This document shows positions 1 through 64,000 of a stretch of DNA of 64,000 nt, in pieces. Each line of letters begins with the position of its first letter. The stretch's first letter is position 1. Below the pieces are notes generated by a model. It was not told where the DNA came from and searched no databases. It saw only the letters and a program-made list of their open reading frames with translations. A program made the position numbers and the translations under genes. Source of the DNA: Lathyrus oleraceus (Eukaryota; Streptophyta; Magnoliopsida; Fabales; Fabaceae); assembly GCF_024323335.1 (NCBI RefSeq), contig NC_066579.1, forward strand, positions 242,789,068 to 242,853,067. The letters run 5' to 3'.

Positions 1-239
1 GTGCGTTTGGTTGTGATACAATTAAGTTTGGTTAAAAGTAAGTTGAACTTTAATTGATTTATATTTGAATAGAGTAATGTAACTGAGATTTTGAACATTT
101 GATTTAAAACATAACCTATAAACAACTAACAAAAATGATAGTTAGACAATGCTCATCCTATTCCTCAAAAAACATTTAAAAGCTCAAATAGGAAGTGGAT
201 CTCACTAAGTATCATAATTAACAAAAAAAAATGACATTG

Positions 240-660
240 ACTAATCTATTTTCACATATATTTTATTCTCTAAAATGTGAGATATCTTGAATTTAAAGAA
301 ACTTAACGTGTTTAAAACATTCTTCCATTTAATTAAAAGATGCCAAGAGATAATATTCACATTAAAAAATACACAAATGAGCAACATTGAATCATTTTCA
401 AGCCAAAGATTTATCCAATTGCTCATGTTAGCATATTTGATAGCAAACATAATTTCATGCCATTTAACTTATAAAACGAGGTGCAAACTTCGATCTTAGC
501 TCGGAAAAATCCCAAGAATATTCTTAAATTATCTCTAAAGATGCCACAACATGTTGATATTCTAGAAGAAGCTTCATCCTTGTTGCACTTAATCCAATTA
601 TGACTAGGAAAATATCAATTAACTTGTATAATTTTAGGTGCGGGAGGTGGTCGACATTTA
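240..660 (-). pseudogene. LINE RNase H domain remnant
   Basis: The minus strand contains N-W-I-K-C-N-K-D-E-A (about 565-600), the start of the plant LINE RNase H, where D is an active-site position. C-C-G-I-F-R-D-N follows, and then, at 241-450, an open stretch with A-I-K-Y-A-N-M-S-N-W-I-N-L-W-L-E-N-D-S containing further conserved acidic positions. It would degrade RNA in hybrids during second-strand synthesis. A frame change splits it in two. Confidence 0.75.
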
Positions 661-869
661 ATGTCAAAACATTTAATAATTTTAAACTCATGAATTGAAG
701 AATACATCTAACCCTTGAAAGAAGTAGATTCCATAAAGACTTATTGTTTAGCATGAAGAATGTCTCCATCAAAGTCAATTTTACCATTTTGAAACATGAT
801 ATTATTTCTTGTGTGTCAAGTTTTTCAAAGAATTATTATGATGAGAGTCATGATTACATTATGAATATG

Positions 870-1480
870 AGAGATCCAACTTCTACCAACAAGTTTGAAT
901 AACCTTTCATAACTAATTCTATCAATTTTCATGTCAAACGATCGCTCCATCATTGCTAGAAAGTAAGGTGTACATGTATCTAAGAAAAAAATTGTCTATA
1001 GTTTCCACATCATGATCATAGAGAGAGCACCTCGAGACCATATGAATTCCCCTTCGAATTAGGTTGTCTTATGTAACAACAACTTTATGCATTAGATTCC
1101 AAGTGACTAATGACTTAGTAAGAGGCATGTAGGGATGTCAAGTGAATTTTTTCAAGAAAGGTCAATGTGATCCCTCCGGATACATTATAGGTATCTTTAA
1201 AAGATAGATCACTATTTGTAGATCCTATCAAAACGAGATCATTAACAGAAGTATTATCAAATTACAAGATTATTTTCAAAATATTTTCAATAATTTAAGG
1301 AGTCAAATTCGATAATCCATGAGGAATGTTCAAATTGATGTCTTGCATAGTTGAGTTGTTCTTAGTAGTTTGCATAAATTGAATATCCAATGGCAATATT
1401 AGGTGTATATCTTTGATTTTGTGTCCCAACCAATTGTCAGTCCATAAATCAATGTTCTTCCTATTACCAATTTGTCATCT
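870..1480 (-). pseudogene. LINE C-terminal linker and zf-RVT remnant
   Basis: At about 1430-1480 the minus strand gives I-G-N-R-K-N-I-D-L-W-T-D-N-W-L-G, the conserved G-x-x-I-x-x-W-x-D-x-W-L stretch that precedes the zinc-binding domain of plant LINE RTs. From about 1130 to 870 fragments resemble the zf-RVT consensus (R-R-G-I-H-M-V-S-R-C-S-L in a shifted frame). The domain is thought to bind the element's own RNA or DNA. Confidence 0.7.
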
Positions 1481-1719
1481 AATATGTTCCTCATGAAAGG
1501 AAAATAAATGATTAAATACATGTCATATTGATGAACAAATATGATGCATGGTTGATCTTTTGTGTTTGAAATATTTACTAATAAGGATAGAAGACCCCTG
1601 ATTATTGTTAGTCAATAATTTCTAACAATGAGATAAATAACCGAATTTGTTTATTATATTAATATCTCTTAGACCAAGACCTCATGCAAAAAAGGTGAGC
1701 AAATATATAGAATTATATC

Positions 1720-2730
1720 TTGTATGGCTAAGTAGACCAATTTAACCATACATGTGATAGGAATATGGTAGCCCTTCCAAGTAACTAACTAGCTTGGCCA
1801 ATACTACATCTGCTATGAACTGAAGATGGTGAGTTCTAGGCTTGTCTTTGAATATAAGAACTCCAATATTGTTAAATGGTGTATGTTCCACATTGAATCA
1901 AAGTATATATGTAATGTGCCTCAACCTAGATCCAAAATTACCCATCATAAAGCTTACACTTAGTTGGACTGGCGTGTTAACCAAAATTTTGACCATATTA
2001 TTAAAATATTTATAGAATATTTGTAGATACAAATGGTTGTCTTACTAGGTAGTATAAATGTTAGCTTACCCTGATCTACCAATATAAATAAATACATACT
2101 AAGTGCCTCTTCAACAATGCAAAAGAGTAAGGGAGATAGAGGATCTCCTTGCCTCACTCCTCTAGAACTAAAAAAACCTTGAGCTTTTCCATTTACCATG
2201 ATTGACATTTTTGTTGAGTGGAGAATGGTAAGAATCCAATCACAAAACTTTTTATCAGAGCCAAGTTGAACAAGAATTTTAATAAGATAATGTCAATCTA
2301 AAGTGTCAAAGGTTTTTCTGATATTTATCTTCAAACCCATACTACCTCCAAATGATTTCTTGTCAAAGAAATTAATGATTTATGAAGTGATTCCAGTGCA
2401 CTCATAAATATGTTTGTGCCCCCAATGAAGCCTATTTGGTGTTTTGAAAAAATATTTAAGAGCTAAGATGGCTAACCTGTCTGCAATGATCTTAATGAAT
2501 ATTTTGAATTGAAAATTTGCAAGTGCAAGAGGTCTATATCATCCAATAGAATTTTCTCCATGTTGTTTAGGTATCAAAGTCACATTTAGTGAATTGATAT
2601 TAAGAAGGATCCAAACTTGTTAAATGAAATGATTCACTGAATTGATCACATCTCTCCTCACTATATCCCAATAGGCTTGGAAAAACATCTCATAAAGCCA
2701 TCACGGCCTAGAGCAGAATCACCATCCATA
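1720..2730 (-). pseudogene. LINE reverse transcriptase domain remnant
   Basis: Several RT blocks are readable on the minus strand. Near 2490-2560 is Y-R-P-L-A-L-A-N-F-Q-F-K (fingers). Near 2290-2350 is M-G-L-K-I-N-I-R-K-T-F-D-T-L-D, the first catalytic aspartate region. At 2130-2180 is R-G-V-R-Q-G-D-P-L-S-P-L-L-F. The expected F/Y-A-D-D block falls near 2000-2030 but is not intact. Downstream, near 1745-1860, is the G-x-x-I-F-K-D-K-P-R ... L-V-S-Y-L-E-G segment of the thumb. Stops and frame changes make it a pseudogene. Confidence 0.88.
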
Positions 2731-3091
2731 TTGTGCATTACATTATTAATTTATTTTAGATGAGACATTCTAGTGAGATATTCATTATCCATGTGAATTA
2801 TAAGTTATCAGAGAGTTATCTCCACCACACACGTATAACTGTATTTGTTTTTTGAATTAAACAAAATTTTGTAGAGTTTAATAACAAGATTATATAATTA
2901 AATGTCCTCCACCAAACAAATTTGACATACCTCGGTCTAGTGATTTTTTTACTATCATATATTAATTTCACTATTTTGTGAAAAAAATTGTATTCCTATC
3001 TCCATCCTTAAACCATTTATTCCTCACCTTGTTCCTCCAAATCTGGTTCTGCGTATGCAATGCCTTATCTAACAAAAGTTAATATTTCTCC

Positions 3092-3274
3092 CTATAATCC
3101 AAGATCATCATTGTAATCTACATCATTAATCAAGCTTTGTATCTTGTTAAATTCATCCCTAGATTGAGTGAATTTAAGATGAATATTTCTAAATTTATCT
3201 TTGTTCCATTTCTTAAGAATAGTTTTAAGAGATCTCAACTTAGTATATAAAATAAACATAGGGAAACCAACCAC
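3092..3274 (-). pseudogene. LINE linker between endonuclease and RT
   Basis: A 60-residue open stretch contains K-T-I-L-K-K-W-N-K-D-K-F-R-N-I. This resembles the L-K-x-W-N-K-x-x-F-G-N-I linker that plant LINE ORF2 proteins carry between endonuclease and reverse transcriptase. Its place between the two domains supports the call. It has no enzymatic role that I can name. Confidence 0.75.
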
Positions 3275-3379
3275 ACAAGTGTTCTAAATATCATCAATCA
3301 GTTTCTGGAACTATCATCTAGAATCCAAACATTTAGAAAAATGAATGGCCTATCCGAATAAAACCTACCTTTGTTACAA

Positions 3380-4031
3380 TGGAGAAAATATGGTAATAGT
3401 ATGACTACTTATTGATCAAAGTGGGGAAATTGAGTGTGTTCCAATCATCTTGCCAATTATTATTACAAATGATTTTGTCATGTCGAACAGAAGAGTAATC
3501 CCCACCTTCATTGGTCCAAGAATAATATCTACCATTAGTGTCATTATGCATAATCTCACAAGTTCAAGTTTTTTTAAGGACATCTGCCAAATTTCTCACA
3601 GGAAGCAATAACTGCATTGAAATCACCTATAATGCACCAAGGGCCATAATTGGCCCGTTGAAAACTGGTAAGTTCATTTCATAATTTTCTTCGAAACACA
3701 TAGGAGTTACTTTCATATAAAACTGCAATGAAGAATTTAGTTTGATAAACTTCTATAGAAAAAGTTACATGTTGTTAAGACAAACTCAACAAAAAGGCAT
3801 TCATATCTATTGCATAAAAAAGGCTATAGGTTTGAATCATGATTCTATCTAAAATTTAATGGAAATCTCTTAAGTTTGAGTTGTTTCAGACACTCATCTT
3901 GGAAACGAGCATAAGGAGTCATTGATTCAACAATAAAAATCAAGTTAGGCTTTTGCTGATCACAAATGTTTTTCATAGCCAGCCTGATATAAAAGTTTCC
4001 TACTCCTCTAGCATTCCAATAAATGGCTTTC
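3380..4031 (-). pseudogene. LINE endonuclease domain remnant (APE type)
   Basis: The minus strand begins with the pattern A-I-Y-W-N-A-R-G-V-G-N, the usual start of plant LINE endonucleases. Near 3590-3655 it gives W-C-I-I-G-D-F-N-A-V-I, where the GDFN motif carries catalytic residues. Around 3400-3530 it gives Y-Y-S-W-T-N-E-G-G and then R-H-D-K-I-I-C-N, matching the family's end region. In a living element this domain nicks the target DNA. Frameshifts and stops lie between these blocks. Confidence 0.85.
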
Positions 4032-4663
4032 GTTTAATGGTGTTGTGTTTACTCAACATGGCTAATGTGTTGATTTACATTCTAGGTTGGGTTAGTTTAT
4101 GTCGTTCCCTATCCTTTTTCTTGACCAAAGTAAATTCTTTATGACGTGGCTTAGGATGATTATCTTCATCACCTAAAGGTTATTCTTCTTCTCCAAATGC
4201 AAACTGTCACATGGATCTCTCACTAAATTCTTACCAATATTTTCCATAACCATAAGATCAGGATAAAATTTCCACCTTCTCTCATCATCCAACTCTTTCT
4301 CAATCACAAAATTCTCATTCAAATCATAATAAGTCTTCACTATTATTTCTTCTTCATTCAGATATCTTGTTTATGATAAATTCTCCTCATTATCATTAAC
4401 CTCATTATCTGCATGAATAGCCACAACAAAGTAGTCCTTCTCCATGTCATTCTCAAGAGTATGATTTCATATCTTATTCAAATATATAGATTTGTCATTC
4501 ACGATGACATTTATAAATTCATCATTCGCTATGTCCTTCATATTGTCATTAACTCGTATAACCTATTTGGACTTTTTAGGCATGCATCATGTGGATTATT
4601 TAATTAGGGGCTTTTCTACGTTATTGCCTTTCAACTTCCAACATTTATAAAAATATGAAAAAT

Positions 4664-4680
4664 ACACACACACACACACA
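4664..4680. repeat. (AC)n microsatellite
   Basis: About eight uninterrupted AC dinucleotides followed by a degenerate continuation (tgcacgcacaa). It lies in AT-rich DNA between the LINE and the first LTR. Confidence 0.9.
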
Positions 4681-4682
4681 TG

Positions 4683-4945
4683 CACGCACAAAATGATCAC
4701 AAGAAGAGGTAAAATCTTGTACTCCAATTCAATAATGAAAGTATAACCCTCTCGTTCCATCCAAATATGATCATGGAGAATATGTAACATGTTAAGGTGC
4801 GTACTTGCTAAACAAGTACAATGAGGAAAACTCCTTGTTGTGTAGGGATGTCTTAGGTGTTTAGGGTATTTGGTTGTGTTTTGGGCTAGATCACGTAGGA
4901 TTATCCGCTTTCAGTTGGATCTTTAAGAATGGCCTCCTAAGGGAC
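4683..4945. other. Unassigned spacer
   Basis: AT-rich sequence between the LINE remnant and the start of an LTR. I see no ORF, RNA or repeat family that I can name here. It may be part of the LINE upstream region or old intergenic DNA. Confidence 0.5.
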
Positions 4946-5344
4946 TGTCACGTCACAAAAAATACAACCACGAGTGTATCGCACACACACAAATGATTAA
5001 ACAGAGTTACCATATGACTTTATTCATTCCAAATAAGTAAAGGGAAAATATCGATAAAACCATTAGAAGAAATAGAAAATGGTCGTCGCAACCAAATTCG
5101 AGTTCGAGAGTCGATTATGCGAAGGGAAGGTATTAACACCTCTCACATCCGTTGTACTCAACGGGAACCATTTAGTTATAGTTGTACTCAACGGGAACCA
5201 TTTAGTTATGTTAGCTTAATGTTATTTTTTTATTCGAGTCATTAAAAGTTTAAAAGTAAAAGAAAAGGGGTTGCAAAAAGGTTTTTATTAGGGTGTTTGA
5301 CAAGATTGTGAGTCTTGCTCTTACGTATCCTCAGGTATGATGAG
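4946..5344 (-). mobile_element. Start of an Ogre-type LTR, cut by element P
   Basis: The stretch starts TGTCACGTCACAAAA, which parallels the TGTCGCAACTTGCGAAAA start of the E-family LTR at 14341. It then carries the same landmark block (gtcgcaacc ... gagtcgattatgcgaaggg, about 5093-5140) seen at 14473-14520, so it is a related LTR in the same (minus) orientation. It stops abruptly at 5344, where the P element LTR begins. The rest should lie beyond the far end of P, outside the window. A perfect 30-bp tandem duplication, apart from the last base, occurs at 5151-5210. Confidence 0.7.
5151..5210. repeat. 30-bp tandem duplication
   Basis: Two adjacent copies of a 30-bp unit beginning gttgtactcaacgggaacca (5151-5180 and 5181-5210), differing only at the last base. 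A recent slippage-type duplication inside the truncated LTR. Confidence 0.9.
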
Positions 5345-8300
5345 TGTAATACCCCAATTTTGACCCTAAGATCCCTCATGCAATCTCATCATATGCATGC
5401 ATTGGGATCATACTTTGGCATCCTCCTTACCCCTTTTTCATTGGGTTTGTTTTGGGAGAGATCACCAAGCACCATGTGATTGTATCATACTTGTATAGTA
5501 TCATTTCACTAACCAAAATACCAAAAATATGTCTTTGTATTTACCTAACTCTTTTGTAGGTAGGGCATGATCACCATTGATCTATCAAGTTCATATCAAG
5601 GGTTTAAGACCCTCATAGTTAAGAGCACAACCAAGGAATGATCCACAATGTCTCTAAGAATCATATATGAGTCCCAATGACAGTTGCATGTTATTTTGAT
5701 CAAGATTTCTTCTAGAGTTTGGAGTTGGTTTGCCTTGGAAACCCTAGTTTGTCTGGGTATCTTGAGTAACTTCTTCAACAAGATTCCTCATCAATTGATC
5801 AAATTTATAAAGGGGCACTTCAAAATTCATCATCTTATTCATATATGATCTACCATGAGCCTAAAAACTCAAGAGAATTGCAAGTTAGCAAGTTGGTTGA
5901 TGGTGGTTGGCCAGATGAATTCATCTGATCAAAACTGGGTCTCCGTAGACCCTATCTCCTACAATTTTCACCATATGAAAATTATTACAAGAGAAAAGTT
6001 ACTCTAAATGACATTAAAAACAACTTTCATGTTTAGGACTAGAGCTAACTGTTCTTGGAAATTCATTTCTATGTTGAAACATTATAGGTCATTTTGTCTA
6101 AACCCTAATGTGAAAGTCAACTTCCCAAGGCCATAACTTGCTCAATTTTTATGATATGAAAGATTTATAAGTTTCATAATCAAATTCAAGATGTCTAATT
6201 CAACCTTTATGTTTGGAGTGAGAGCTAAATCAACTTTTATGAGCATGTGATATGAGGATACATTATAGGTCATTTTGGACCAATACCATTGAACAAGTGA
6301 TTTTCCTAAACTTCAAAAATGAATAACTCTCTCATTATAAATCCAAATGATGTCAAATTGGTGACCATTTTGAAGGTATTTGAAATATATACAACTTTGA
6401 TGAAGGAACATTTCTCATTTGGAACTCATATAAAATGTTTAGTAAGGTGGAACATTGAAGTATATGACTTGACACTTAGAAATTTTTTCAACATGTTGAA
6501 ATTTTAAAACTTCCACCTCAAAATTCACCATTATCCAAGTTCCAAATGGAAAAGTGTTAAACATAAGTGTTGATCTTGATCTAGGCTTTCCAAAGAGTCC
6601 TAATTCATTAATTTTGGGTCAAGTTTGCTAGGCCTGCACATGGTGTTAACAGGCCTGCATCAATTGGTAAAATAAAAACTTCAAATGATCATTTCACATT
6701 GCCTTGCTAATCAAGTTTGATTCATACCTCATTTCAGTTGGTTTTGGACCTTATTGCATTTCTTCATGGGCCTGTACACGCCCATGCAAGCTTGAACATG
6801 ACATTGCCAAATTTGGAAGAAATTGCAAGTGTGCAAATAACACTTGAATTTGCTATAAATATAGACCCTCTGAGCTCATTTTAGAGGATCCTTGTGCGCC
6901 AGCTTTGTCTCCACTCTTCAAATCCTCACAATTCAAAGGAAAACCTGATAATTTTCACTTGAAAATTGAGTTTGAATCTCACTATTTGGAGATTCAAAAA
7001 CTCCAGGATCCAAAGCTTCTTACCATTTCGAATCCACTTCTGCAAGATATTGAAGCAAGATCAAATAAGAATTGAAGCAAGAGAGATCAAGTTATGCACA
7101 ACATTGAAGGTATTTTCCAGATTTTTTCTTTCTCTTCGATTCTCACTCAATTCTCATCAATTCTCTTGGATCTTTGGTTGTCTGAAGTTTTACCAATGTA
7201 GGCAAGAAGATTGAGTTTCTTGGAGGTTAAATTGAAGCAACTCAGTTGACACACCTCAAAATTCAACTCTTCATATCTTTCTATATATTTGGAGTTAGTT
7301 AAATTGAGGTCAGATTCGTGCTCTACGCCATTTTTTCTTTCAGATCATGTCCTCCTTTTTCATTTATGTCATGGTAATGATTGGACTAGTCAGACCAAGG
7401 TCGCCTGAGAAGACGACCGGCGCTTTGCTCCGGCAATGATGTGGCGTGGTCCTGAACCATTGATCCAGTTTAAAATGTTTTAATCACAAGCGTTGGTTTG
7501 GATGACCAATTGTGTGGCCCAATGACTAAGTTCCATCATGGAACGTGCATTTGTGTCCACTTGATCTACCACCTCAATTAATGAGGGAGATCAAGTGGGC
7601 CACGTTTTTTTGTATTTTCTGATTTTTATTTTATTCCTTTGATTTTCATTAATTCATATTAATATTAATACTGATCCAAAAAATATGAGAGTTTCACCAA
7701 TTTTTTTAAATAAAACCCTCTTTCATATTCTGAATTAAAATTATTTTTTGGATCATTATTAATATTTTTCATGATTTAATTGATTTTGTGATTATTTTAA
7801 TTGTTTAAAAATACTTTTAAGTTTCCAAAAATTCTGAATTTTTTTCTCCAAGGTCCTTTGACCTTGTTTGACCTATGATAAATCCCATGGCCATTTCTTT
7901 GGTGTTTTGATGAGGTTTTAGGAAATTGACCAACCATATTTAATTTAATGCATTATATTTAGTATTTTTTAAATTGAATAAATGCCAAATAATTGTGTTG
8001 ATCCATTTTGATTGACTTTGTAAGTTTGACTTGTGTTGTTGGGCTTTGGTCAAGGTTGATTTGACTTTGCTAGGTTAAGATCATTGGATTTAGGGATTGA
8101 TGGAATGTACATTCCATCTCCCAAAATGAATAAATGATCTTAATTTGGTAAAAGTCCTCCTTTATCCAATTTGAGTTTGATTTATCTTTCCTCCCTCTTC
8201 ATCTCATTCCCCTTCTTTATGCATTCATGTCATGGTCCTATGATATCTCTACATCCTAAGGCTAGTTGATTGCAAAATCAACATAAGTATGGATGAGATT

Positions 8301-9994
8301 AGGCCACCACTTTTGCATATTCTTTTGGTGTGTGGTATGTTTCATGAGCATAGTCCATTATACTATGTCTCTAACATGCATTAACACCAAAATTCTATTG
8401 CTTGACCTCAAATAGTTATGACTTCTACAGAAGTCCAATTGCGATTGCTTAACATAGCGCTAAATTTTGACACAAAAGGCATAACATTCTAGTTAGTGAG
8501 ATTGTAAGTCTCCCCTCTTTCATGGTATTGTGTAGAAACTTGGCCTTTTTTCCTTCCTTTAGAAGATGTCTTGGTTCAAGGATCCATGCTTGTGATAAGT
8601 GGGTTGAGTGTTCTCCAAAGAATGACTTAAAAATAAAAGTAAAAGTTATAATAACTTCTAACACATTAACAACTAACATTTAATTTCAAGTCATTTACTT
8701 TAATGCATTTTATTTTTTAAGCCTTAATCAATTGCCATTATTCATACCATTCTAATTGTTTATGTTAATGTCATTTTTTACTTTGTCCATTTGGACCATA
8801 TTTTGTGATATATTTTGTTTGTGTATATTGTGTTTGATTGTGTGGACTTTGACCATTAACGTACATAATAAGAACAAAAACCCTAAAAAATACCTTGTGT
8901 GGACTGTTGGTTTGACCTGAGACTATTGGACTTATAATTTAGGCAACACTCCATATCAAAGGACTTGGCCAATGCCAACTTTCATGTAACCAAGTGCTTG
9001 TAATTTGAAACTTCTCCTGATAGATCATTGAAGATCCATTTTAGTTCATCTGCAACATGATCATTGTGAAGCTGTTATTTTGAACTGTGACTTGTGGCAT
9101 TGTGGAACTCATATGTTACATGGGCAAATTTGAAGAAGATCATGGAATTTCTAAGCTTGGATGTGACTATCTTTATTTGATGCCTTGCTCTTCAAGTTGA
9201 TATATTGTGCATTGTTTGTTGCTTGATTCTAATGTCCAAGGGAATTTGGGTTTCTATATGACACTCTTGTCTTTTAAATTTGTGCTTAGGGCTAGTCCCT
9301 TCATCTCCTCCCCATTTCTTTAATTTCAAAATCTCTCCCTCTTGTTTTTAAAATCTTCTCTGCCTGTGCTTGTTTTCTAAACTTAGACCATATTGCAAAT
9401 TAGAAATTTGGCCTTATGCCATTGCATTTTCCAACTTCTTTTCTCAATCAAATTCGTAAATATACTTAACTATACTTGACTTAAAATTTTCAGAAAGCCA
9501 AAAAGAATTAACTCATTCAAACCATTTTTAGGCCTTTGTGCCTTTCAAACTTAAATTTTTGTTAAAAAAGCAATACATCCACTTTGAAATTTATAGCACG
9601 AACTACGAGGTTTTGATCCCTCATTTTTATGTTGGTACGTAGGCACAAGTCCGAAGGTCTTGTTAAACACAAAAATATAATTAATGAATTCTTTTCTCAT
9701 CCCCCCATTCTATTTGCTTGCAAATATCATTTGTACAAAAATACATATGCACATAAAAAAGAGCTCCCTAGGAGTACCTAGGACACTTTGGGTGCTAACA
9801 CCTTCCCTCTGTGTAACAAACCCCCTCACCTGTAATCTTTGGCATTTTATTAGTTTTAATTTGAAAACTTCTTACTTTTGGGTTTTGTTCGTACTTTTCC
9901 CCTTTCCCTTAGAAACAATAAAAACGCGGTGGCGACTCTTGTTATTTAATGTCTAGCTTATCCATAGCTTGATGATCATGAATTTATCGCTACA
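5345..9994 (+). repeat. 5' LTR of element P (4650 bp)
   Basis: The LTR starts TGTAATACCCCAATTTTGAC and ends TTATCGCTACA, giving TG...CA ends. The PBS follows ten bases later. It is the reverse complement in kind of the M LTRs (43121-47848 and from 59866), which fixes both ends. At 4.65 kb it is in the size range known for Ogre LTRs. It carries diverged internal sub-repeats (for example attataggtcattttg at about 6080-6110 and 6260-6280). No gene is encoded; short ORFs inside are chance readings. Confidence 0.9.
6854..6861 (+). promoter_or_regulatory. TATA box of the P 5' LTR
   Basis: TATAAATA within gctataaatatagaccc, in the sense direction of the element and about 1.5 kb into the LTR. This is the typical core promoter form of plant LTR elements. 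Transcription would start about 30 bp downstream, dividing U3 from R. The matching site in the M 3' LTR has decayed. Confidence 0.6.
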
Positions 9995-10003
9995 GAAATT
10001 AAG

Positions 10004-10022
10004 TGGATGACTCTGCTGGGGA
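10004..10022 (+). promoter_or_regulatory. Primer binding site of P (degenerate)
   Basis: TGGATGACTCTGCTGGGGA lies ten bases after the LTR end. It differs from the clean site of elements F and M (TGGCGACTCTGCTGGGGA) by one change and one inserted base. Ogre elements are known to use a tRNA-Arg primer, and this site is taken to be the complement of that tRNA's 3' end. I have not aligned it to a tRNA. Confidence 0.8.
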
Positions 10023-10844
10023 GTAGTCTCCAGTGGGTTTAGCCTACTTTTTTGTTTGATGTATGTATAATTTTTTTGTGTGATATAATCTTCTTGTTGT
10101 GCTTGGTGATCTCTGAGTGGTGAGATAAGTTCTAACCCGAACTTGAGTGCAATTAAGATAGTATAGTCATGTTCGACTTGTGTGGAGTAGTCCTTAACAA
10201 GTTGGCTTGAGACCCATCTGCTCAGTGGAGACCCTTTTGGATTTGGAAATGCCACACAAGTATTTGTGTTTAGGCATTACTATCTCTGATTTGGGGTCCA
10301 AGAAGCTGAGGACCGTAGAACATTTACCCCCTCTTGGCCTATTTAGGACGTAGTGTAGAGACTGTTCAAGTGTAGACTTGATAACAGTTGTTACGCGATA
10401 CTACACTCAGACGAGTTTCTCTTGAGAATATTATGGGTTGATGAATCAGTCATCCTAACCTGTAATATTCGATAGATGTAATTAAGACTCTGGGAACTTT
10501 TTAGAACATGATATATAGGTTTTTATCCTTAGCTCACTCCCTTGGGATGGTTCTTACCCAGACTCCATGCTCGTGACTTACAACAAATCCTTCATTCTTG
10601 GTTGATCCAATAAAGTCTTGTCAATATCAATGGAACTTGGGTGTTGATAAGGTGAAAACCATAATCCACCAAAATGGATGATTTATCTTGACAATGACTT
10701 GATTCATCCATTGACCTTTGTTTGTTTGCCTTGTGTGTGATCCCTTATTTGTGATTGTTGTATTCATACATTCATACGCATCATAACATTCATTACACGA
10801 AAATTTCAAGGAACTGAGGTGTTATTTGAAAACCTTTTCAGACC
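10023..10844 (+). other. Untranslated leader of P
   Basis: An 820-bp non-coding stretch between PBS and ORF1. It matches, in reverse, the leader of M at 58989-59838 (shared landmarks include gctgaggaccgtagaacattta and gagtttctcttgagaatatt). In an active element this would hold packaging signals. I see no coding frame in it. Confidence 0.75.
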
Positions 10845-11662
10845 ACGGATTGTGGACGAAGTAACACTAAGAAGTACAGTTTCAGATGTCTGGACTTGAA
10901 AGAGTTAAGGAAGCTAACATCTTTTGTATTAGATACCTTGGACTTCAAACAACGCCATGGGAAGCTTTTGTTTATCTTGTCTGCTGACGTGGTTGAAGGA
11001 CTTTTGAGTGTGTTAGTGCAGTTCTATGATCCTCTCTACCGTTGCTTAACTTTTCCTGATTATCAGTTGGTGCCTATGTTGGAGGAGTATGCCCATCTCT
11101 TGGGAATACCTGTCTCTAGCAAAGTGCCATTTAGTGGATTGGAAGAGATTCCCAGATCTCATGAAGCTCTTCACTTGAAAAAGTCTGAGATTAAGGCTCA
11201 TTGGGTGAAGAAAGGAGGATTGTTTGGGTTGCCAACTGATTTCCTCATCAAGGAAGCTACTGCCTTTGCTCAAGCCGGTAGTGTGGACCTTTTTGAAGCT
11301 ATCTTTGTGTTGCTCGTCTATGGTTTAACTTTGTTCCCTAACTTCGACGGTTTTGTTGATGTTAACACCATTAGAATTTTCTTGATTGGGAATCCCGTGC
11401 CTACTTTGTTGGGTGATATGTACTTCTCTTTGCATCTAAGGAATTCTAAGGTTGGTAGAACTATTGTCTGTTGCATTCCTCTTCTGTACAAGTGGTTTAT
11501 TTCGCACTTGCCTCAGACACCTGCTTTTGTGGAGAACAAACAATGTCTACGGTGGTCTCAGAGACTTATGTCTCTCACTAATGATGATATAGTTTGGTAT
11601 GATCCTTCTTTAAGCAGTTTGGACATTATTGATAGTTGTGGTGAATTCTCTAATGTACCTCT

Positions 11663-12843
11663 TGTTGATTCTAAGTGTTGGCAGCAATTTTGGTAAAACA
11701 AAGAGTGTTCACAAGATGTTATGTGTGATGTCTTAACATAAGATATCCTATGTACCTGCTGGAGTTCAAGAACATGTTCATGCAGGATTGTTTCAGAATG
11801 CCACATACAATGACAAGGCTTCTGATATTGGATGTACCTGTTGGATCTTAAATGAAAGACATGTTCATGCAGGATTGTTTCAGATGACATACACAAGGTC
11901 ATGGCATCTGATATGGCTGTACCTGCTGGAAGTTATAAAAGGAATTATTGGATTATGCAGGATTTTTCTAGGATGTCAGACCCGATGTCATGACATCTTG
12001 TACACAGAACATTCAGTATGAATGTCTGGTGTTTTGTGATTGCATAATTAATGGCAATCTTTGTATGATTAAAGATATGATTAGCTGGCGCATTCAATCA
12101 TGGATTACAACCAGATTTACTTATTTTCCAAGGAGATCTAACCAGCTGTTATAAAAATATTTGATTGGAAAATAGATTTAGGGTTTTCAATATGTCCAAG
12201 CTCAGCTGAAAGCTTCTATAAAAAGGGACTTAGAAAACCTGTTTGAACACACAACCAATACTAAGCGAAATATAGAGAGAGAGCTAGGGTTTGTGTCTGT
12301 TTAGTCATAAGACTTATAGGTCATTCAAGTCATCCATTGATGATTGAATTGGACTGATTTGTGGTTGTAATTTGTCACTCTAAAGCTATTAAGCAAGAGT
12401 GTGTGTCTTCTTGATCAAAGATGTGAAGCAAGATCAAGAGTGTGTCTTCTTGATTGAAACTGTGAAGTAAAATCAAGAGTGTGTAATTGAAAAGTATTTT
12501 CTTTTCACAAGGGATTGTTGTTTAAAATCACTGGTGTGTGATTGTAGGGAAGTGAGTGGGTTCTCATATCTAAGAGTGCTTAGGTAGAAATTGCACGGGT
12601 AGAGATTAGGTGAGAAATACTGTAACTTGTTGAAGTGTACGGAGAGTCTTTGAACTAATTCTATTTTAGTGAATTTCCTTCCTGGCTTGGTAGCCCCCAG
12701 ACGTAGGTGAGTTGCACCGAACTGGGTTAACAATTGCTTGTGTTATTTGCTTTACCATTCTGTATTTTTTATCCATTGTGTGTTAACAGATATTAGTGTC
12801 ATGACATTACCTTCGACATCTCATATCTGATACCAGAATTTCA
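11663..12843 (+). mobile_element. Ty1/copia-like solo LTR (1181 bp)
   Basis: The insertion starts TGTTGATTCTAAGTG and ends CAGAATTTCA, and is flanked by the 5-bp duplication CCTCT (11658-11662 and 12844-12848). The uninterrupted ORF1 of M lacks it, which proves the borders. A sense TATA box, AT-rich composition and TG...CA ends mark it as an LTR. No internal coding region is present, so it is a solo LTR left by LTR-LTR recombination. Lineage is uncertain; the length and the repeated gtcatgacat and gttcatgcaggattgtttcag motifs would fit a SIRE/Maximus-like copia element. Confidence 0.85.
12217..12224 (+). promoter_or_regulatory. TATA box of the solo copia-like LTR
   Basis: TATAAAAA in the context cttctataaaaagggactta, typical of plant LTR core promoters. 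A weaker candidate (ttataaaagg) lies near 11934-11943. This gives the LTR the same orientation as P. Confidence 0.6.
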
Positions 12844-13757
12844 CCTCTCATTGGTACACAAGGAGGAATTAACTACAACCCTGCTTTGGCTCATCGTCAA
12901 CTTGGGTTCCCCTTAAGAGATAAACCTAATAACATGTTGTTAGAAGGTCTTTTATATAAAGAGGGTAAAGATCCCCAACATTTGAAGCAGAAGATTGTGC
13001 ATGCTTGGCATAATGTGCATAAGAAAGGAAGATTCGAGCTTGGTCCATGCAATTGTATAGCTTTGGAAGCTTACACTCTTTGGGTGAAGAAGAGAGCTTT
13101 GGAATTGAATATGCCTTATCCTTGTGAAAGATCTATATTTATGGTTGTGGTTGAGCCATTAACTCTCCCTAACCAAGATATAAAGGAGTTGGAAGACGCA
13201 CTCACCAAGATGAAGCGAGAGAAGGATATGTGGGAAGAGCGATTCCATGCCTTGAACAAAAAGCATGAAGAGTTGTAGCTTGAGTCTAAGGACAAAGATG
13301 CACTTATTGTGCAACTTGAAGACCGAGTCACGAAGAGAAAGAGTGAGCCGGAGGTTTCATCTTCCAGCATGCCTCAACCTTCCGTTGCTTGGAAGAAGAT
13401 TATTGACCAGCTTGTCCTCGAGAAGACTCAGATGAAGGTTTCTTTTGAGTCAGAGATCCGATGCATTCGAAGGAAGTATGCGCCTACAGCCAGATCTTCT
13501 GACATTGTTGTTAGGGATTCTTAGGATGATTATTCTCCTTTTCTCTTGTATTTTGTATTTCGGTTTCTGAAATTATACTCAGTGCAATCCTTCCAATTAT
13601 ATAAATAAAAGATATTTTTATGGTCATATCAAATTGTTGCAATTATTGTTAAAAAATATAGATATTTGCAAATAAAATGGCAAGTTCCTTGAAAATAAAA
13701 ACAATCAATCATTGCATTTCATGCATCATTTGCATAAACAGGTTTCTCTTTCACCAG

Positions 13758-14340
13758 ATGTCTCATTGGTGTTTCTTTTGTGCTTCAGCCAAGCTGACTC
13801 GTCGGTACAATACTCGCGCCAATCACTCCAGAATTATGGAACATCTAGAGCAAGAGAATAGAGATTTGAAAAAGGAGATCGCCCACCTGACTGCCGTGGT
13901 GGAGTCAGTTCTAGCTGCACAGAGCCAGTCTGCTCCAACGCCTGCAACTCCTTCTCCTTAGAGGATTTTTATTTCAGAGGTGGCTACCTCTACTGTTCTC
14001 GCAAATACCGCTTATTTCGCGCCTGCCGGATTCCCGTGGGGAATGCCTCCGATCAACCCTTCTTTAGAGGAAAAGGAGATGACTAAGATTTTCCTGAAGA
14101 CCCTTAGCTCATTTTATTATGAGAAGATAATCGCCAATGCCCCCAGTGATTTTACCGAAATGGTAAATATGGGGATGAGGCTAGAAGAAGGTGTCAGAGA
14201 AGGACAGTTGTCTAAGGAGGAAGTATCGTCCAGCAAGAGATATGGCATCAGTTTTGGTAAGAATAAGGATAATGAAACCAATGCAATTTCCAGTGGGAGG
14301 CAGAGAAGGCCTCAGATCAGAAGAAGTCGACCATCCCATC
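13758..14340 (+). pseudogene. Truncated gag of P
   Basis: Gag forms the virus-like particle. The start M-S-H-W-C-F-F-C-A-S-A-K-L aligns with the M gag start at 57257. The N-terminal coiled-coil-like stretch (E-H-L-E-Q-E-N-R-D-L-K-K-E) is followed by an A/P/S-rich part and a TAG stop at 13959-13961. The text then jumps from G-M-P-P directly to S-L-E-E-K-E-M-T-K-I-F, so about 600 bp of the central gag domain present in M are missing. The frame ends at 14340 where the E LTR begins. The zinc knuckle and the protease gene are absent on both sides of E. Confidence 0.85.
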
Positions 14341-14639
14341 TGTCGCAACTTGCGAAAAACACAACCGGCGAAAAAAGAAATGACAGAAGAGTCGCCACCG
14401 TGCGTTATTTATCCCAAAGGAGGGAAAGGAAATGCTCGAAGTAAATCTGGAGAAAGGAAAGGAAAAGACAAGGTCTCGCAACCAAATCTTCGGTTCGGGA
14501 GTCGATTATGCGAAGGGAAGGTATTAGCACCCCTACGCATCCGTAGTACTCTACGGGATCCACTCTTGTTGTTCTTGTCTAAAGGATGTGTGTTTATCTA
14601 ATGTACTATTTATTAAAAGAAAGGTCAAAAGAAAATGAC

Positions 14640-15030
14640 TCGCACGGATGTCGCATCCACTGCATACGTATCTCATCTAGATATGAGAATCAGAGTCTTC
14701 GTAGCTCGGCTAACTATGGGTTAAAGAGAAGTGTGCTCGCTAAGACATCGTGTCTTATGCCTATGTATCTCATCGGGAATGAGAATCAGAGCAAAACGTA
14801 GTTCAACTAACTACGGGAACAAGGGTCTCGATTGCAACTAGGGCAAGAGAAATGGGAGCTCTCGATCGCAACGAGGGCAAGAGAAAAGAATCGCAACGAG
14901 GGCGAAAGAAAACAAGGATTAGTTGTTAGTTGCCAGTCAAACTCGGTAAGACATCGCATCTTGTGCCTACGTATCTCATCTGAACATGAGAATCAGAATT
15001 GCCGTAGTTCGGCTACATTGGGGTTGCCAT
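14640..15030. repeat. Imperfect sub-repeats in the E LTR
   Basis: Three diverged copies of a segment with tacgtatctcatc ... atgagaatcag (near 14665, 14762 and 14965), plus three short repeats of gcaacgagggcaagagaa (14830-14915). This is internal LTR structure without a known role. Confidence 0.7.
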
Positions 15031-15446
15031 CTGAACATGGACTTACAAAGGAGGACACCAATTGTGTTAAAGGAAAGGGGGCAATGTGTTCACGTCCTAG
15101 CAGCAGGTGTCGCAGCTCGCTGAATCGAGTCTTAGGCAGTTACCTCTTTGCAATAGGATGGACTAACATGCCACATGATCGGAGACCCACGGAAGGTCTA
15201 AAAGAATGGGGAAGCTCTTCCCTAGAGTTGTCATAAAATGTGGACCTGAGTGTTAGGATTTACAAATGGGAACATCTACCTAATGTTAGCATGCAAAGAA
15301 TGAGGGAATACTACCTATGTTATCATACAAAAGGATATGGGAATCCTACCTATGTTATCATACAAAGGGTTCTACCTAATGGGTGCTACCTAAACGGAAC
15401 AAGAATCGACGAATGGAGCAAGGAGAGGAACCAAGGGTAAGGGTTG

Positions 15447-15555
15447 ATGGCGAGGCACGAAGCAATCGACTTACAAGAGGTAGATGGCGATGCTAGAAGC
15501 AATCGACTTACAAGAGAAATGGCGATGCATGAAGCAATCGACTTACAAAAGGATG
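15447..15555. repeat. Three ~36-bp repeats in the E LTR
   Basis: Three adjacent copies of a unit containing gaagcaatcgacttacaaga. The same set occurs inverted at about 20885-20995 and 36840-36945, which marks the inverted LTR pieces of complex E. Confidence 0.8.
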
Positions 15556-18500
15556 GATGAATACGTGCTGGTTTTGTTAAGTTTGGAAAATGATTACTCG
15601 ATGTTGGATCGAGGTTTTGATCTTGTTTTGAAATGGTTATCGGATGTTCATTTTAATTCTTGTATTAACAGATCAATAAAGAATGAAAGAATAAACATTA
15701 TACACTTCATGGGAGAGGGGTACATTTGTTATGAATAGGGATTGTTCATGGCAATCAAACGAATAAAAATATATGCCTCATACATCATACAAGTAGGCAA
15801 CAATTAATCAAACAGATAAGATATAAACAAGTATATGATCAAATCAAATAATCAAAGAATGAAATGAATGAGCATTAGACAATGCATGATAAGTATAAAC
15901 ATGTTAAACAATCAAACAATAGAAGCATGGATTAAAGAAACAAGTATAAAAAATATCAGATGAATCAGACAGGTGAAACTATGCACACAAAGGATCACTG
16001 AATAATTTAATCGGGAAATGATGCAAGGATCAAATAAAATCAAGATGAGAGGCCTCTAATACATGGCCTATGAGATGAACAAGGGATGATCAAAAGATCT
16101 CTTTAATTGCCATAAGCACTCCCTAAGTCAAACATCAATCATAGAAAAGTCAACCGAAAAGTCAAGTCAACTTAAAAATTATCAAATAAATAGTAAATTA
16201 ATCAAGAAAATTATGAAAAACTAAAGTAATTTAGGTGGGGTCAGGACATCATCATCCCCCAAAAAGATTTTAAAAATAACGAGAATTGGTTATTGAATTA
16301 ATTGAAATAAAACAGAAGTCAAATGAAAAGTCAACCAAGCAAACTAGGTCAAAAATAAATCCAAAATAAATTGAAAATGGGAAATCAAATTCCAAAAAAA
16401 GGTCAAGTTGACCATGAGACATTGGTCAACCCTCATCCCAAAAATCAGAAATTAAAAATAATTCTAAGTTATGAAAATAAAATAAATGAAAAAATGTGTG
16501 TCAAAATGAACTATTTGAAATAAATAATTGAAATAAAACATTAACTTTAAATAAATATGGAAATAAAAAATAAAAAAAATTAAATAAAACATTAAGAAAT
16601 GTGAAAAATATTTTTTGGTATTTTTATGAATAAATAAAATATTTTTATGAATTAAAAACAAAAACAACAAAAAATAATGGAAATAAAAAAATGAAAGAGA
16701 AAATAAATGAATAAATAGTAATGATGGGCCAGATGGGTGGTGTCAACAGCAACGGTGCAGGGCCCGGTCCAGGAAACTAACGTGTGACATGAATAAAATG
16801 TAGCATTTTAAAAACTCATGTGAACATATCAATTGGTCATGCTGTTGTTTAAGTCATATGAGACAAAAAACGAGGTGGACGGACCAAATCAAGGCCAGCG
16901 CGCGTGATCCAGCGGTTGCGGAGCGTGCCACGTAAGCTCTCTTTCATGAATCCAATGGAAAACATTAACAGCCATGCAAATGAAAGAAAAACGCGACGTA
17001 CACAACCCATTTCTTCCATTTTCCAACCAACATAACTCATGCTACAGGGCTCCAAATGAGATGATGTAAAAAACAAAGTTTAAGTTTGAAACGAGTAGAC
17101 CACAATGGTATCTTGTTTTGTTAAAAATAGTGACTTGAACATAGAGAAAAGTAAACAACAAGGGGGCTTCATGCACCCGAATTCAACAAAAAATTTAACA
17201 ACACAAACTTAAGTTCAACAATAATGTCTCATGGTGAGGACTTTACAAGCATGCACAACATCTCATTAACATGAAAAAAAACATGGAACAAGCATGACAT
17301 AATGGAAAAGTAAGCATGGTAAAGGCATGATAGTTATGAATAAGCATGGCAATGGTATGAACAACATGATGAATAAACATGGCAAGCATAGAAAAACAGT
17401 AATGAACAAGTCAAAGAATGCTTACCTAGTGGATGAAAGGTCCACTACCCCTTTAAGATGGAGGGATGGAAGGAAAATGAGATGCTTATGCTTTGAGAAC
17501 TTTGCCTTGCTTGCTCTTGCTCTGAACTTTTGCAGCCACTACCACTTCAGATTAGGGTTTTAGAAGCTTAAGTATGTAAGATTAAAGTGTTTCAAATGGG
17601 CTTAGATGTATGGTTTGGTTTATGTGCATAATGAACAAAAAATGTGTAAAAGTGAGGTGTATGAGTAAACTCTAATTGTAGCAAAACTTAAGTGAGTGAG
17701 ACCAAAAGCAAATGGCCAAATGAGGAAATGCAAGGGCTGACCTTTTTTTGTGGTCTGACTTGGTTGTTTGGTTACATCATAAAAATAGTCCAACAGGGTG
17801 ACTTTAAGGCTTTATAACTTGATGATTACATGTCCAAATGGCAAGGTAGTGCAAACAGTAGAAAGAGGGTATGGAGGTTAACACTTTTCATGTTGAACAC
17901 AAATTGAAATGATGAGTGGAAAGAGGTGAAAAATGGCCATAAAGTTCAGGTCTCATAGCTGCAGAATGGTTGGGCCAGTTTGACCTAAATGCTGTCAAAA
18001 AATTCAGTCTATGATACCAACTTTAGATGAGTGTATCTTTCAAACCAATGATCTAAATGGGATGATTCCAAAAGGATGTGAAAGAGGACATAGCAAGGTA
18101 CAACTGTCATGAATAAAATATTTTCAAAAGATGCCTTGAAGTGCATGAAATCTGGCCCATAACAAATCTTGAAGATTTTGGACTTAGAAAATTTTCTAAG
18201 TGTCTTCAAATAATGTCTTACTTTGACCAAGCATAACTTTCTCAATTTTAATCCAAATGAAACAAACTTTATATCTCTAGAAAGATTGGAACAAGAGGAA
18301 CAACTTTCATGTTGGAAAAAGTTTCAAATGGAGCTTGCATCTTGATGGAATATGGGCTTAAAATGGGTGCAAAAATCATAAAAACTTGTCCTAAATGGAA
18401 AGTCAACTATTTTCAAATTTAGTAACTTTTGAAACTCCTGATTAAATGATGAACCCATGATCCAAACTTGATTAAATTTCAATGTAGGCTCCCTTAGGCA

Positions 18501-19185
18501 TAAATTTTGAGATTCCACTTTCAAAATGTCAGGAGTTGACTTTTCTGGCGCCACAGTTGACTTTTCCCAATCTGTCTGATTCCCGATTCCATTGATCAAT
18601 TGAAGCACCTCTAGCTCAAATAAAGAGCTGATTTTTTGTATGTAGACCCTTGTGGACATATGGAGGGCCATGGAGATGAGTTTCACCCAAGGAATCAGAA
18701 ATAAACCAATTTTATACCAAACCCTAGTTTTAGGGCAAAATGATCAAGAACTGATTGCACTGACTGCCAATGGATCTTTCTGAGATAATTGTGGATTTTC
18801 ATAGGCCAAGATGCCTCTCTAATCATGAAATGAATGAGCCCCCTTTTCTTCCCACCAAGCATTTCCTGTTGCAGATAGCCATGAAACCCTAATTTCTGAT
18901 TAAATGCAGATGCATACTCTGAGAGCTCTGAATCTTCCACTGATGAACTGTAGACCACCATAAGATACCTGGACCACCTTGAGACTTGTATATTCGAAGA
19001 ATGAAGTTCAATTCTTAATCTTTCTTTGTGTGGGCTCCTTCTGTTAAGGAGTGTGCAATCAAACCCTAATTTCCAAGTCACTAATGCAGTATGCAATGAG
19101 TATGACCTAGTATGATGCTAATGCAGTGTGAAACAAAATCCCTTGCATCCAGGAAAAAATGAAGGGTAAATTTTGGGGTATTACA

Positions 19186-20538
19186 GCTGCCCCTATTTAA
19201 TCAACTAGAGACCCGAAAGGAAGGCAGCAGTGGCTTTCGCACTTTCGAGGTATCAAGGGATTGAATACAATAAAAACCCAGAGATTTACACTGAAGTGAA
19301 GTGTAGTAACAATGCCTGTCAGAATCGGCAAAGAGGTAATCTTGAAAAAGAATCCGTCTGGTACGGTGAGAATCGGTCTAAACACCGAAAAAGGAATGTT
19401 AGCTTGAATACCAAAATAAATGGTAGTACAAAAATAGACATGGCCTGATTGCCGCTCATCAGTTTGAATACTGGAAATGACTTCGATATGAGCATTAGAA
19501 GATACGAGATTATCAAACATCGGTCTGAGCACCGGGAAACTGGTCTGAATGCCACTTCGGTCTGAATACAGGAAAACTGGCCTGAATGCCACAAGTTGCA
19601 TCGACCTGAACATCGGAAACTTCTTCGATCTGAACATCGGAAAATTAGCCTGAATGCCACTTCGGTCTGGATACCAGAAACTTGGCCTGAATGCCACTTC
19701 TGTCTGAATACCGGGAAATTTGGTCTGAATGCCACTTCGGTCTAAATACCGGAAAAATTTGGCCTGAATGCCACTTCGGTCTGAATACCGGAAAAATGAC
19801 CTGAATGCCACTTCGGTCTGGATACCGGAAACTGGCCTGAATGGCACTTCGGTCTGAATACCGAAAAACTGGCCTGAATGCCGGAAAATTGGCCTGAATG
19901 CCACAAGTTGTGTCGACCTGAACGTCGGAAACTTCTTCGATATGAATATCGGAAAACTGGCCTGAATGCCACTTCGGTTTGAATATCGGAAACTGGCCTG
20001 AATGCCACAAGTTGTGTCGACCTGAACGTCAGAAACTTCTTCGATCTGAATATTGAAAAATTTGCCTGAATGCCACTTCGGTCTGAATACCGGAAAAAAT
20101 TTCATGCCTGTCAGCATCGGCAGAACAGGGAACATGATAATTGAGGCGACACGTGGGCTAACGACCTATGCTAGGGATAATAAGTCATGAACAACCTTCA
20201 GTCTGAGTACTGGAAGCAACTTCTGGCTTATCACTTGGGATACCGAGAATGTCGTATGTGTACATGTGTATGTTTGAATTTTTCGATGGCGTAATGCTCC
20301 ATGAAAATGGAAATGCTACGCGATTTGGGAGGATGCAATGCAATATGATTCTACATGCAGGGATGCGAAATGCTGGAAAGAATGCCAAGCCGAGGCAAGG
20401 AATTCTGCCGGGGAAATGATTACAATCTTCTTGACCCAGGTAATGATGTTGGAGATACACAACACAATGAACGCTTTAGGGAAACGACCGGCCACGCGGT
20501 GTTCTGACAATAACAAAAATAAATAAATTACGAAACAC
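19186..20538 (-). repeat. E-family 3' UTR with minisatellite, copy 1
   Basis: The sequence directly after the LTR (gctgcccctatttaatcaac) is, on the minus strand, the polypurine tract that primes plus-strand synthesis. From about 19528 to 20090 there is a minisatellite of about 34-38 bp, with roughly a dozen variant units built on ggcctgaatgccacttcgg and tctgaataccggaaa. All reading frames through it give repetitive peptides that are not real proteins. The undisturbed F target site (ACTTC, 19480-19484) lies in it. Confidence 0.82.
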
Positions 20539-21874
20539 TATGTTTATACTTCTCATGCATTGTCTAATGCTCATTCATTTCATTCTTTGATTATTTGATT
20601 TGATCATATACTTGTTTATATCTTATCTGTTTGATTAACTGTTGCCTACTTGTATGATGTATGAGGCATATATTTTTATTTGTTTGATTGCCATGAACAA
20701 TCCCTATTCATAATAAATGTACCCCTCTCCCATGAAGTGTATAATGTTTATTCTTTCATTCTTTATTCATCTGTTAATACAAGAATTAAAATGAACATCC
20801 GATAACCATTTCAAAACAAGATCAACTCCTCGATCCAACGTCGAGTAATCATTTTCCAAACTTAACAGAACCAACGTGTATTCCTCCATCCTTTTGTAAG
20901 TCGATTGCTTCATGCATCGCCATTTCTCTTGTAAGTCGATTGCTTCTAGCATCGCCATCTACCTCTTGTAAGTCGATTGCTTCGTGCATCGCCATCTACC
21001 CTTACCCCTGGTTCCTCTCCTTGCTCCATTCGTCGATTCTTGTTCCGTTTAGGTAGCACAATTTTTCCGATATTCAGACCGAAGTGGCATTCAGGCCAAA
21101 TTTTTCCGGTATTCAGACCGAAGTGGCATTCAGGCCAAATTTCCCGGTATTCACACCGAAGTGGCATTCGGGCCAAGTTTCTAGTATCTAGACCGATGTG
21201 GCATTCAGGCCAATTTTACGATGTTCAGATCGAAGAAGTTTCCGACGTTCAGGTCGATGCAACTTATGGCATTCAGGCCAGTTTTCCGGTATTCAGACCG
21301 AAGTGGCATTCAGGCCAGTTTCCCGGGGCTCAAACCGATGGTTGATAATCTCGTATCTTCCAATGCTCAAATCGAAGTCATTTCCAGTATTCAAACTGAT
21401 GAGCGGCATTCAGGCCATGTCTATTTTTGTGCTACCTTTTATTTTGGTATTCAAGCTAACATTCCTTTTTCGGTGTTCAGACCGATTCTCACCGTATAAG
21501 ACGGATTCTTTTTCAAGATTACCTCTTTGCCGATTCTGACAGGCATTTTTACTTCACTTCACTTCAGTGTAAATTTCCGGGTTTTTATTGTATTCAATCC
21601 CTTGATACCTCGAAAGTGCGAAAGCCGATGTTGTCTTCCTTTCGGGTCTCTAGTTGATTGAATAGGGGCAACTTTAATACCCCAAAATTTACCCTTCATT
21701 TTTTCCTGGAAGCATGGGATTTTGTTTCACAATGCATTAGCATCATACTAAGTCATACTCATTTCATACTGTATTAGTGACTTGGAAATCAGGGTTTGAT
21801 TGCTCACTCCTTAACAGAAGGAGCCCACACAAAGCAAGACTGAGAATTGAACTTCATTCTCCGAATATACAAGT
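20539..21874 (+). repeat. Inverted E module 1 (LTR piece, 3' UTR, LTR start)
   Basis: 20539-21058 is the reverse complement of LTR sequence at about 15385-15905. 21059-21672 is the reverse complement of the 3' UTR (19186-19797) and ends in a plus-strand polypurine tract (gattgaataggggcaac). 21673-21874 is the start of a plus-oriented LTR (TG now TT at 21673-21674). It ends at an abrupt switch back to minus-oriented LTR sequence. Together it looks like the deleted 3' end of a plus-oriented E element fused to a minus-oriented one. Confidence 0.8.
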
Positions 21875-24433
21875 GTAAAATATTTTTATGAATTAAAAAC
21901 AAAAACAGCAAAAAATAATGGAAATAAAAAAATGAAAGAGAAAATAAATGAATAAATAGTAATGATGAGCCAGATGGGTGGTGTCAACAGCAACGGTGCA
22001 GGGCCCGGTCCAGGAAACTAACGTGTGACATGAATAAAATGTAGCATTTTAAAAACTCATGTGAACATATCATTTGGTCATGCTGTTGTTTAAGTCACAT
22101 GAGACAAAAAACGAGGTGGACGGACCAGATCAAGGCCAGCGCGCGTGATCCAGCGGTTACGGAGCGTGCCACGTAAGCTCTCTTTCATGCATCCAATGGA
22201 AAACATTAACAGCCATGCAAATGAAAGAAAAACGCGACGTACACAGCCCATTTCTTCCATTTTCTAACCAACATAACTCATGCTACAAGGCTCCAAATGA
22301 GATGATGTAAAAAACAAAGTTTAAGTTTGAAACGAGTAGAACACAATGGTATCTTGTTTTATTAAAAATAGTGACTTGAACATAGAGAAAAGTGAACAGC
22401 AAGGGGGCTTCATGCACGCGGATTCAACAAAAAATTTAACAACACAAACTTAAGTTCAACAATAATGTCTCATGGTGAGGACTTTACAAGCATGCACAAC
22501 ATATCATTAACATGAAAAAAAACATGGAACAAGCATGGCATAATGGAAAAGTAAGCATGGTAAAGGCATGATAGTTATGAATAAGCATGACAATGGTATG
22601 AACAACATGATGAACAAACATGACAAGCATAGAAAAACAATAATGAACAAGTCAAAGAATGCTTACCTAGTGGTTGAAAGGTCCACTGCCCCTTTAAGAT
22701 GGAGGGATGGAAGGAAAATGAGATGCTTGTGCTTTGAGAACTTTGCCTTGCTTGCTCTTGCTCTGAACTTTTGCAGCCACTACCACTTCAGATTAGGGTT
22801 TTAGAAGCTTAAGTATGTAGGGTTAAAGTGTTTCAAATGGGCTTAGATGTATGGTTTAGTTTATGTGCATAATGAATAAAAAATGTGTATAAGTGAGGTG
22901 CATGAGTAAACTCTAATTGTAGCAAAACTTAAGTGAGTGAGACCAAAAGCAAATGTCCAAATGAGGAAATGCAAGGGCTGGCCTTTTTTTTGTGGTCTGA
23001 CTTGGTTGTTTGGCTGCAGCATAAAAATAGTCCAACAGGGTGACTTAAGGCTTTATAACTTGATGATTACATGTCCAAATGGCAAGGTAGTGCAAACAGT
23101 AGAAAGAGGGTATGGAGCTTAGCACTTTTCATGTTGAACACGAATTGAAATGATGAGTGGAAAGAGGTGAAAAATGGCCATAAAGTTCAGGTCTCATAGT
23201 TGTAGAATGGTTGGGCCAGTTTGGCCTAAATGCTGTCAAAAAATTCAGTCTATGATACCAACTTTAGATGAGTGTATCTTTCAAACCAATGATCCAAATG
23301 GGATGATTCCAAAAGAATGTGAAAGAGGACATATCAAGGTACAACTGTCATGAAGAAAGTATTTCAAAAGATGCCTTGAAGTGCAAGAAATCTGGCCCAT
23401 AAGTTTTGACAAATTTTGAAGATTTTGGAATTAGAAAATTTTCTAAGTGTCTTAAAATTATGTCTTACTTTGACCAAGCATAACTTTCTCAATTTTAATC
23501 CAAATGAAACAAACTTTATATCTCTATAAAGCTTGGAACAAGAGGAACAACTTTCATGTTGGAGAAATGTTCAAATGGAGCTTGCATCTTGATGGAATAT
23601 GGGCTTAAAGTGGGTCCAAAGATCATAAAAACTTGCCCTAAATGGAAAGTCAACTATTTCCAAATTTAGTAACTTTTCAAACTCCTTATTAAATGATGAA
23701 CCCATGATCCAACCTTGATTGAATTTCACATGTAGGCTCCCTTAGGCATGAATTTTGAGATTCCACTTTCAAAATGTCAGGGGATGACTTTTCTGGCCCT
23801 ACAGTTTACTTTTCCCAATCTGTTTGATTCCCGATTCCATTGATCAATTGAAGCACCTCTAGCTCAAATAAAGAGCTGATTTTTTGTATGTAGACCCTTA
23901 TGGACATATGGAGGGCCATGGAAATGAGTTTCACCCAAGGAATCAGAAATAAACCAATTTTATACCAAACCTTAGTTTTAGGGCAAAATGATCAAGAACT
24001 GATTGCACTGACTCCCAATGGATCTTTCTGAGATAATTGTGGATTTTCTTAGGCCAAGATGCCTCTCTAATCATGACATGAATGAGCCCCCTTTTCTTCC
24101 CACCAAACATTGCCTGTTGCAGATAGCCATGAAACCCTAATTTCTGATTAAATGCAGATGCACACTCTGAGAGCTCTGAATCTTCCACTGAAGAACTGTA
24201 GACCACCTTAAGATACTTGGACCACCTCGAGACTTGTATATTCGGAGAATGAAGTTCAATTCTCAGTCTTGCTTTGTGTGGGCTCCTTCTGTTAAGGAGT
24301 GAGCAATCAAATCCTGATTTCCAAGTCACTAATGCAGTATGCAATGAGTATGACCTAGTATGAGGCTAATGTAGTGTGAAACAAAATCCCATGCTTCCAG
24401 GAAAAAATGAAGGGTAAATTTTGGGGTATTACA
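21875..24433 (-). repeat. E-family LTR, partial copy 2
   Basis: Repeats 16635-19185 at a constant offset of about 5240 bp, ending in the same GGGGTATTACA. The left part of the LTR is missing because the copy starts at the switch point taaaatatttttatg. Sample divergence from copy 1 is about 4%. Non-coding. Confidence 0.85.
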
Positions 24434-24732
24434 GCTGCCCCTATTCAATCAACTGGAAACCTGAAAGGAAGACAGCAGCGGCTTTCACACTTTCGAGGTA
24501 TCAAGGGATTGAATACAATAAAAACCCGGAAATTTACACGGAAGTGAAGTGAAGTAACAATGCCTGTCAGAATCGACAAAGAGGTAATCTTGAAAAAGAA
24601 TTCGCCTGGTACGGTGAGAATCGGTCTGAACACCGAAAAAGGAATGTTAGCTTGAATACCAGAATAAATGGTAGCACAAAAATAGACATGGCCTGATTGC
24701 CGCTCATCAGTCTGAATACTGGAAATGACTTC
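24434..24732 (-). repeat. E-family 3' UTR copy 2, left part
   Basis: Polypurine tract (minus strand) and the first 300 bp of the 3' UTR, as at 19186-19484. It is cut at 24732 by element F and continues at 35472. The last five bases, ACTTC (24728-24732), are the F target duplication. Confidence 0.88.
24728..24732. other. Target site duplication of F, left
   Basis: ACTTC directly before the TG of the left LTR. Its partner is at 35467-35471. The same target occurs once, uninterrupted, in the homologous UTR copy at 19480-19484. Confidence 0.92.
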
Positions 24733-26755
24733 TGTCATACGGTGAACTGACTTGGGGTGTTTTGCTTTTTATCGCAATGTCGCGGATAGCAAGAGTCGCC
24801 ACCGACTTTTCTTTTATCCAATAAGGAAAGGTGGAAAAGAACAGGAAAGACCTCAATAGATTTGGGTTCGGGAGGTACATTATACAAAGGGAAGGTATTA
24901 GCACCCTTTGTATCCATGGTTATCCATGGGCTCTTAATTGCTGGATCACTTATATTTTTGTCTGAAAAGTGTTGGTGAATTGTTTAGAAAATGTTTTGAA
25001 AAGAGAGTTTAACTTTGTAATGATTCTCGTATGAATGTATACAAAGTGGTTATCTCGTTTAGTTTTGAAAGTTGTTTAGAAAAATATAACTCGGTAATGA
25101 TTCTAGTATGAATGTATACCAAGTGGTGATTTTCCAAAAGAGGTTTTGAAAGGTGTGAGTGTTGAAAATGTTTTAGGTTATGATCCAGTAATTGAGAGTT
25201 ATACCTTCCTGAGGTCGTTATGGGCATTTCCTATCCTTATGAGGGTAAAACTGTCCTTACTATTGAGAAGTAAGTAATTTTACCCTTTGGATGTAAAAGG
25301 GTCATCGTAGGGTCATCGATAGGTCATTGAAGGCAACAGTTGGAAGGATACCTTAGCATTCGAAGGGACGATCATCATTTAACTGCAGGCTACACCGAAG
25401 GGTCATCGAGGGACGAAATCATATATTCGAAGGCAACATCCGAGGGACTATGATGATTTAACCGAAGGGTCTTTGCTAAGGATATCCCCATGCTCGCGGG
25501 ACATGACCGTAATATCGAAATCGTGGGGTAATAAAGAGAGGTCCGATATTATTTATTTAAAGTCCGGATTTTAACAATTAATTAAATAGCCGTAATCAGT
25601 CAGGTAATTAGGTCCACAGGAAACCAATGAAATCAATACATTAAAAATCAAGCTTGGTGATTCAAGATGAATCTCCATATTAAACTTAGATCATCCAAAT
25701 GCCACCTCCTCAAGAATGTCCACACCTCAAGCGGCATGCCTAGCCGGTTATTTCTTTGGAAGTATGCTAGCCTTTACATCATGCAACGCACGGATTAGAG
25801 CATTGAGGCAAAATGCAATTGGAAATTGCCCCATAAAATAAATATAACAATCAGAAATTTAAGCCAAATAATGCAGAATCATGATTAGCTGAACATAAAA
25901 TGGACAACAAAGAGACAAAACAGCCACTGTCCCGTTCGCCTCTGCTTCGCCTAGCGAAGGCTCGCTGCAGGCTCGCCTAGCGATGAGCTAGCGAGCGGCC
26001 ACGGGTTTGGAATTTGACAGCAGCATGACTTCCGAAAACCTGCACTCTTATGGCATTTGATCACAGGCATAGCATAGGCAATTATACAGGATGTTCATAC
26101 TTAGATTCACATACGAAATCGAATTACATATCAAAGCTTTAATCAGGATGCATCATGTATGTAAAGAATATCAATTGTAAACGTAAAACAACGATGATAC
26201 GCAAACCTGTGTGCAATTGCGATATTGAAAGGGACTGGTTGCTTGGAAGCCGGATTGAGTTGAGCGGCGGTAGCTTCGGAGCGGAGAAGCGGCCTTCAGG
26301 GTTTCTGCACTCGGAACTTTCTAAAATAGCCTCCAGGGTTTCTGTGCCAGGGTTTTCGTCCCTCTTCCTCCGTTTTTCGTCCGTCTGTCTGTGTCTTTTT
26401 CGTGGCAGAGGAGCATGTATTTATAGTAGTGGCAGTGGTGACCTAATGGGCTTAAAATGAGGTCCAAAAATTCAAATTCTCGCAAGCTTCGCTAGGCGAA
26501 GGAATTGCTCGCCTAGCGAGCAAGCTAGGTCTGGGCTTTTTGCTGGATCCGATGCTTCGCTGGGCGAGTGGCATGATGAGATGTTCGCTAGGCGAAGGAA
26601 TTGCTCGCCTAGCGAGCAAGCTATTTTGGGCCACTTTGGATTAGGCCTGTTGTGAGCTGGGCTTTTGTCCATTTAATATCAGTGCCTTGCAGATCAAGTC
26701 AGAGGGTCTTGGAAAATGCTTTGTAATATCAACGGGCAAATTTTGGGGTATGACA
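24733..26755 (-). repeat. 3' LTR of F (2023 bp)
   Basis: On the plus strand it starts TGTCATACGGTGAAC and ends GGGGTATGACA. It contains a minus-strand TATA box (26418-26425) and clusters of a CpG-rich near-palindrome (cgctaggcgaag/ctcgcctagcgag) near 25940-25995 and 26487-26630. An Ogre-type landmark (gggaaggtattagcaccc) lies at 24890-24907. ORFs inside are not genes. Confidence 0.93.
26418..26425 (-). promoter_or_regulatory. TATA box in the F 3' LTR
   Basis: Reads TATAAATA on the minus strand (ctataaatacatgctcc), the sense direction of F. Being in the 3' LTR, it could drive readout transcription toward lower coordinates into the E repeats. Confidence 0.6.
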
Positions 26756-26768
26756 GCTGCCCCTGTTC
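26756..26768 (-). promoter_or_regulatory. Polypurine tract of F
   Basis: The minus strand reads gaacaggggcagc directly before the 3' LTR. A G-rich purine run abutting TG is the usual primer for plus-strand DNA. The E family uses a very similar tract (gaataggggcagc). Confidence 0.8.
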
Positions 26769-27237
26769 AATATTCTTGCACCGAGAGAGTAGAATGGTAT
26801 GTGCCGTTCGTGGTCTGGAGGTGAAAGATTATTGAACACTATAATGCCCCGAAAATTTGCGCTTGTCCATTAGGAGCTAGTCTTGATGGAGATGGGCTTA
26901 GAGGGGCCATCCAGGAAACCTGATGAGGAGATTTCCAGATTGTGTCGTACGCTAGACGATATCTGGAGACATGGGTGTCACACCGGGTCGTACATCAGAC
27001 CGTATAGTGAATCATCCATCATGCTGTTGACTTCGCTGGGGAGTCAGAGTATGTTATACACTGCTGGGGATAAGGGATTAGAATGGATCGTATATTAGAC
27101 CGTGTCTGAATACCAGAGTGAGTTATTCATTAGGCGGATGACTTTGCTGGGGATGAAAGATCAGAATGGATCGTACGCTAGATCGTATCTGAGTCGCAGA
27201 ATGAGCCGTACGTTAGGCTGAATCTGCTGAAAAGGGA
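26769..27237 (-). other. F 3' UTR, proximal part
   Basis: Non-coding stretch between the polypurine tract and the tandem arrays. It has scattered short repeats related to the array (for example gaatggatcgta and ccgtacgttaggctgaatctgc). No ORF with recognisable similarity. Confidence 0.7.
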
Positions 27238-28203
27238 GTAGTCGTATACAAGACTACCATTCAGAAATGTACCTGTCCGAAGGTAGCATCTGAGGGGATG
27301 AAGGTCCAACTTGGCCGTACATTAAACTTTATCTGAGCAGAATGAGCCGTCCATTAGGCTGAATCTGCTGAAAAGGGAGTAGTCGTACACTAGACTACCA
27401 TTCAGAAATGTACCTGTCCGAAGGTAGCATCTGAGTAAGGGAATAGTCGTATACCAGACTACCATTCAGGAATGTACCTGTCCGAAGGTAGCACCTGAGC
27501 CAGGGAGTAGCCGTATACCAGACTACCATTCAGGAATGTACCTGTCCGAAGGTAGCACCTGAGCAAGGGAATAGTCGTATACCAGACTACCATTCAGGAA
27601 TGTACCTGTCCGAAGGTAGCACCTGAGCAAGGGAATAGTCGTATACCAGACTACCATTCAGGAATGTACCTGTCCGAAGGTAGCACCTGAGCCAGGGAGT
27701 AGCCGTATACCAGACTACCATTCAGGAATGTACCTGTCCGAAGGTAGCACCTGAGCAAGGGAGTAGCCGTATACCAGACTACCATTCAGGAATGTACCTG
27801 TCCGAAGGTAGCACCTGAGCCAGGGAGTAGCCGTATACCAGACTACCATTCAGGAATGTACCTGTCCGAAGGTAGCACCTGAGCAAGGGAGTAGCCGTAT
27901 ACCAGACCACCATTCAGGAATGTACCTGTCCGAAGGTAGCACCTGAGCAAGGGAGTAGCCGTATACCAGACTACCATTCAGGAATGTACCTATCCGAAGG
28001 TAGCACCTGAGCAAGGGAGTAGCCGTATACCAGACTACCATTCAGGAATGTACCTGTCCGAAGGTAGCACCTGAGCAAGGGAATAGTCGTATACCAGACT
28101 ACCATTCAGGAATGTACCTGTCCGAAGGTAGCACCTGAGCCAGGGAGTAGCCGTATACCAGACTACCATTCAGAAATGTACCTGTCCGAAGGTAGCATCT
28201 GAG
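27238..28203. repeat. 64-bp tandem array in the F 3' UTR
   Basis: One isolated unit at 27238-27301, then about 13 units from 27379 at an exact 64-bp period. The core is accattcaggaatgtacctg followed by tccgaaggtagcacctgagc. Units fall into two types (atagtcgtatacc and gtagccgtatacc; gagcaaggg and gagccaggg), and neighbouring units with the same variants suggest amplification in blocks. Tandem arrays between pol and 3' LTR are a known habit of Ogre-type elements. Translations through it are repetitive and not proteins. Confidence 0.92.
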
Positions 28204-28560
28204 GATTTGACGGTCTAACTTGGTCGTACATTAGACTGTCACTGAGCAGAATCTGGTCTAACTTGGTCGTACATTAGACTATATCTGGGCAGAATCCGAG
28301 GACTTGACGGTCTAACTTGGTCGCACATTAGACTGTCACTGAGCAGAATCTGGTCTAACTTGGTCGTACCTTAGACTATATCTGGGCAGAATCCGAGGAC
28401 TTGACGGTCTAACTTGGTCGCACATTAGACTGTCTTTACAGAATCTGACTTGAAGGTCTAACTTGGTCGTACATTAGACTGTCTTTGAGTGGTATTTGAA
28501 AATTTGAAGGTCTAACTTGGTCGTACATTAGACTGTATTTGAGTAGTTGAAGGTCAAAAT
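28204..28560. repeat. Second tandem array in the F 3' UTR (43-54 bp units)
   Basis: About eight units containing ggtctaacttggtcgtacat and tagactgt or tagactatat. They alternate in length, giving a higher-order repeat of roughly 97 bp at the start. It merges into degenerate copies up to about 28640. Confidence 0.85.
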
Positions 28561-28859
28561 GGATCGTACGCTAGATCGTATCTGAGTGGAAGGAGTCATT
28601 TGTTGAGCTGAATCAGAATGAACCGTACGTTAGACTATATCTGATAGTATTTGTATATGCTGTATTTGCAATAAATGTCTGGGATGGGCTTATAGATGCC
28701 ATCGTTAGGAGGATGTCAGAATGAATGTTGTCATGGAGTGTATCTGAAAGATGTAGTTGAATCCTGAATGTAATTGATAAGGATGTCCGTCTGAATGGAC
28801 CTTTGTTTTGACTATGTCAGGAGGATAATTGACCTGAAAAATAAGGTTAGCTTCATGCC

Positions 28860-29060
28860 ATGTCATGATGCATGAGATGCAAATGTTGTATGCATGCGTA
28901 TGCTGTGAAATGATGTAATGAGTGAATTATGCGTCTGAAATAAATGCGAACATTGTATGCATGTATATGTTATGAAATGATGTAATGTATATGATGCGGA
29001 ATGAACATTGTATGTAGGTATGTGATGTGAAGTGATGTAATGAATGCACTATGTGTCTGA
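28860..29060. repeat. Short tandem repeats (~65 bp, three copies)
   Basis: Three imperfect copies built on gaacattgtatgcatgtatatg, gaaatgatgtaatg and a gcgtctgaaa-type end. Part of the F 3' UTR. Confidence 0.75.
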
Positions 29061-29911
29061 AACGTTCTTCCAGGGGACTCTACTGGGGAAATAAAACTCA
29101 GTCTTCTGGTCGGAGATATTTGTATTGATGATCCTTTCTTAGCTGAGGGATTTGATTTCTGTCTGATGGTAGAAACATTCGACAGAGCCTGGCTGGGGAT
29201 AGAAGAGATGACCAATTCGTCTAGTGATGCCCATTTCTTCTGGGGAATAACTGGCTTAGCTGGGGAATCGAATTAGCAACAGATTCATTGGGAAGCATGA
29301 TTAGACCTTCTCCTCGATCCTGAAGTCGTGTAGTAATTGCTATTACTATTCTAGGCATGTATTTTTGGTAAACATTGATCATATTCAAATGCATATATCA
29401 ATTCAAGTTAAATCAATGGATGTTTACGCAAACAAAACAGAGAAAGTAAAATAACAACATTTTTTCCGAAATGAAATGGCATTGATTTTGAAAGAGGGCC
29501 TATACATAGGCAATTTGAGTACAAGGAGACAGAAATCCTAGTAAGAGGAAATTGTCAGGCAAACAAAGAGAAAGCTATGCAGAAAAAGTCCTATCGATTC
29601 TAATTCCACCACTGTCATTATGTCTTCAAGCATCTCATCTCCTGCTGTCGGATAGAAGCGATGGGCTTGTTCAGTCCCTTGAACTTGGTTGGAGCAGACA
29701 GAGAACGGGGCATAGTCATACGCTTTATTCCCTAATTTTTGCCTGGACCGCCTTTTCAGGTTTTCAGTCCACCAGGATACCCCTTTTTGCCCAAGCCGCC
29801 TTTTCAGGTTTTCGACTTGCCGGGTGTACATTAGTATATGTTTATCCCTAATTTTTGCCCGAACCCTTTTGGTTCGCCGGGATGCCCTTACTTTTGCCTA
29901 GATCCGTCGAC
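29061..29911 (-). other. F 3' UTR, distal part
   Basis: Non-coding stretch between the arrays and the end of the integrase remnant. It contains repeated tggggaa motifs and, near 29740-29890, repeated cgccttttcaggttttc blocks that also occur after the integrase in element M (50165-50240). I see no gene. Confidence 0.7.
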
Positions 29912-30397
29912 CTAGCGGGTCTCTTTTATGCGTAGTATTTTTTTAACTATGTCAGCGTTCACAGGATGCGGGAACTCTTTGCCATCCGTTGTAGCAAGCA
30001 TCATGGCTCCACCAGAGAATACCTTCTTAACTACAAATGGCCCTTCGTATGTGAGAATCCATTTGCCCCTGGGATCACCTTGTGGTAGAATGATACGCTT
30101 GATCACCAAGTCGCCAATTTGATATACCTGTCTCTTGACCTTTTTGTTAAATGTCTGGGTCATGCGCTTCTGATATATCTGTCCATGACAAACAGCCGCA
30201 AGTCTCTTCTCATCGATCAAGTTTATCTGGTCGAGTCGAGTCTGAATCCATTCATCCTCATCTAAGCCTGCATCTTTCATAATTCTTAGAGAGGGAATCC
30301 GAACTTCCACTGGTAAAACGGCTTCCATTCCATAGACTAAAGAGAACGGAGTTGCCCCCTGTCGAAGTACGCAACCATGAAGAGCAAGAGGTAACAT
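29912..30397 (-). pseudogene. Integrase C-terminal remnant of F (open, 161 codons)
   Basis: An open frame matching the integrase end of M. It includes F-S-L-V-Y-G-M-E-A-V-L-P-V-E, then E-K-R-L-A-A-V-C-H-G-Q, a basic stretch, and G-K-W-I-L-T-Y-E-G-P-F-V-V-K-K-V-F-S-G-G, the GPY/F-type module. It lacks a catalytic core. The first part begins after a frameshift, so it is a C-terminal fragment and not a working protein. Whether it is expressed is unknown. Confidence 0.82.
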
Positions 30398-31215
30398 CTC
30401 ATGCCAGTCTTTGTACGTTATGTCATTTTTTGTATGATCTTCTTGATATTCTTATTAGCAGTCTCCACGGCGCCGTTCGTCTTTGGCCGGTACGGAGAAG
30501 AGTCATGGTGCTTTATTTTGAACTGCGTGTAGAGCTCAGTTTAGTACCATTATCAGTGATAACTCTCTCAGGAGACAGCAGGTTTCTCAAGTATATTTGA
30601 TGTAATCCATCTTAGAAATCAATAAAGTGGTATGATTCAACATATACTGTCTTAGTCGGCGAGCAGCCTAGGCCAAAGCGTAGCAAGCTTTCTCGAGCTG
30701 TGAGTATCTTGTTTCACAGTCGGTACCTTTTGCTAAGGCAGTATATGGCATGCTCTTTTCGACCAGACTCGCCATGTTGCCCCAGCACACCCTATTGAAT
30801 TTTCTAACACGGTCAGATACCTAGCTAGAGGTCTTCCTTCCACTGGTAGCATCAGGATGGGAGATTCTTGGAGATACTTCTTGATTTTGTCGTTCATCAT
30901 TCCATACCATCTCTTGATTTTTCTTTTTTGGTAATTTGAAGATGGGTTTGCAGGTAGCAGTCAAATGTGGGATGAATCGGGCAATGTAATCCGAGTGCCC
31001 CAAGAAACCTCTGACTTCTTTCTTGTCTATTTCAGTACCCATTGCAATTTCAATTGATTCCTCCTGCGGCTGTATGGTCTTTTCTTCTTGTAGTAACAGT
31101 CTGACAAGTTCACCAGGGACTTCACAATCTTCCTCGCTTCCATCCTCGGCTTGGTAGATCGGATTTTCAAAGTCATAATGAACAGTAGCAGAACTATTAT
31201 CAACAGGATCCAGAG
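30398..31215 (-). pseudogene. Deleted pol remnant of F (pre-RT, RT/RNase H edge, integrase pieces)
   Basis: In order on the minus strand: the acidic region before RT (S-E-E-D-C-E-V-P-G-E-L), ending in E-I-D-K-K-E-V; then directly R-G-F-L-G-H-S-D-Y-I-A-R-F-I-P-H-L-T-A-T-C, which belongs after the RT active site. The whole RT core is missing. RNase H pieces follow with frameshifts, then the text jumps to the second aspartate region of integrase (V-I-T-D-N-G-T) and the catalytic-glutamate region (Y-R-P-K-T-N-G-A-V-E). The RT join lies in a short repeated aagaagt-type sequence, which suggests deletion at microhomology. Confidence 0.82.
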
Positions 31216-31436
31216 TGGATATGGATCGGAAAACTGTTACGTGCGTGTGTGCAAGAAAACATAGCTTGTTTTGAAAAAAATGACAGGAAAGATAAAGAGC
31301 GCAATATTTGAATGCAAAAAGTCCATTGATTTATTGAATATGAATATGCTTATGAAATGACAAAACCCTTGAAAAATTAGCTATTATGCCCCGGGTATAG
31401 ACACAATGCTTTGAAACACAAAAATAGCAATAACAA
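31216..31436 (-). other. Likely remnant of the Ogre-type intron in F
   Basis: It follows the gag ORF stop directly. The minus strand reads ..ga|gtaattgtt, the same donor form as in the M intron. The stretch is T-rich and AT-rich, and possible acceptors (cgtaacag, aacaag) lie near 31230-31275. Downstream the pre-RT frame is open. I could not fix an acceptor that keeps the frame, so the intron end and its use are uncertain. Confidence 0.5.
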
Positions 31437-32546
31437 TTACTCCTGACTAAAGGAAATCGGGATAGTGTCTTCAGCCTTCCAATTATTGGGTCCGTCACCA
31501 ATTGTTGGGAAAATCCAGCTATCCAAGTCATAATCGTTATCAGTATCTTCCACAGTATTGACAGTCTCGTCATGATTAGGCAGAGGGGCAGTGATGCCAT
31601 TAGGAGTCTCCGGAGGATCAAAGATAGTCGCGTGTATCTTCCCACTTCGAATGCCACTTTCAACATGTTCACCTGTTAATATAAGTTCAGTGAAACCCAA
31701 TGAGGAACTCCTCAATAGATGGCTGTAGAATGGGCCAGTCAGTGTGCTCATGAACATGTCCACTAATTCTCGATCAGTCATAGGGGGTTTGACTCTGCCA
31801 GCCAAATCTCTCCACTTTTGAGCATATTCTTTGAAACTTTCTTTAGATCCCATAGTCATATTCTGCAACTGTAGCCGAGTAGGCGCTAGTTCAGAATTAT
31901 ACTGGTACTGTTTATAGAAAGCAGTTGCTAAATCAGTCCATGTGTGGATGTCAGAGCTCTCGAGCTGATAATACCACTCCAATTGTGTGCCAGACAGACT
32001 CTCTTGGAAGAAATGGATCCAGAGCTTCTTATTAGTGGTATACGGCTGAATCTTTCTCACGTAAGCTCTCAAATGCATCCGAGGACAAGATGCCCCATCA
32101 TACTGAGTGAAAGCGGGGACCTTGAATTTGCGAGGAATGATCACATTGGAGACTAGACCCAAACTTTCAAAATCCAGACCGGGCGCCTTCTGACCTTCCA
32201 TAGCTAGCATGCGTTCTTCCAGCAACTTGTACTTGCCATCTTTTGGAGAGTACTGTTCATTCTCGTAATCTTCATCGTCATCCTCAGGGTTGAAAGGATC
32301 AGCATTCTCATTTTCTGAATCTGTCTCTGTTTCCTCTTCTTGATCCTTCGGAATTCTGATTTTGATTCCCGCAGCCTGTCCTTTAAGCCTTCTTCCCGGG
32401 TTAATGTAACTCACAGCTTTCTTGTCTTTCTTTTTCTCGAGCAAGAGAGCTTTCAGTTCCTCCTGCCCCCTGGATAAGTTCAAGATCATCTCCTGGAGTT
32501 GAGCATTCTGAGCATGGAGATCCTTGACAGTTTGTTCGAGGTCCAT
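31437..32546 (-). CDS. Gag-like protein of element F (369 aa, intact)
   Basis: The only long undamaged retroelement frame in the window. Residues 1-40 are heptad-like and probably form a coiled coil. Residues 66-105 are very acidic. Residues about 138-285 match the retrotransposon Gag domain (F-K-V-P-A-F-T-Q-Y-D-G, W-I-H-F-F-Q-E-S-L-S-G, F-K-E-Y-A-Q-K-W-R-D-L-A). The last ~45 residues (D-G-P-N-N-W-K-A-E-D) resemble the end of the Ogre protease ORF, so the frame looks like gag fused to the tail of pro by deletion. No zinc knuckle and no protease D-T-G motif are present. Gag assembles the particle. It could package F RNA or interfere with a full-length relative. Confidence 0.85.
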   Translation of the reverse strand: MDLEQTVKDLHAQNAQLQEMILNLSRGQEELKALLLEKKKDKKAVSYINPGRRLKGQAAGIKIRIPKDQEEETETDSENENADPFNPEDDDEDYENEQYSPKDGKYKLLEERMLAMEGQKAPGLDFESLGLVSNVIIPRKFKVPAFTQYDGASCPRMHLRAYVRKIQPYTTNKKLWIHFFQESLSGTQLEWYYQLESSDIHTWTDLATAFYKQYQYNSELAPTRLQLQNMTMGSKESFKEYAQKWRDLAGRVKPPMTDRELVDMFMSTLTGPFYSHLLRSSSLGFTELILTGEHVESGIRSGKIHATIFDPPETPNGITAPLPNHDETVNTVEDTDNDYDLDSWIFPTIGDGPNNWKAEDTIPISFSQE

Positions 32547-33410
32547 TTTTCTGTGTGGAGGAAAACCATGAGAACACTGATCCCTTTAGAGTACCTGTTA
32601 TTCTATGTTATGCTATGCAATGCATGAAATGTTTTCAACGCCTTTTGGAATTTAACTTTGCATAAACTACCGAAAAGGGAAACTTTTTTTTTTTGTTTTT
32701 TTTTTTTGTTTTTTTTTTTCATACAAAACAGAGCAAAGTTAAATCCCTAAGTCCTTGAAATGGTTAGTACAATGTTATGATGTCATGATGTTATGATGTT
32801 ATGAGGTTAAATAAATAACAAGCACAAGCAAGTCACACAACCATCATTCCTAGGTTTTAAGTCTTGCATGAGTTCCATAGGTAAGTACCCTCCCCACTGA
32901 AGTTTAGTTGGTTCAACCTGTCCTAGAATAGTAACCGGGTTCTAAAAGGATCTCAAATCATCGACCTTTCCTTAAGTCCACTTCAGTGCAACACCAAGTG
33001 GTTGACCGAAGCTTCCCTAAAGTCCAATCTCAAAGAGTGTAGTATCGAGTCTCAACCAACCCCAGTCGGAACCGAAGTCAGTTATCTCACTACTTTCTAA
33101 TGGCCAGGATGAGTCAATTAGGATTCTAAAGGTCTGGTTAATGCTTTGATGACACCACGCGGAAGCCAAATTTTTCCTCAAGTAACATGAGGAACATCAG
33201 GACAACCAAAGTGTCACATTAACCGTAGCCATCATTTTGACCATTCCAGTATACGCCGGATAGTCGCGATGATCTATTGCTACTTACCTAAGGTACACTA
33301 GATCCGGGTGTAGGATCTTTCACTCAAGAATACCCAAGCAATCCCTTAAAAGTAAATCAGACAATTTTAAATAAGTGATCTTGTTTTTAAGGTAACCTCT
33401 CGTTTTAAGT
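32547..33410 (-). other. Leader of F
   Basis: An 860-bp non-coding stretch between PBS and gag. It includes a poly(T)/poly(A) stretch at 32684-32719 and short atgttatgatg repeats at 32774-32806. It would be the 5' untranslated and packaging region of the F RNA. Confidence 0.75.
32684..32719. repeat. Interrupted poly(T) tract
   Basis: Runs of 10-13 T separated by single G residues (poly(A) with C on the sense strand of F). A simple-sequence expansion in the leader. Confidence 0.9.
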
Positions 33411-33428
33411 TCCCCAGCAGAGTCGCCA
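33411..33428 (-). promoter_or_regulatory. Primer binding site of F
   Basis: The minus strand reads TGGCGACTCTGCTGGGGA four bases after the 5' LTR end. It is identical to the M site and is the undamaged form of the P site. It is the Ogre-type primer site, reported to pair with tRNA-Arg. Confidence 0.88.
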
Positions 33429-33432
33429 GTTC

Positions 33433-35466
33433 TGTCATACGGTGAACTGACTTGGGGTGTTTTGCTTTTTATCGCAATGTCGCGGATAGCAAGAGTCGCC
33501 ACCGACTTTTCTTTTATCCAATAAGGAAAGGTGGAAAAGAACAGGAAAGACCTCAATAGATTTGGGTTCGGGAGGTACATTATACAAAGGGAAGGTATTA
33601 GCACCCTTTGTATCCATGGTTATCCATGGGCTCTTAATTGCTGGATCACTTATATTTTTGTCTGAAAAGTGTTGGTGAATTGTTTAGAAAATGTTTTGAA
33701 AAGAGAGTTTAACTTTGTAATGATTCTCGTATGAATGTATACAAAGTGGTTATCTCGTTTAGTTTTGAAAGTTGTTTAGAAAAATATAACTCGGTAATGA
33801 TTCTAGTATGAATGTATACCAAGTGGTGATTTTCCAAAAGAGGTTTTGAAAGGTGTGAGTGTTGAAAATGTTTTAGGTTATGATCCAGTAATTGAGAGTT
33901 ATACCTTCCTGAGGTCGTTATGGGCATTTCCTATCCTTATGAGGGTAAAACTGTCCTTACTATTGAGAAGTAAGTAATTTTACCCTTTGGATGTAAAAGG
34001 GTCATCGTAGGGTCATCGATAGGTCATTGAAGGCAACAGTTGGAAGGATACCTTAGCATTCGAAGGGACGATCATCATTTAACCGCAGGCTACACCGAAG
34101 GGTCATCGAGGGACGAAATCATATATTCGAAGGCAACATCCGAGGGACTATGATGATTTAACCGAAGGGTCTTTGCTAAGGATATCCCCATGCTCGCGGG
34201 ACATGACCGTAATATCGAAATCGTGGGGTAATAAAGAGAGGTCCGATATTATTTATTTAAAGTCCGGATTTTAACAATTAATTAAATAGCCGTAATCAGT
34301 CAGGTAATTAGGTCCACAGGAAACCAATGAAATCAATACATTAAAAATCAAGCTTGGTGATTCAAGATGAATCTCCATATTAAACTTAGATCATCCAAAT
34401 GCCACCTCCTCAAGAATGTCCACACCTAAAGCGGCATGCCTAGCCGGTTATTTCTTTGGAAGTATGCTAGCCTTTACATCATGCAACGCACGGATTAGAG
34501 CATTGAGGCAAAATGCAATTGGAAATTGCCCCATAAAATAAATATAACAATCAGAAATTTAAGCCAAATAATGCAGAATCATGATTAGCTGAACATAAAA
34601 TGGACAACAAAGAGACAAAACAGCCACTGTCCCGTTCGCCTCTGCTTCGCCTAGCGAAGGCTCAGCGAAGGCTCGATGCAGGCTCGCCTAGCGATGAGCT
34701 AGCGAGCGGCCACGGGTTTGGAATTTGACAGCAGCATGACTTCCGAAAACCTGCACTCTTATGGCATTTGATCACAGGCATAGCATAGGCAATTATACAG
34801 GATGTTCATACTTAGATTCACATACGAAATCGAATTACATATCAAAGCTTTAATCAGGATGCATCATGTATGTAAAGAATATCAATTGTAAACGTAAAAC
34901 AACGATGATACGCAAACCTGTGTGCAATTGCGATATTGAAAGGGACTGGTTGCTTGGAAGCCGGATTGAGTTGAGCGGCGGTAGCTTCGGAGCGGAGAAG
35001 CGGCCTTCAGGGTTTCTGCACTCGGAACTTTCTAAAATAGCCTCCAGGGTTTCTGTGCCAGGGTTTTCGTCCCTCTTCCTCCGTTTTTCGTCCGTCTGTC
35101 TGTGTCTTTTTCGTGGCAGAGGAGCATGTATTTATAGTAGTGGCAGTGGTGACCTAATGGGCTTAAAATGAGGTCCAAAAATTCAAATTCTCGCAAGCTT
35201 CGCTAGGCGAAGGAATTGCTCGCCTAGCGAGCAAGCTAGGTCTGGGCTTTTTGCTGGATCCGATGCTTCGCTGGGCGAGTGGCATGATGAGATGTTCGCT
35301 AGGCGAAGGAATTGCTCGCCTAGCGAGCAAGCTATTTTGGGCCACTTTGGATTAGGCCTGTTGTGAGCTGGGCTTTTGTCCATTTAATATCAGTGCCTTG
35401 CAGATCAAGTCAGAGGGTCTTGGAAAATGCTTTGTAATATCAACGGGCAAATTTTGGGGTATGACA
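33433..35466 (-). repeat. 5' LTR of F (2034 bp)
   Basis: Same ends as the 3' LTR. Differences by reading are T/C at about 25388 versus 34084, C/A at about 25728 versus 34428, and C/A beside an 11-bp duplication (agcgaaggctc) near 34660-34670. The 11-bp event lies within the CpG-rich near-palindromic cluster. Minus-strand TATA box at 35129-35136. Confidence 0.93.
35129..35136 (-). promoter_or_regulatory. TATA box in the F 5' LTR (working promoter position)
   Basis: TATAAATA on the minus strand, followed about 30 bp downstream by the expected start region. This copy would drive the F genomic RNA. Confidence 0.65.
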
Positions 35467-35471
35467 ACTTC
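35467..35471. other. Target site duplication of F, right
   Basis: ACTTC directly after the CA end of the right LTR, matching 24728-24732. Confidence 0.92.
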
Positions 35472-36484
35472 GATATGAGCATTGGAAGATACGCGATTAT
35501 CAAACATCGGTCTGAGCACCGGGAAACTGGCCTGAATGCCACTTCGGTCTGAATACCGGAAAACTGGCCTGAATGCCACAAGTTGCATCGATCTGAACAT
35601 CGGAAACTTCTTCGATCTGAACATCGGAAAATTGGCCTGAATGCCACTTCGGTCTGGATACCGGAAACTTGGCCTGAATGCCACTTCGGTCTGAATACCG
35701 GGAAATTTGGCCTGAATGCCACTTCGGTCTGAATACCGGAAAAATTTGGCCTGAATGACACTTCGGTCTGGATACCGGAAACTGGCCTTAATGCCACTTC
35801 GGTATGAATACCGGAAAACTGGCCTGAATGCCGGAAAATTGGCCTGAATGCCACAAGTTGCGTCGACCTGAACGTCGAAAACTTCTTCGATCTGAATATC
35901 GGAAAACTGGCCTGAATGCCACTTCGGTCTGAATACCGGAAACTGGCCTGAATGCCACAAGTTGCGTCGACCTGAACGTCCGAAACTTCTTCGATCTGAA
36001 TATCGGAAAATTGGCCTGAATGCCACTTCGGTCTGAATACTGGAAAAACTTTCATGCCTGTCAGCATCGGCAGAACAGGGAACATGATAATTGAGGCGGC
36101 ACGTGGGCTAACGACCTATGCTGGGGATAATAAGTCATGAACAACCTTCAATCTGAGTACTGGAAGAAACTTCTGGCTTATCACTTGTGATACCGAGAAT
36201 GTCGTATGTGTACATGTGTCTGTTTGAATTTTTTGATGGTGTAATGCTCCATGAAAATGGAAATGCTACGCGATTTGGGAGGATGCAATGCAATATGATT
36301 CTACAAGTAGGGATGCGAAATGCTGGGGAGAATGCCAAGCCGAGGCAAGGATTTCTGCCGGGGAAATGATTACAATCTTCTTGACCCAGGTAATTTTGTT
36401 GGAGATACATAGCACAATGAACGCTGTGGGGAAATGACCGGCCATGCGGTGTTCGGACAATAACAAAAAAAAATACTGAAACTC
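35472..36484 (-). repeat. E-family 3' UTR copy 2, right part with minisatellite
   Basis: Continues the UTR interrupted at 24732 (gatatgagcattgg follows the target, as at 19485). The minisatellite at about 35505-36045 has the same unit order as copy 1 with small differences. The repetitive peptides it encodes in several frames are not proteins. Confidence 0.88.
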
Positions 36485-37821
36485 TATGTTTATACTTCTC
36501 ATGCATTGTCTAATGCTCATTCATTTCATGCTTTGATTATTTGATTTGATCATATACTTGTTTATATCTTATCTGTTTGATTAATTGTTGCCTACTTGTA
36601 TGATGTATGAGACATATATTTTTATTTGTTTGATTTCCATGAACAATCCCTATTCATAACAAATGTACCCCTCTCCCATGAAGTGTATAATGTTTATTCT
36701 TTCATTCTTTATTCATCTGTTAATACAAGAATTAAAATGAACATCCCATAACCATTTCAAAACAAGATCAAAACCTCGATCCAACGTCGAGTAATCATTT
36801 TCCAAACTTAACAGAACCAGCACGTATTCATCCATCCTTTTGTAAGTCGATTGCTTCATGCATCGCCATTTCTCTTATAAGTCGATTACTTCTAGCATCA
36901 CCATCTACGTCTTGTAAGTCAATTGCTTCGTGCATCGCCATCTACCCTTACCCCTGGTTCCTGTCCTTGCTCCATTCGTCGATTCTTGTTCCGTTTAGGT
37001 AGCACAATTTTTCCGGTATTCGGACCGAAGTGGCATTCAGGCCAAATTTTTCCGGTATTCAGACCAAAGTGGCATTCAGGCCAAATTTCCCGGTATTCAG
37101 ACCGATGTGGCATTCAGGCCAAGTTTCCGGTATCCAGACCGAAGTGGCATTCAGGACAATTTTCCGATGTTCAGATCGAAGAAGGTTCCGACGTTCAGGT
37201 CGATGCAACTTGTGGCATTCAGGCCAGTTTTCCGGTATTCAGACCGAAGTTGCATTCATGCCTGTTACCCGGTGCTCAGACCCGACGTTTGATAATCTCG
37301 TATCTTCCAATGCTCAAATCGAAGTCATTTCCAATATTCAGACTGATGAGCGGCATTTAGGCCATGTCTATTTTTGTGCTACCATTTATTTTGGTATTCA
37401 AGCTAACATTCATTTTTCGGTGTTCAGACCGATTCTCACCGTACCAGACGAATTCTTTTTCAAGATTACCTCTTTGCCGATTCTGACAGGCATTGTTACT
37501 TCACTTCACTTCAGTGTAAATTTCTGGGTTTTTATTGTATTCAATCCCTTGATACCTCGAAAGTGTGAAAGCCGCTGCTGTCTTCCTTCAGGTCTCCAGT
37601 TGATTGAATAGAGGTAGCTGTAATACCCCAAAATTTACCCTTCATTTTTTCCTGGAAGCATGGGATTTTGTTTCACACTGCATTAGCATCATACTAGGTC
37701 ATACTCATTGCATACTGCATTAGTCACTTCAAAATCAGGGTTTGATTGCTCACTCCTTAACAGAAGGTGCCCACACAAAGCAAGACTGAGAATTGAACTT
37801 CATTCTCCGAATATACAAGTC
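36485..37821 (+). repeat. Inverted E module 2
   Basis: Same make-up as module 1: inverted LTR piece (36485 to about 37004), inverted 3' UTR with minisatellite (about 37005-37618), plus-oriented LTR start TGTAATACCCC at 37619, then a switch to minus-oriented LTR at 37822. The LTR start here keeps the TG that module 1 has lost. Confidence 0.8.
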
Positions 37822-39527
37822 TAAAATATTTTTATGAATTAAAAACAAAAATAGCAAAAAATAATGGAAATAAAAAAATGAAAGAGAAAATAAATGAATA
37901 AATAGTAATGATGGGCCAGATGGGTGGTGTCAACAACAACGGTGCAGGCCCTGGTCCAGGAAACTAACGTGTGACATGAATAAAATGTAGCATTTTAAAA
38001 ACTCATGTGAACATATCAATTGGTCATGCTGTTGTTTAAGTCATATGAGACAAAAAATGAGGTGGACGGACCAGATCAATGCCAACGCGCGTGATCCAGC
38101 GGTTATGGAGAGTGCCACGTAAGCTCTCTTTCATGCATCCAATGGAAAACATTAACAGCCATGCAAATGAAAGAAAAACACGACGTACACAACCCATTTC
38201 TTCCATTTTCCAACCAACATAACTCATGCTACAGGGCTCCAAATGAGATGATGTAAAAAACAAAGTTTAAGTTTGAAACGAGTAGAGCACAATGGTATCT
38301 TGTTTTATTAAAAATAGTGACTTGAACATAGAGAAAAGTGAACAGCAAGGGGGCTTCATGCACCCGAATTCAACAAAAAATTTAACAACACAAACTTAAG
38401 TTCAACAATTATGTCTCATGGTGAGGACTTTACAAGCATGCACAACATATCATTAACATGAAAAAAGACATGGAACAAGCATGACATAATGGAAAAGTAA
38501 GCATGGTAAAGGCATGATAGTTATGAACAAGCATGACAATGGTATGAACAACATGATGAACAAACATGGCAAGCATAGAAAAACAGTAATGAACAAGTCA
38601 AAGAATGCTTAACTAGTGGATGAAAGGTTCACTACCCCTTTAAGATGGAGGGATGGAAGGAAAATGAGATGCTTGTGCTTTGAGAACTTTGCCTTGCTTG
38701 CTCTTGCTCTGAACTTTTGCAGCCACTACCACTTCAGATTAGGGTTTTAGAAGCTTAAGTATGTAGGGTTAAAGTGTTTCAAATGGGCTTAGATGTATGG
38801 TTTGGTTTATGTGCATAATGAACAAAAAATGTGTAAAAGTGAGGTGTATGAGTAAACTCTAATTGTAGCAAAACTTAAGTGAGTGAGACCAAAAGCAAAT
38901 GGCCAAATGAGGAAATTCAATGGCTGGTCTTTTTTTGTGGTCTGACTTGGTTGTTTGGCTGCATCATAAAAATAGTCCTACAGGGTGACTTTAAGGCTTT
39001 ATAACTTGATGATTACATGTCCAAATGGCAAGGTAATGCAAACAGTAGAAAAAGGGGATGGAGCTTAACACTTTTCCTGTTTAACACAAATTGAAATGAT
39101 GAGTGGAAAGAGGTATAAAATGGCCATAAAGTTCAGGTCTCATAGTTGCAGAATGGTTGGGCCATTTTGGCCTAAACGCTGTCAAAAAATTCAGTCTATG
39201 ATACCAACTTTAGATGAGTGTATCTTTCAAACCAATGATCCAAATGGGATGATTCCAAAAGGATGTGAAAGAGGACATAGCAAGGTACAACTGTCATGAA
39301 GAAAGTATTTTCAAAAGATGCCTTGAAGTGCAAGAAATATGGCCCATACATTTTGACAAATCTTGAAGATTTTGGACTTAGAAAATTTTCTAAGTGTCTT
39401 AAAATAATGTCTTACTTTGTCCAAGCATAACTTTCTCAATTTGAATCCAAATGAAACAAACTTTATATCTCTAGAAAGCTTGGAACAAGAGGAACAACTT
39501 TCATGTTGGATAAATGTTTAAATGGAG
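37822..39527 (-). repeat. E-family LTR, partial copy 3 (truncated at the P junction)
   Basis: Repeats 16635 to about 18335 and 21875 to about 23575. It breaks off at aaatggag, where P RT sequence (agagatttgaacaaagc) begins. The lost part would include the LTR end and any target duplication. Confidence 0.85.
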
Positions 39528-40756
39528 ATTAGAGATTTGAACAAAGCTAGTCTGAAAGATGATTTCCCTCTGCCGGACATTGATGTGTTGGTAGACAATA
39601 CAACTAAATTCAAAGTCTTTTATTTTATGGACGAATCTTCCGGCTATAATCAGATCAAGATGGCACCCGAAGATATGGAGAAGACCATATTCATTACACC
39701 CTGGGGAACATTCTGTTATAGAGTGATGCCTTTTGGTTTAAAGAATATTGGTGCAATATACCAGAGAGCTATGACCACTCTTTTTCCTGATATGATGCAT
39801 AAGGAGATTGAGGTTTGTGTTGATGATATGATTGCCAAATCAAGAGATGAAGAAGAGCGTGTTGAGCATTTATTGAAGTTATTCCAGCATTTGAGGAAGT
39901 ATAAACTCCGCTTGAATCCCAATAAGTGTACTTTTGGTGTTCGTATTGGTAAGTTGTTGGGCTTTATTGTCAGTGAGAAGGGTATTGAAGTTGATCTTGC
40001 CAAGGTCAAAGCAATAAAAGAAATGCTTGTTCCCAAAATTGAGAAGCAAGTCAGAGGTTTTCTCGGCCGCTTGAATTATATCTCAAGATTTATATCGCAT
40101 ATGACTGCCACTTGTGCACCTATATTCAAGCTTCTTCGGAAAGATCAGTCTTGTGATTGGACCGAAGATTGGCATAAAGCTTTTGAAAGTATCAAAGAGT
40201 ATCTGCTTGAGCCTCATATTCTGTCTCCACCTGTTGAAGGAAGACCTTTGATCATGTATTTGACTATGCTTGATGAAAGTATGGGTTGTGTTCTTGGTCA
40301 GCAAGACGAGGCTGGAAAGAAAGAATATGCAATCTACTACCTCATTAAGAAATTCACCGACTGTGAGACTCGGTATTCTATGCTTGAAAAGACTTATTGC
40401 GCATTGGCTTAGGCTGCTAAACATCTGTGCCAGTATATGTTGAATCATACTACTTGGTTGATATCTAAAATGGATCCAATCAAGTATATTTTTGAGAAGC
40501 CTGCTTTAACTGGGAGGATTGCCCATTGGCAGATGTTGTTATCTGAGTATGATATCGAATACCGATCTCAAAAAGCTATCAAAGGTAGTGTCTTGGCTGA
40601 CCATTTGGGTCACCAACCAATTGAAGAATCTCGGTCAGTACATTATGATTTTCCTGATGAAGAGATTTTGTACTTGAAGAAGGGCCAGATGTTGGTTCCC
40701 GTTGGGGCATGGTATTTAAAGGAGTTGTTAATTAATATGGTAATGGCATTGGGGCA
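39528..40756 (+). pseudogene. P pol: reverse transcriptase and first RNase H
   Basis: RT begins in the middle (R-D-L-N-K-A-S) after the E junction. Later blocks are D-F-P-L-P-D-I-D, F-M-D-E-S-S-G-Y-N-Q-I, M-P-F-G-L-K-N, and the active-site box at 39816-39827, which reads C-V-D-D where M has Y-V-D-D. Connection and RNase H follow (R-G-F-L-G-R-L-N-Y-I-S-R-F-I; I-M-Y-L-T-M-L-D-E-S-M-G-C-V-L-G). A TAG stop replaces TGG at 40410-40412, and a frameshift with a small deletion lies near 40680-40740. The first ATG of the open frame (39522) comes from the E LTR. Confidence 0.88.
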
Positions 40757-41346
40757 GTGATTATTACTCCTCAAGGCACTCATTTTCCATTTACAGCTAG
40801 ATTAACTTTCAAGTGTATGAATAACACGGTCGAGTATGAAGCTTGCATTATGGGGCTTCAGGAGGCCATTGATCTCAGAATCAAGTATTTCTATGTCTAT
40901 GGAGATTCAGCTTTGGTTGTGAATCAGATCAAAGGTGAATGGGAGACAAATCAACCCGGTTTGATACCATATAGAGATTATGCGAGGAGGATTTCAACTT
41001 TCTTTACAAAGGTTGAGTTTCATCATATCCCTCGAGATGAAAACCGGATGGCAGATGCTCTTGCAACATTGGCTTCAATGATTATGGTGAAATTCTAGAA
41101 TGAAGTTCCTAATCTAACTGTGATGTGTCTTGATAGGCCAGCTCATGTGTTTACTGTTGAAGAAGTTAAAGATGACAAGCCGTGGTATTTTGATATCAAG
41201 TGTTTTCTCCAAAGTCAGATTTACCCGCCAGGGGCATCTTTGAAAGATAAGAAGACTTTGAGGAGATTAGCCGATAATTTCTACCTGAATGGTGATGTGC
41301 TTTACAAAAGAAACTTCGATATGGTTTTGCTCAAATGCATGGATAG
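40757..41346 (+). pseudogene. P pol: second (archaeal-type) RNase H and linker
   Basis: A separate RNase H-like domain (G-x-G-A-V-I-I-T-P-Q-G, V-E-Y-E-A-C-I-M-G-L, V-Y-G-D-S-A-L-V-V, R-D-E-N-R-M-A-D-A-L-A), the extra aRNH of the Tat/Ogre lineage. The acidic positions E, D and D are kept. A TAG stop (TGG in M) lies at 41096-41098. The following linker is open up to the solo LTR insertion. Confidence 0.85.
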
Positions 41347-42054
41347 TGTAGCGGGAAATTCATGATCATCAAGCTATTGACAAGCTAGAGATCAATAACA
41401 AGAGTCGCCACCGCGCTTTTATTGTTTCCAAGGGAAAAGGGAAAAAGTACGAACAAAACCCAATTTTGATCAGATGCATCCTTTTGGCCAACCACCATCA
41501 ACCAACTTGCTAATTTCCAATTCTCTTGACTTTCTTGGATCATGGTAGATCATATATGCATAATATTATGAAATTTGAAGTGCCCATTAAGAAATTTGAT
41601 CAATTGGTGAGATAGCTTGTTGGAGAAGTTACTCAAGATACCCAGTCAAACTAGGGTTTCCAAGGCAAATCACCCTCAAACTCTTGAAGCAAACTTGATC
41701 AATATAAAATGTAGAGAACATTGGGACTCATATATGATGTTCATAACCATTCTGGAATAAATTCTTGGTTGTGCTCTTTGGTCATGAGGGTCTCAAACCC
41801 TAGATGTGATCTTGATGAATCAATGAAATCATGCCCTACCTACAAAAGAGTTAGGCAAATGCAAAGACATATTTTTGGTATTTTGGTTAGTGAATGATAA
41901 TATACAAGTATGATATAATCACAAAATGCTTGGTTATCTCTCCCAAAACAAACCCAATGAAGGAGGGGTAAGGAGGATGCCAAGGTATGATCCCAATGCT
42001 AATGCTTATGATGAAATGCATGAGGGATCTTAGGGCCGAAATTGGGGTCTTACA
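41347..42054 (-). mobile_element. Solo Ogre-type LTR with large internal deletion (708 bp)
   Basis: Starts TGTAGCGGGAAATTC and ends GGGGTCTTACA, like the M LTRs, and is flanked by the duplication GATAG (41342-41346, 42055-42059). Homology to the left ~115 bp of the M LTR runs to about 41462 and then jumps to its last ~590 bp, so about 4 kb are missing. The sequence on either side joins exactly into uninterrupted pol when compared with M. Oriented minus. Confidence 0.9.
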
Positions 42055-43120
42055 GATAGACACGAAGCATACCTGTTGATGACTGAAGTCTATGAAGGTT
42101 CCTTTGGTACTCATTCCAATGGACATGCTATGGCAAAGAAGATGTTGAGAGCAGGTTACTATTGGCTGACAATGGAATCCGACTGTTGCAAGTTTGTGAA
42201 GAAATACCACAAGCGTCAAATATATGCAGATAAGATTCATGTTCCTCCGACACTGTTGAATGTCATTTCCTCTCCATGGCCCTTCTCCATCTGGGGAATT
42301 GATATGATTGGCATGATTGAGCCCAAAGCTTCGAACGGGCATCGCTTCATTTTGATAGCTATTGATTACTTCATAAAGTGGGTTGAAGCGGCATCGTATG
42401 CGAATGTAACCAAGCAAGTTATTGTGAGGTTTATCAAGAATTAGATTATATGTCAGTATGGTGTGCCAAATAAGATCAGTACTGATAATGGATCGAACTT
42501 GAATAATAATATGGTGGAAGCTCTTTGCAAAGACTTCAAGATTGCACATCATGATTCTTCTCCCTACAGACCTAAGATGAATGGGGTAGTTGAAACTGCG
42601 AATAAGAAAATCAAGAAGATCATTCACAAAATGGCTGTGACATACAAGGATTGGCATGAGATGCTCCCATTTGCCTTTCATTGGGTACCGTACATCCATC
42701 CACACTTCAATAGGGGCAACCCCTTTCTCACTTGTTTATGGTATGGAAGTTGTGCTCCCAGTAGAGGTTGAGATCCCATCATTGTGTGTTTTGATGGAAG
42801 TCAAGTTGACTGGAGCTGAATGGTGTTAGACCAGATATGATCGGTTGAATTTGATTAAAGATAAGAGATTGACTTCCATGTATCATGGTCAGTTATATCA
42901 GCAGAAATTGAAGAAAGCTTTTGATACGAAGGTCATGCCTCATGTGTTTAGAGAAGGTGACCTTGTGCTCAAGAAGATTTTATCTTTAAAACCAGATGCT
43001 AGGGGAAAATAGACTCCTAACTATGAAGGCCCATATGTTGTTAAGAGAGCCTTTTCAGACGGTGCTTTGATTCTTACAACTACGGATAGTGAAGAGTTCA
43101 CTCGTCCTGTGAATGCCGAT
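42055..43120 (+). pseudogene. P pol: integrase
   Basis: Integrase inserts the DNA copy into the genome. The zinc-binding start (E-G-S-F-G-T-H-S-N-G-H) is present, but the last two cysteines read K-K-Y-H-K-R-Q where M has K-K-C-H-K-C-Q. The core keeps D (G-I-D-M-I-G-M), D (S-T-D-N-G-S-N-L) and E (N-G-V-V-E-T-A-N-K). There is a TAG stop at 42442-42444 (CAG in M), a frameshift near 42690-42720 and further stops. It is cut by the M LTR at 43121 within the C-terminal module. Confidence 0.88.
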
Positions 43121-46100
43121 TGTAGCTGCAAATTCATGACCATTAAGCTATAGATAAACTTAACATCAATAAAACTAGAGTCGTCACCGCGCTTTTATTG
43201 TTTCCAAAGGAACAGGTAAAAAGTACGAACAAAACCCAAAGATAAGAAGTTTTCAAATTAAAACTAATAAAATGCCAGAGATTACAAGTAAGGGGGTTGG
43301 TTACACAGAGGGATGGTGTTAGCACCCAAAGTGTCATAGGTACTCCTAGGGAGCCCTTTTTTATGGGTGTATGTGTTTTGGTATAAAAGAGGTTTCCAAT
43401 ATATAAAGTTTCGGGATGAGAAAAAATTCATTATTTATATTTTTGTGTTTGACAAGACCTTCGAACTTGTGCCTACGTACCTATATAAAATGAGGGATCA
43501 AAACCTTATAGTTCGTGGTATCAATTTCAAAGTGAGTAAATTGCTTTTAACAAAAATTTAAATTTAAAAGAGGCATAAAGGGCCTAAAAAAGAGTTTGAA
43601 TGAGTGTTAATTCTTTTTGTCTTTTGAAATTTTAAGTCAATATGGTTAGATTCATTTACAAGTTTGATTTAAGAAAAGAGTTTAAGAATGCAATGGCATA
43701 AGGCCAAAGTTTCTAATTTGCAATAAAGTCTAAGTTTAGAAATCACAAGCAAAGAATATTTTGAAAGGGGGGAGGGATTTGAAATTTAAGAAATGGGAGG
43801 AGATGAAGAGACTAATCCTAAGAAAAAAATTTAAAAGTTAAGAGTTGAAAAGATCTGACCAATGAGATGCAATCCAATAGACAAGAATGTCATATAAGAA
43901 TCCACTTTTCCTTTGGACTTTAAATCAAGCAATATCCATAAGCAAGCAAGATGAAAAGCAAGGCATCAAATAAAGATAGCCACATCCAAGCTAGCAACTT
44001 CATAATCTTCCCCCATGTATCAGATGACACACTCCTTGAATGGCTCAGGATAAGGCATTAGACACAAGTGCAAAGTAACATTTGTACCAAGATCATGTTG
44101 TAGATAAACTCAAGTGGATCCCAATACTTGCATCAGATGAAAGCTCACTTCACAATGACTTGGTTTCAGAAATGTTGGCATTGGCCAAGTCCTTTTGCAT
44201 AGGGAATATTGCCTAATTCTAAGTCCAAAGCTCAGATCAAATCCAATAGTGCACACAAACATTTTTTAGGGGTCTTTGGTGTTTATTAAGTATTTTAAGG
44301 TCATAAGACCACAAACACAAACAAGGTACACCAACAAATATATACAATCACAACATATATGGCTCAAGTGAGCAAAGGGAAAATGACATTAAAATAAACA
44401 GGCTTAATGCTATGTATAATGGCAAATGATAAATGACTTGAATTTAAATGGCATAAATTAAATGGTTTGAAATTAAAAGCAGTTAATAGTAAGAGTTAGT
44501 CAAATGTTAGTTTATTAGATGTTAGTGGAGTTTTACTTTTCAATTGTTTAAGTCATTATTTGGAGAACAGTCAACCCTCTATTCACAAGCATGGATCCTT
44601 GAACCAAGACATCTTCCAAAGGAAGGAAAAAAGGTCAAGTTTCCATACAATACCATGAAAGGGGGGAGACTTACAATCTCACTTACTAGAATGCTATGTC
44701 TTTGGGTTAAAATTTAGCGCTATGTTAAGCAATCATAATTGGACTTATATAGAAGTCACAAGCATCTGAGGTCGGGCAATAGAAATTTTTGTGTTAATGC
44801 ATGTTATAGATATGGTATAATGAACCATACTCCTAAAAAATACCACACACAAAAAGAAAATGATCAAAGGGTGAACCTAATCTCATCCATACTTGTATTA
44901 GTTCATGAACCAATTAGCCTTATGATATTGAGATGTCATTGGCCAATGAGAGGAATGGGATAGAAAGGGATTGAAGATGAAGAGGGGGGGGGGGGGGGGG
45001 GGAGACAAGACAAACACAAATTGGTGATGGGAGGAGTTTTATCAAATTAAAATCATTCATTCATTTTAGGAGATGAAATATACATATCATCAATCCCCTA
45101 AATCCAATGATTTTAATCCAACAAAAGTCAAATCAACCTTGACCAATGCCCAAACACATAGTCAAACTTCACAAGTCAACAAAAATGGCTCAACACAATT
45201 TATGCAATACTTAAGCAATTAAAAATCAAATTAAAATGCATTAAAGTAAATTATGTTTTATCAAAAACCTAAAACCTCTTCAAAACACCAAATAAATATC
45301 CAAGAGATTTATCATAGGTCAAACAATGAAAAAGGACCTTGGAGAATTTTTTTCACAATTTTTGAAAAGTCATAAGTATTTTTAAACAATTAAAAATATA
45401 CACAAAAGCAATTAAATCATGAAAAATATTAATATTGATCCAAAAAATAATTTTAATTCAGAAAATGAAAGAGAAAAATAATTGAATTTTTTTGGTGAAA
45501 GTTCCATATTTTTTGGATCAATAATGAAATTAATATGAATTAATGAAAATAATGCAAATAAAACAAATTAACAAAAATTAAAAAAATGTAGACCATTTGA
45601 TCTCCCTCATTAATTGAGGTGGAAGATCAGATGGATCAGCGTGCGCATTCCACATGGACCTAAGTCAACTGAGAAGCACGTGTGATAATCAGAACCAATG
45701 CACATGATTAAAACAATTTAAATGGATCTTATGGTTGAGATGCTTCCAACACATCGCCGGAGCCAAAGCTCTGATCTTCTTCTCCGGTGGACCTCACCAA
45801 ACTGGTTCACCTTCAACCATCACCAAAATGAAAAGGAAAGACATGGATTTAAGGAAAAAATGCTCAGGAGCTCGAATCTGGCCTCAATTTTGTCTAAATC
45901 CAAGCATATGAGAAAATACAAGGAGTTGAATTTTGAGGATCATGAACTGAGTTGCTTCGATTTGACCTCAAATGAACTCAATCTTGTTTCCTACATTGGT
46001 AGGACTTCAGATAACCAAAAATCAACAAGAATAATGGAGAATTGAGTGAGAATCAAAGAGGAGAAGTTTCTGAAAAATCACCTTCGAGTTGATCCAATTT

Positions 46101-47848
46101 CACTTGATATTGATCTGGATTTGATTGCTTTCTCCTTCTCTTGCTTGCAAAAAACAAATGGAATGAAAATGGAAGTGAATTTCTAGAGTTTGAACTTCCA
46201 AACAGATGGTGAAGTTTAAGCTCGATTTTAAGAGAAGTCTCAGAAAATTCTATGGCGGTGAGGGTTTGCAATGGTCTAGCAAAGCTTGGGTAAGGTGCTG
46301 ATGATGAATCTGAAGCCTTAAGCTTGTTAAAATAGGCAATGTGTTTGATATTTGCACCACTTGAAAATTGGACAAAATTAGCAACTTCCTTGCATGGGTG
46401 ATAGGCATTCATTTGGGCCTCAAGAGTGATGCAATCTAATTCCAAATCGTGTACAAAGTCTGTTGAAACCATCATGTGCAAGCATGCAAATGGAAATGAT
46501 CATATGAAGTTTAAACTTGCCAAAACACTTCCGATAATGAATCCATGCGCAAGTCCTTCAATTTTAGTCCAAATGAGATGATCATGGATGTTTTGGAAAG
46601 GGAACATCAAGGGGAACAACTTTCATGTTAAACACTTTTTCATTTGAAGCATGGATCATGATGAATTTTGAGGTGGAAGTTCGGGAAATCAAACATATTT
46701 GAAAAATTTCTAAGTCCCAAGTCAAATGTTCACTTCTTCCACCTTGAATAACTTTTTCTATGGACTTCAAATGAGATTGGTTCCTTCATAAAAGTTGTAT
46801 ATATTTCAAACCTCTTCAATTGGGTCACCAATTTGGCCTCATTTGGATTTGGTATGAAGGAGTTATGCATTTTAGAAGTTGAGGAAAATCCCTTGTTCAA
46901 TGGAATTGGTCCAAAATGACCTATAATGTTTCCTCTTGGAAAATGCATTTGCAAGTTGAATTTGCACTTCCTCCAAACATAAAAGTTTTAGTATACATCT
47001 TGAAATTGATCATGGAATTTAAATGTCTTTCATCGCATAAAAATTGAGTAAGTTATGATCTTGGGAAGTTGACCTTCAAACTAGGGTTTAGACAAAATGA
47101 CCTATAATCTTTTACTATAAAAAATGACTTTCCAAGCAAAATTAGCTCTAGACCTCAACATGAAAGTTTTTTGGAGTTTCATTTAGACTAAATTTTCTCT
47201 TGGTATCATTTTGATATGACAAACATTGTAGGAGATAGGGTCTAGGGAACCCCAGTTTTGACTAGTTGACTCTCTCTGGTCAACCACCATAAACCAACTT
47301 GCTAGCCTAACATTATCTTGACTTTTGGGACTCATGGAGAATAATATATGCATAGGATGATGTAAGGTGAAGTATCCCTTGAAGTATTTTATCAATTGTT
47401 GAAGAGACTTGTTGAAGAAGTCACATAAGATACCCAGATGAATTAGGGTTTCCCAGGCAAACCAACTCCAAACTTTTGAAGATTTCTTGATCAAAATAAC
47501 ATGTGAAGAACATGGGGATCCATATATGATAATTATAGCCATATTAAACCATTTCTTGATTGAGCTCCTTGCAATTAGGGTCTTCCACCCTAGATATGAG
47601 CTTGATAGAGCATAGGTGAGCATACACACTACCTACAAAAGCAACAAACTATACATTGACATATTTTTGGTATTTTGGTTAGTAAATAAAGAAAAATGAA
47701 GTATGATATAATCAATTGCGTTTGGTGATCTCTCCCAATGTAAACCCAATGAATGAGGGGTAAGGAGAGTGCCAAGGTGTGATCCCAATGCTCATGCATA
47801 TGATGACAATAACATGACGGACCTTAGGGTCAAAATTGGGGTCTTACA
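43121..47848 (-). repeat. 3' LTR of M (4728 bp)
   Basis: Starts TGTAGCTGCAAATTC and ends GGGGTCTTACA. Same family as the P LTR in opposite orientation. It contains a run of 19 G at 44984-45002 that the other M LTR lacks. The TATA region seen in the P LTR is not recognisable here. Non-coding. Confidence 0.92.
44984..45002. repeat. Poly(G) tract, 19 bp
   Basis: Uninterrupted run of G within gaagagg...gagacaag. The equivalent place in the 5' LTR (about 61740-61752) reads gagggaggggagat, so the run is an expansion or an assembly error. Confidence 0.9.
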
Positions 47849-48339
47849 ACTGCCCATATTTAAGGATGTTCTAGCTGAGGAGATGAGGGTTAAAATCTTT
47901 GTATCGACTCAGTAGAAAGGGCCTAAATAACAATAATAGAAATGAATTTTGGTCCCTAAGAGACCTCATGATGCATATGATATGGAATGTTAAAAGTAAT
48001 ATCTATGGGGAAAAGGTTGCCACAAAGGAAAAGAATCCGGAGAGACTGAAAGTCCGTAGGAGCATAATATGTTCCATAAGAAAAACTCACTGGGGAGACA
48101 AAGACTCTGGGGGATAAAAGATACGCGTAGGACAGGCTATGGTTTAAAACTGCTGGGGGACACGAGGGATTCCACAGAAATAAATCAATGGAAAGACTCA
48201 GCCAGGGATAAAAGGAAAATCTGAAGGGGAAACAGGTAGGTTATAACAACACTGAAATACTCGAACCAAATAGGGAATGGCGATTTCACCGAGGAAATAC
48301 GCACTCAAACTCAACTGGGGAAGAAATAGTCTTCAACAT
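47849..48339 (-). other. M 3' UTR next to the 3' LTR
   Basis: Begins with a weak polypurine tract (minus strand catccttaaatatgggcagt). The sequence has many actgggga/ctgggg motifs, as in the F 3' UTR. No gene. Confidence 0.7.
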
Positions 48340-49140
48340 AGGAGTAACATAAGTATATTATCTACTATCGTTTACTGGGTAAGGAGATAACAAAATCTGT
48401 CAGAGAGGACATCTGTTACCGGTGAGGGTAAACATATCAAGGATGACTCGCTGAGGGTATCCAGGTGGTGTATTCATTACCAGTTACTGGGTAAGAATAA
48501 ACTGTTGGGGAAAAGCCAAAACTAGGATTTACAACCACTGGTTACTGGGCAAAAGACCAAAGAAAGAGAATATTCGTCACTGGTTAAAGTGAACATATCA
48601 AGGATAGACTCAAAGGGGATAATATCTGTCATCAGTTAAGATTAACATATCAAGGATAGACTGCTGGAAAAAGTAGGAATTACATCTATTGACTACTAGA
48701 TAGAATACCGAAAAGAGAATATTCGTCATCGGTTAGGATGAACATATCAAGGATAGACTCTAAGGGGAGAAATGGGAATTACATCTATCAGTTACTAGAT
48801 AGAAAACCAAAAGAGAGAATATCTGTCATCGGTTAAAGTGAACATATCAAGGATAGACTCCATAAGGGGGAGCAGTATTTACAACTAATGGTTACTGGGC
48901 AGAAGACCACAAAGAGGAGGAAATCTGTCATCGTTTAGGATGAACATATCAAGGGTTAACCCTTTAGGGGAAAGAAATAGGGATTACAACTACTTTTTTA
49001 CTGGGTAGAATACCAAAGAGAGAGAATATTCGTCATCGGTTAGAATGAACATATCAAGGATATTCGTCACTGGTTAAAGTGAACATATCAAGGATAGACT
49101 CAAAGGGGATAATATCTGTCATCAGTTAAGATAAACTCTA
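48340..49140. repeat. ~100-bp tandem repeats in the M 3' UTR
   Basis: About seven units with gaatattcgtcatcggtta, aacatatcaaggatagactc and ttactgggtagaa-type blocks at roughly 100-bp spacing. One segment of about 70 bp at 48566-48640 is repeated almost unchanged at 49064-49135, suggesting a later block duplication. An 8-bp repeat (gaatgtat, three copies) follows at 49141-49167. Confidence 0.82.
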
Positions 49141-49167
49141 TGAATGTATGAATGTATGAATGTATGA

Positions 49168-50255
49168 TGATTATGCTGATAAAACAATTACAAAGATACA
49201 ACTATCGCTGGTTTGAATCATCAATACAATGCTCGGTCAATCTCAATATGAGGGAACCAACTAGTGAAGGAGAACGGGAATCAACATTCTCAAAGGCTCA
49301 ACCCTGTCTGGGGAAGAGGGGAGATTTGCTGAGAAGCTGCACTACCAACTCTGCGGGGAATTTTTAGGTCAACACCATATCAAATGGGAGACAACCTTGC
49401 AGAGGATCCATCATACAGCTCCGGAATCAATGTTGCATGAAGTCCGCTGGAGACTTGAGGGGAAACCAGAATATTGTGCTAGATCCACGCAAACAGAGAA
49501 AACGCGCTTACAACTCACGGGAGGCAAAATGCAGACTCGACTGGAGAAACCAACAAAAATTCGGCTAGAGATGCTGAAACGCTGCTGGGAAAACACAGAG
49601 CTTACTCCAACTGCTTGGGGAAAACCAATAATATTTCGCATCTTAGGGCTTACCGATTTTCAGACCGCTGTTGATATTCCTTAAATGAAATCGATTGCTC
49701 TTAAAGTATCAACTTTTATTATTTAAGAAAACATGATTTTGATTTAAAAATAATTTCAAAATGATCATCCTAAAAATTTAAATCTATTTGGCTTAAAGAT
49801 AAATAAGAGTAGAAACAATTGGATAAAAAACTCAACTTTATTTAATAGAATGGTAGTCTGTAAATGACAAGACTCCACAGATCTTTACAAAATTTGAAGA
49901 ATGGTAATTTACATGGAAAAGGGCTACATTGAATACAATGATCACTAACCCTTATACCGACTTCAATATCCATTGTGCTCTTGCCTTTGGTTGAAGATGA
50001 ATCAGAGCCAAATGTTGTGCTCAAGAAAGTTTTCAAGACTGAAGATCAGCAGGATGCAGTTACTTGCCATGATCCCTAATTTTTGCATAAATTTCCCCAA
50101 GGCGGGGTACTCAATTTATAGGGATAAATTTTCTGTTTTTGTGTCTCTAACTTTTCCCTAGATCGCCCTTTTAGGTTTTCAATCCACCGAGACGCTCATT
50201 TTTTGCCTAAGCCGCCCTTTTGGGTTTTCAACTTAGCGAGTTGTTCTTTTCTTCT
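49168..50255 (-). other. M 3' UTR between repeats and integrase
   Basis: Non-coding. It carries ctggggaa motifs and, at 50160-50240, cgccctttt-aggttttc blocks like those after F integrase. Short ORFs across 49397-49684 have no recognisable similarity and I do not regard them as genes. Confidence 0.7.
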
Positions 50256-52137
50256 TTAGGCGAAGTATTTCTTGATTGCATCGGCATTCACATGACCCAT
50301 GAACTCTTTACCATCCATAGTTGTAAGAATCATAGAACCGCCCGAAAAGGCTCTCTTAACAACATATGGGCCTTCATAATTAGGAGTCCATTTTCCCCTA
50401 GCATCTGGTTTGAAAGATAAAATTTTCTTGAGCACGAGGTCACCTTCTCTAAACACATGAGGCCTGACCTTCTTATCAAACGTTTTCTTCATTCTCTACT
50501 AGTACAACTGACCATGACACATGGCAGTCAATCTCTTTTCTTTAATCAAATTCAGCTGGTCATACATGGTCTAACACCATTCAGCCTCAGTCAACTTGTC
50601 TTCCATCAGGACACACAGTGATGGGATCTCAACCTCTATTGGGAACACAACTTCCATACCATAAACAAGTGAGAAAGGGGTTTCCCCTGTTGAAGTGCGG
50701 ATGGATGTACAGTACTCGTGCAAAGCAAATGGGAGCATCTCATGCCAAACCTTATACGTCACAACCATCTTCTGAATGATCTTCTTAATGTTCTTGTTCG
50801 CAGCTTCAACATCCCCATTCATCTTAGGTCTGTAGGGAGAAGAATTATGATGTGAAATCTTGAAATCTTGGCAAAGAGTTTCCACCATATTATTGTTCAA
50901 GTTCGATCCATTATCAGTAATGATCTTACTTGGCACACCATACCGACATATAATCTGATTCTTGATAAACCTCACAATAACTTGCTTGGTCACATTTGCA
51001 TACGATGTCGCTTCAATCCACTTTGTGAAGTAGTCAATCGCCACTAGAATGAAACGATGTCCATTCGAAGCTTTGGGCTTAATCATGCCAATCATATCAA
51101 ATCCCCACATGGAGAAGGGCCATGGAGAGGAAATGACATTCAACAGTGTTGGAGGAACATGAATCTTATCTGCATATACTTGACACTTGTGGCATTTCTT
51201 CACAAATTTGCAACAGTCAGATTCCATTGTCAGCCAATAGAAGCCTTCTCTCAACATCTTCTTAGCCATAGCATGGCCATTGGAATGAGTACCAAAGGAA
51301 CCTTCATGGACTTCAGTCTTCAATAAGTCTGCTTCGTGTCTATCCACACATCTGAGCATAACCATATCGAAGTTTCTCTTGTAAAGCTCATCGCCGCTTA
51401 GGTAAAACTTTCCAGCTAATCTTCTCAAAGTCTTCTTATCTTTCAAAGATGCCCCAGACGGGTAAATCCGACTTTGGAGAAAACACTTGATAACAAAATA
51501 CCACGACTTTTCATCTTTGATCTCTTCAACAACAAACACATGAGCTGGCCTATCAAGATGCATCACAATCAGATTAGGAACTTCATTCCAGAACTTCACC
51601 ACAATCATTGAAGCCAATGTTGCAAGAGCATCTTCCATCCAGTTTTCATCTCGATGGATATGATGAAACTCAACCTTTGTAAAGAAAGTTGAAATCCTCC
51701 TCGTATAATTCCTATATGGTATCAAACTGGGTTGTTTCATCTCCCATTCACACTTGATCTGATTCACAACCAAAGTTGGATCTCCATAGACATCCAAATA
51801 CTTGATTCTGAGATCAATGGCCTCTTCAAGCCCCATAATGCAAGCTTCATACTCAGCCATATTATTCGTACACTTGAAAGTCAATCTAGTTGTAAATGGA
51901 AAATGATTGCCTTGAGGAGTAATAATCACTGCCCCAATTCCATTACCATATTGATTAACATCTCTATCAAATACCATGCCCCAACGGGAACCAGGTTGTT
52001 GCCCTTCGTCAAGCAATGGTTCATCATAATCTTTCATCTTCAAGTACAAAATCTTTTCATTAGGAAAATCATATTGCACTGACTGATAATCTTCAATCGG
52101 TTGGTGGGCCAGATGGTCAGCCAAGACACTACCTTTA
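50256..52137 (-). pseudogene. M pol: archaeal-type RNase H and integrase
   Basis: A 517-codon open frame (50571-52124) plus the C-terminal part (50256-50492). The first ~175 residues are the aRNH (E91, D115 and D165 region kept). Integrase follows: zinc-binding histidines near residues 273-284 and cysteines 311 and 314, then catalytic D343, D404 and E440 with the 35-residue spacing of DD35E. The C-terminal module reads G-K-W-T-P-N-Y-E-G-P-Y-V-V-K-R-A-F-S-G-G. Stops after E-A-E-W-C and just upstream of 50492 break the frame; no shift is needed to connect the parts. Confidence 0.9.
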
Positions 52138-53718
52138 ATCGCTTTCTGAGATCAGTATTCAATATCATACTCTGATAACAACATCTGCCAATGGGAAATC
52201 CTCCCAGTTAAAGCAGACTTCTTAAAAATATACTTGATTGGATCCATTTTGGATATCAACCAAGTTGTATGATTCAATGTATACTGACGCAGATGCTTAG
52301 CAACCCAAGCCAATGCGCAACAAGTCTTTTCAATCATAAAATACTGAGTCTCACAATCGGTGAATTTCTTACCGAGGTAGTAAATAACATATTCTTTCTT
52401 TCCAGTTTCATCTTGCTAACCAAGAACACAACCCATACTTTCATCAAGCACATTCAAATACATGATCAACGGTCTTCCTTCAACAGGTGGAGACAGAATT
52501 GGAGGCTGAAGCAGATACTCTCTGATACTGTCAAAAGCTTTATGGAAATCCTCGATCCAATCACAATACTGATCTTTCTGATGAAGCTTGAATATAGGTG
52601 CACATGTGGCAGTCATATGCGAAATGAATCTTGAGATATAGTTCAAGTGGCCGAGAAAACGTCTTACTTGCTTCTCAGTTTTGGGCGCAGACATCTCTTG
52701 TATTGCTTTGACCTTGGGTGGATCGACTTCAATACCCTTCTCGCTGACAATAAATCCCAACAACTAACCAGAACGAACACCAAATGTACATTTATTGGGA
52801 TTCAAGCGGAGTTTGTACTTCCTCAAACGCTGGAATAACTTCAACAAATGTTCAACATGCTCTTCTTCATCACTGGATATAGTAATCATATCATCAACAT
52901 AGACTTCGATCTCTTTGTGCATTATATCATGAAAAAGAGTGGTCATTGATCTCTGGTATGTTGCACCAGCATTCTTTAAATCGAAAGGCATCACTCTATA
53001 ACACAATGTTCCCTAAGGTGTAATGAATGTGGTCTTCTCCATATCTTCGGGTGCCATATTAATCTGATTATAACCGGAAAATCCGTCCATAAATGAAAAG
53101 ACTTTGAACTTAGTTGTATTGTCTACCAACATATCAATTTATGGTAGGGGGAAATCATCTTTCGGACTAGCTTTGTTCAAATCTCTATAATCAACACACA
53201 TACGAACTTTTCCATCTTTCTTAGGAACGGGCATAATATTGGCCACCCACTGCGGATACTCAACAGTAACAAGGAAACTAACATCAATATTCTTTTGCAT
53301 TTCTTCTTTGATCTTTATTGCCATGTCAGGATGAGTCCTCCTTAACTTCTGCTTGACTGGCGGGCATTCTGGCTTCAACGGCAATCTATGCTCCACAATT
53401 TCAGAATCCAAACCAGGCATGTCTTGATAGGACCAAGCAAACACATCTGAATACTCTCGGAAAAGATCAATCAACCCCTTCTTAACCTCAGGACACAGTC
53501 GAGACCCAATCTTGACTTCCTTCACATCATCTTCAGAACCTAAGTTGACTAGCTCAATCGGCTCTTCGAATGGTTGAATGTTTTTTTCCTCATGCTCAAG
53601 TAGACGAGACAATTCATCAGACACTTCTTCATCATATCCTTCATCAGCCTCAAACATAAGGAATTCAAAGTTTGGAGAAGGAGTAGGATCATTGTATTCA
53701 ATGGTTTTAGAAACCAAC
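52138..53718 (-). pseudogene. M pol: pre-RT, reverse transcriptase and first RNase H
   Basis: The acidic pre-RT part (53500-53718) leads to P-V-P-K-K-D-G-K-V-R-M-C-V-D-Y, D-F-P-L-P and the active site Y-V-D-D at 52890-52901. Connection and RNase H follow (R-F-L-G-H-L-N-Y-I-S-R-F-I; I-M-Y-L-N-V-L-D-E-S-M-G-C-V-L-G; D-C-E-T-Q-Y). In-frame stops lie at about 53139, 53009, 52764, 52416 and 52152. In three of these the P copy shows that the stop comes from TGG, CAG or CGA by a transition. The frame is continuous from the intron to integrase. Confidence 0.9.
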
Positions 53719-53978
53719 CTGCATAATAATTTGATATTTTGATTTTAGAGAAGTGAATTGTGACCAAGTATTATGCAGATGGACGATTATTATTTATTTA
53801 ATCATGTTTTTTTTGTGATTACCATTTTCACAAAAGCAAAATGTAAAAATAAAACATCATAGATGTGGATGAATAGAATTGCATTTTATTGATGATCAAT
53901 TTGAAATATGCCCAACAATGTTCGCTTCTCCCTTAGGCATAGGAGAAGGATTTTCAAGGAAATAAAAAAAGCAATTAC
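53719..53978 (-). other. Ogre intron between protease and RT (260 bp)
   Basis: The minus strand reads ctctctaa|gtaattg at the donor and ttattatgcag|gttgg at the acceptor. The intron is AT-rich (many T and A runs, poly(A) at about 53808-53814). Removing it brings the protease frame and the pre-RT frame into register, while the unspliced RNA meets a TAA at the donor. An intron at this place is an established feature of Ogre elements. Unspliced RNA would give Gag-Pro products and spliced RNA would give Pol. Use in this copy is not tested. Confidence 0.82.
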
Positions 53979-55695
53979 TTAGAGAGATGAACAATAACGG
54001 GAACATCAACAGCGATCCAATTGTTGCAAGCCTTGCCATGCGTCACAAAATTGGTGCAGTCATCATCTGCATCCCCCTCGATCACTGCAGCTGAGTGTTG
54101 TTCATTGCCATGGATGAACCCTCCGTAATGGAAGCTAGGTTGCACATCTTCAACTTTGACAACAGACATCCCTTGCTGGAAACCCAAACCGGCTCGGTTC
54201 TTCTTCTCGGCGACCTCTACCATACGGCCCCACTGATCAGAACTTCCATCTTCAACAATCTTCTGAGCGTCTTTAAAAGAGGACATAGGTTCCCTAACTT
54301 TCTTCTCTTAAGCAATAGATAGAGCTTGGAACGGAGTTCCAATCTCATCCTTAGCTTCTACATATTAGAAAGACGACAGGTGACTTACCAGTAGTGCTTT
54401 CTCTCCACCCATAATGACGAGCTTGCCATTCTTCACAAACTTCAACTTCTGATGCAGAATGGATGTTACAACCCCAGCTTCATGTATCCACAGCCTTCCT
54501 AACAAGCAGCTATAGGCCGGGTGGATGTCCATTACTAGAAAAGTAATTTGAAAATCACTCAGACCTATCTTCACTAAAAGGCCCATTTCACCAATAACAG
54601 TCTTACGAGAACCATCAAAAGCTTTGATGATCACACCATTGTATCTTATAGGAGCGCCTTGATACGTTAATTTGGACAGAGTTGACTTGGGGAGTACATT
54701 CAACGAAGAACCGGTATCAACCAACACATTTGACAATGTATATTCCTTATAATTCATTGATATATGCAGTGCTAGGTTATGATTTCTGCCTTCCTCAGGA
54801 AGTTCTTCATCACAAAAGGTCAAGTTGTTGGAGGAAGTGATGTTAGCCACAATGTGGTCAAAGTGATCCACTGTTACATCATGTTCAACATAAGCTTGCT
54901 CCAATACTTTTTGCAATGCTTCTCTGTGCGCTTCAGAATTCATGAGCAGAGACAATACTAAAATCTTAGAAGGAGTTTGGAGCAGCTACTCCACCATATT
55001 GAATTCACTCTTCTTTATTAGTCATAGTACCTCATCATCATCACTAGGCTTCAAATTGCTGGATTCACCAGACTGACACTTTGGAGCACTAACTGGGTTT
55101 GCTACAGGTACCTCAACCTTCTTACCAACATCGCCTACATCTTTTAGGAAAACGGAACCAAAAACTTGACCGCTACGGGTCACCTTCGTAACATCAGAAA
55201 TGTTCACAATGGAATTAGTCGTAGGCAATGGAACCTCTTGACCATTCTCCAACATAGTAGCATTATACTGATATGGAACAACTCTATCGAATGCATACGG
55301 GACTGGACCCTCTAACCGTATCACTAACGGTGATATCGATCTGTTGATGATGTTACTGCTGCTACTGTCAAATTGAATCACTACCCGCTCAGGGGTTTTA
55401 AACACTGGTATTATCACAGTGACATCATCTATATCCCTCGATTGTTGAATCTAGATTACATTCTCATTCATCAACTTCTGGATATCTCTCTTGATAATTG
55501 AACACCCATGGGGGTTTACACTACAAATTGCACAACCGTCATGGTCATGCTCATAATCACTAATAGTACACAGAGTCTTATGCATCTCTACCAAGTACCT
55601 ACGAATACGTCGCACATCGAACACTCAGAAACTTCCTGGACAACCATCTACCATATTAACAGAGGAATTACCATGAGCAGGCAATGGATTTGCTT
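53979..55695 (-). pseudogene. M protease region
   Basis: An aspartic protease frame. The N-terminal part (55022-55417) has P-V-F-K-T-P-E-R-V-V-I-Q-F. The catalytic site N-V-L-V-D-T-G-S-S-L-N-V-L-P lies at about 54700-54730, followed by the flap-side G-M/L-L-V-K-I-G and I-H-P-A-Y-S-C-L-L-G-R motifs. The C-terminal part (53979-54286) ends at the intron. In-frame stops occur near 55022, 54975, 54365 and 54310. The protease cuts the Gag-Pol product. Confidence 0.85.
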
Positions 55696-57257
55696 TCACA
55701 TTCGGCGCACGGTCCTCAAAGGGTTGCAATTCTCAATATCATGGCCAGGAGCTCCTTGATGAAAGGCACAACGGAGTTCGGGCTTATACCACCATGGAAG
55801 TGGTTCCGGAATTTGTGGCGTATTCCTTGGTCGGAGTAGGTTCTTGAGAACCAAAGACGGGTATAACTCGGCGTATGACATAGGAATAGGGTCAAAAGAG
55901 ACCTTCTTCCTCTCGAAACTCTATTGTTGTTGATTATTGTTGGTGTTGTTGTTGAAGTTGTTTGTTCTTTATTGTGGTTGTTATTGACATTGTTGTTGAA
56001 TTGGCACTGATTGATTGTTAGAAAATACCGGAATAACGGATGAAACTTGATGATGATGCTGATGTGGTTGCGGCCTTCTTTTGACATGAGGCCTCCTCTT
56101 CCTCCCCATAGACACTGCATTGGATTCACCTTCCTTCTTTCTGGCGGAATTGCTTCCGTACTTCTTTCTTGATGATACCTCTTCCTTAGACAAACGTCCC
56201 TCATGGACACCCTCTTCTAATATCATCCCCATGTTTACCATTTCGGTAAAGTCATTGGGGGCACTAGCAATCATTCGTTCGTAATAAAATGAACTCAGGG
56301 TCTTAAGGAAAATCTTAGTAATCTCTTTTTCTTCCAACGGAGGATTGATTTGAGCGGAAAGCTCTCTCCACCTCTAGGCATACTCTTTGAATGTCTCTTT
56401 GTCCTTTTGAGATATCAACATCAGCTGGTCTCTATCGGGCGCCATGTCCAAATTGTACTTATATTGCTTCACAAAAGCTTCACCCAAATTGTTGAACGTG
56501 CGAACACTTGCACTATTCAATCTCATGTACCACCTCAGAGCGGCACCAGTCAGACTGTCTTGGAAATAGTGAATCAATAACTTATCATTATCAGTTTGCG
56601 TTAATATTTTCCTGGCATACAGTATAAGATGGCTAAGTGGACAGGTATTTCCCTTATAATTTTCAAAGTCAGGGACTTTGAACTTCATCGGGATTTTGAC
56701 ATTTGGCACTAAGCAGAGTTCAATAACGCTCTTACCAAACATATATTTTCCCCTCAAGGTCTTCGATTCCTTTCACAGCTCAAGGAACTAGTCTTTCATC
56801 TTATCCACCTTCTCATAAACATCCGGACCCTCAAAAGCTTGGAATGGTAGATGGTGTGCTCAGTACAGGGTAAAGTGTGAACAACTGGAGGAGGAACAAA
56901 CATGGCCAGGCTAGATGCCGACATAGAAGCAAAAGTAGGCGCAAACCCTTCAGGCACAAATTTTGGTGGCATTCCCCATGGAAATCCGACAGGCATGAAT
57001 GGAGAAAACTGAGTGGCAGGCATAGTTGAGGTAGCAACCTCTGAGATGACATTCCTTTGAGGAGGAGTTGCGGGCGTTGGAGAAGACTGACTCTGAGCAG
57101 CTAAAATAGACCCCATCATTGCAGTCAAGCGAGCAATTTCATCCTTTAACTCTCGGTTCTCTTGTTCCAAATGTTCCATGATTCTCGGTTGATTGGCATA
57201 AGTGTTGTATCGGTGAGTCAGCTTGGCTGAAGCATAGAAGAATAACCAATAAGACAT
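55696..57257 (-). pseudogene. M gag
   Basis: The start M-S-Y-W-L-F-F-Y-A-S-A-K-L is followed by a coiled-coil-like stretch (E-H-L-E-Q-E-N-R-E-L) and a P/A-rich segment. The central Gag domain (I-P-M-K-F-K-V-P-D-F-E-N-Y-K-G; F-K-E-Y-A) lies at 56374-56757. A Q/N-rich part follows, then a zinc-knuckle-like C-A-F-H-Q-G-A-P-G-H-D-I-E-N-C (about 55725-55790). There is a frameshift near 56770-56830, a stop near 56374, stops in the Q-rich part, and another frame change after the zinc motif. About 600 bp of it are missing from the P copy. Confidence 0.87.
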
Positions 57258-57471
57258 CTGGAAAAAGAAACATGTTATGAAAATGATGCATGAAATGCAA
57301 TGTTTGGATTGTTTTTATTTTCAAGGAACATACTATTTTATTTGCAAATATATATAATAACAATAATAACAATTTGATTGACCATAAGAATCTCTTTTAT
57401 TGATATAATTCGTAAAGGATTCCACTGAGTACAATTTCAGAAACCAAAATACAAATACAAGAGAAAAGGAA
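57258..57471 (-). other. ORF1-gag spacer of M
   Basis: A short AT-rich non-coding stretch between the end of ORF1 and the gag start. The equivalent in P is 13525-13757. Confidence 0.7.
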
Positions 57472-58988
57472 ACTAGCCGTCCTAAGGATCCCCTAACAAC
57501 AGTGTCATATGATCTGACTGCAGGCGCGTACTTCCTTCGGATTCGTCGGATCTCGGACTCAAAAGATGTCTTCACCTGAGCCTTCTCGAGGACAAGCTGA
57601 TCCACAATCTTCTTCTAAACACCAGAAGACTAAGGCATACTAGAGGAAGATGGATCCTCTGGCTCTCTCTGTCTCTTCACTACTTGGTCTTCCAGAAGTT
57701 CGATAAGTGCATATTTGTCCTTAGACTCAAGTTGTAACTCCTTATGCTTTCGGCTTAAAGCATGGAATCGCTCTTCCCACGTATCTTTCTCTTGCTTCAT
57801 CTTGGCGAGTGCGTCTTCCAATTCCTCTACATCTTGGTTAGGGAGAGTTAATGGCTCAACCACAACCATAGAAATAGGTCTCTCACAAGCATACGACATC
57901 TTCAGGTCCAAAGCTCTCTTATTCACCCAAGTAGTGTAAGCTTCCAAAGCTACACAGTTGCACGAACCAAGCTCGGATCATCCTTTCCTATGCACATTAT
58001 GCCAAGCGTGTATCATCTTACGCTTCAAGTGTTGGGGATCTTTACCCTCTTGATAGAAAAGGCCCTCTAACTGAGTGTTATTAGGTTTATCTCTCAAGGG
58101 GAACCCAAGTTGACGACAAGCCAAAGAAGGGTTGTAGTTGATTCCTCCTTGCGTACCAATGAGAGGCACATTAGAGAATTCACCACAACTATCAATAATA
58201 TCCAACCTACTCAATGAAGAATCATACCAAAGAATATCATCATTAGTGAGGGACATAAGTCTCTGAGACCACCGTAGACATTGTTTGTTCTCCACAAAAG
58301 CAGGCGTCTGAGGCAAGTGCAAAATAAACCACTTGTATAGAAGAGGAACACGACATACAATAGTTCCACCACCTTTAGAATTCCTTAGATGCAAAGAGAA
58401 GTACATATCACCCAACAGAGTAGGCACCGGATTCCCAATCAAGAAGATTCTAATGGCGTTAACATCAACAAAACCGTCAATGTTAGGGTACAAAGCTAAA
58501 CCATAGATGAGCAATACAAAGATAGCTTGAAAAGCATCCATACTACCGGCTTGAGCAAAGGCAGTAGCTTTCCCTATGAGAAACTCAAAAGTCAACCCAA
58601 ATATTCCTCCTTTCTTCACCCAATGAGCCTCAATCTCAGACTTCTTCAGATGAAGAGCTTCATGTATAAGATGAGATCTGGGAATCTCCTGCAATCCACT
58701 AAAGGGAACTTTGTTAGACACAGGTATTCCCAAGAGATGGGCATACTCCTCTAACATAGGAACGAGCTAATAATCAGGAAAAGTGAAGCAACGGTTGAGA
58801 GGGTCTTAAAACTGAACCAACACGCTCAAGAGTCCTTCCACTGCATCAGCAGATAATACAGACAAAAGCATCCCATGACGTTGTTTGAAGTCCAAGTGAT
58901 CAAATACAAAAGATGATAGCTTCCTTATCTCTTTCAAGTCGATACATCTGAAACTATACTTCTTAGTATTCCTTCCTCCATAATCCAT
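57472..58988 (-). pseudogene. Ogre ORF1 of M
   Basis: About 505 codons in one frame from M-D-Y-G-G-R-N-T-K-K (58988) to the end near 57472. Five in-frame stops interrupt it: near 58806, 58771, 57978, 57630 and 57615. The central region is conserved with P (L-L-G-I-P-V-S, F-V-D-V-N-A-I-R-I-F-L-I-G-N, L-P-Q-T-P-A-F-V-E-N-K-Q-C). The C-terminal ~150 residues are charged and probably coiled coil. The last codons are shifted by one base relative to P. Function unknown; specific to the Ogre/Tat group and possibly DUF7745-type. Confidence 0.85.
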
Positions 58989-59838
58989 GGTCTGAAAATA
59001 TTTGCAAATAAAACCTCAGTTCCTTGAAGTTACTTTTCGTGTGATGAATGTTATGATGCGCATGAATGCATGAAAGCAACAATCACAAGTAAGGGATCAC
59101 ACACAAGGCAAACAAACAAAGGTCAAGGGATGAATCAAGTCACTGTCAAGATCAATCATCCATTTTGGTGAATTATGGTTTTCACCTTATCAACACCTAA
59201 GTTCCATTGATATTGACAAGACTTGATTGGATCAACCAAGAATCAAATGTTTGTTGTGAGTCACGAGCATGGAGTCGGGTTAAGAACCATCCCAAAGGAG
59301 TGTACTAAGGATAAAACCTGTAGGTCATGTTCTAAAAAGTTCTCAGAGTCTTAATTCCATCTATCAGATATTACAGGTTAGGATGACTGATTCATCAACC
59401 CATAATATTCTCAAGAGAAACTCGTCAGAGTGTAGTATCACGTAACAACTGTTATCAATTCTACACCTGAACAGTCTCCGCACTACGTCCTAAATAGGCC
59501 ATGTTGGGTTAAATGTTCTACGGTCCTCAGCTTCTCGGACCCCAGATCAGAGAGAGTAATGCCTAACCACAAATAACTTGTGTGACATCAATAGCTCCAA
59601 AAGGGTCTCCACTAAGTAGATAGGTCTCAAGCTAACTTGTTAAGAACTACTCCACACAAGTCGAACATGACTATACCATCCTCCTATCTTAATTGCACTC
59701 AAGTTCGAGTTTGAACTTATCTCACCACTCAGAGATCACCAAGCATAACAAGCAGATTATATCACACATACAAATATATAAACATCAAATATACAATAAT
59801 ATACATATAAAAAGTAGGCTAAACTCACTTAGGACTAC
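58989..59838 (-). other. Leader of M
   Basis: An 850-bp non-coding stretch matching the P leader (10023-10844) in reverse. No gene. Confidence 0.78.
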
Positions 59839-59856
59839 TCCCCAGCAGAGTCGCCA
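59839..59856 (-). promoter_or_regulatory. Primer binding site of M
   Basis: The minus strand reads TGGCGACTCTGCTGGGGA, identical to that of F and nine bases after the LTR end. Ogre-type (tRNA-Arg) primer site. Confidence 0.88.
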
Positions 59857-59865
59857 CTTAATTTC

Positions 59866-62800
59866 TGTAGCGGTAAATTCATGACCATTAAACTATGGAT
59901 AAACTTAACGTTAATAAAACCAGAGTCGCCACCACGCTTTTATTGTTTCCAAAGGAAAAGGGAAAAAGTACGAACAAAACCCAAAGATAAGAAGTTTTCA
60001 AATCAAAACTAATAAAATGCCAAAGATTACAGGTAAGGGGGTTTGTTATATAGAGGGAAGAGGTTAGCACCCAAAGTGTCCTACGTACTCATACGGAGCC
60101 CTTTTTTATGTGTGTATGTCTTTTGGTTTAAAAGAGGTTTGCAATAAATAGAGTGTGGGGATGAGAAAAGAATTCATTAATTATATTTTTGTGTTTGACA
60201 AGACCTTCAAACTTGTGCCTACGTACCAACATAAAATGAGGGATCAAAACCTCGTAGCTCGTGGTATCAATTTCAAAGTGAGTGAATTTCCTTTAACAAA
60301 AATTTAAATTTAAAAGAGGCACAAAGGGCCTAAAAAAGAGTTTGAATGAGTGTTAATTCTTTTTGTCTTTTGAAATTTAAAGTCAATATGGTTAGATTCA
60401 TTTACAAGTTTGATTTAAGAAAATAGTTTAAGAATGCAATGGCATAAGGCTAAAGTTTCTAATTTGCAATAAAGTCTAAGTTTAGAAATCATAAGCAAAG
60501 AATATTTTGAATGGGGGGAGAGATTTGAAATTTAAGAAATGGGAGGAGATGAAGAGACTGATCATAAGCAAAAAAATTAAAAGTTAAGAGTTGAAAATAT
60601 CTGACCATCGGGATGCAATCCAATAGACAAGAATGTCATATAGAAACCCATTTTTCCTTTGGACTTTAAATCAATCAATATCAATAAGCAAGCAAGATGA
60701 AAAGCAAGGCATCAAATAAAGATAGCCATATCCAAGCTAGCAACTTCATAGTCTTCTTTATAATCTTCCCCCATGTATCAGATGACATACTCCTTGAATG
60801 ACACAAGATAAGGCATTAGACACGGGTGTAAAGTAACATTTGTTCCAAGACCATGTTGCAGATAAACTCAAGTGGATCCCAATACTTACATCAGATGAAA
60901 TCTCATTTCACAATGACATGGTTTCAAAAATGTTGGCATTGGCGAAGTCCTTTTGCATAAGGAATGTTGCCTAATTCTAAGTTCAAAGCTTAGATCAAAT
61001 CCAACAGTCCACACAAACATTTTTTTAGGGGTTTTTGTTGTTTATTAAGTATTTTAAGTTCCAAAGACCACAAACACAAACAAGGTACACCAACAAATAT
61101 ATACAATCACAACATATATGACTCAAGTGAGTAAAGGGAAAATGACATTAAAATAAACAGGTTTAATGATATGTATAATGGCAAATAATAAATGGCTTAA
61201 ATTTAAATGGCATAAAGTAAATGGCTTGAAATTAAAAGCAGTTAATAATAAGAGTTAGTCAAATGTTACTTGATTAGATGTTAGTGGAGTTTTGATTTTC
61301 AATTGTTTAAGTCATTCTTTGGAGAACACTCAACCCTCTATTCACAAGCATGGAACCTTGAACTAAGACATCTTCAAAATGAAGGAAAAAAGGTCAAGTT
61401 TCCATACAATACCATGAAATGGGGGAGACTTACAATCTCACTTACTAGAATGGTATGTCTTTGGGTCAAAATTTAGGGCTATGTTAGGAAATCGTAATTG
61501 GACTTATGTAGAAGTCACAACTATCTGAGGTCGAGCAATATAAATTTTGGTGTTAATGCATGTTAGAGATATGGTATAATGAACCATACCCCTAAAACAT
61601 ACCGGACACAAAAAGAAAATGTTCAAAGGCTGGACCTAATCTCATCCATACTTGTATTGGTTCATGAACCAATTACCCTTAGGATATTGAGATGTCATTG
61701 GCCAATGAGAGGAATGGGATAGAAAGGGATTGAAGATGAAGAGGGAGGGGAGATAAGACAAACAAAAATTGGTCATGGGAGGAGTTTTATCAAATTAAAA
61801 TCATTCATTCATTTTGGGAGATGAAATATACATTTCATCAATCCCCTAAATTCAATAATTTTAATCCAACAAAAGTCAAATCAATCTTGACCAAGGCCCA
61901 AACACATAGTCAAACTTCACAAGTCAATAAAAATGGCTCAACACAATTTATTCAATACTTAAGCAATTAAAAATAGAATTAAAATGCATTAAATTAAATT
62001 ATGTTTTATCAAAAACCTAAAAGCTTTTCAAAACACCAAATAAATGTCCAAGAGATTTATCATAGGTCAAACAAGGTCAAAGGACCTTAGAGAAAAAATT
62101 TCACTATTTTTGAAAAGTCAGAAGTCTTTTTAAACAATTAAAAATATACAAAAAAAAACAATTAAATCATGAAAAATATCAATATTGATCCAAAAAATGA
62201 TTTTAATTCAGAAAATGAAAGAGAAAAATATTTGAATTTTTTTGGTGAAAGTCCAATATTTTTTGGATCAATAATGAAATTAATATGAATTAATGAAAAT
62301 AATGAAAATAAAAGAAATTAACAGAAATTTAAAAAAAACGTGGACCATTTGAACTCCCTCATTAATTGAGGTGGCAGATCAGAAGGATCAGCGCGCGCAT
62401 TCCAGATGGACCTAAGTCAACTGAGAAGCATGCATGGTAATCATAACCAATGCACAGGATTAAAATAATTTAAATGGATCATTTGGTTGAGATGCTTCAA
62501 ACACATCGCCAGAGCCAAAGCTCTGGTCTTCTTCTCCGGTGGACCTCATCGGACTGGTCCAACTTCAACCATCACCAAAATGAAAATGCAAGACATGGAT
62601 TTAAAGAAAAAGTGCCTAGGAGCTCGAATCTGGCCTTAATTTTGTCTAACTCCAAGTATATGAGAAAATACAGGGAGTTGGATTTTGAGGATCATGAACT
62701 GAGTTGCATCGATTTGACCTCAAAGAAACTCAATCTTGTTGGCTATATTGGTAGGACTTCAGACAACCAAAAATTAACAAGAATAGTAGAGAATAGAGAG

Positions 62801-64000
62801 ATAATCGAAGAGGAGAAGTTTCTAAAAAATCACCTTCTAGTTGATCCAATTTCACTTGATCTTGATCTGGATTTGATTGCTTTCTCCTCCTCTTGCTTGC
62901 AGAAACCAAATGGAATGAAAATGGAAGTGAATTTCTGGAGTTTGAACTTCCAAATAGATGGTGAAATTCAAGCTTGATTTCAAGTGAAATCTTAGAAAAT
63001 TCTATGGCAGTGAGGGTTTGCAATGGTCTAGCAAAGCTTGGGCAAGGTGTTTGATATTTGCACCACTTGAAAATTGGACAAAATTAGCAACTTCCTTGCA
63101 TGGGTGCATGAGCAATCATTTGGGCCTCAAGAGTGATGAAATCCAATTCCAAATCATGTACAAAGTCTGCTGAAACTATCATGTGCAAGCATGCAAATGG
63201 AAATGATCATGTGAAGTTTAAACTTGCCAAAACACTTCCTAAAATGAAGCCATGCGCAAATCCTTCAATTTTAGTCCAAATGTGATGATCTTGGATGTTT
63301 TGGAAAGGTGAGGTCAAGGGAAACAACTTTCATTTTGAACACGTTTTCATTTGAATCTTGTATCATGATGAATTTTGAGGTGGAAGTTTGGGAAATCAAA
63401 CATATTTGAAACTTTTCTGAGTCCCAAGTCAAATGTTCACTTTTTCCACCTTGAATAACTTTTTCTATGGACTTTAAATGAGAAACGTTCCTTCATCAAA
63501 GTTGTATATCTTTAAAACTCATTCAATTTAGTCACCAATTTGGCCTCATTTGGATTCAGTATGAATGAGTTATGCATTTTAGAAGTTGAGGAAAATCACT
63601 TGTTCAATGGTATTGGTCCAAAATGACCTATAATGTTTCCTCTTGGTCCAAAGAATGACTTAATCAATTAAAAAGAAAAACTCCACTAACATTTAAATAA
63701 CTTTGACTAATACTAACTATTTATTAACCTTGCTTTACTTTCAAGTCATTTACTTTCGCAATTTAAATTCAAGTAATTTACCATTTGATTTGTCATTTTA
63801 CATATCATTTAACTTGTTTATGTTTATGCCATTTTCACTTTGCTCATTTGAGCCATATATTGTGATTGTATATATTTGTTTGTATATTTTGTTTGTGCTT
63901 GTGATCTTAGGACCTTAAAATACTTGACAAACAACAAAAACCCTGAAAAATATTTGTATGGACTATTGGATTTGATCTGAACTTTTGGACTTAGAATTAG
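59866..64000 (-). repeat. 5' LTR of M (4135 bp in window, incomplete)
   Basis: Starts TGTAGCGGTAAATTC next to the PBS and runs to the window end. By comparison with the 4.7-kb 3' LTR, roughly 0.5 kb more should follow. A stretch present at about 46295-46345 of the 3' LTR is shortened here near 63040-63050. The final ~350 bp no longer follow the 3' LTR order closely and resemble sequence near 8620-8950 of the P LTR, so a local rearrangement is possible. No gene. Confidence 0.88.

Follow-up and report, generated by a model that had tools for sequence, protein, structure and literature searches.

The window analysed here is the 64,000-nucleotide stretch of Lathyrus oleraceus contig NC_066579.1 from 242,789,068 to 242,853,067. 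It contains a minus-strand LTR retrotransposon, here called F, at 24733–35466. The initial annotation had given the element an extent of 29912–32546, which falls short of both LTRs. The 5' LTR (33433–35466, minus strand, 2034 bp) and the 3' LTR (24733–26755, minus strand, 2023 bp) were delimited by self-comparison and by alignment to one another. Both start with TGTCATAC and end with GTATGACA, and ACTTC is present on either flank of the element (24728–24732 and 35467–35471). F interrupts a tandem unit of approximately 5.2 kb. In the adjacent tandem unit (89% identity over 1237 columns), a single copy of ACTTC occupies 19480–19484 and the sequence is uninterrupted at 19484. Because this paralogous site is unoccupied, the borders of F and the ACTTC duplication are proven.

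The two LTRs differ by three substitutions and one 11-bp indel across 2023 aligned sites; six extra gap columns in the alignment are ragged ends of the input and are not differences. At a substitution rate of 1.3e-8 per site per year, the insertion dates to roughly 60,000 years ago, and half this rate doubles the age. Gene conversion between the LTRs could give F a falsely young age. All other repeat pairs in the window are at most 96.9% identical in the self-comparison (printed alignments of at least 120 columns), and F is the youngest repeat seen in the window, as had been stated earlier. The LTR of F matches nothing else in the window by self-comparison, and a partner element was not seen there. 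Other pol regions of the window match the pol of F at 66–69% in the same comparison.

Inside F, the order of features is primer site, gag, an intron-like interval, a linker, the end of reverse transcriptase (RT), RNase H, the integrase core, the integrase C-terminus, minisatellites and the 3' LTR. The primer-binding-site-like sequence (33411–33428, minus strand) starts with TGG four bases past the 5' LTR. The primer tRNA of Ogre elements is tRNA-Arg, and a tRNA search of the window found none. A purine-rich stretch (26756–26775, minus strand) adjoins the 3' LTR and was judged by eye to be an imperfect polypurine tract. LTRs, primer-site-like sequence and purine-rich stretch are thus all present, in agreement with the initial annotation. 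Minisatellite arrays fill 27062–28590 of the 3' untranslated region, with a 64-bp unit repeated 13 times and other arrays. Two features of Ogre elements (Tat branch of Ty3/gypsy) are found in F, the intron interval and the tandem repeats between pol and the 3' LTR. For Ogre, an intron is described that separates the GAG-PROT frame from the RT frame (PMC6317226), and tandem repeats are described for Tat elements (PMC7004042). F shares both with autonomous Ogres and, unlike them, is without PROT, the RT core and the stretch from RNase H to the second half of INT. No DUF7745-like ORF is listed in F at 120 aa or longer; DUF7745 ORFs are present elsewhere in the window.

The truncated gag ORF (31437–32546, minus strand) encodes 369 aa, with a Retrotrans_gag match at residues 179–269 (Pfam E=8e-14). 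It joins an N-terminal helix and the capsid, in frame, to the last part of the Gag-Pro frame. The capsid is directly joined to the protease-RT linker side, and the protease and the nucleocapsid with its Cys/His knuckle are missing. The knuckle C-x2-H-x5-H-x4-C is found in 33 of 237 related proteins and in none of the six nucleocapsid-deleted sequences, F included. The gag frame had been described as undamaged; it is open, but it has lost this domain. The structure prediction for the protein has low overall confidence (mean pLDDT 54.7, pTM 0.33). Foldseek returned no matches to this model at E 0.001 or better. The best matches are capsid lobes of Arc (2.6e-3) and PEG10 (2.0e-2), and the weak matches include Ty1 p22 structures (E 0.59 and 0.66). 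The model is at most consistent with a capsid C-lobe-like fold.

The pol of F is reduced to remnants. The linker exon (31013–31225, minus strand) is open, with 85% identity to P0141 and 98% to P0251 across the linker and the RT border. The RT end and RNase H remnant (30573–31012, minus strand) contains frameshifts and stops. The integrase core remnant (30398–30572, minus strand) is also frameshifted and keeps the second aspartate and the glutamate, which we take to be catalytic residues (rve_3 E=8.4e-4, below cut-off). The integrase C-terminal ORF (29912–30397, minus strand, 161 aa) is 90% identical to both P0251 and P0300 and matches no Pfam family. Its ends and those of the gag ORF are as first annotated. 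A Pfam search with the two ORFs and three further pieces of F found neither RT nor protease. No match in F is listed for residues 39–316 of the RT protein P0126, which cover the RT core, or for residues 120–448 of the RNase H/integrase protein P0139, from the end of RNase H to the integrase core. These results bear out the reported absence of the protease, the RT core and the first integrase aspartate. The further claim that most of RNase H is lacking holds in part, since a frameshifted remnant stays at about 30573–30891. An archaeal-type second RNase H would fall within the missing interval between RNase H and integrase; no relative showed the parental pol as a single stretch.

The Ogre-type intron interval that separates the Gag-Pro frame from the RT frame (31227–31440, minus strand, 214 bp) keeps its 5' GT and is missing its 3' AG. 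The splice sites were placed from gene models of relatives. In the gene models P0067, P0092, P0141 and P0149, ...SFSQE is spliced to the I.TLDPV linker. At the 3' end of the intron, P0077 reads ...TICRSIS and F reads ...TVFRSIS, with CCG in place of the expected AG. Loss of splicing should be cost-free for an element without pol.

Relatives of F were drawn from three protein searches, which contributed the best 120 of 146 matches (1524 candidates), the best 120 of 549 matches (1540 candidates) and all 72 matches (84 candidates). Together these are 300 distinct proteins, and all border counts refer to them. These sequences come from gene models or from ORFs on short contigs and were compared as proteins. 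Among the matches listed, the named ones are all from Lathyrus oleraceus in the 72-match search, from pea, Vicia villosa and one Lupinus in the 146-match search, and from various dicots in the 549-match search. The listed matches that come closest to F are pea gene models and ORFs on short contigs. Scans of viral and genomic contig collections with the gag of F, and then with P0298, confirmed no relative, and the LTR-end pattern of F has no matches in the viral contig collection.

Compared with these relatives, F has four internal deletions, which remove the nucleocapsid of gag, the protease, the core of RT, and a stretch that runs from RNase H into integrase. The border of the nucleocapsid deletion (31620–31634, minus strand) joins the capsid as far as GKI to DPPETPN. 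This junction is found by pattern in five of the 300 proteins (P0001, P0067, P0077, P0238 and P0259). The border of the protease deletion (31545–31562, minus strand) is found by pattern in 12 (P0001, P0067, P0077, P0238, P0092, P0108, P0112, P0114, P0115, P0240, P0241 and P0242). The border of the RT core deletion (31010–31015, minus strand), where KEV is joined to RGFLGH, is found by pattern in ten (P0092, P0114, P0243–P0247, P0249, P0251 and P0252), with variant strings in P0092 and P0114. At the fourth border (30570–30575, minus strand), the string LLSPERVITDNG is common to F and P0251, and only to P0251 among the 300. F and P0251 share 98% identity over 102 residues across the RT border and 90% over 140 residues in the integrase C-terminus. 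The patterns miss divergent copies, namely P0259 at the protease border and P0067 and P0077 at the RT border, where these two have a further deletion.

Undeleted counterparts of part of the element are present in pea proteins. Seven proteins contain protease-region sequence ahead of an F-like tail (P0138, P0141, P0149, P0239, P0269, P0270 and P0293), and five of the seven have DNGSS. In P0149 and P0141, the Pfam protease match does not reach the curated cut-off (E about 0.004). The capsid end, nucleocapsid, protease region and linker occur in one protein in P0149, and the protease region, linker and RT start occur in one protein in P0141 (10 member sequences). The RT start passage that corresponds to the gap in F is undeleted in two proteins, P0138 and P0141. 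No protein spanning the whole parental gag-pol was seen among the relatives. An additional sister subfamily (P0114, P0115, P0240, P0241 and P0242) has lost the capsid and kept the nucleocapsid. It is multicopy, with 15 member sequences in P0240 and 10 in P0241.

The shared borders are unlikely to be caused by modelled introns, since five of the carriers (P0001, P0112, P0240, P0245 and P0249) are ORFs on contigs of 689–1202 bases, labelled ena or jgi, and not chromosome gene models. P0298 (157 member sequences) has an apparent linker-integrase join that may be a modelled intron, and it was left out of the counts. At the nucleocapsid junction, the residues are HATIF in F and QAATS in the sisters. 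HLLRSS is present in all six nucleocapsid-deleted sequences, including F, and in one other protein (P0030), and HLLGSS or HFLGSS is present in 47. The shared HLLRSS argues for a single nucleocapsid-deletion event; the slight junction difference leaves some room for a second, independent deletion in F. The two ends of the protease deletion have similar residues (NAVED-like), as do the two ends of the RT deletion (KEV-like). This similarity is compatible with a switch of template between short repeats as the RNA was reverse transcribed, which may have produced both deletions.

Frameshifts are shared along with borders. The out-of-frame NQEVSPR of F is also found in P0067, P0077 and P0249, and its frameshift signature SIGCAGAT is also found in P0245. 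Several residues separate F from each of P0251, P0067 and P0077, which speaks against these three being copies of the F locus itself. Illegitimate recombination is frequent in plant genomes, and this general frequency is all that speaks for an insertion of F as a complete element that lost its enzymes afterwards. That order of events is barely credible, since other copies have the same borders and frameshift signatures, and since pol would have had to decay within the short time that three LTR substitutions allow. Deletion after insertion in a unique copy is rejected on the same shared borders and frameshift signatures. Copies with the internal deletion borders of F, which had been expected for a non-autonomous family, are therefore present, and F is not unique.

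Mobilisation of F in trans, as proposed in the initial annotation, is well supported by these comparisons. The lesions predate the insertion, because other copies share the borders and at least two frameshift signatures, and the insertion is recent, because the LTRs are near-identical. Pol was thus already dead in the ancestor of F, and F moved with proteins supplied in trans. F is very probably a recent copy of a multicopy, non-autonomous Ogre-type (Ty3/gypsy) family of the pea lineage, presumably moved by proteins of its parent family and carrying a residual Gag that is most likely dispensable. In the proposed history, an Ogre-like parent would have given rise to the non-autonomous family through a nested series of internal deletions. 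The RNA of F would then have been made from its own LTR, packaged via signals near its ends into particles of the full-length parent family, and reverse transcribed and integrated by the enzymes of the parent. The parent family is the presumed helper, and packaging probably depends on RNA signals and not on the Gag of F itself. The yeast elements Ty1 and Ty3 are described as able to do without most of their internal sequence when proteins are given in trans (PMC4974528).

The residual Gag of F has its N-terminal part and capsid but neither nucleocapsid nor protease, and it is most probably a remnant that could be dispensed with. Its survival had been attributed to selection, through cis action (packaging of its own RNA) or a competitive advantage. 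This is unlikely. The 369 gag codons are open next to a broken RNase H and integrase core, P0001 (257 aa, 8 member sequences) has an open frame over F residues 113–369, and a gag-only Copia element is reported to transpose in Arabidopsis (PMC8704663), all of which speaks in its favour. However, the nucleocapsid is the part of Gag required for RNA packaging in Ty3 (PMC4974528) and is gone in F, so the Gag of F is unlikely to package its own RNA. Frames just as open as that of gag are kept in the linker and the integrase C-terminus, though both are presumably useless without a catalytic core. With only three LTR differences, an open gag would require no selection after insertion, and the sister subfamily without a capsid is multicopy. 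In addition, the normal gag start is used by none of the five sisters with the same nucleocapsid border, although this may partly reflect contig ends and the way genes were modelled. In F residue numbering, these sisters start at 113 (P0001), 230 (P0067 and P0077), 256 (P0238) and 264 (P0259). A further relative, P0003 (11 member sequences), is 98% identical to F over residues 1–225 and ends at 225, at a stop codon or a contig end.

A comparison with the parent-type protein leans weakly towards some constraint. F is 95% identical to this protein in the capsid end, 85% in the tail and 85% in the linker. The outgroup medians for the same segments are 82% (n=75), 44% (n=3) and 66% (n=40). The outgroup-scaled divergence ratios are about 0.27 for the capsid, 0.26 for the tail (3 outgroups) and 0.44 for the untranslated linker, a crude comparison of small, unmatched samples. 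The lower ratios of the two translated segments may point to some constraint on the truncated gag.

Yeast Ty1 p22 is a partial Gag that disturbs particle assembly. By analogy with p22, a Gag-derived inhibitor (PMC4599808), the truncated Gag of F could be a trans-dominant inhibitor of the parent family. It is likewise a partial Gag with a possible capsid C-lobe-like fold, and p22 is among its weak structural matches. This role is very improbable, as the sisters are without a normal gag start and an inhibitor would hurt the transposition of F itself. Also very unlikely is that one protease-less parent gave rise to two subfamilies with complementary Gag halves, forming a split-Gag parasite system. 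The F clade would supply the N-terminal part and capsid, and P0114, P0115 and P0240–P0242 would supply the N-terminal part and nucleocapsid. If both subfamilies were translated and joined parent particles via the shared N-terminal helix, the host element would be complemented or restrained. Split-gag subfamilies in pea were not found among the open-access titles and abstract starts listed for TR-GAG, Ogre, non-autonomous and pea elements, which is weak evidence of absence. A dispensable Gag remains the preferred reading, and the relatives indicate a family that spread with different gag halves missing.

Elements of this kind are already known. Non-autonomous Ogres that keep GAG and have pol deleted are described in Lathyrus sativus, where arrays within them explain two satellite patterns (PMC7004042). 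Like F, they keep gag, have lost pol through large deletions and carry downstream tandem repeats, in a related legume. The class was derived from domain positions around the satellites FabTR-54 and FabTR-57 and is likened to F by its description in that source (PMC7004042). F differs as a single resolved copy in which four borders are mapped, the nucleocapsid is deleted and stubs of pol remain. Terminal-repeat retrotransposons with a GAG domain (TR-GAGs), described as gag-only plant elements, also have LTRs and one main gag ORF and move without enzymes of their own (PMC8704663). The Arabidopsis TR-GAG is ATCOPIA63, with a 562-aa GAG (PMC8704663), whereas F is a Ty3/gypsy element with pol remnants and a gag without nucleocapsid. 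F has the LTRs, the target site duplication and a gag ORF without complete pol that define TR-GAGs, and it does not have their complete GAG protein. It works like a TR-GAG, but with a partial gag. Tos17 and BARE-2 are likewise described as defective elements that keep their cis signals and use the proteins of a relative (PMC3977881); they are without GAG, whereas F has part of gag and no working pol. Recently active non-autonomous Retand elements are also described (PMC11963269). Because such elements are described in these sources (PMC7004042, PMC8704663, PMC11963269), F is a further case of a known kind of element.

F is a recent, fully bounded case of an Ogre-type element that moved without its own enzymes, and the undeleted pea family is its likely helper. 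It also serves as a warning that an open gag frame is no proof of selection. The sister subfamilies that lack different gag halves form a natural deletion series that could reveal what an LTR retrotransposon has to provide for itself in plants.

The non-autonomous Ogre-type element F is inserted in a tandem array. In a self-comparison of the window, this array consists of an approximately 5.2-kb unit present in about 2.3 copies (16635-24732 and 35467-39530) that are 94-96% identical. The unit carries minisatellites with a 37-bp period as well as inverted repeats. The array seems to separate the gag half of an Ogre-like element on the plus strand from its RT half. The region at 43121-63646 is probably a further Ogre-like element, on the minus strand. 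Its likely LTRs (43121-46939 versus 59866-63646) are 90.5% identical in the window self-comparison, and it contains a DUF7745 ORF at 57978-58757. A second DUF7745 ORF is located on the plus strand at 10896-11696.

The database protein P0003 ends at residue 225 of the F gag, and a number of models from pea and Vicia begin with the methionine near residue 230. Together these ends hint at a recurrent break at gag residues 225-230 (window positions ~31857-31874). In the P0298 cluster (157 member sequences), the F-family protease-RT linker appears joined to the integrase C-terminus. Either this junction marks a deletion form present in many copies, or the same artefact has arisen repeatedly in gene models. 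The N-terminal part of P0138, a protease-bearing pea model, is an antisense match to the F LTR (26536-26727). P0200, a plant-type retrotransposon RT, carries the organism label Salmonella enterica in the database, which is probably contamination.

The pea model P0115, named "transcription factor ABORTED MICROSPORES isoform X1", has a C-terminal end made up of a capsid-deleted gag of the F family. Because of this ending, an F-family copy seems to lie inside or adjoining the ABORTED MICROSPORES gene.

The 3' untranslated region of F contains a minisatellite at 27373-28203, in which a 64-bp unit is repeated 13 times with 96% matches. Arrays of this kind are proposed in PMC7004042 as a source of satellite DNA.
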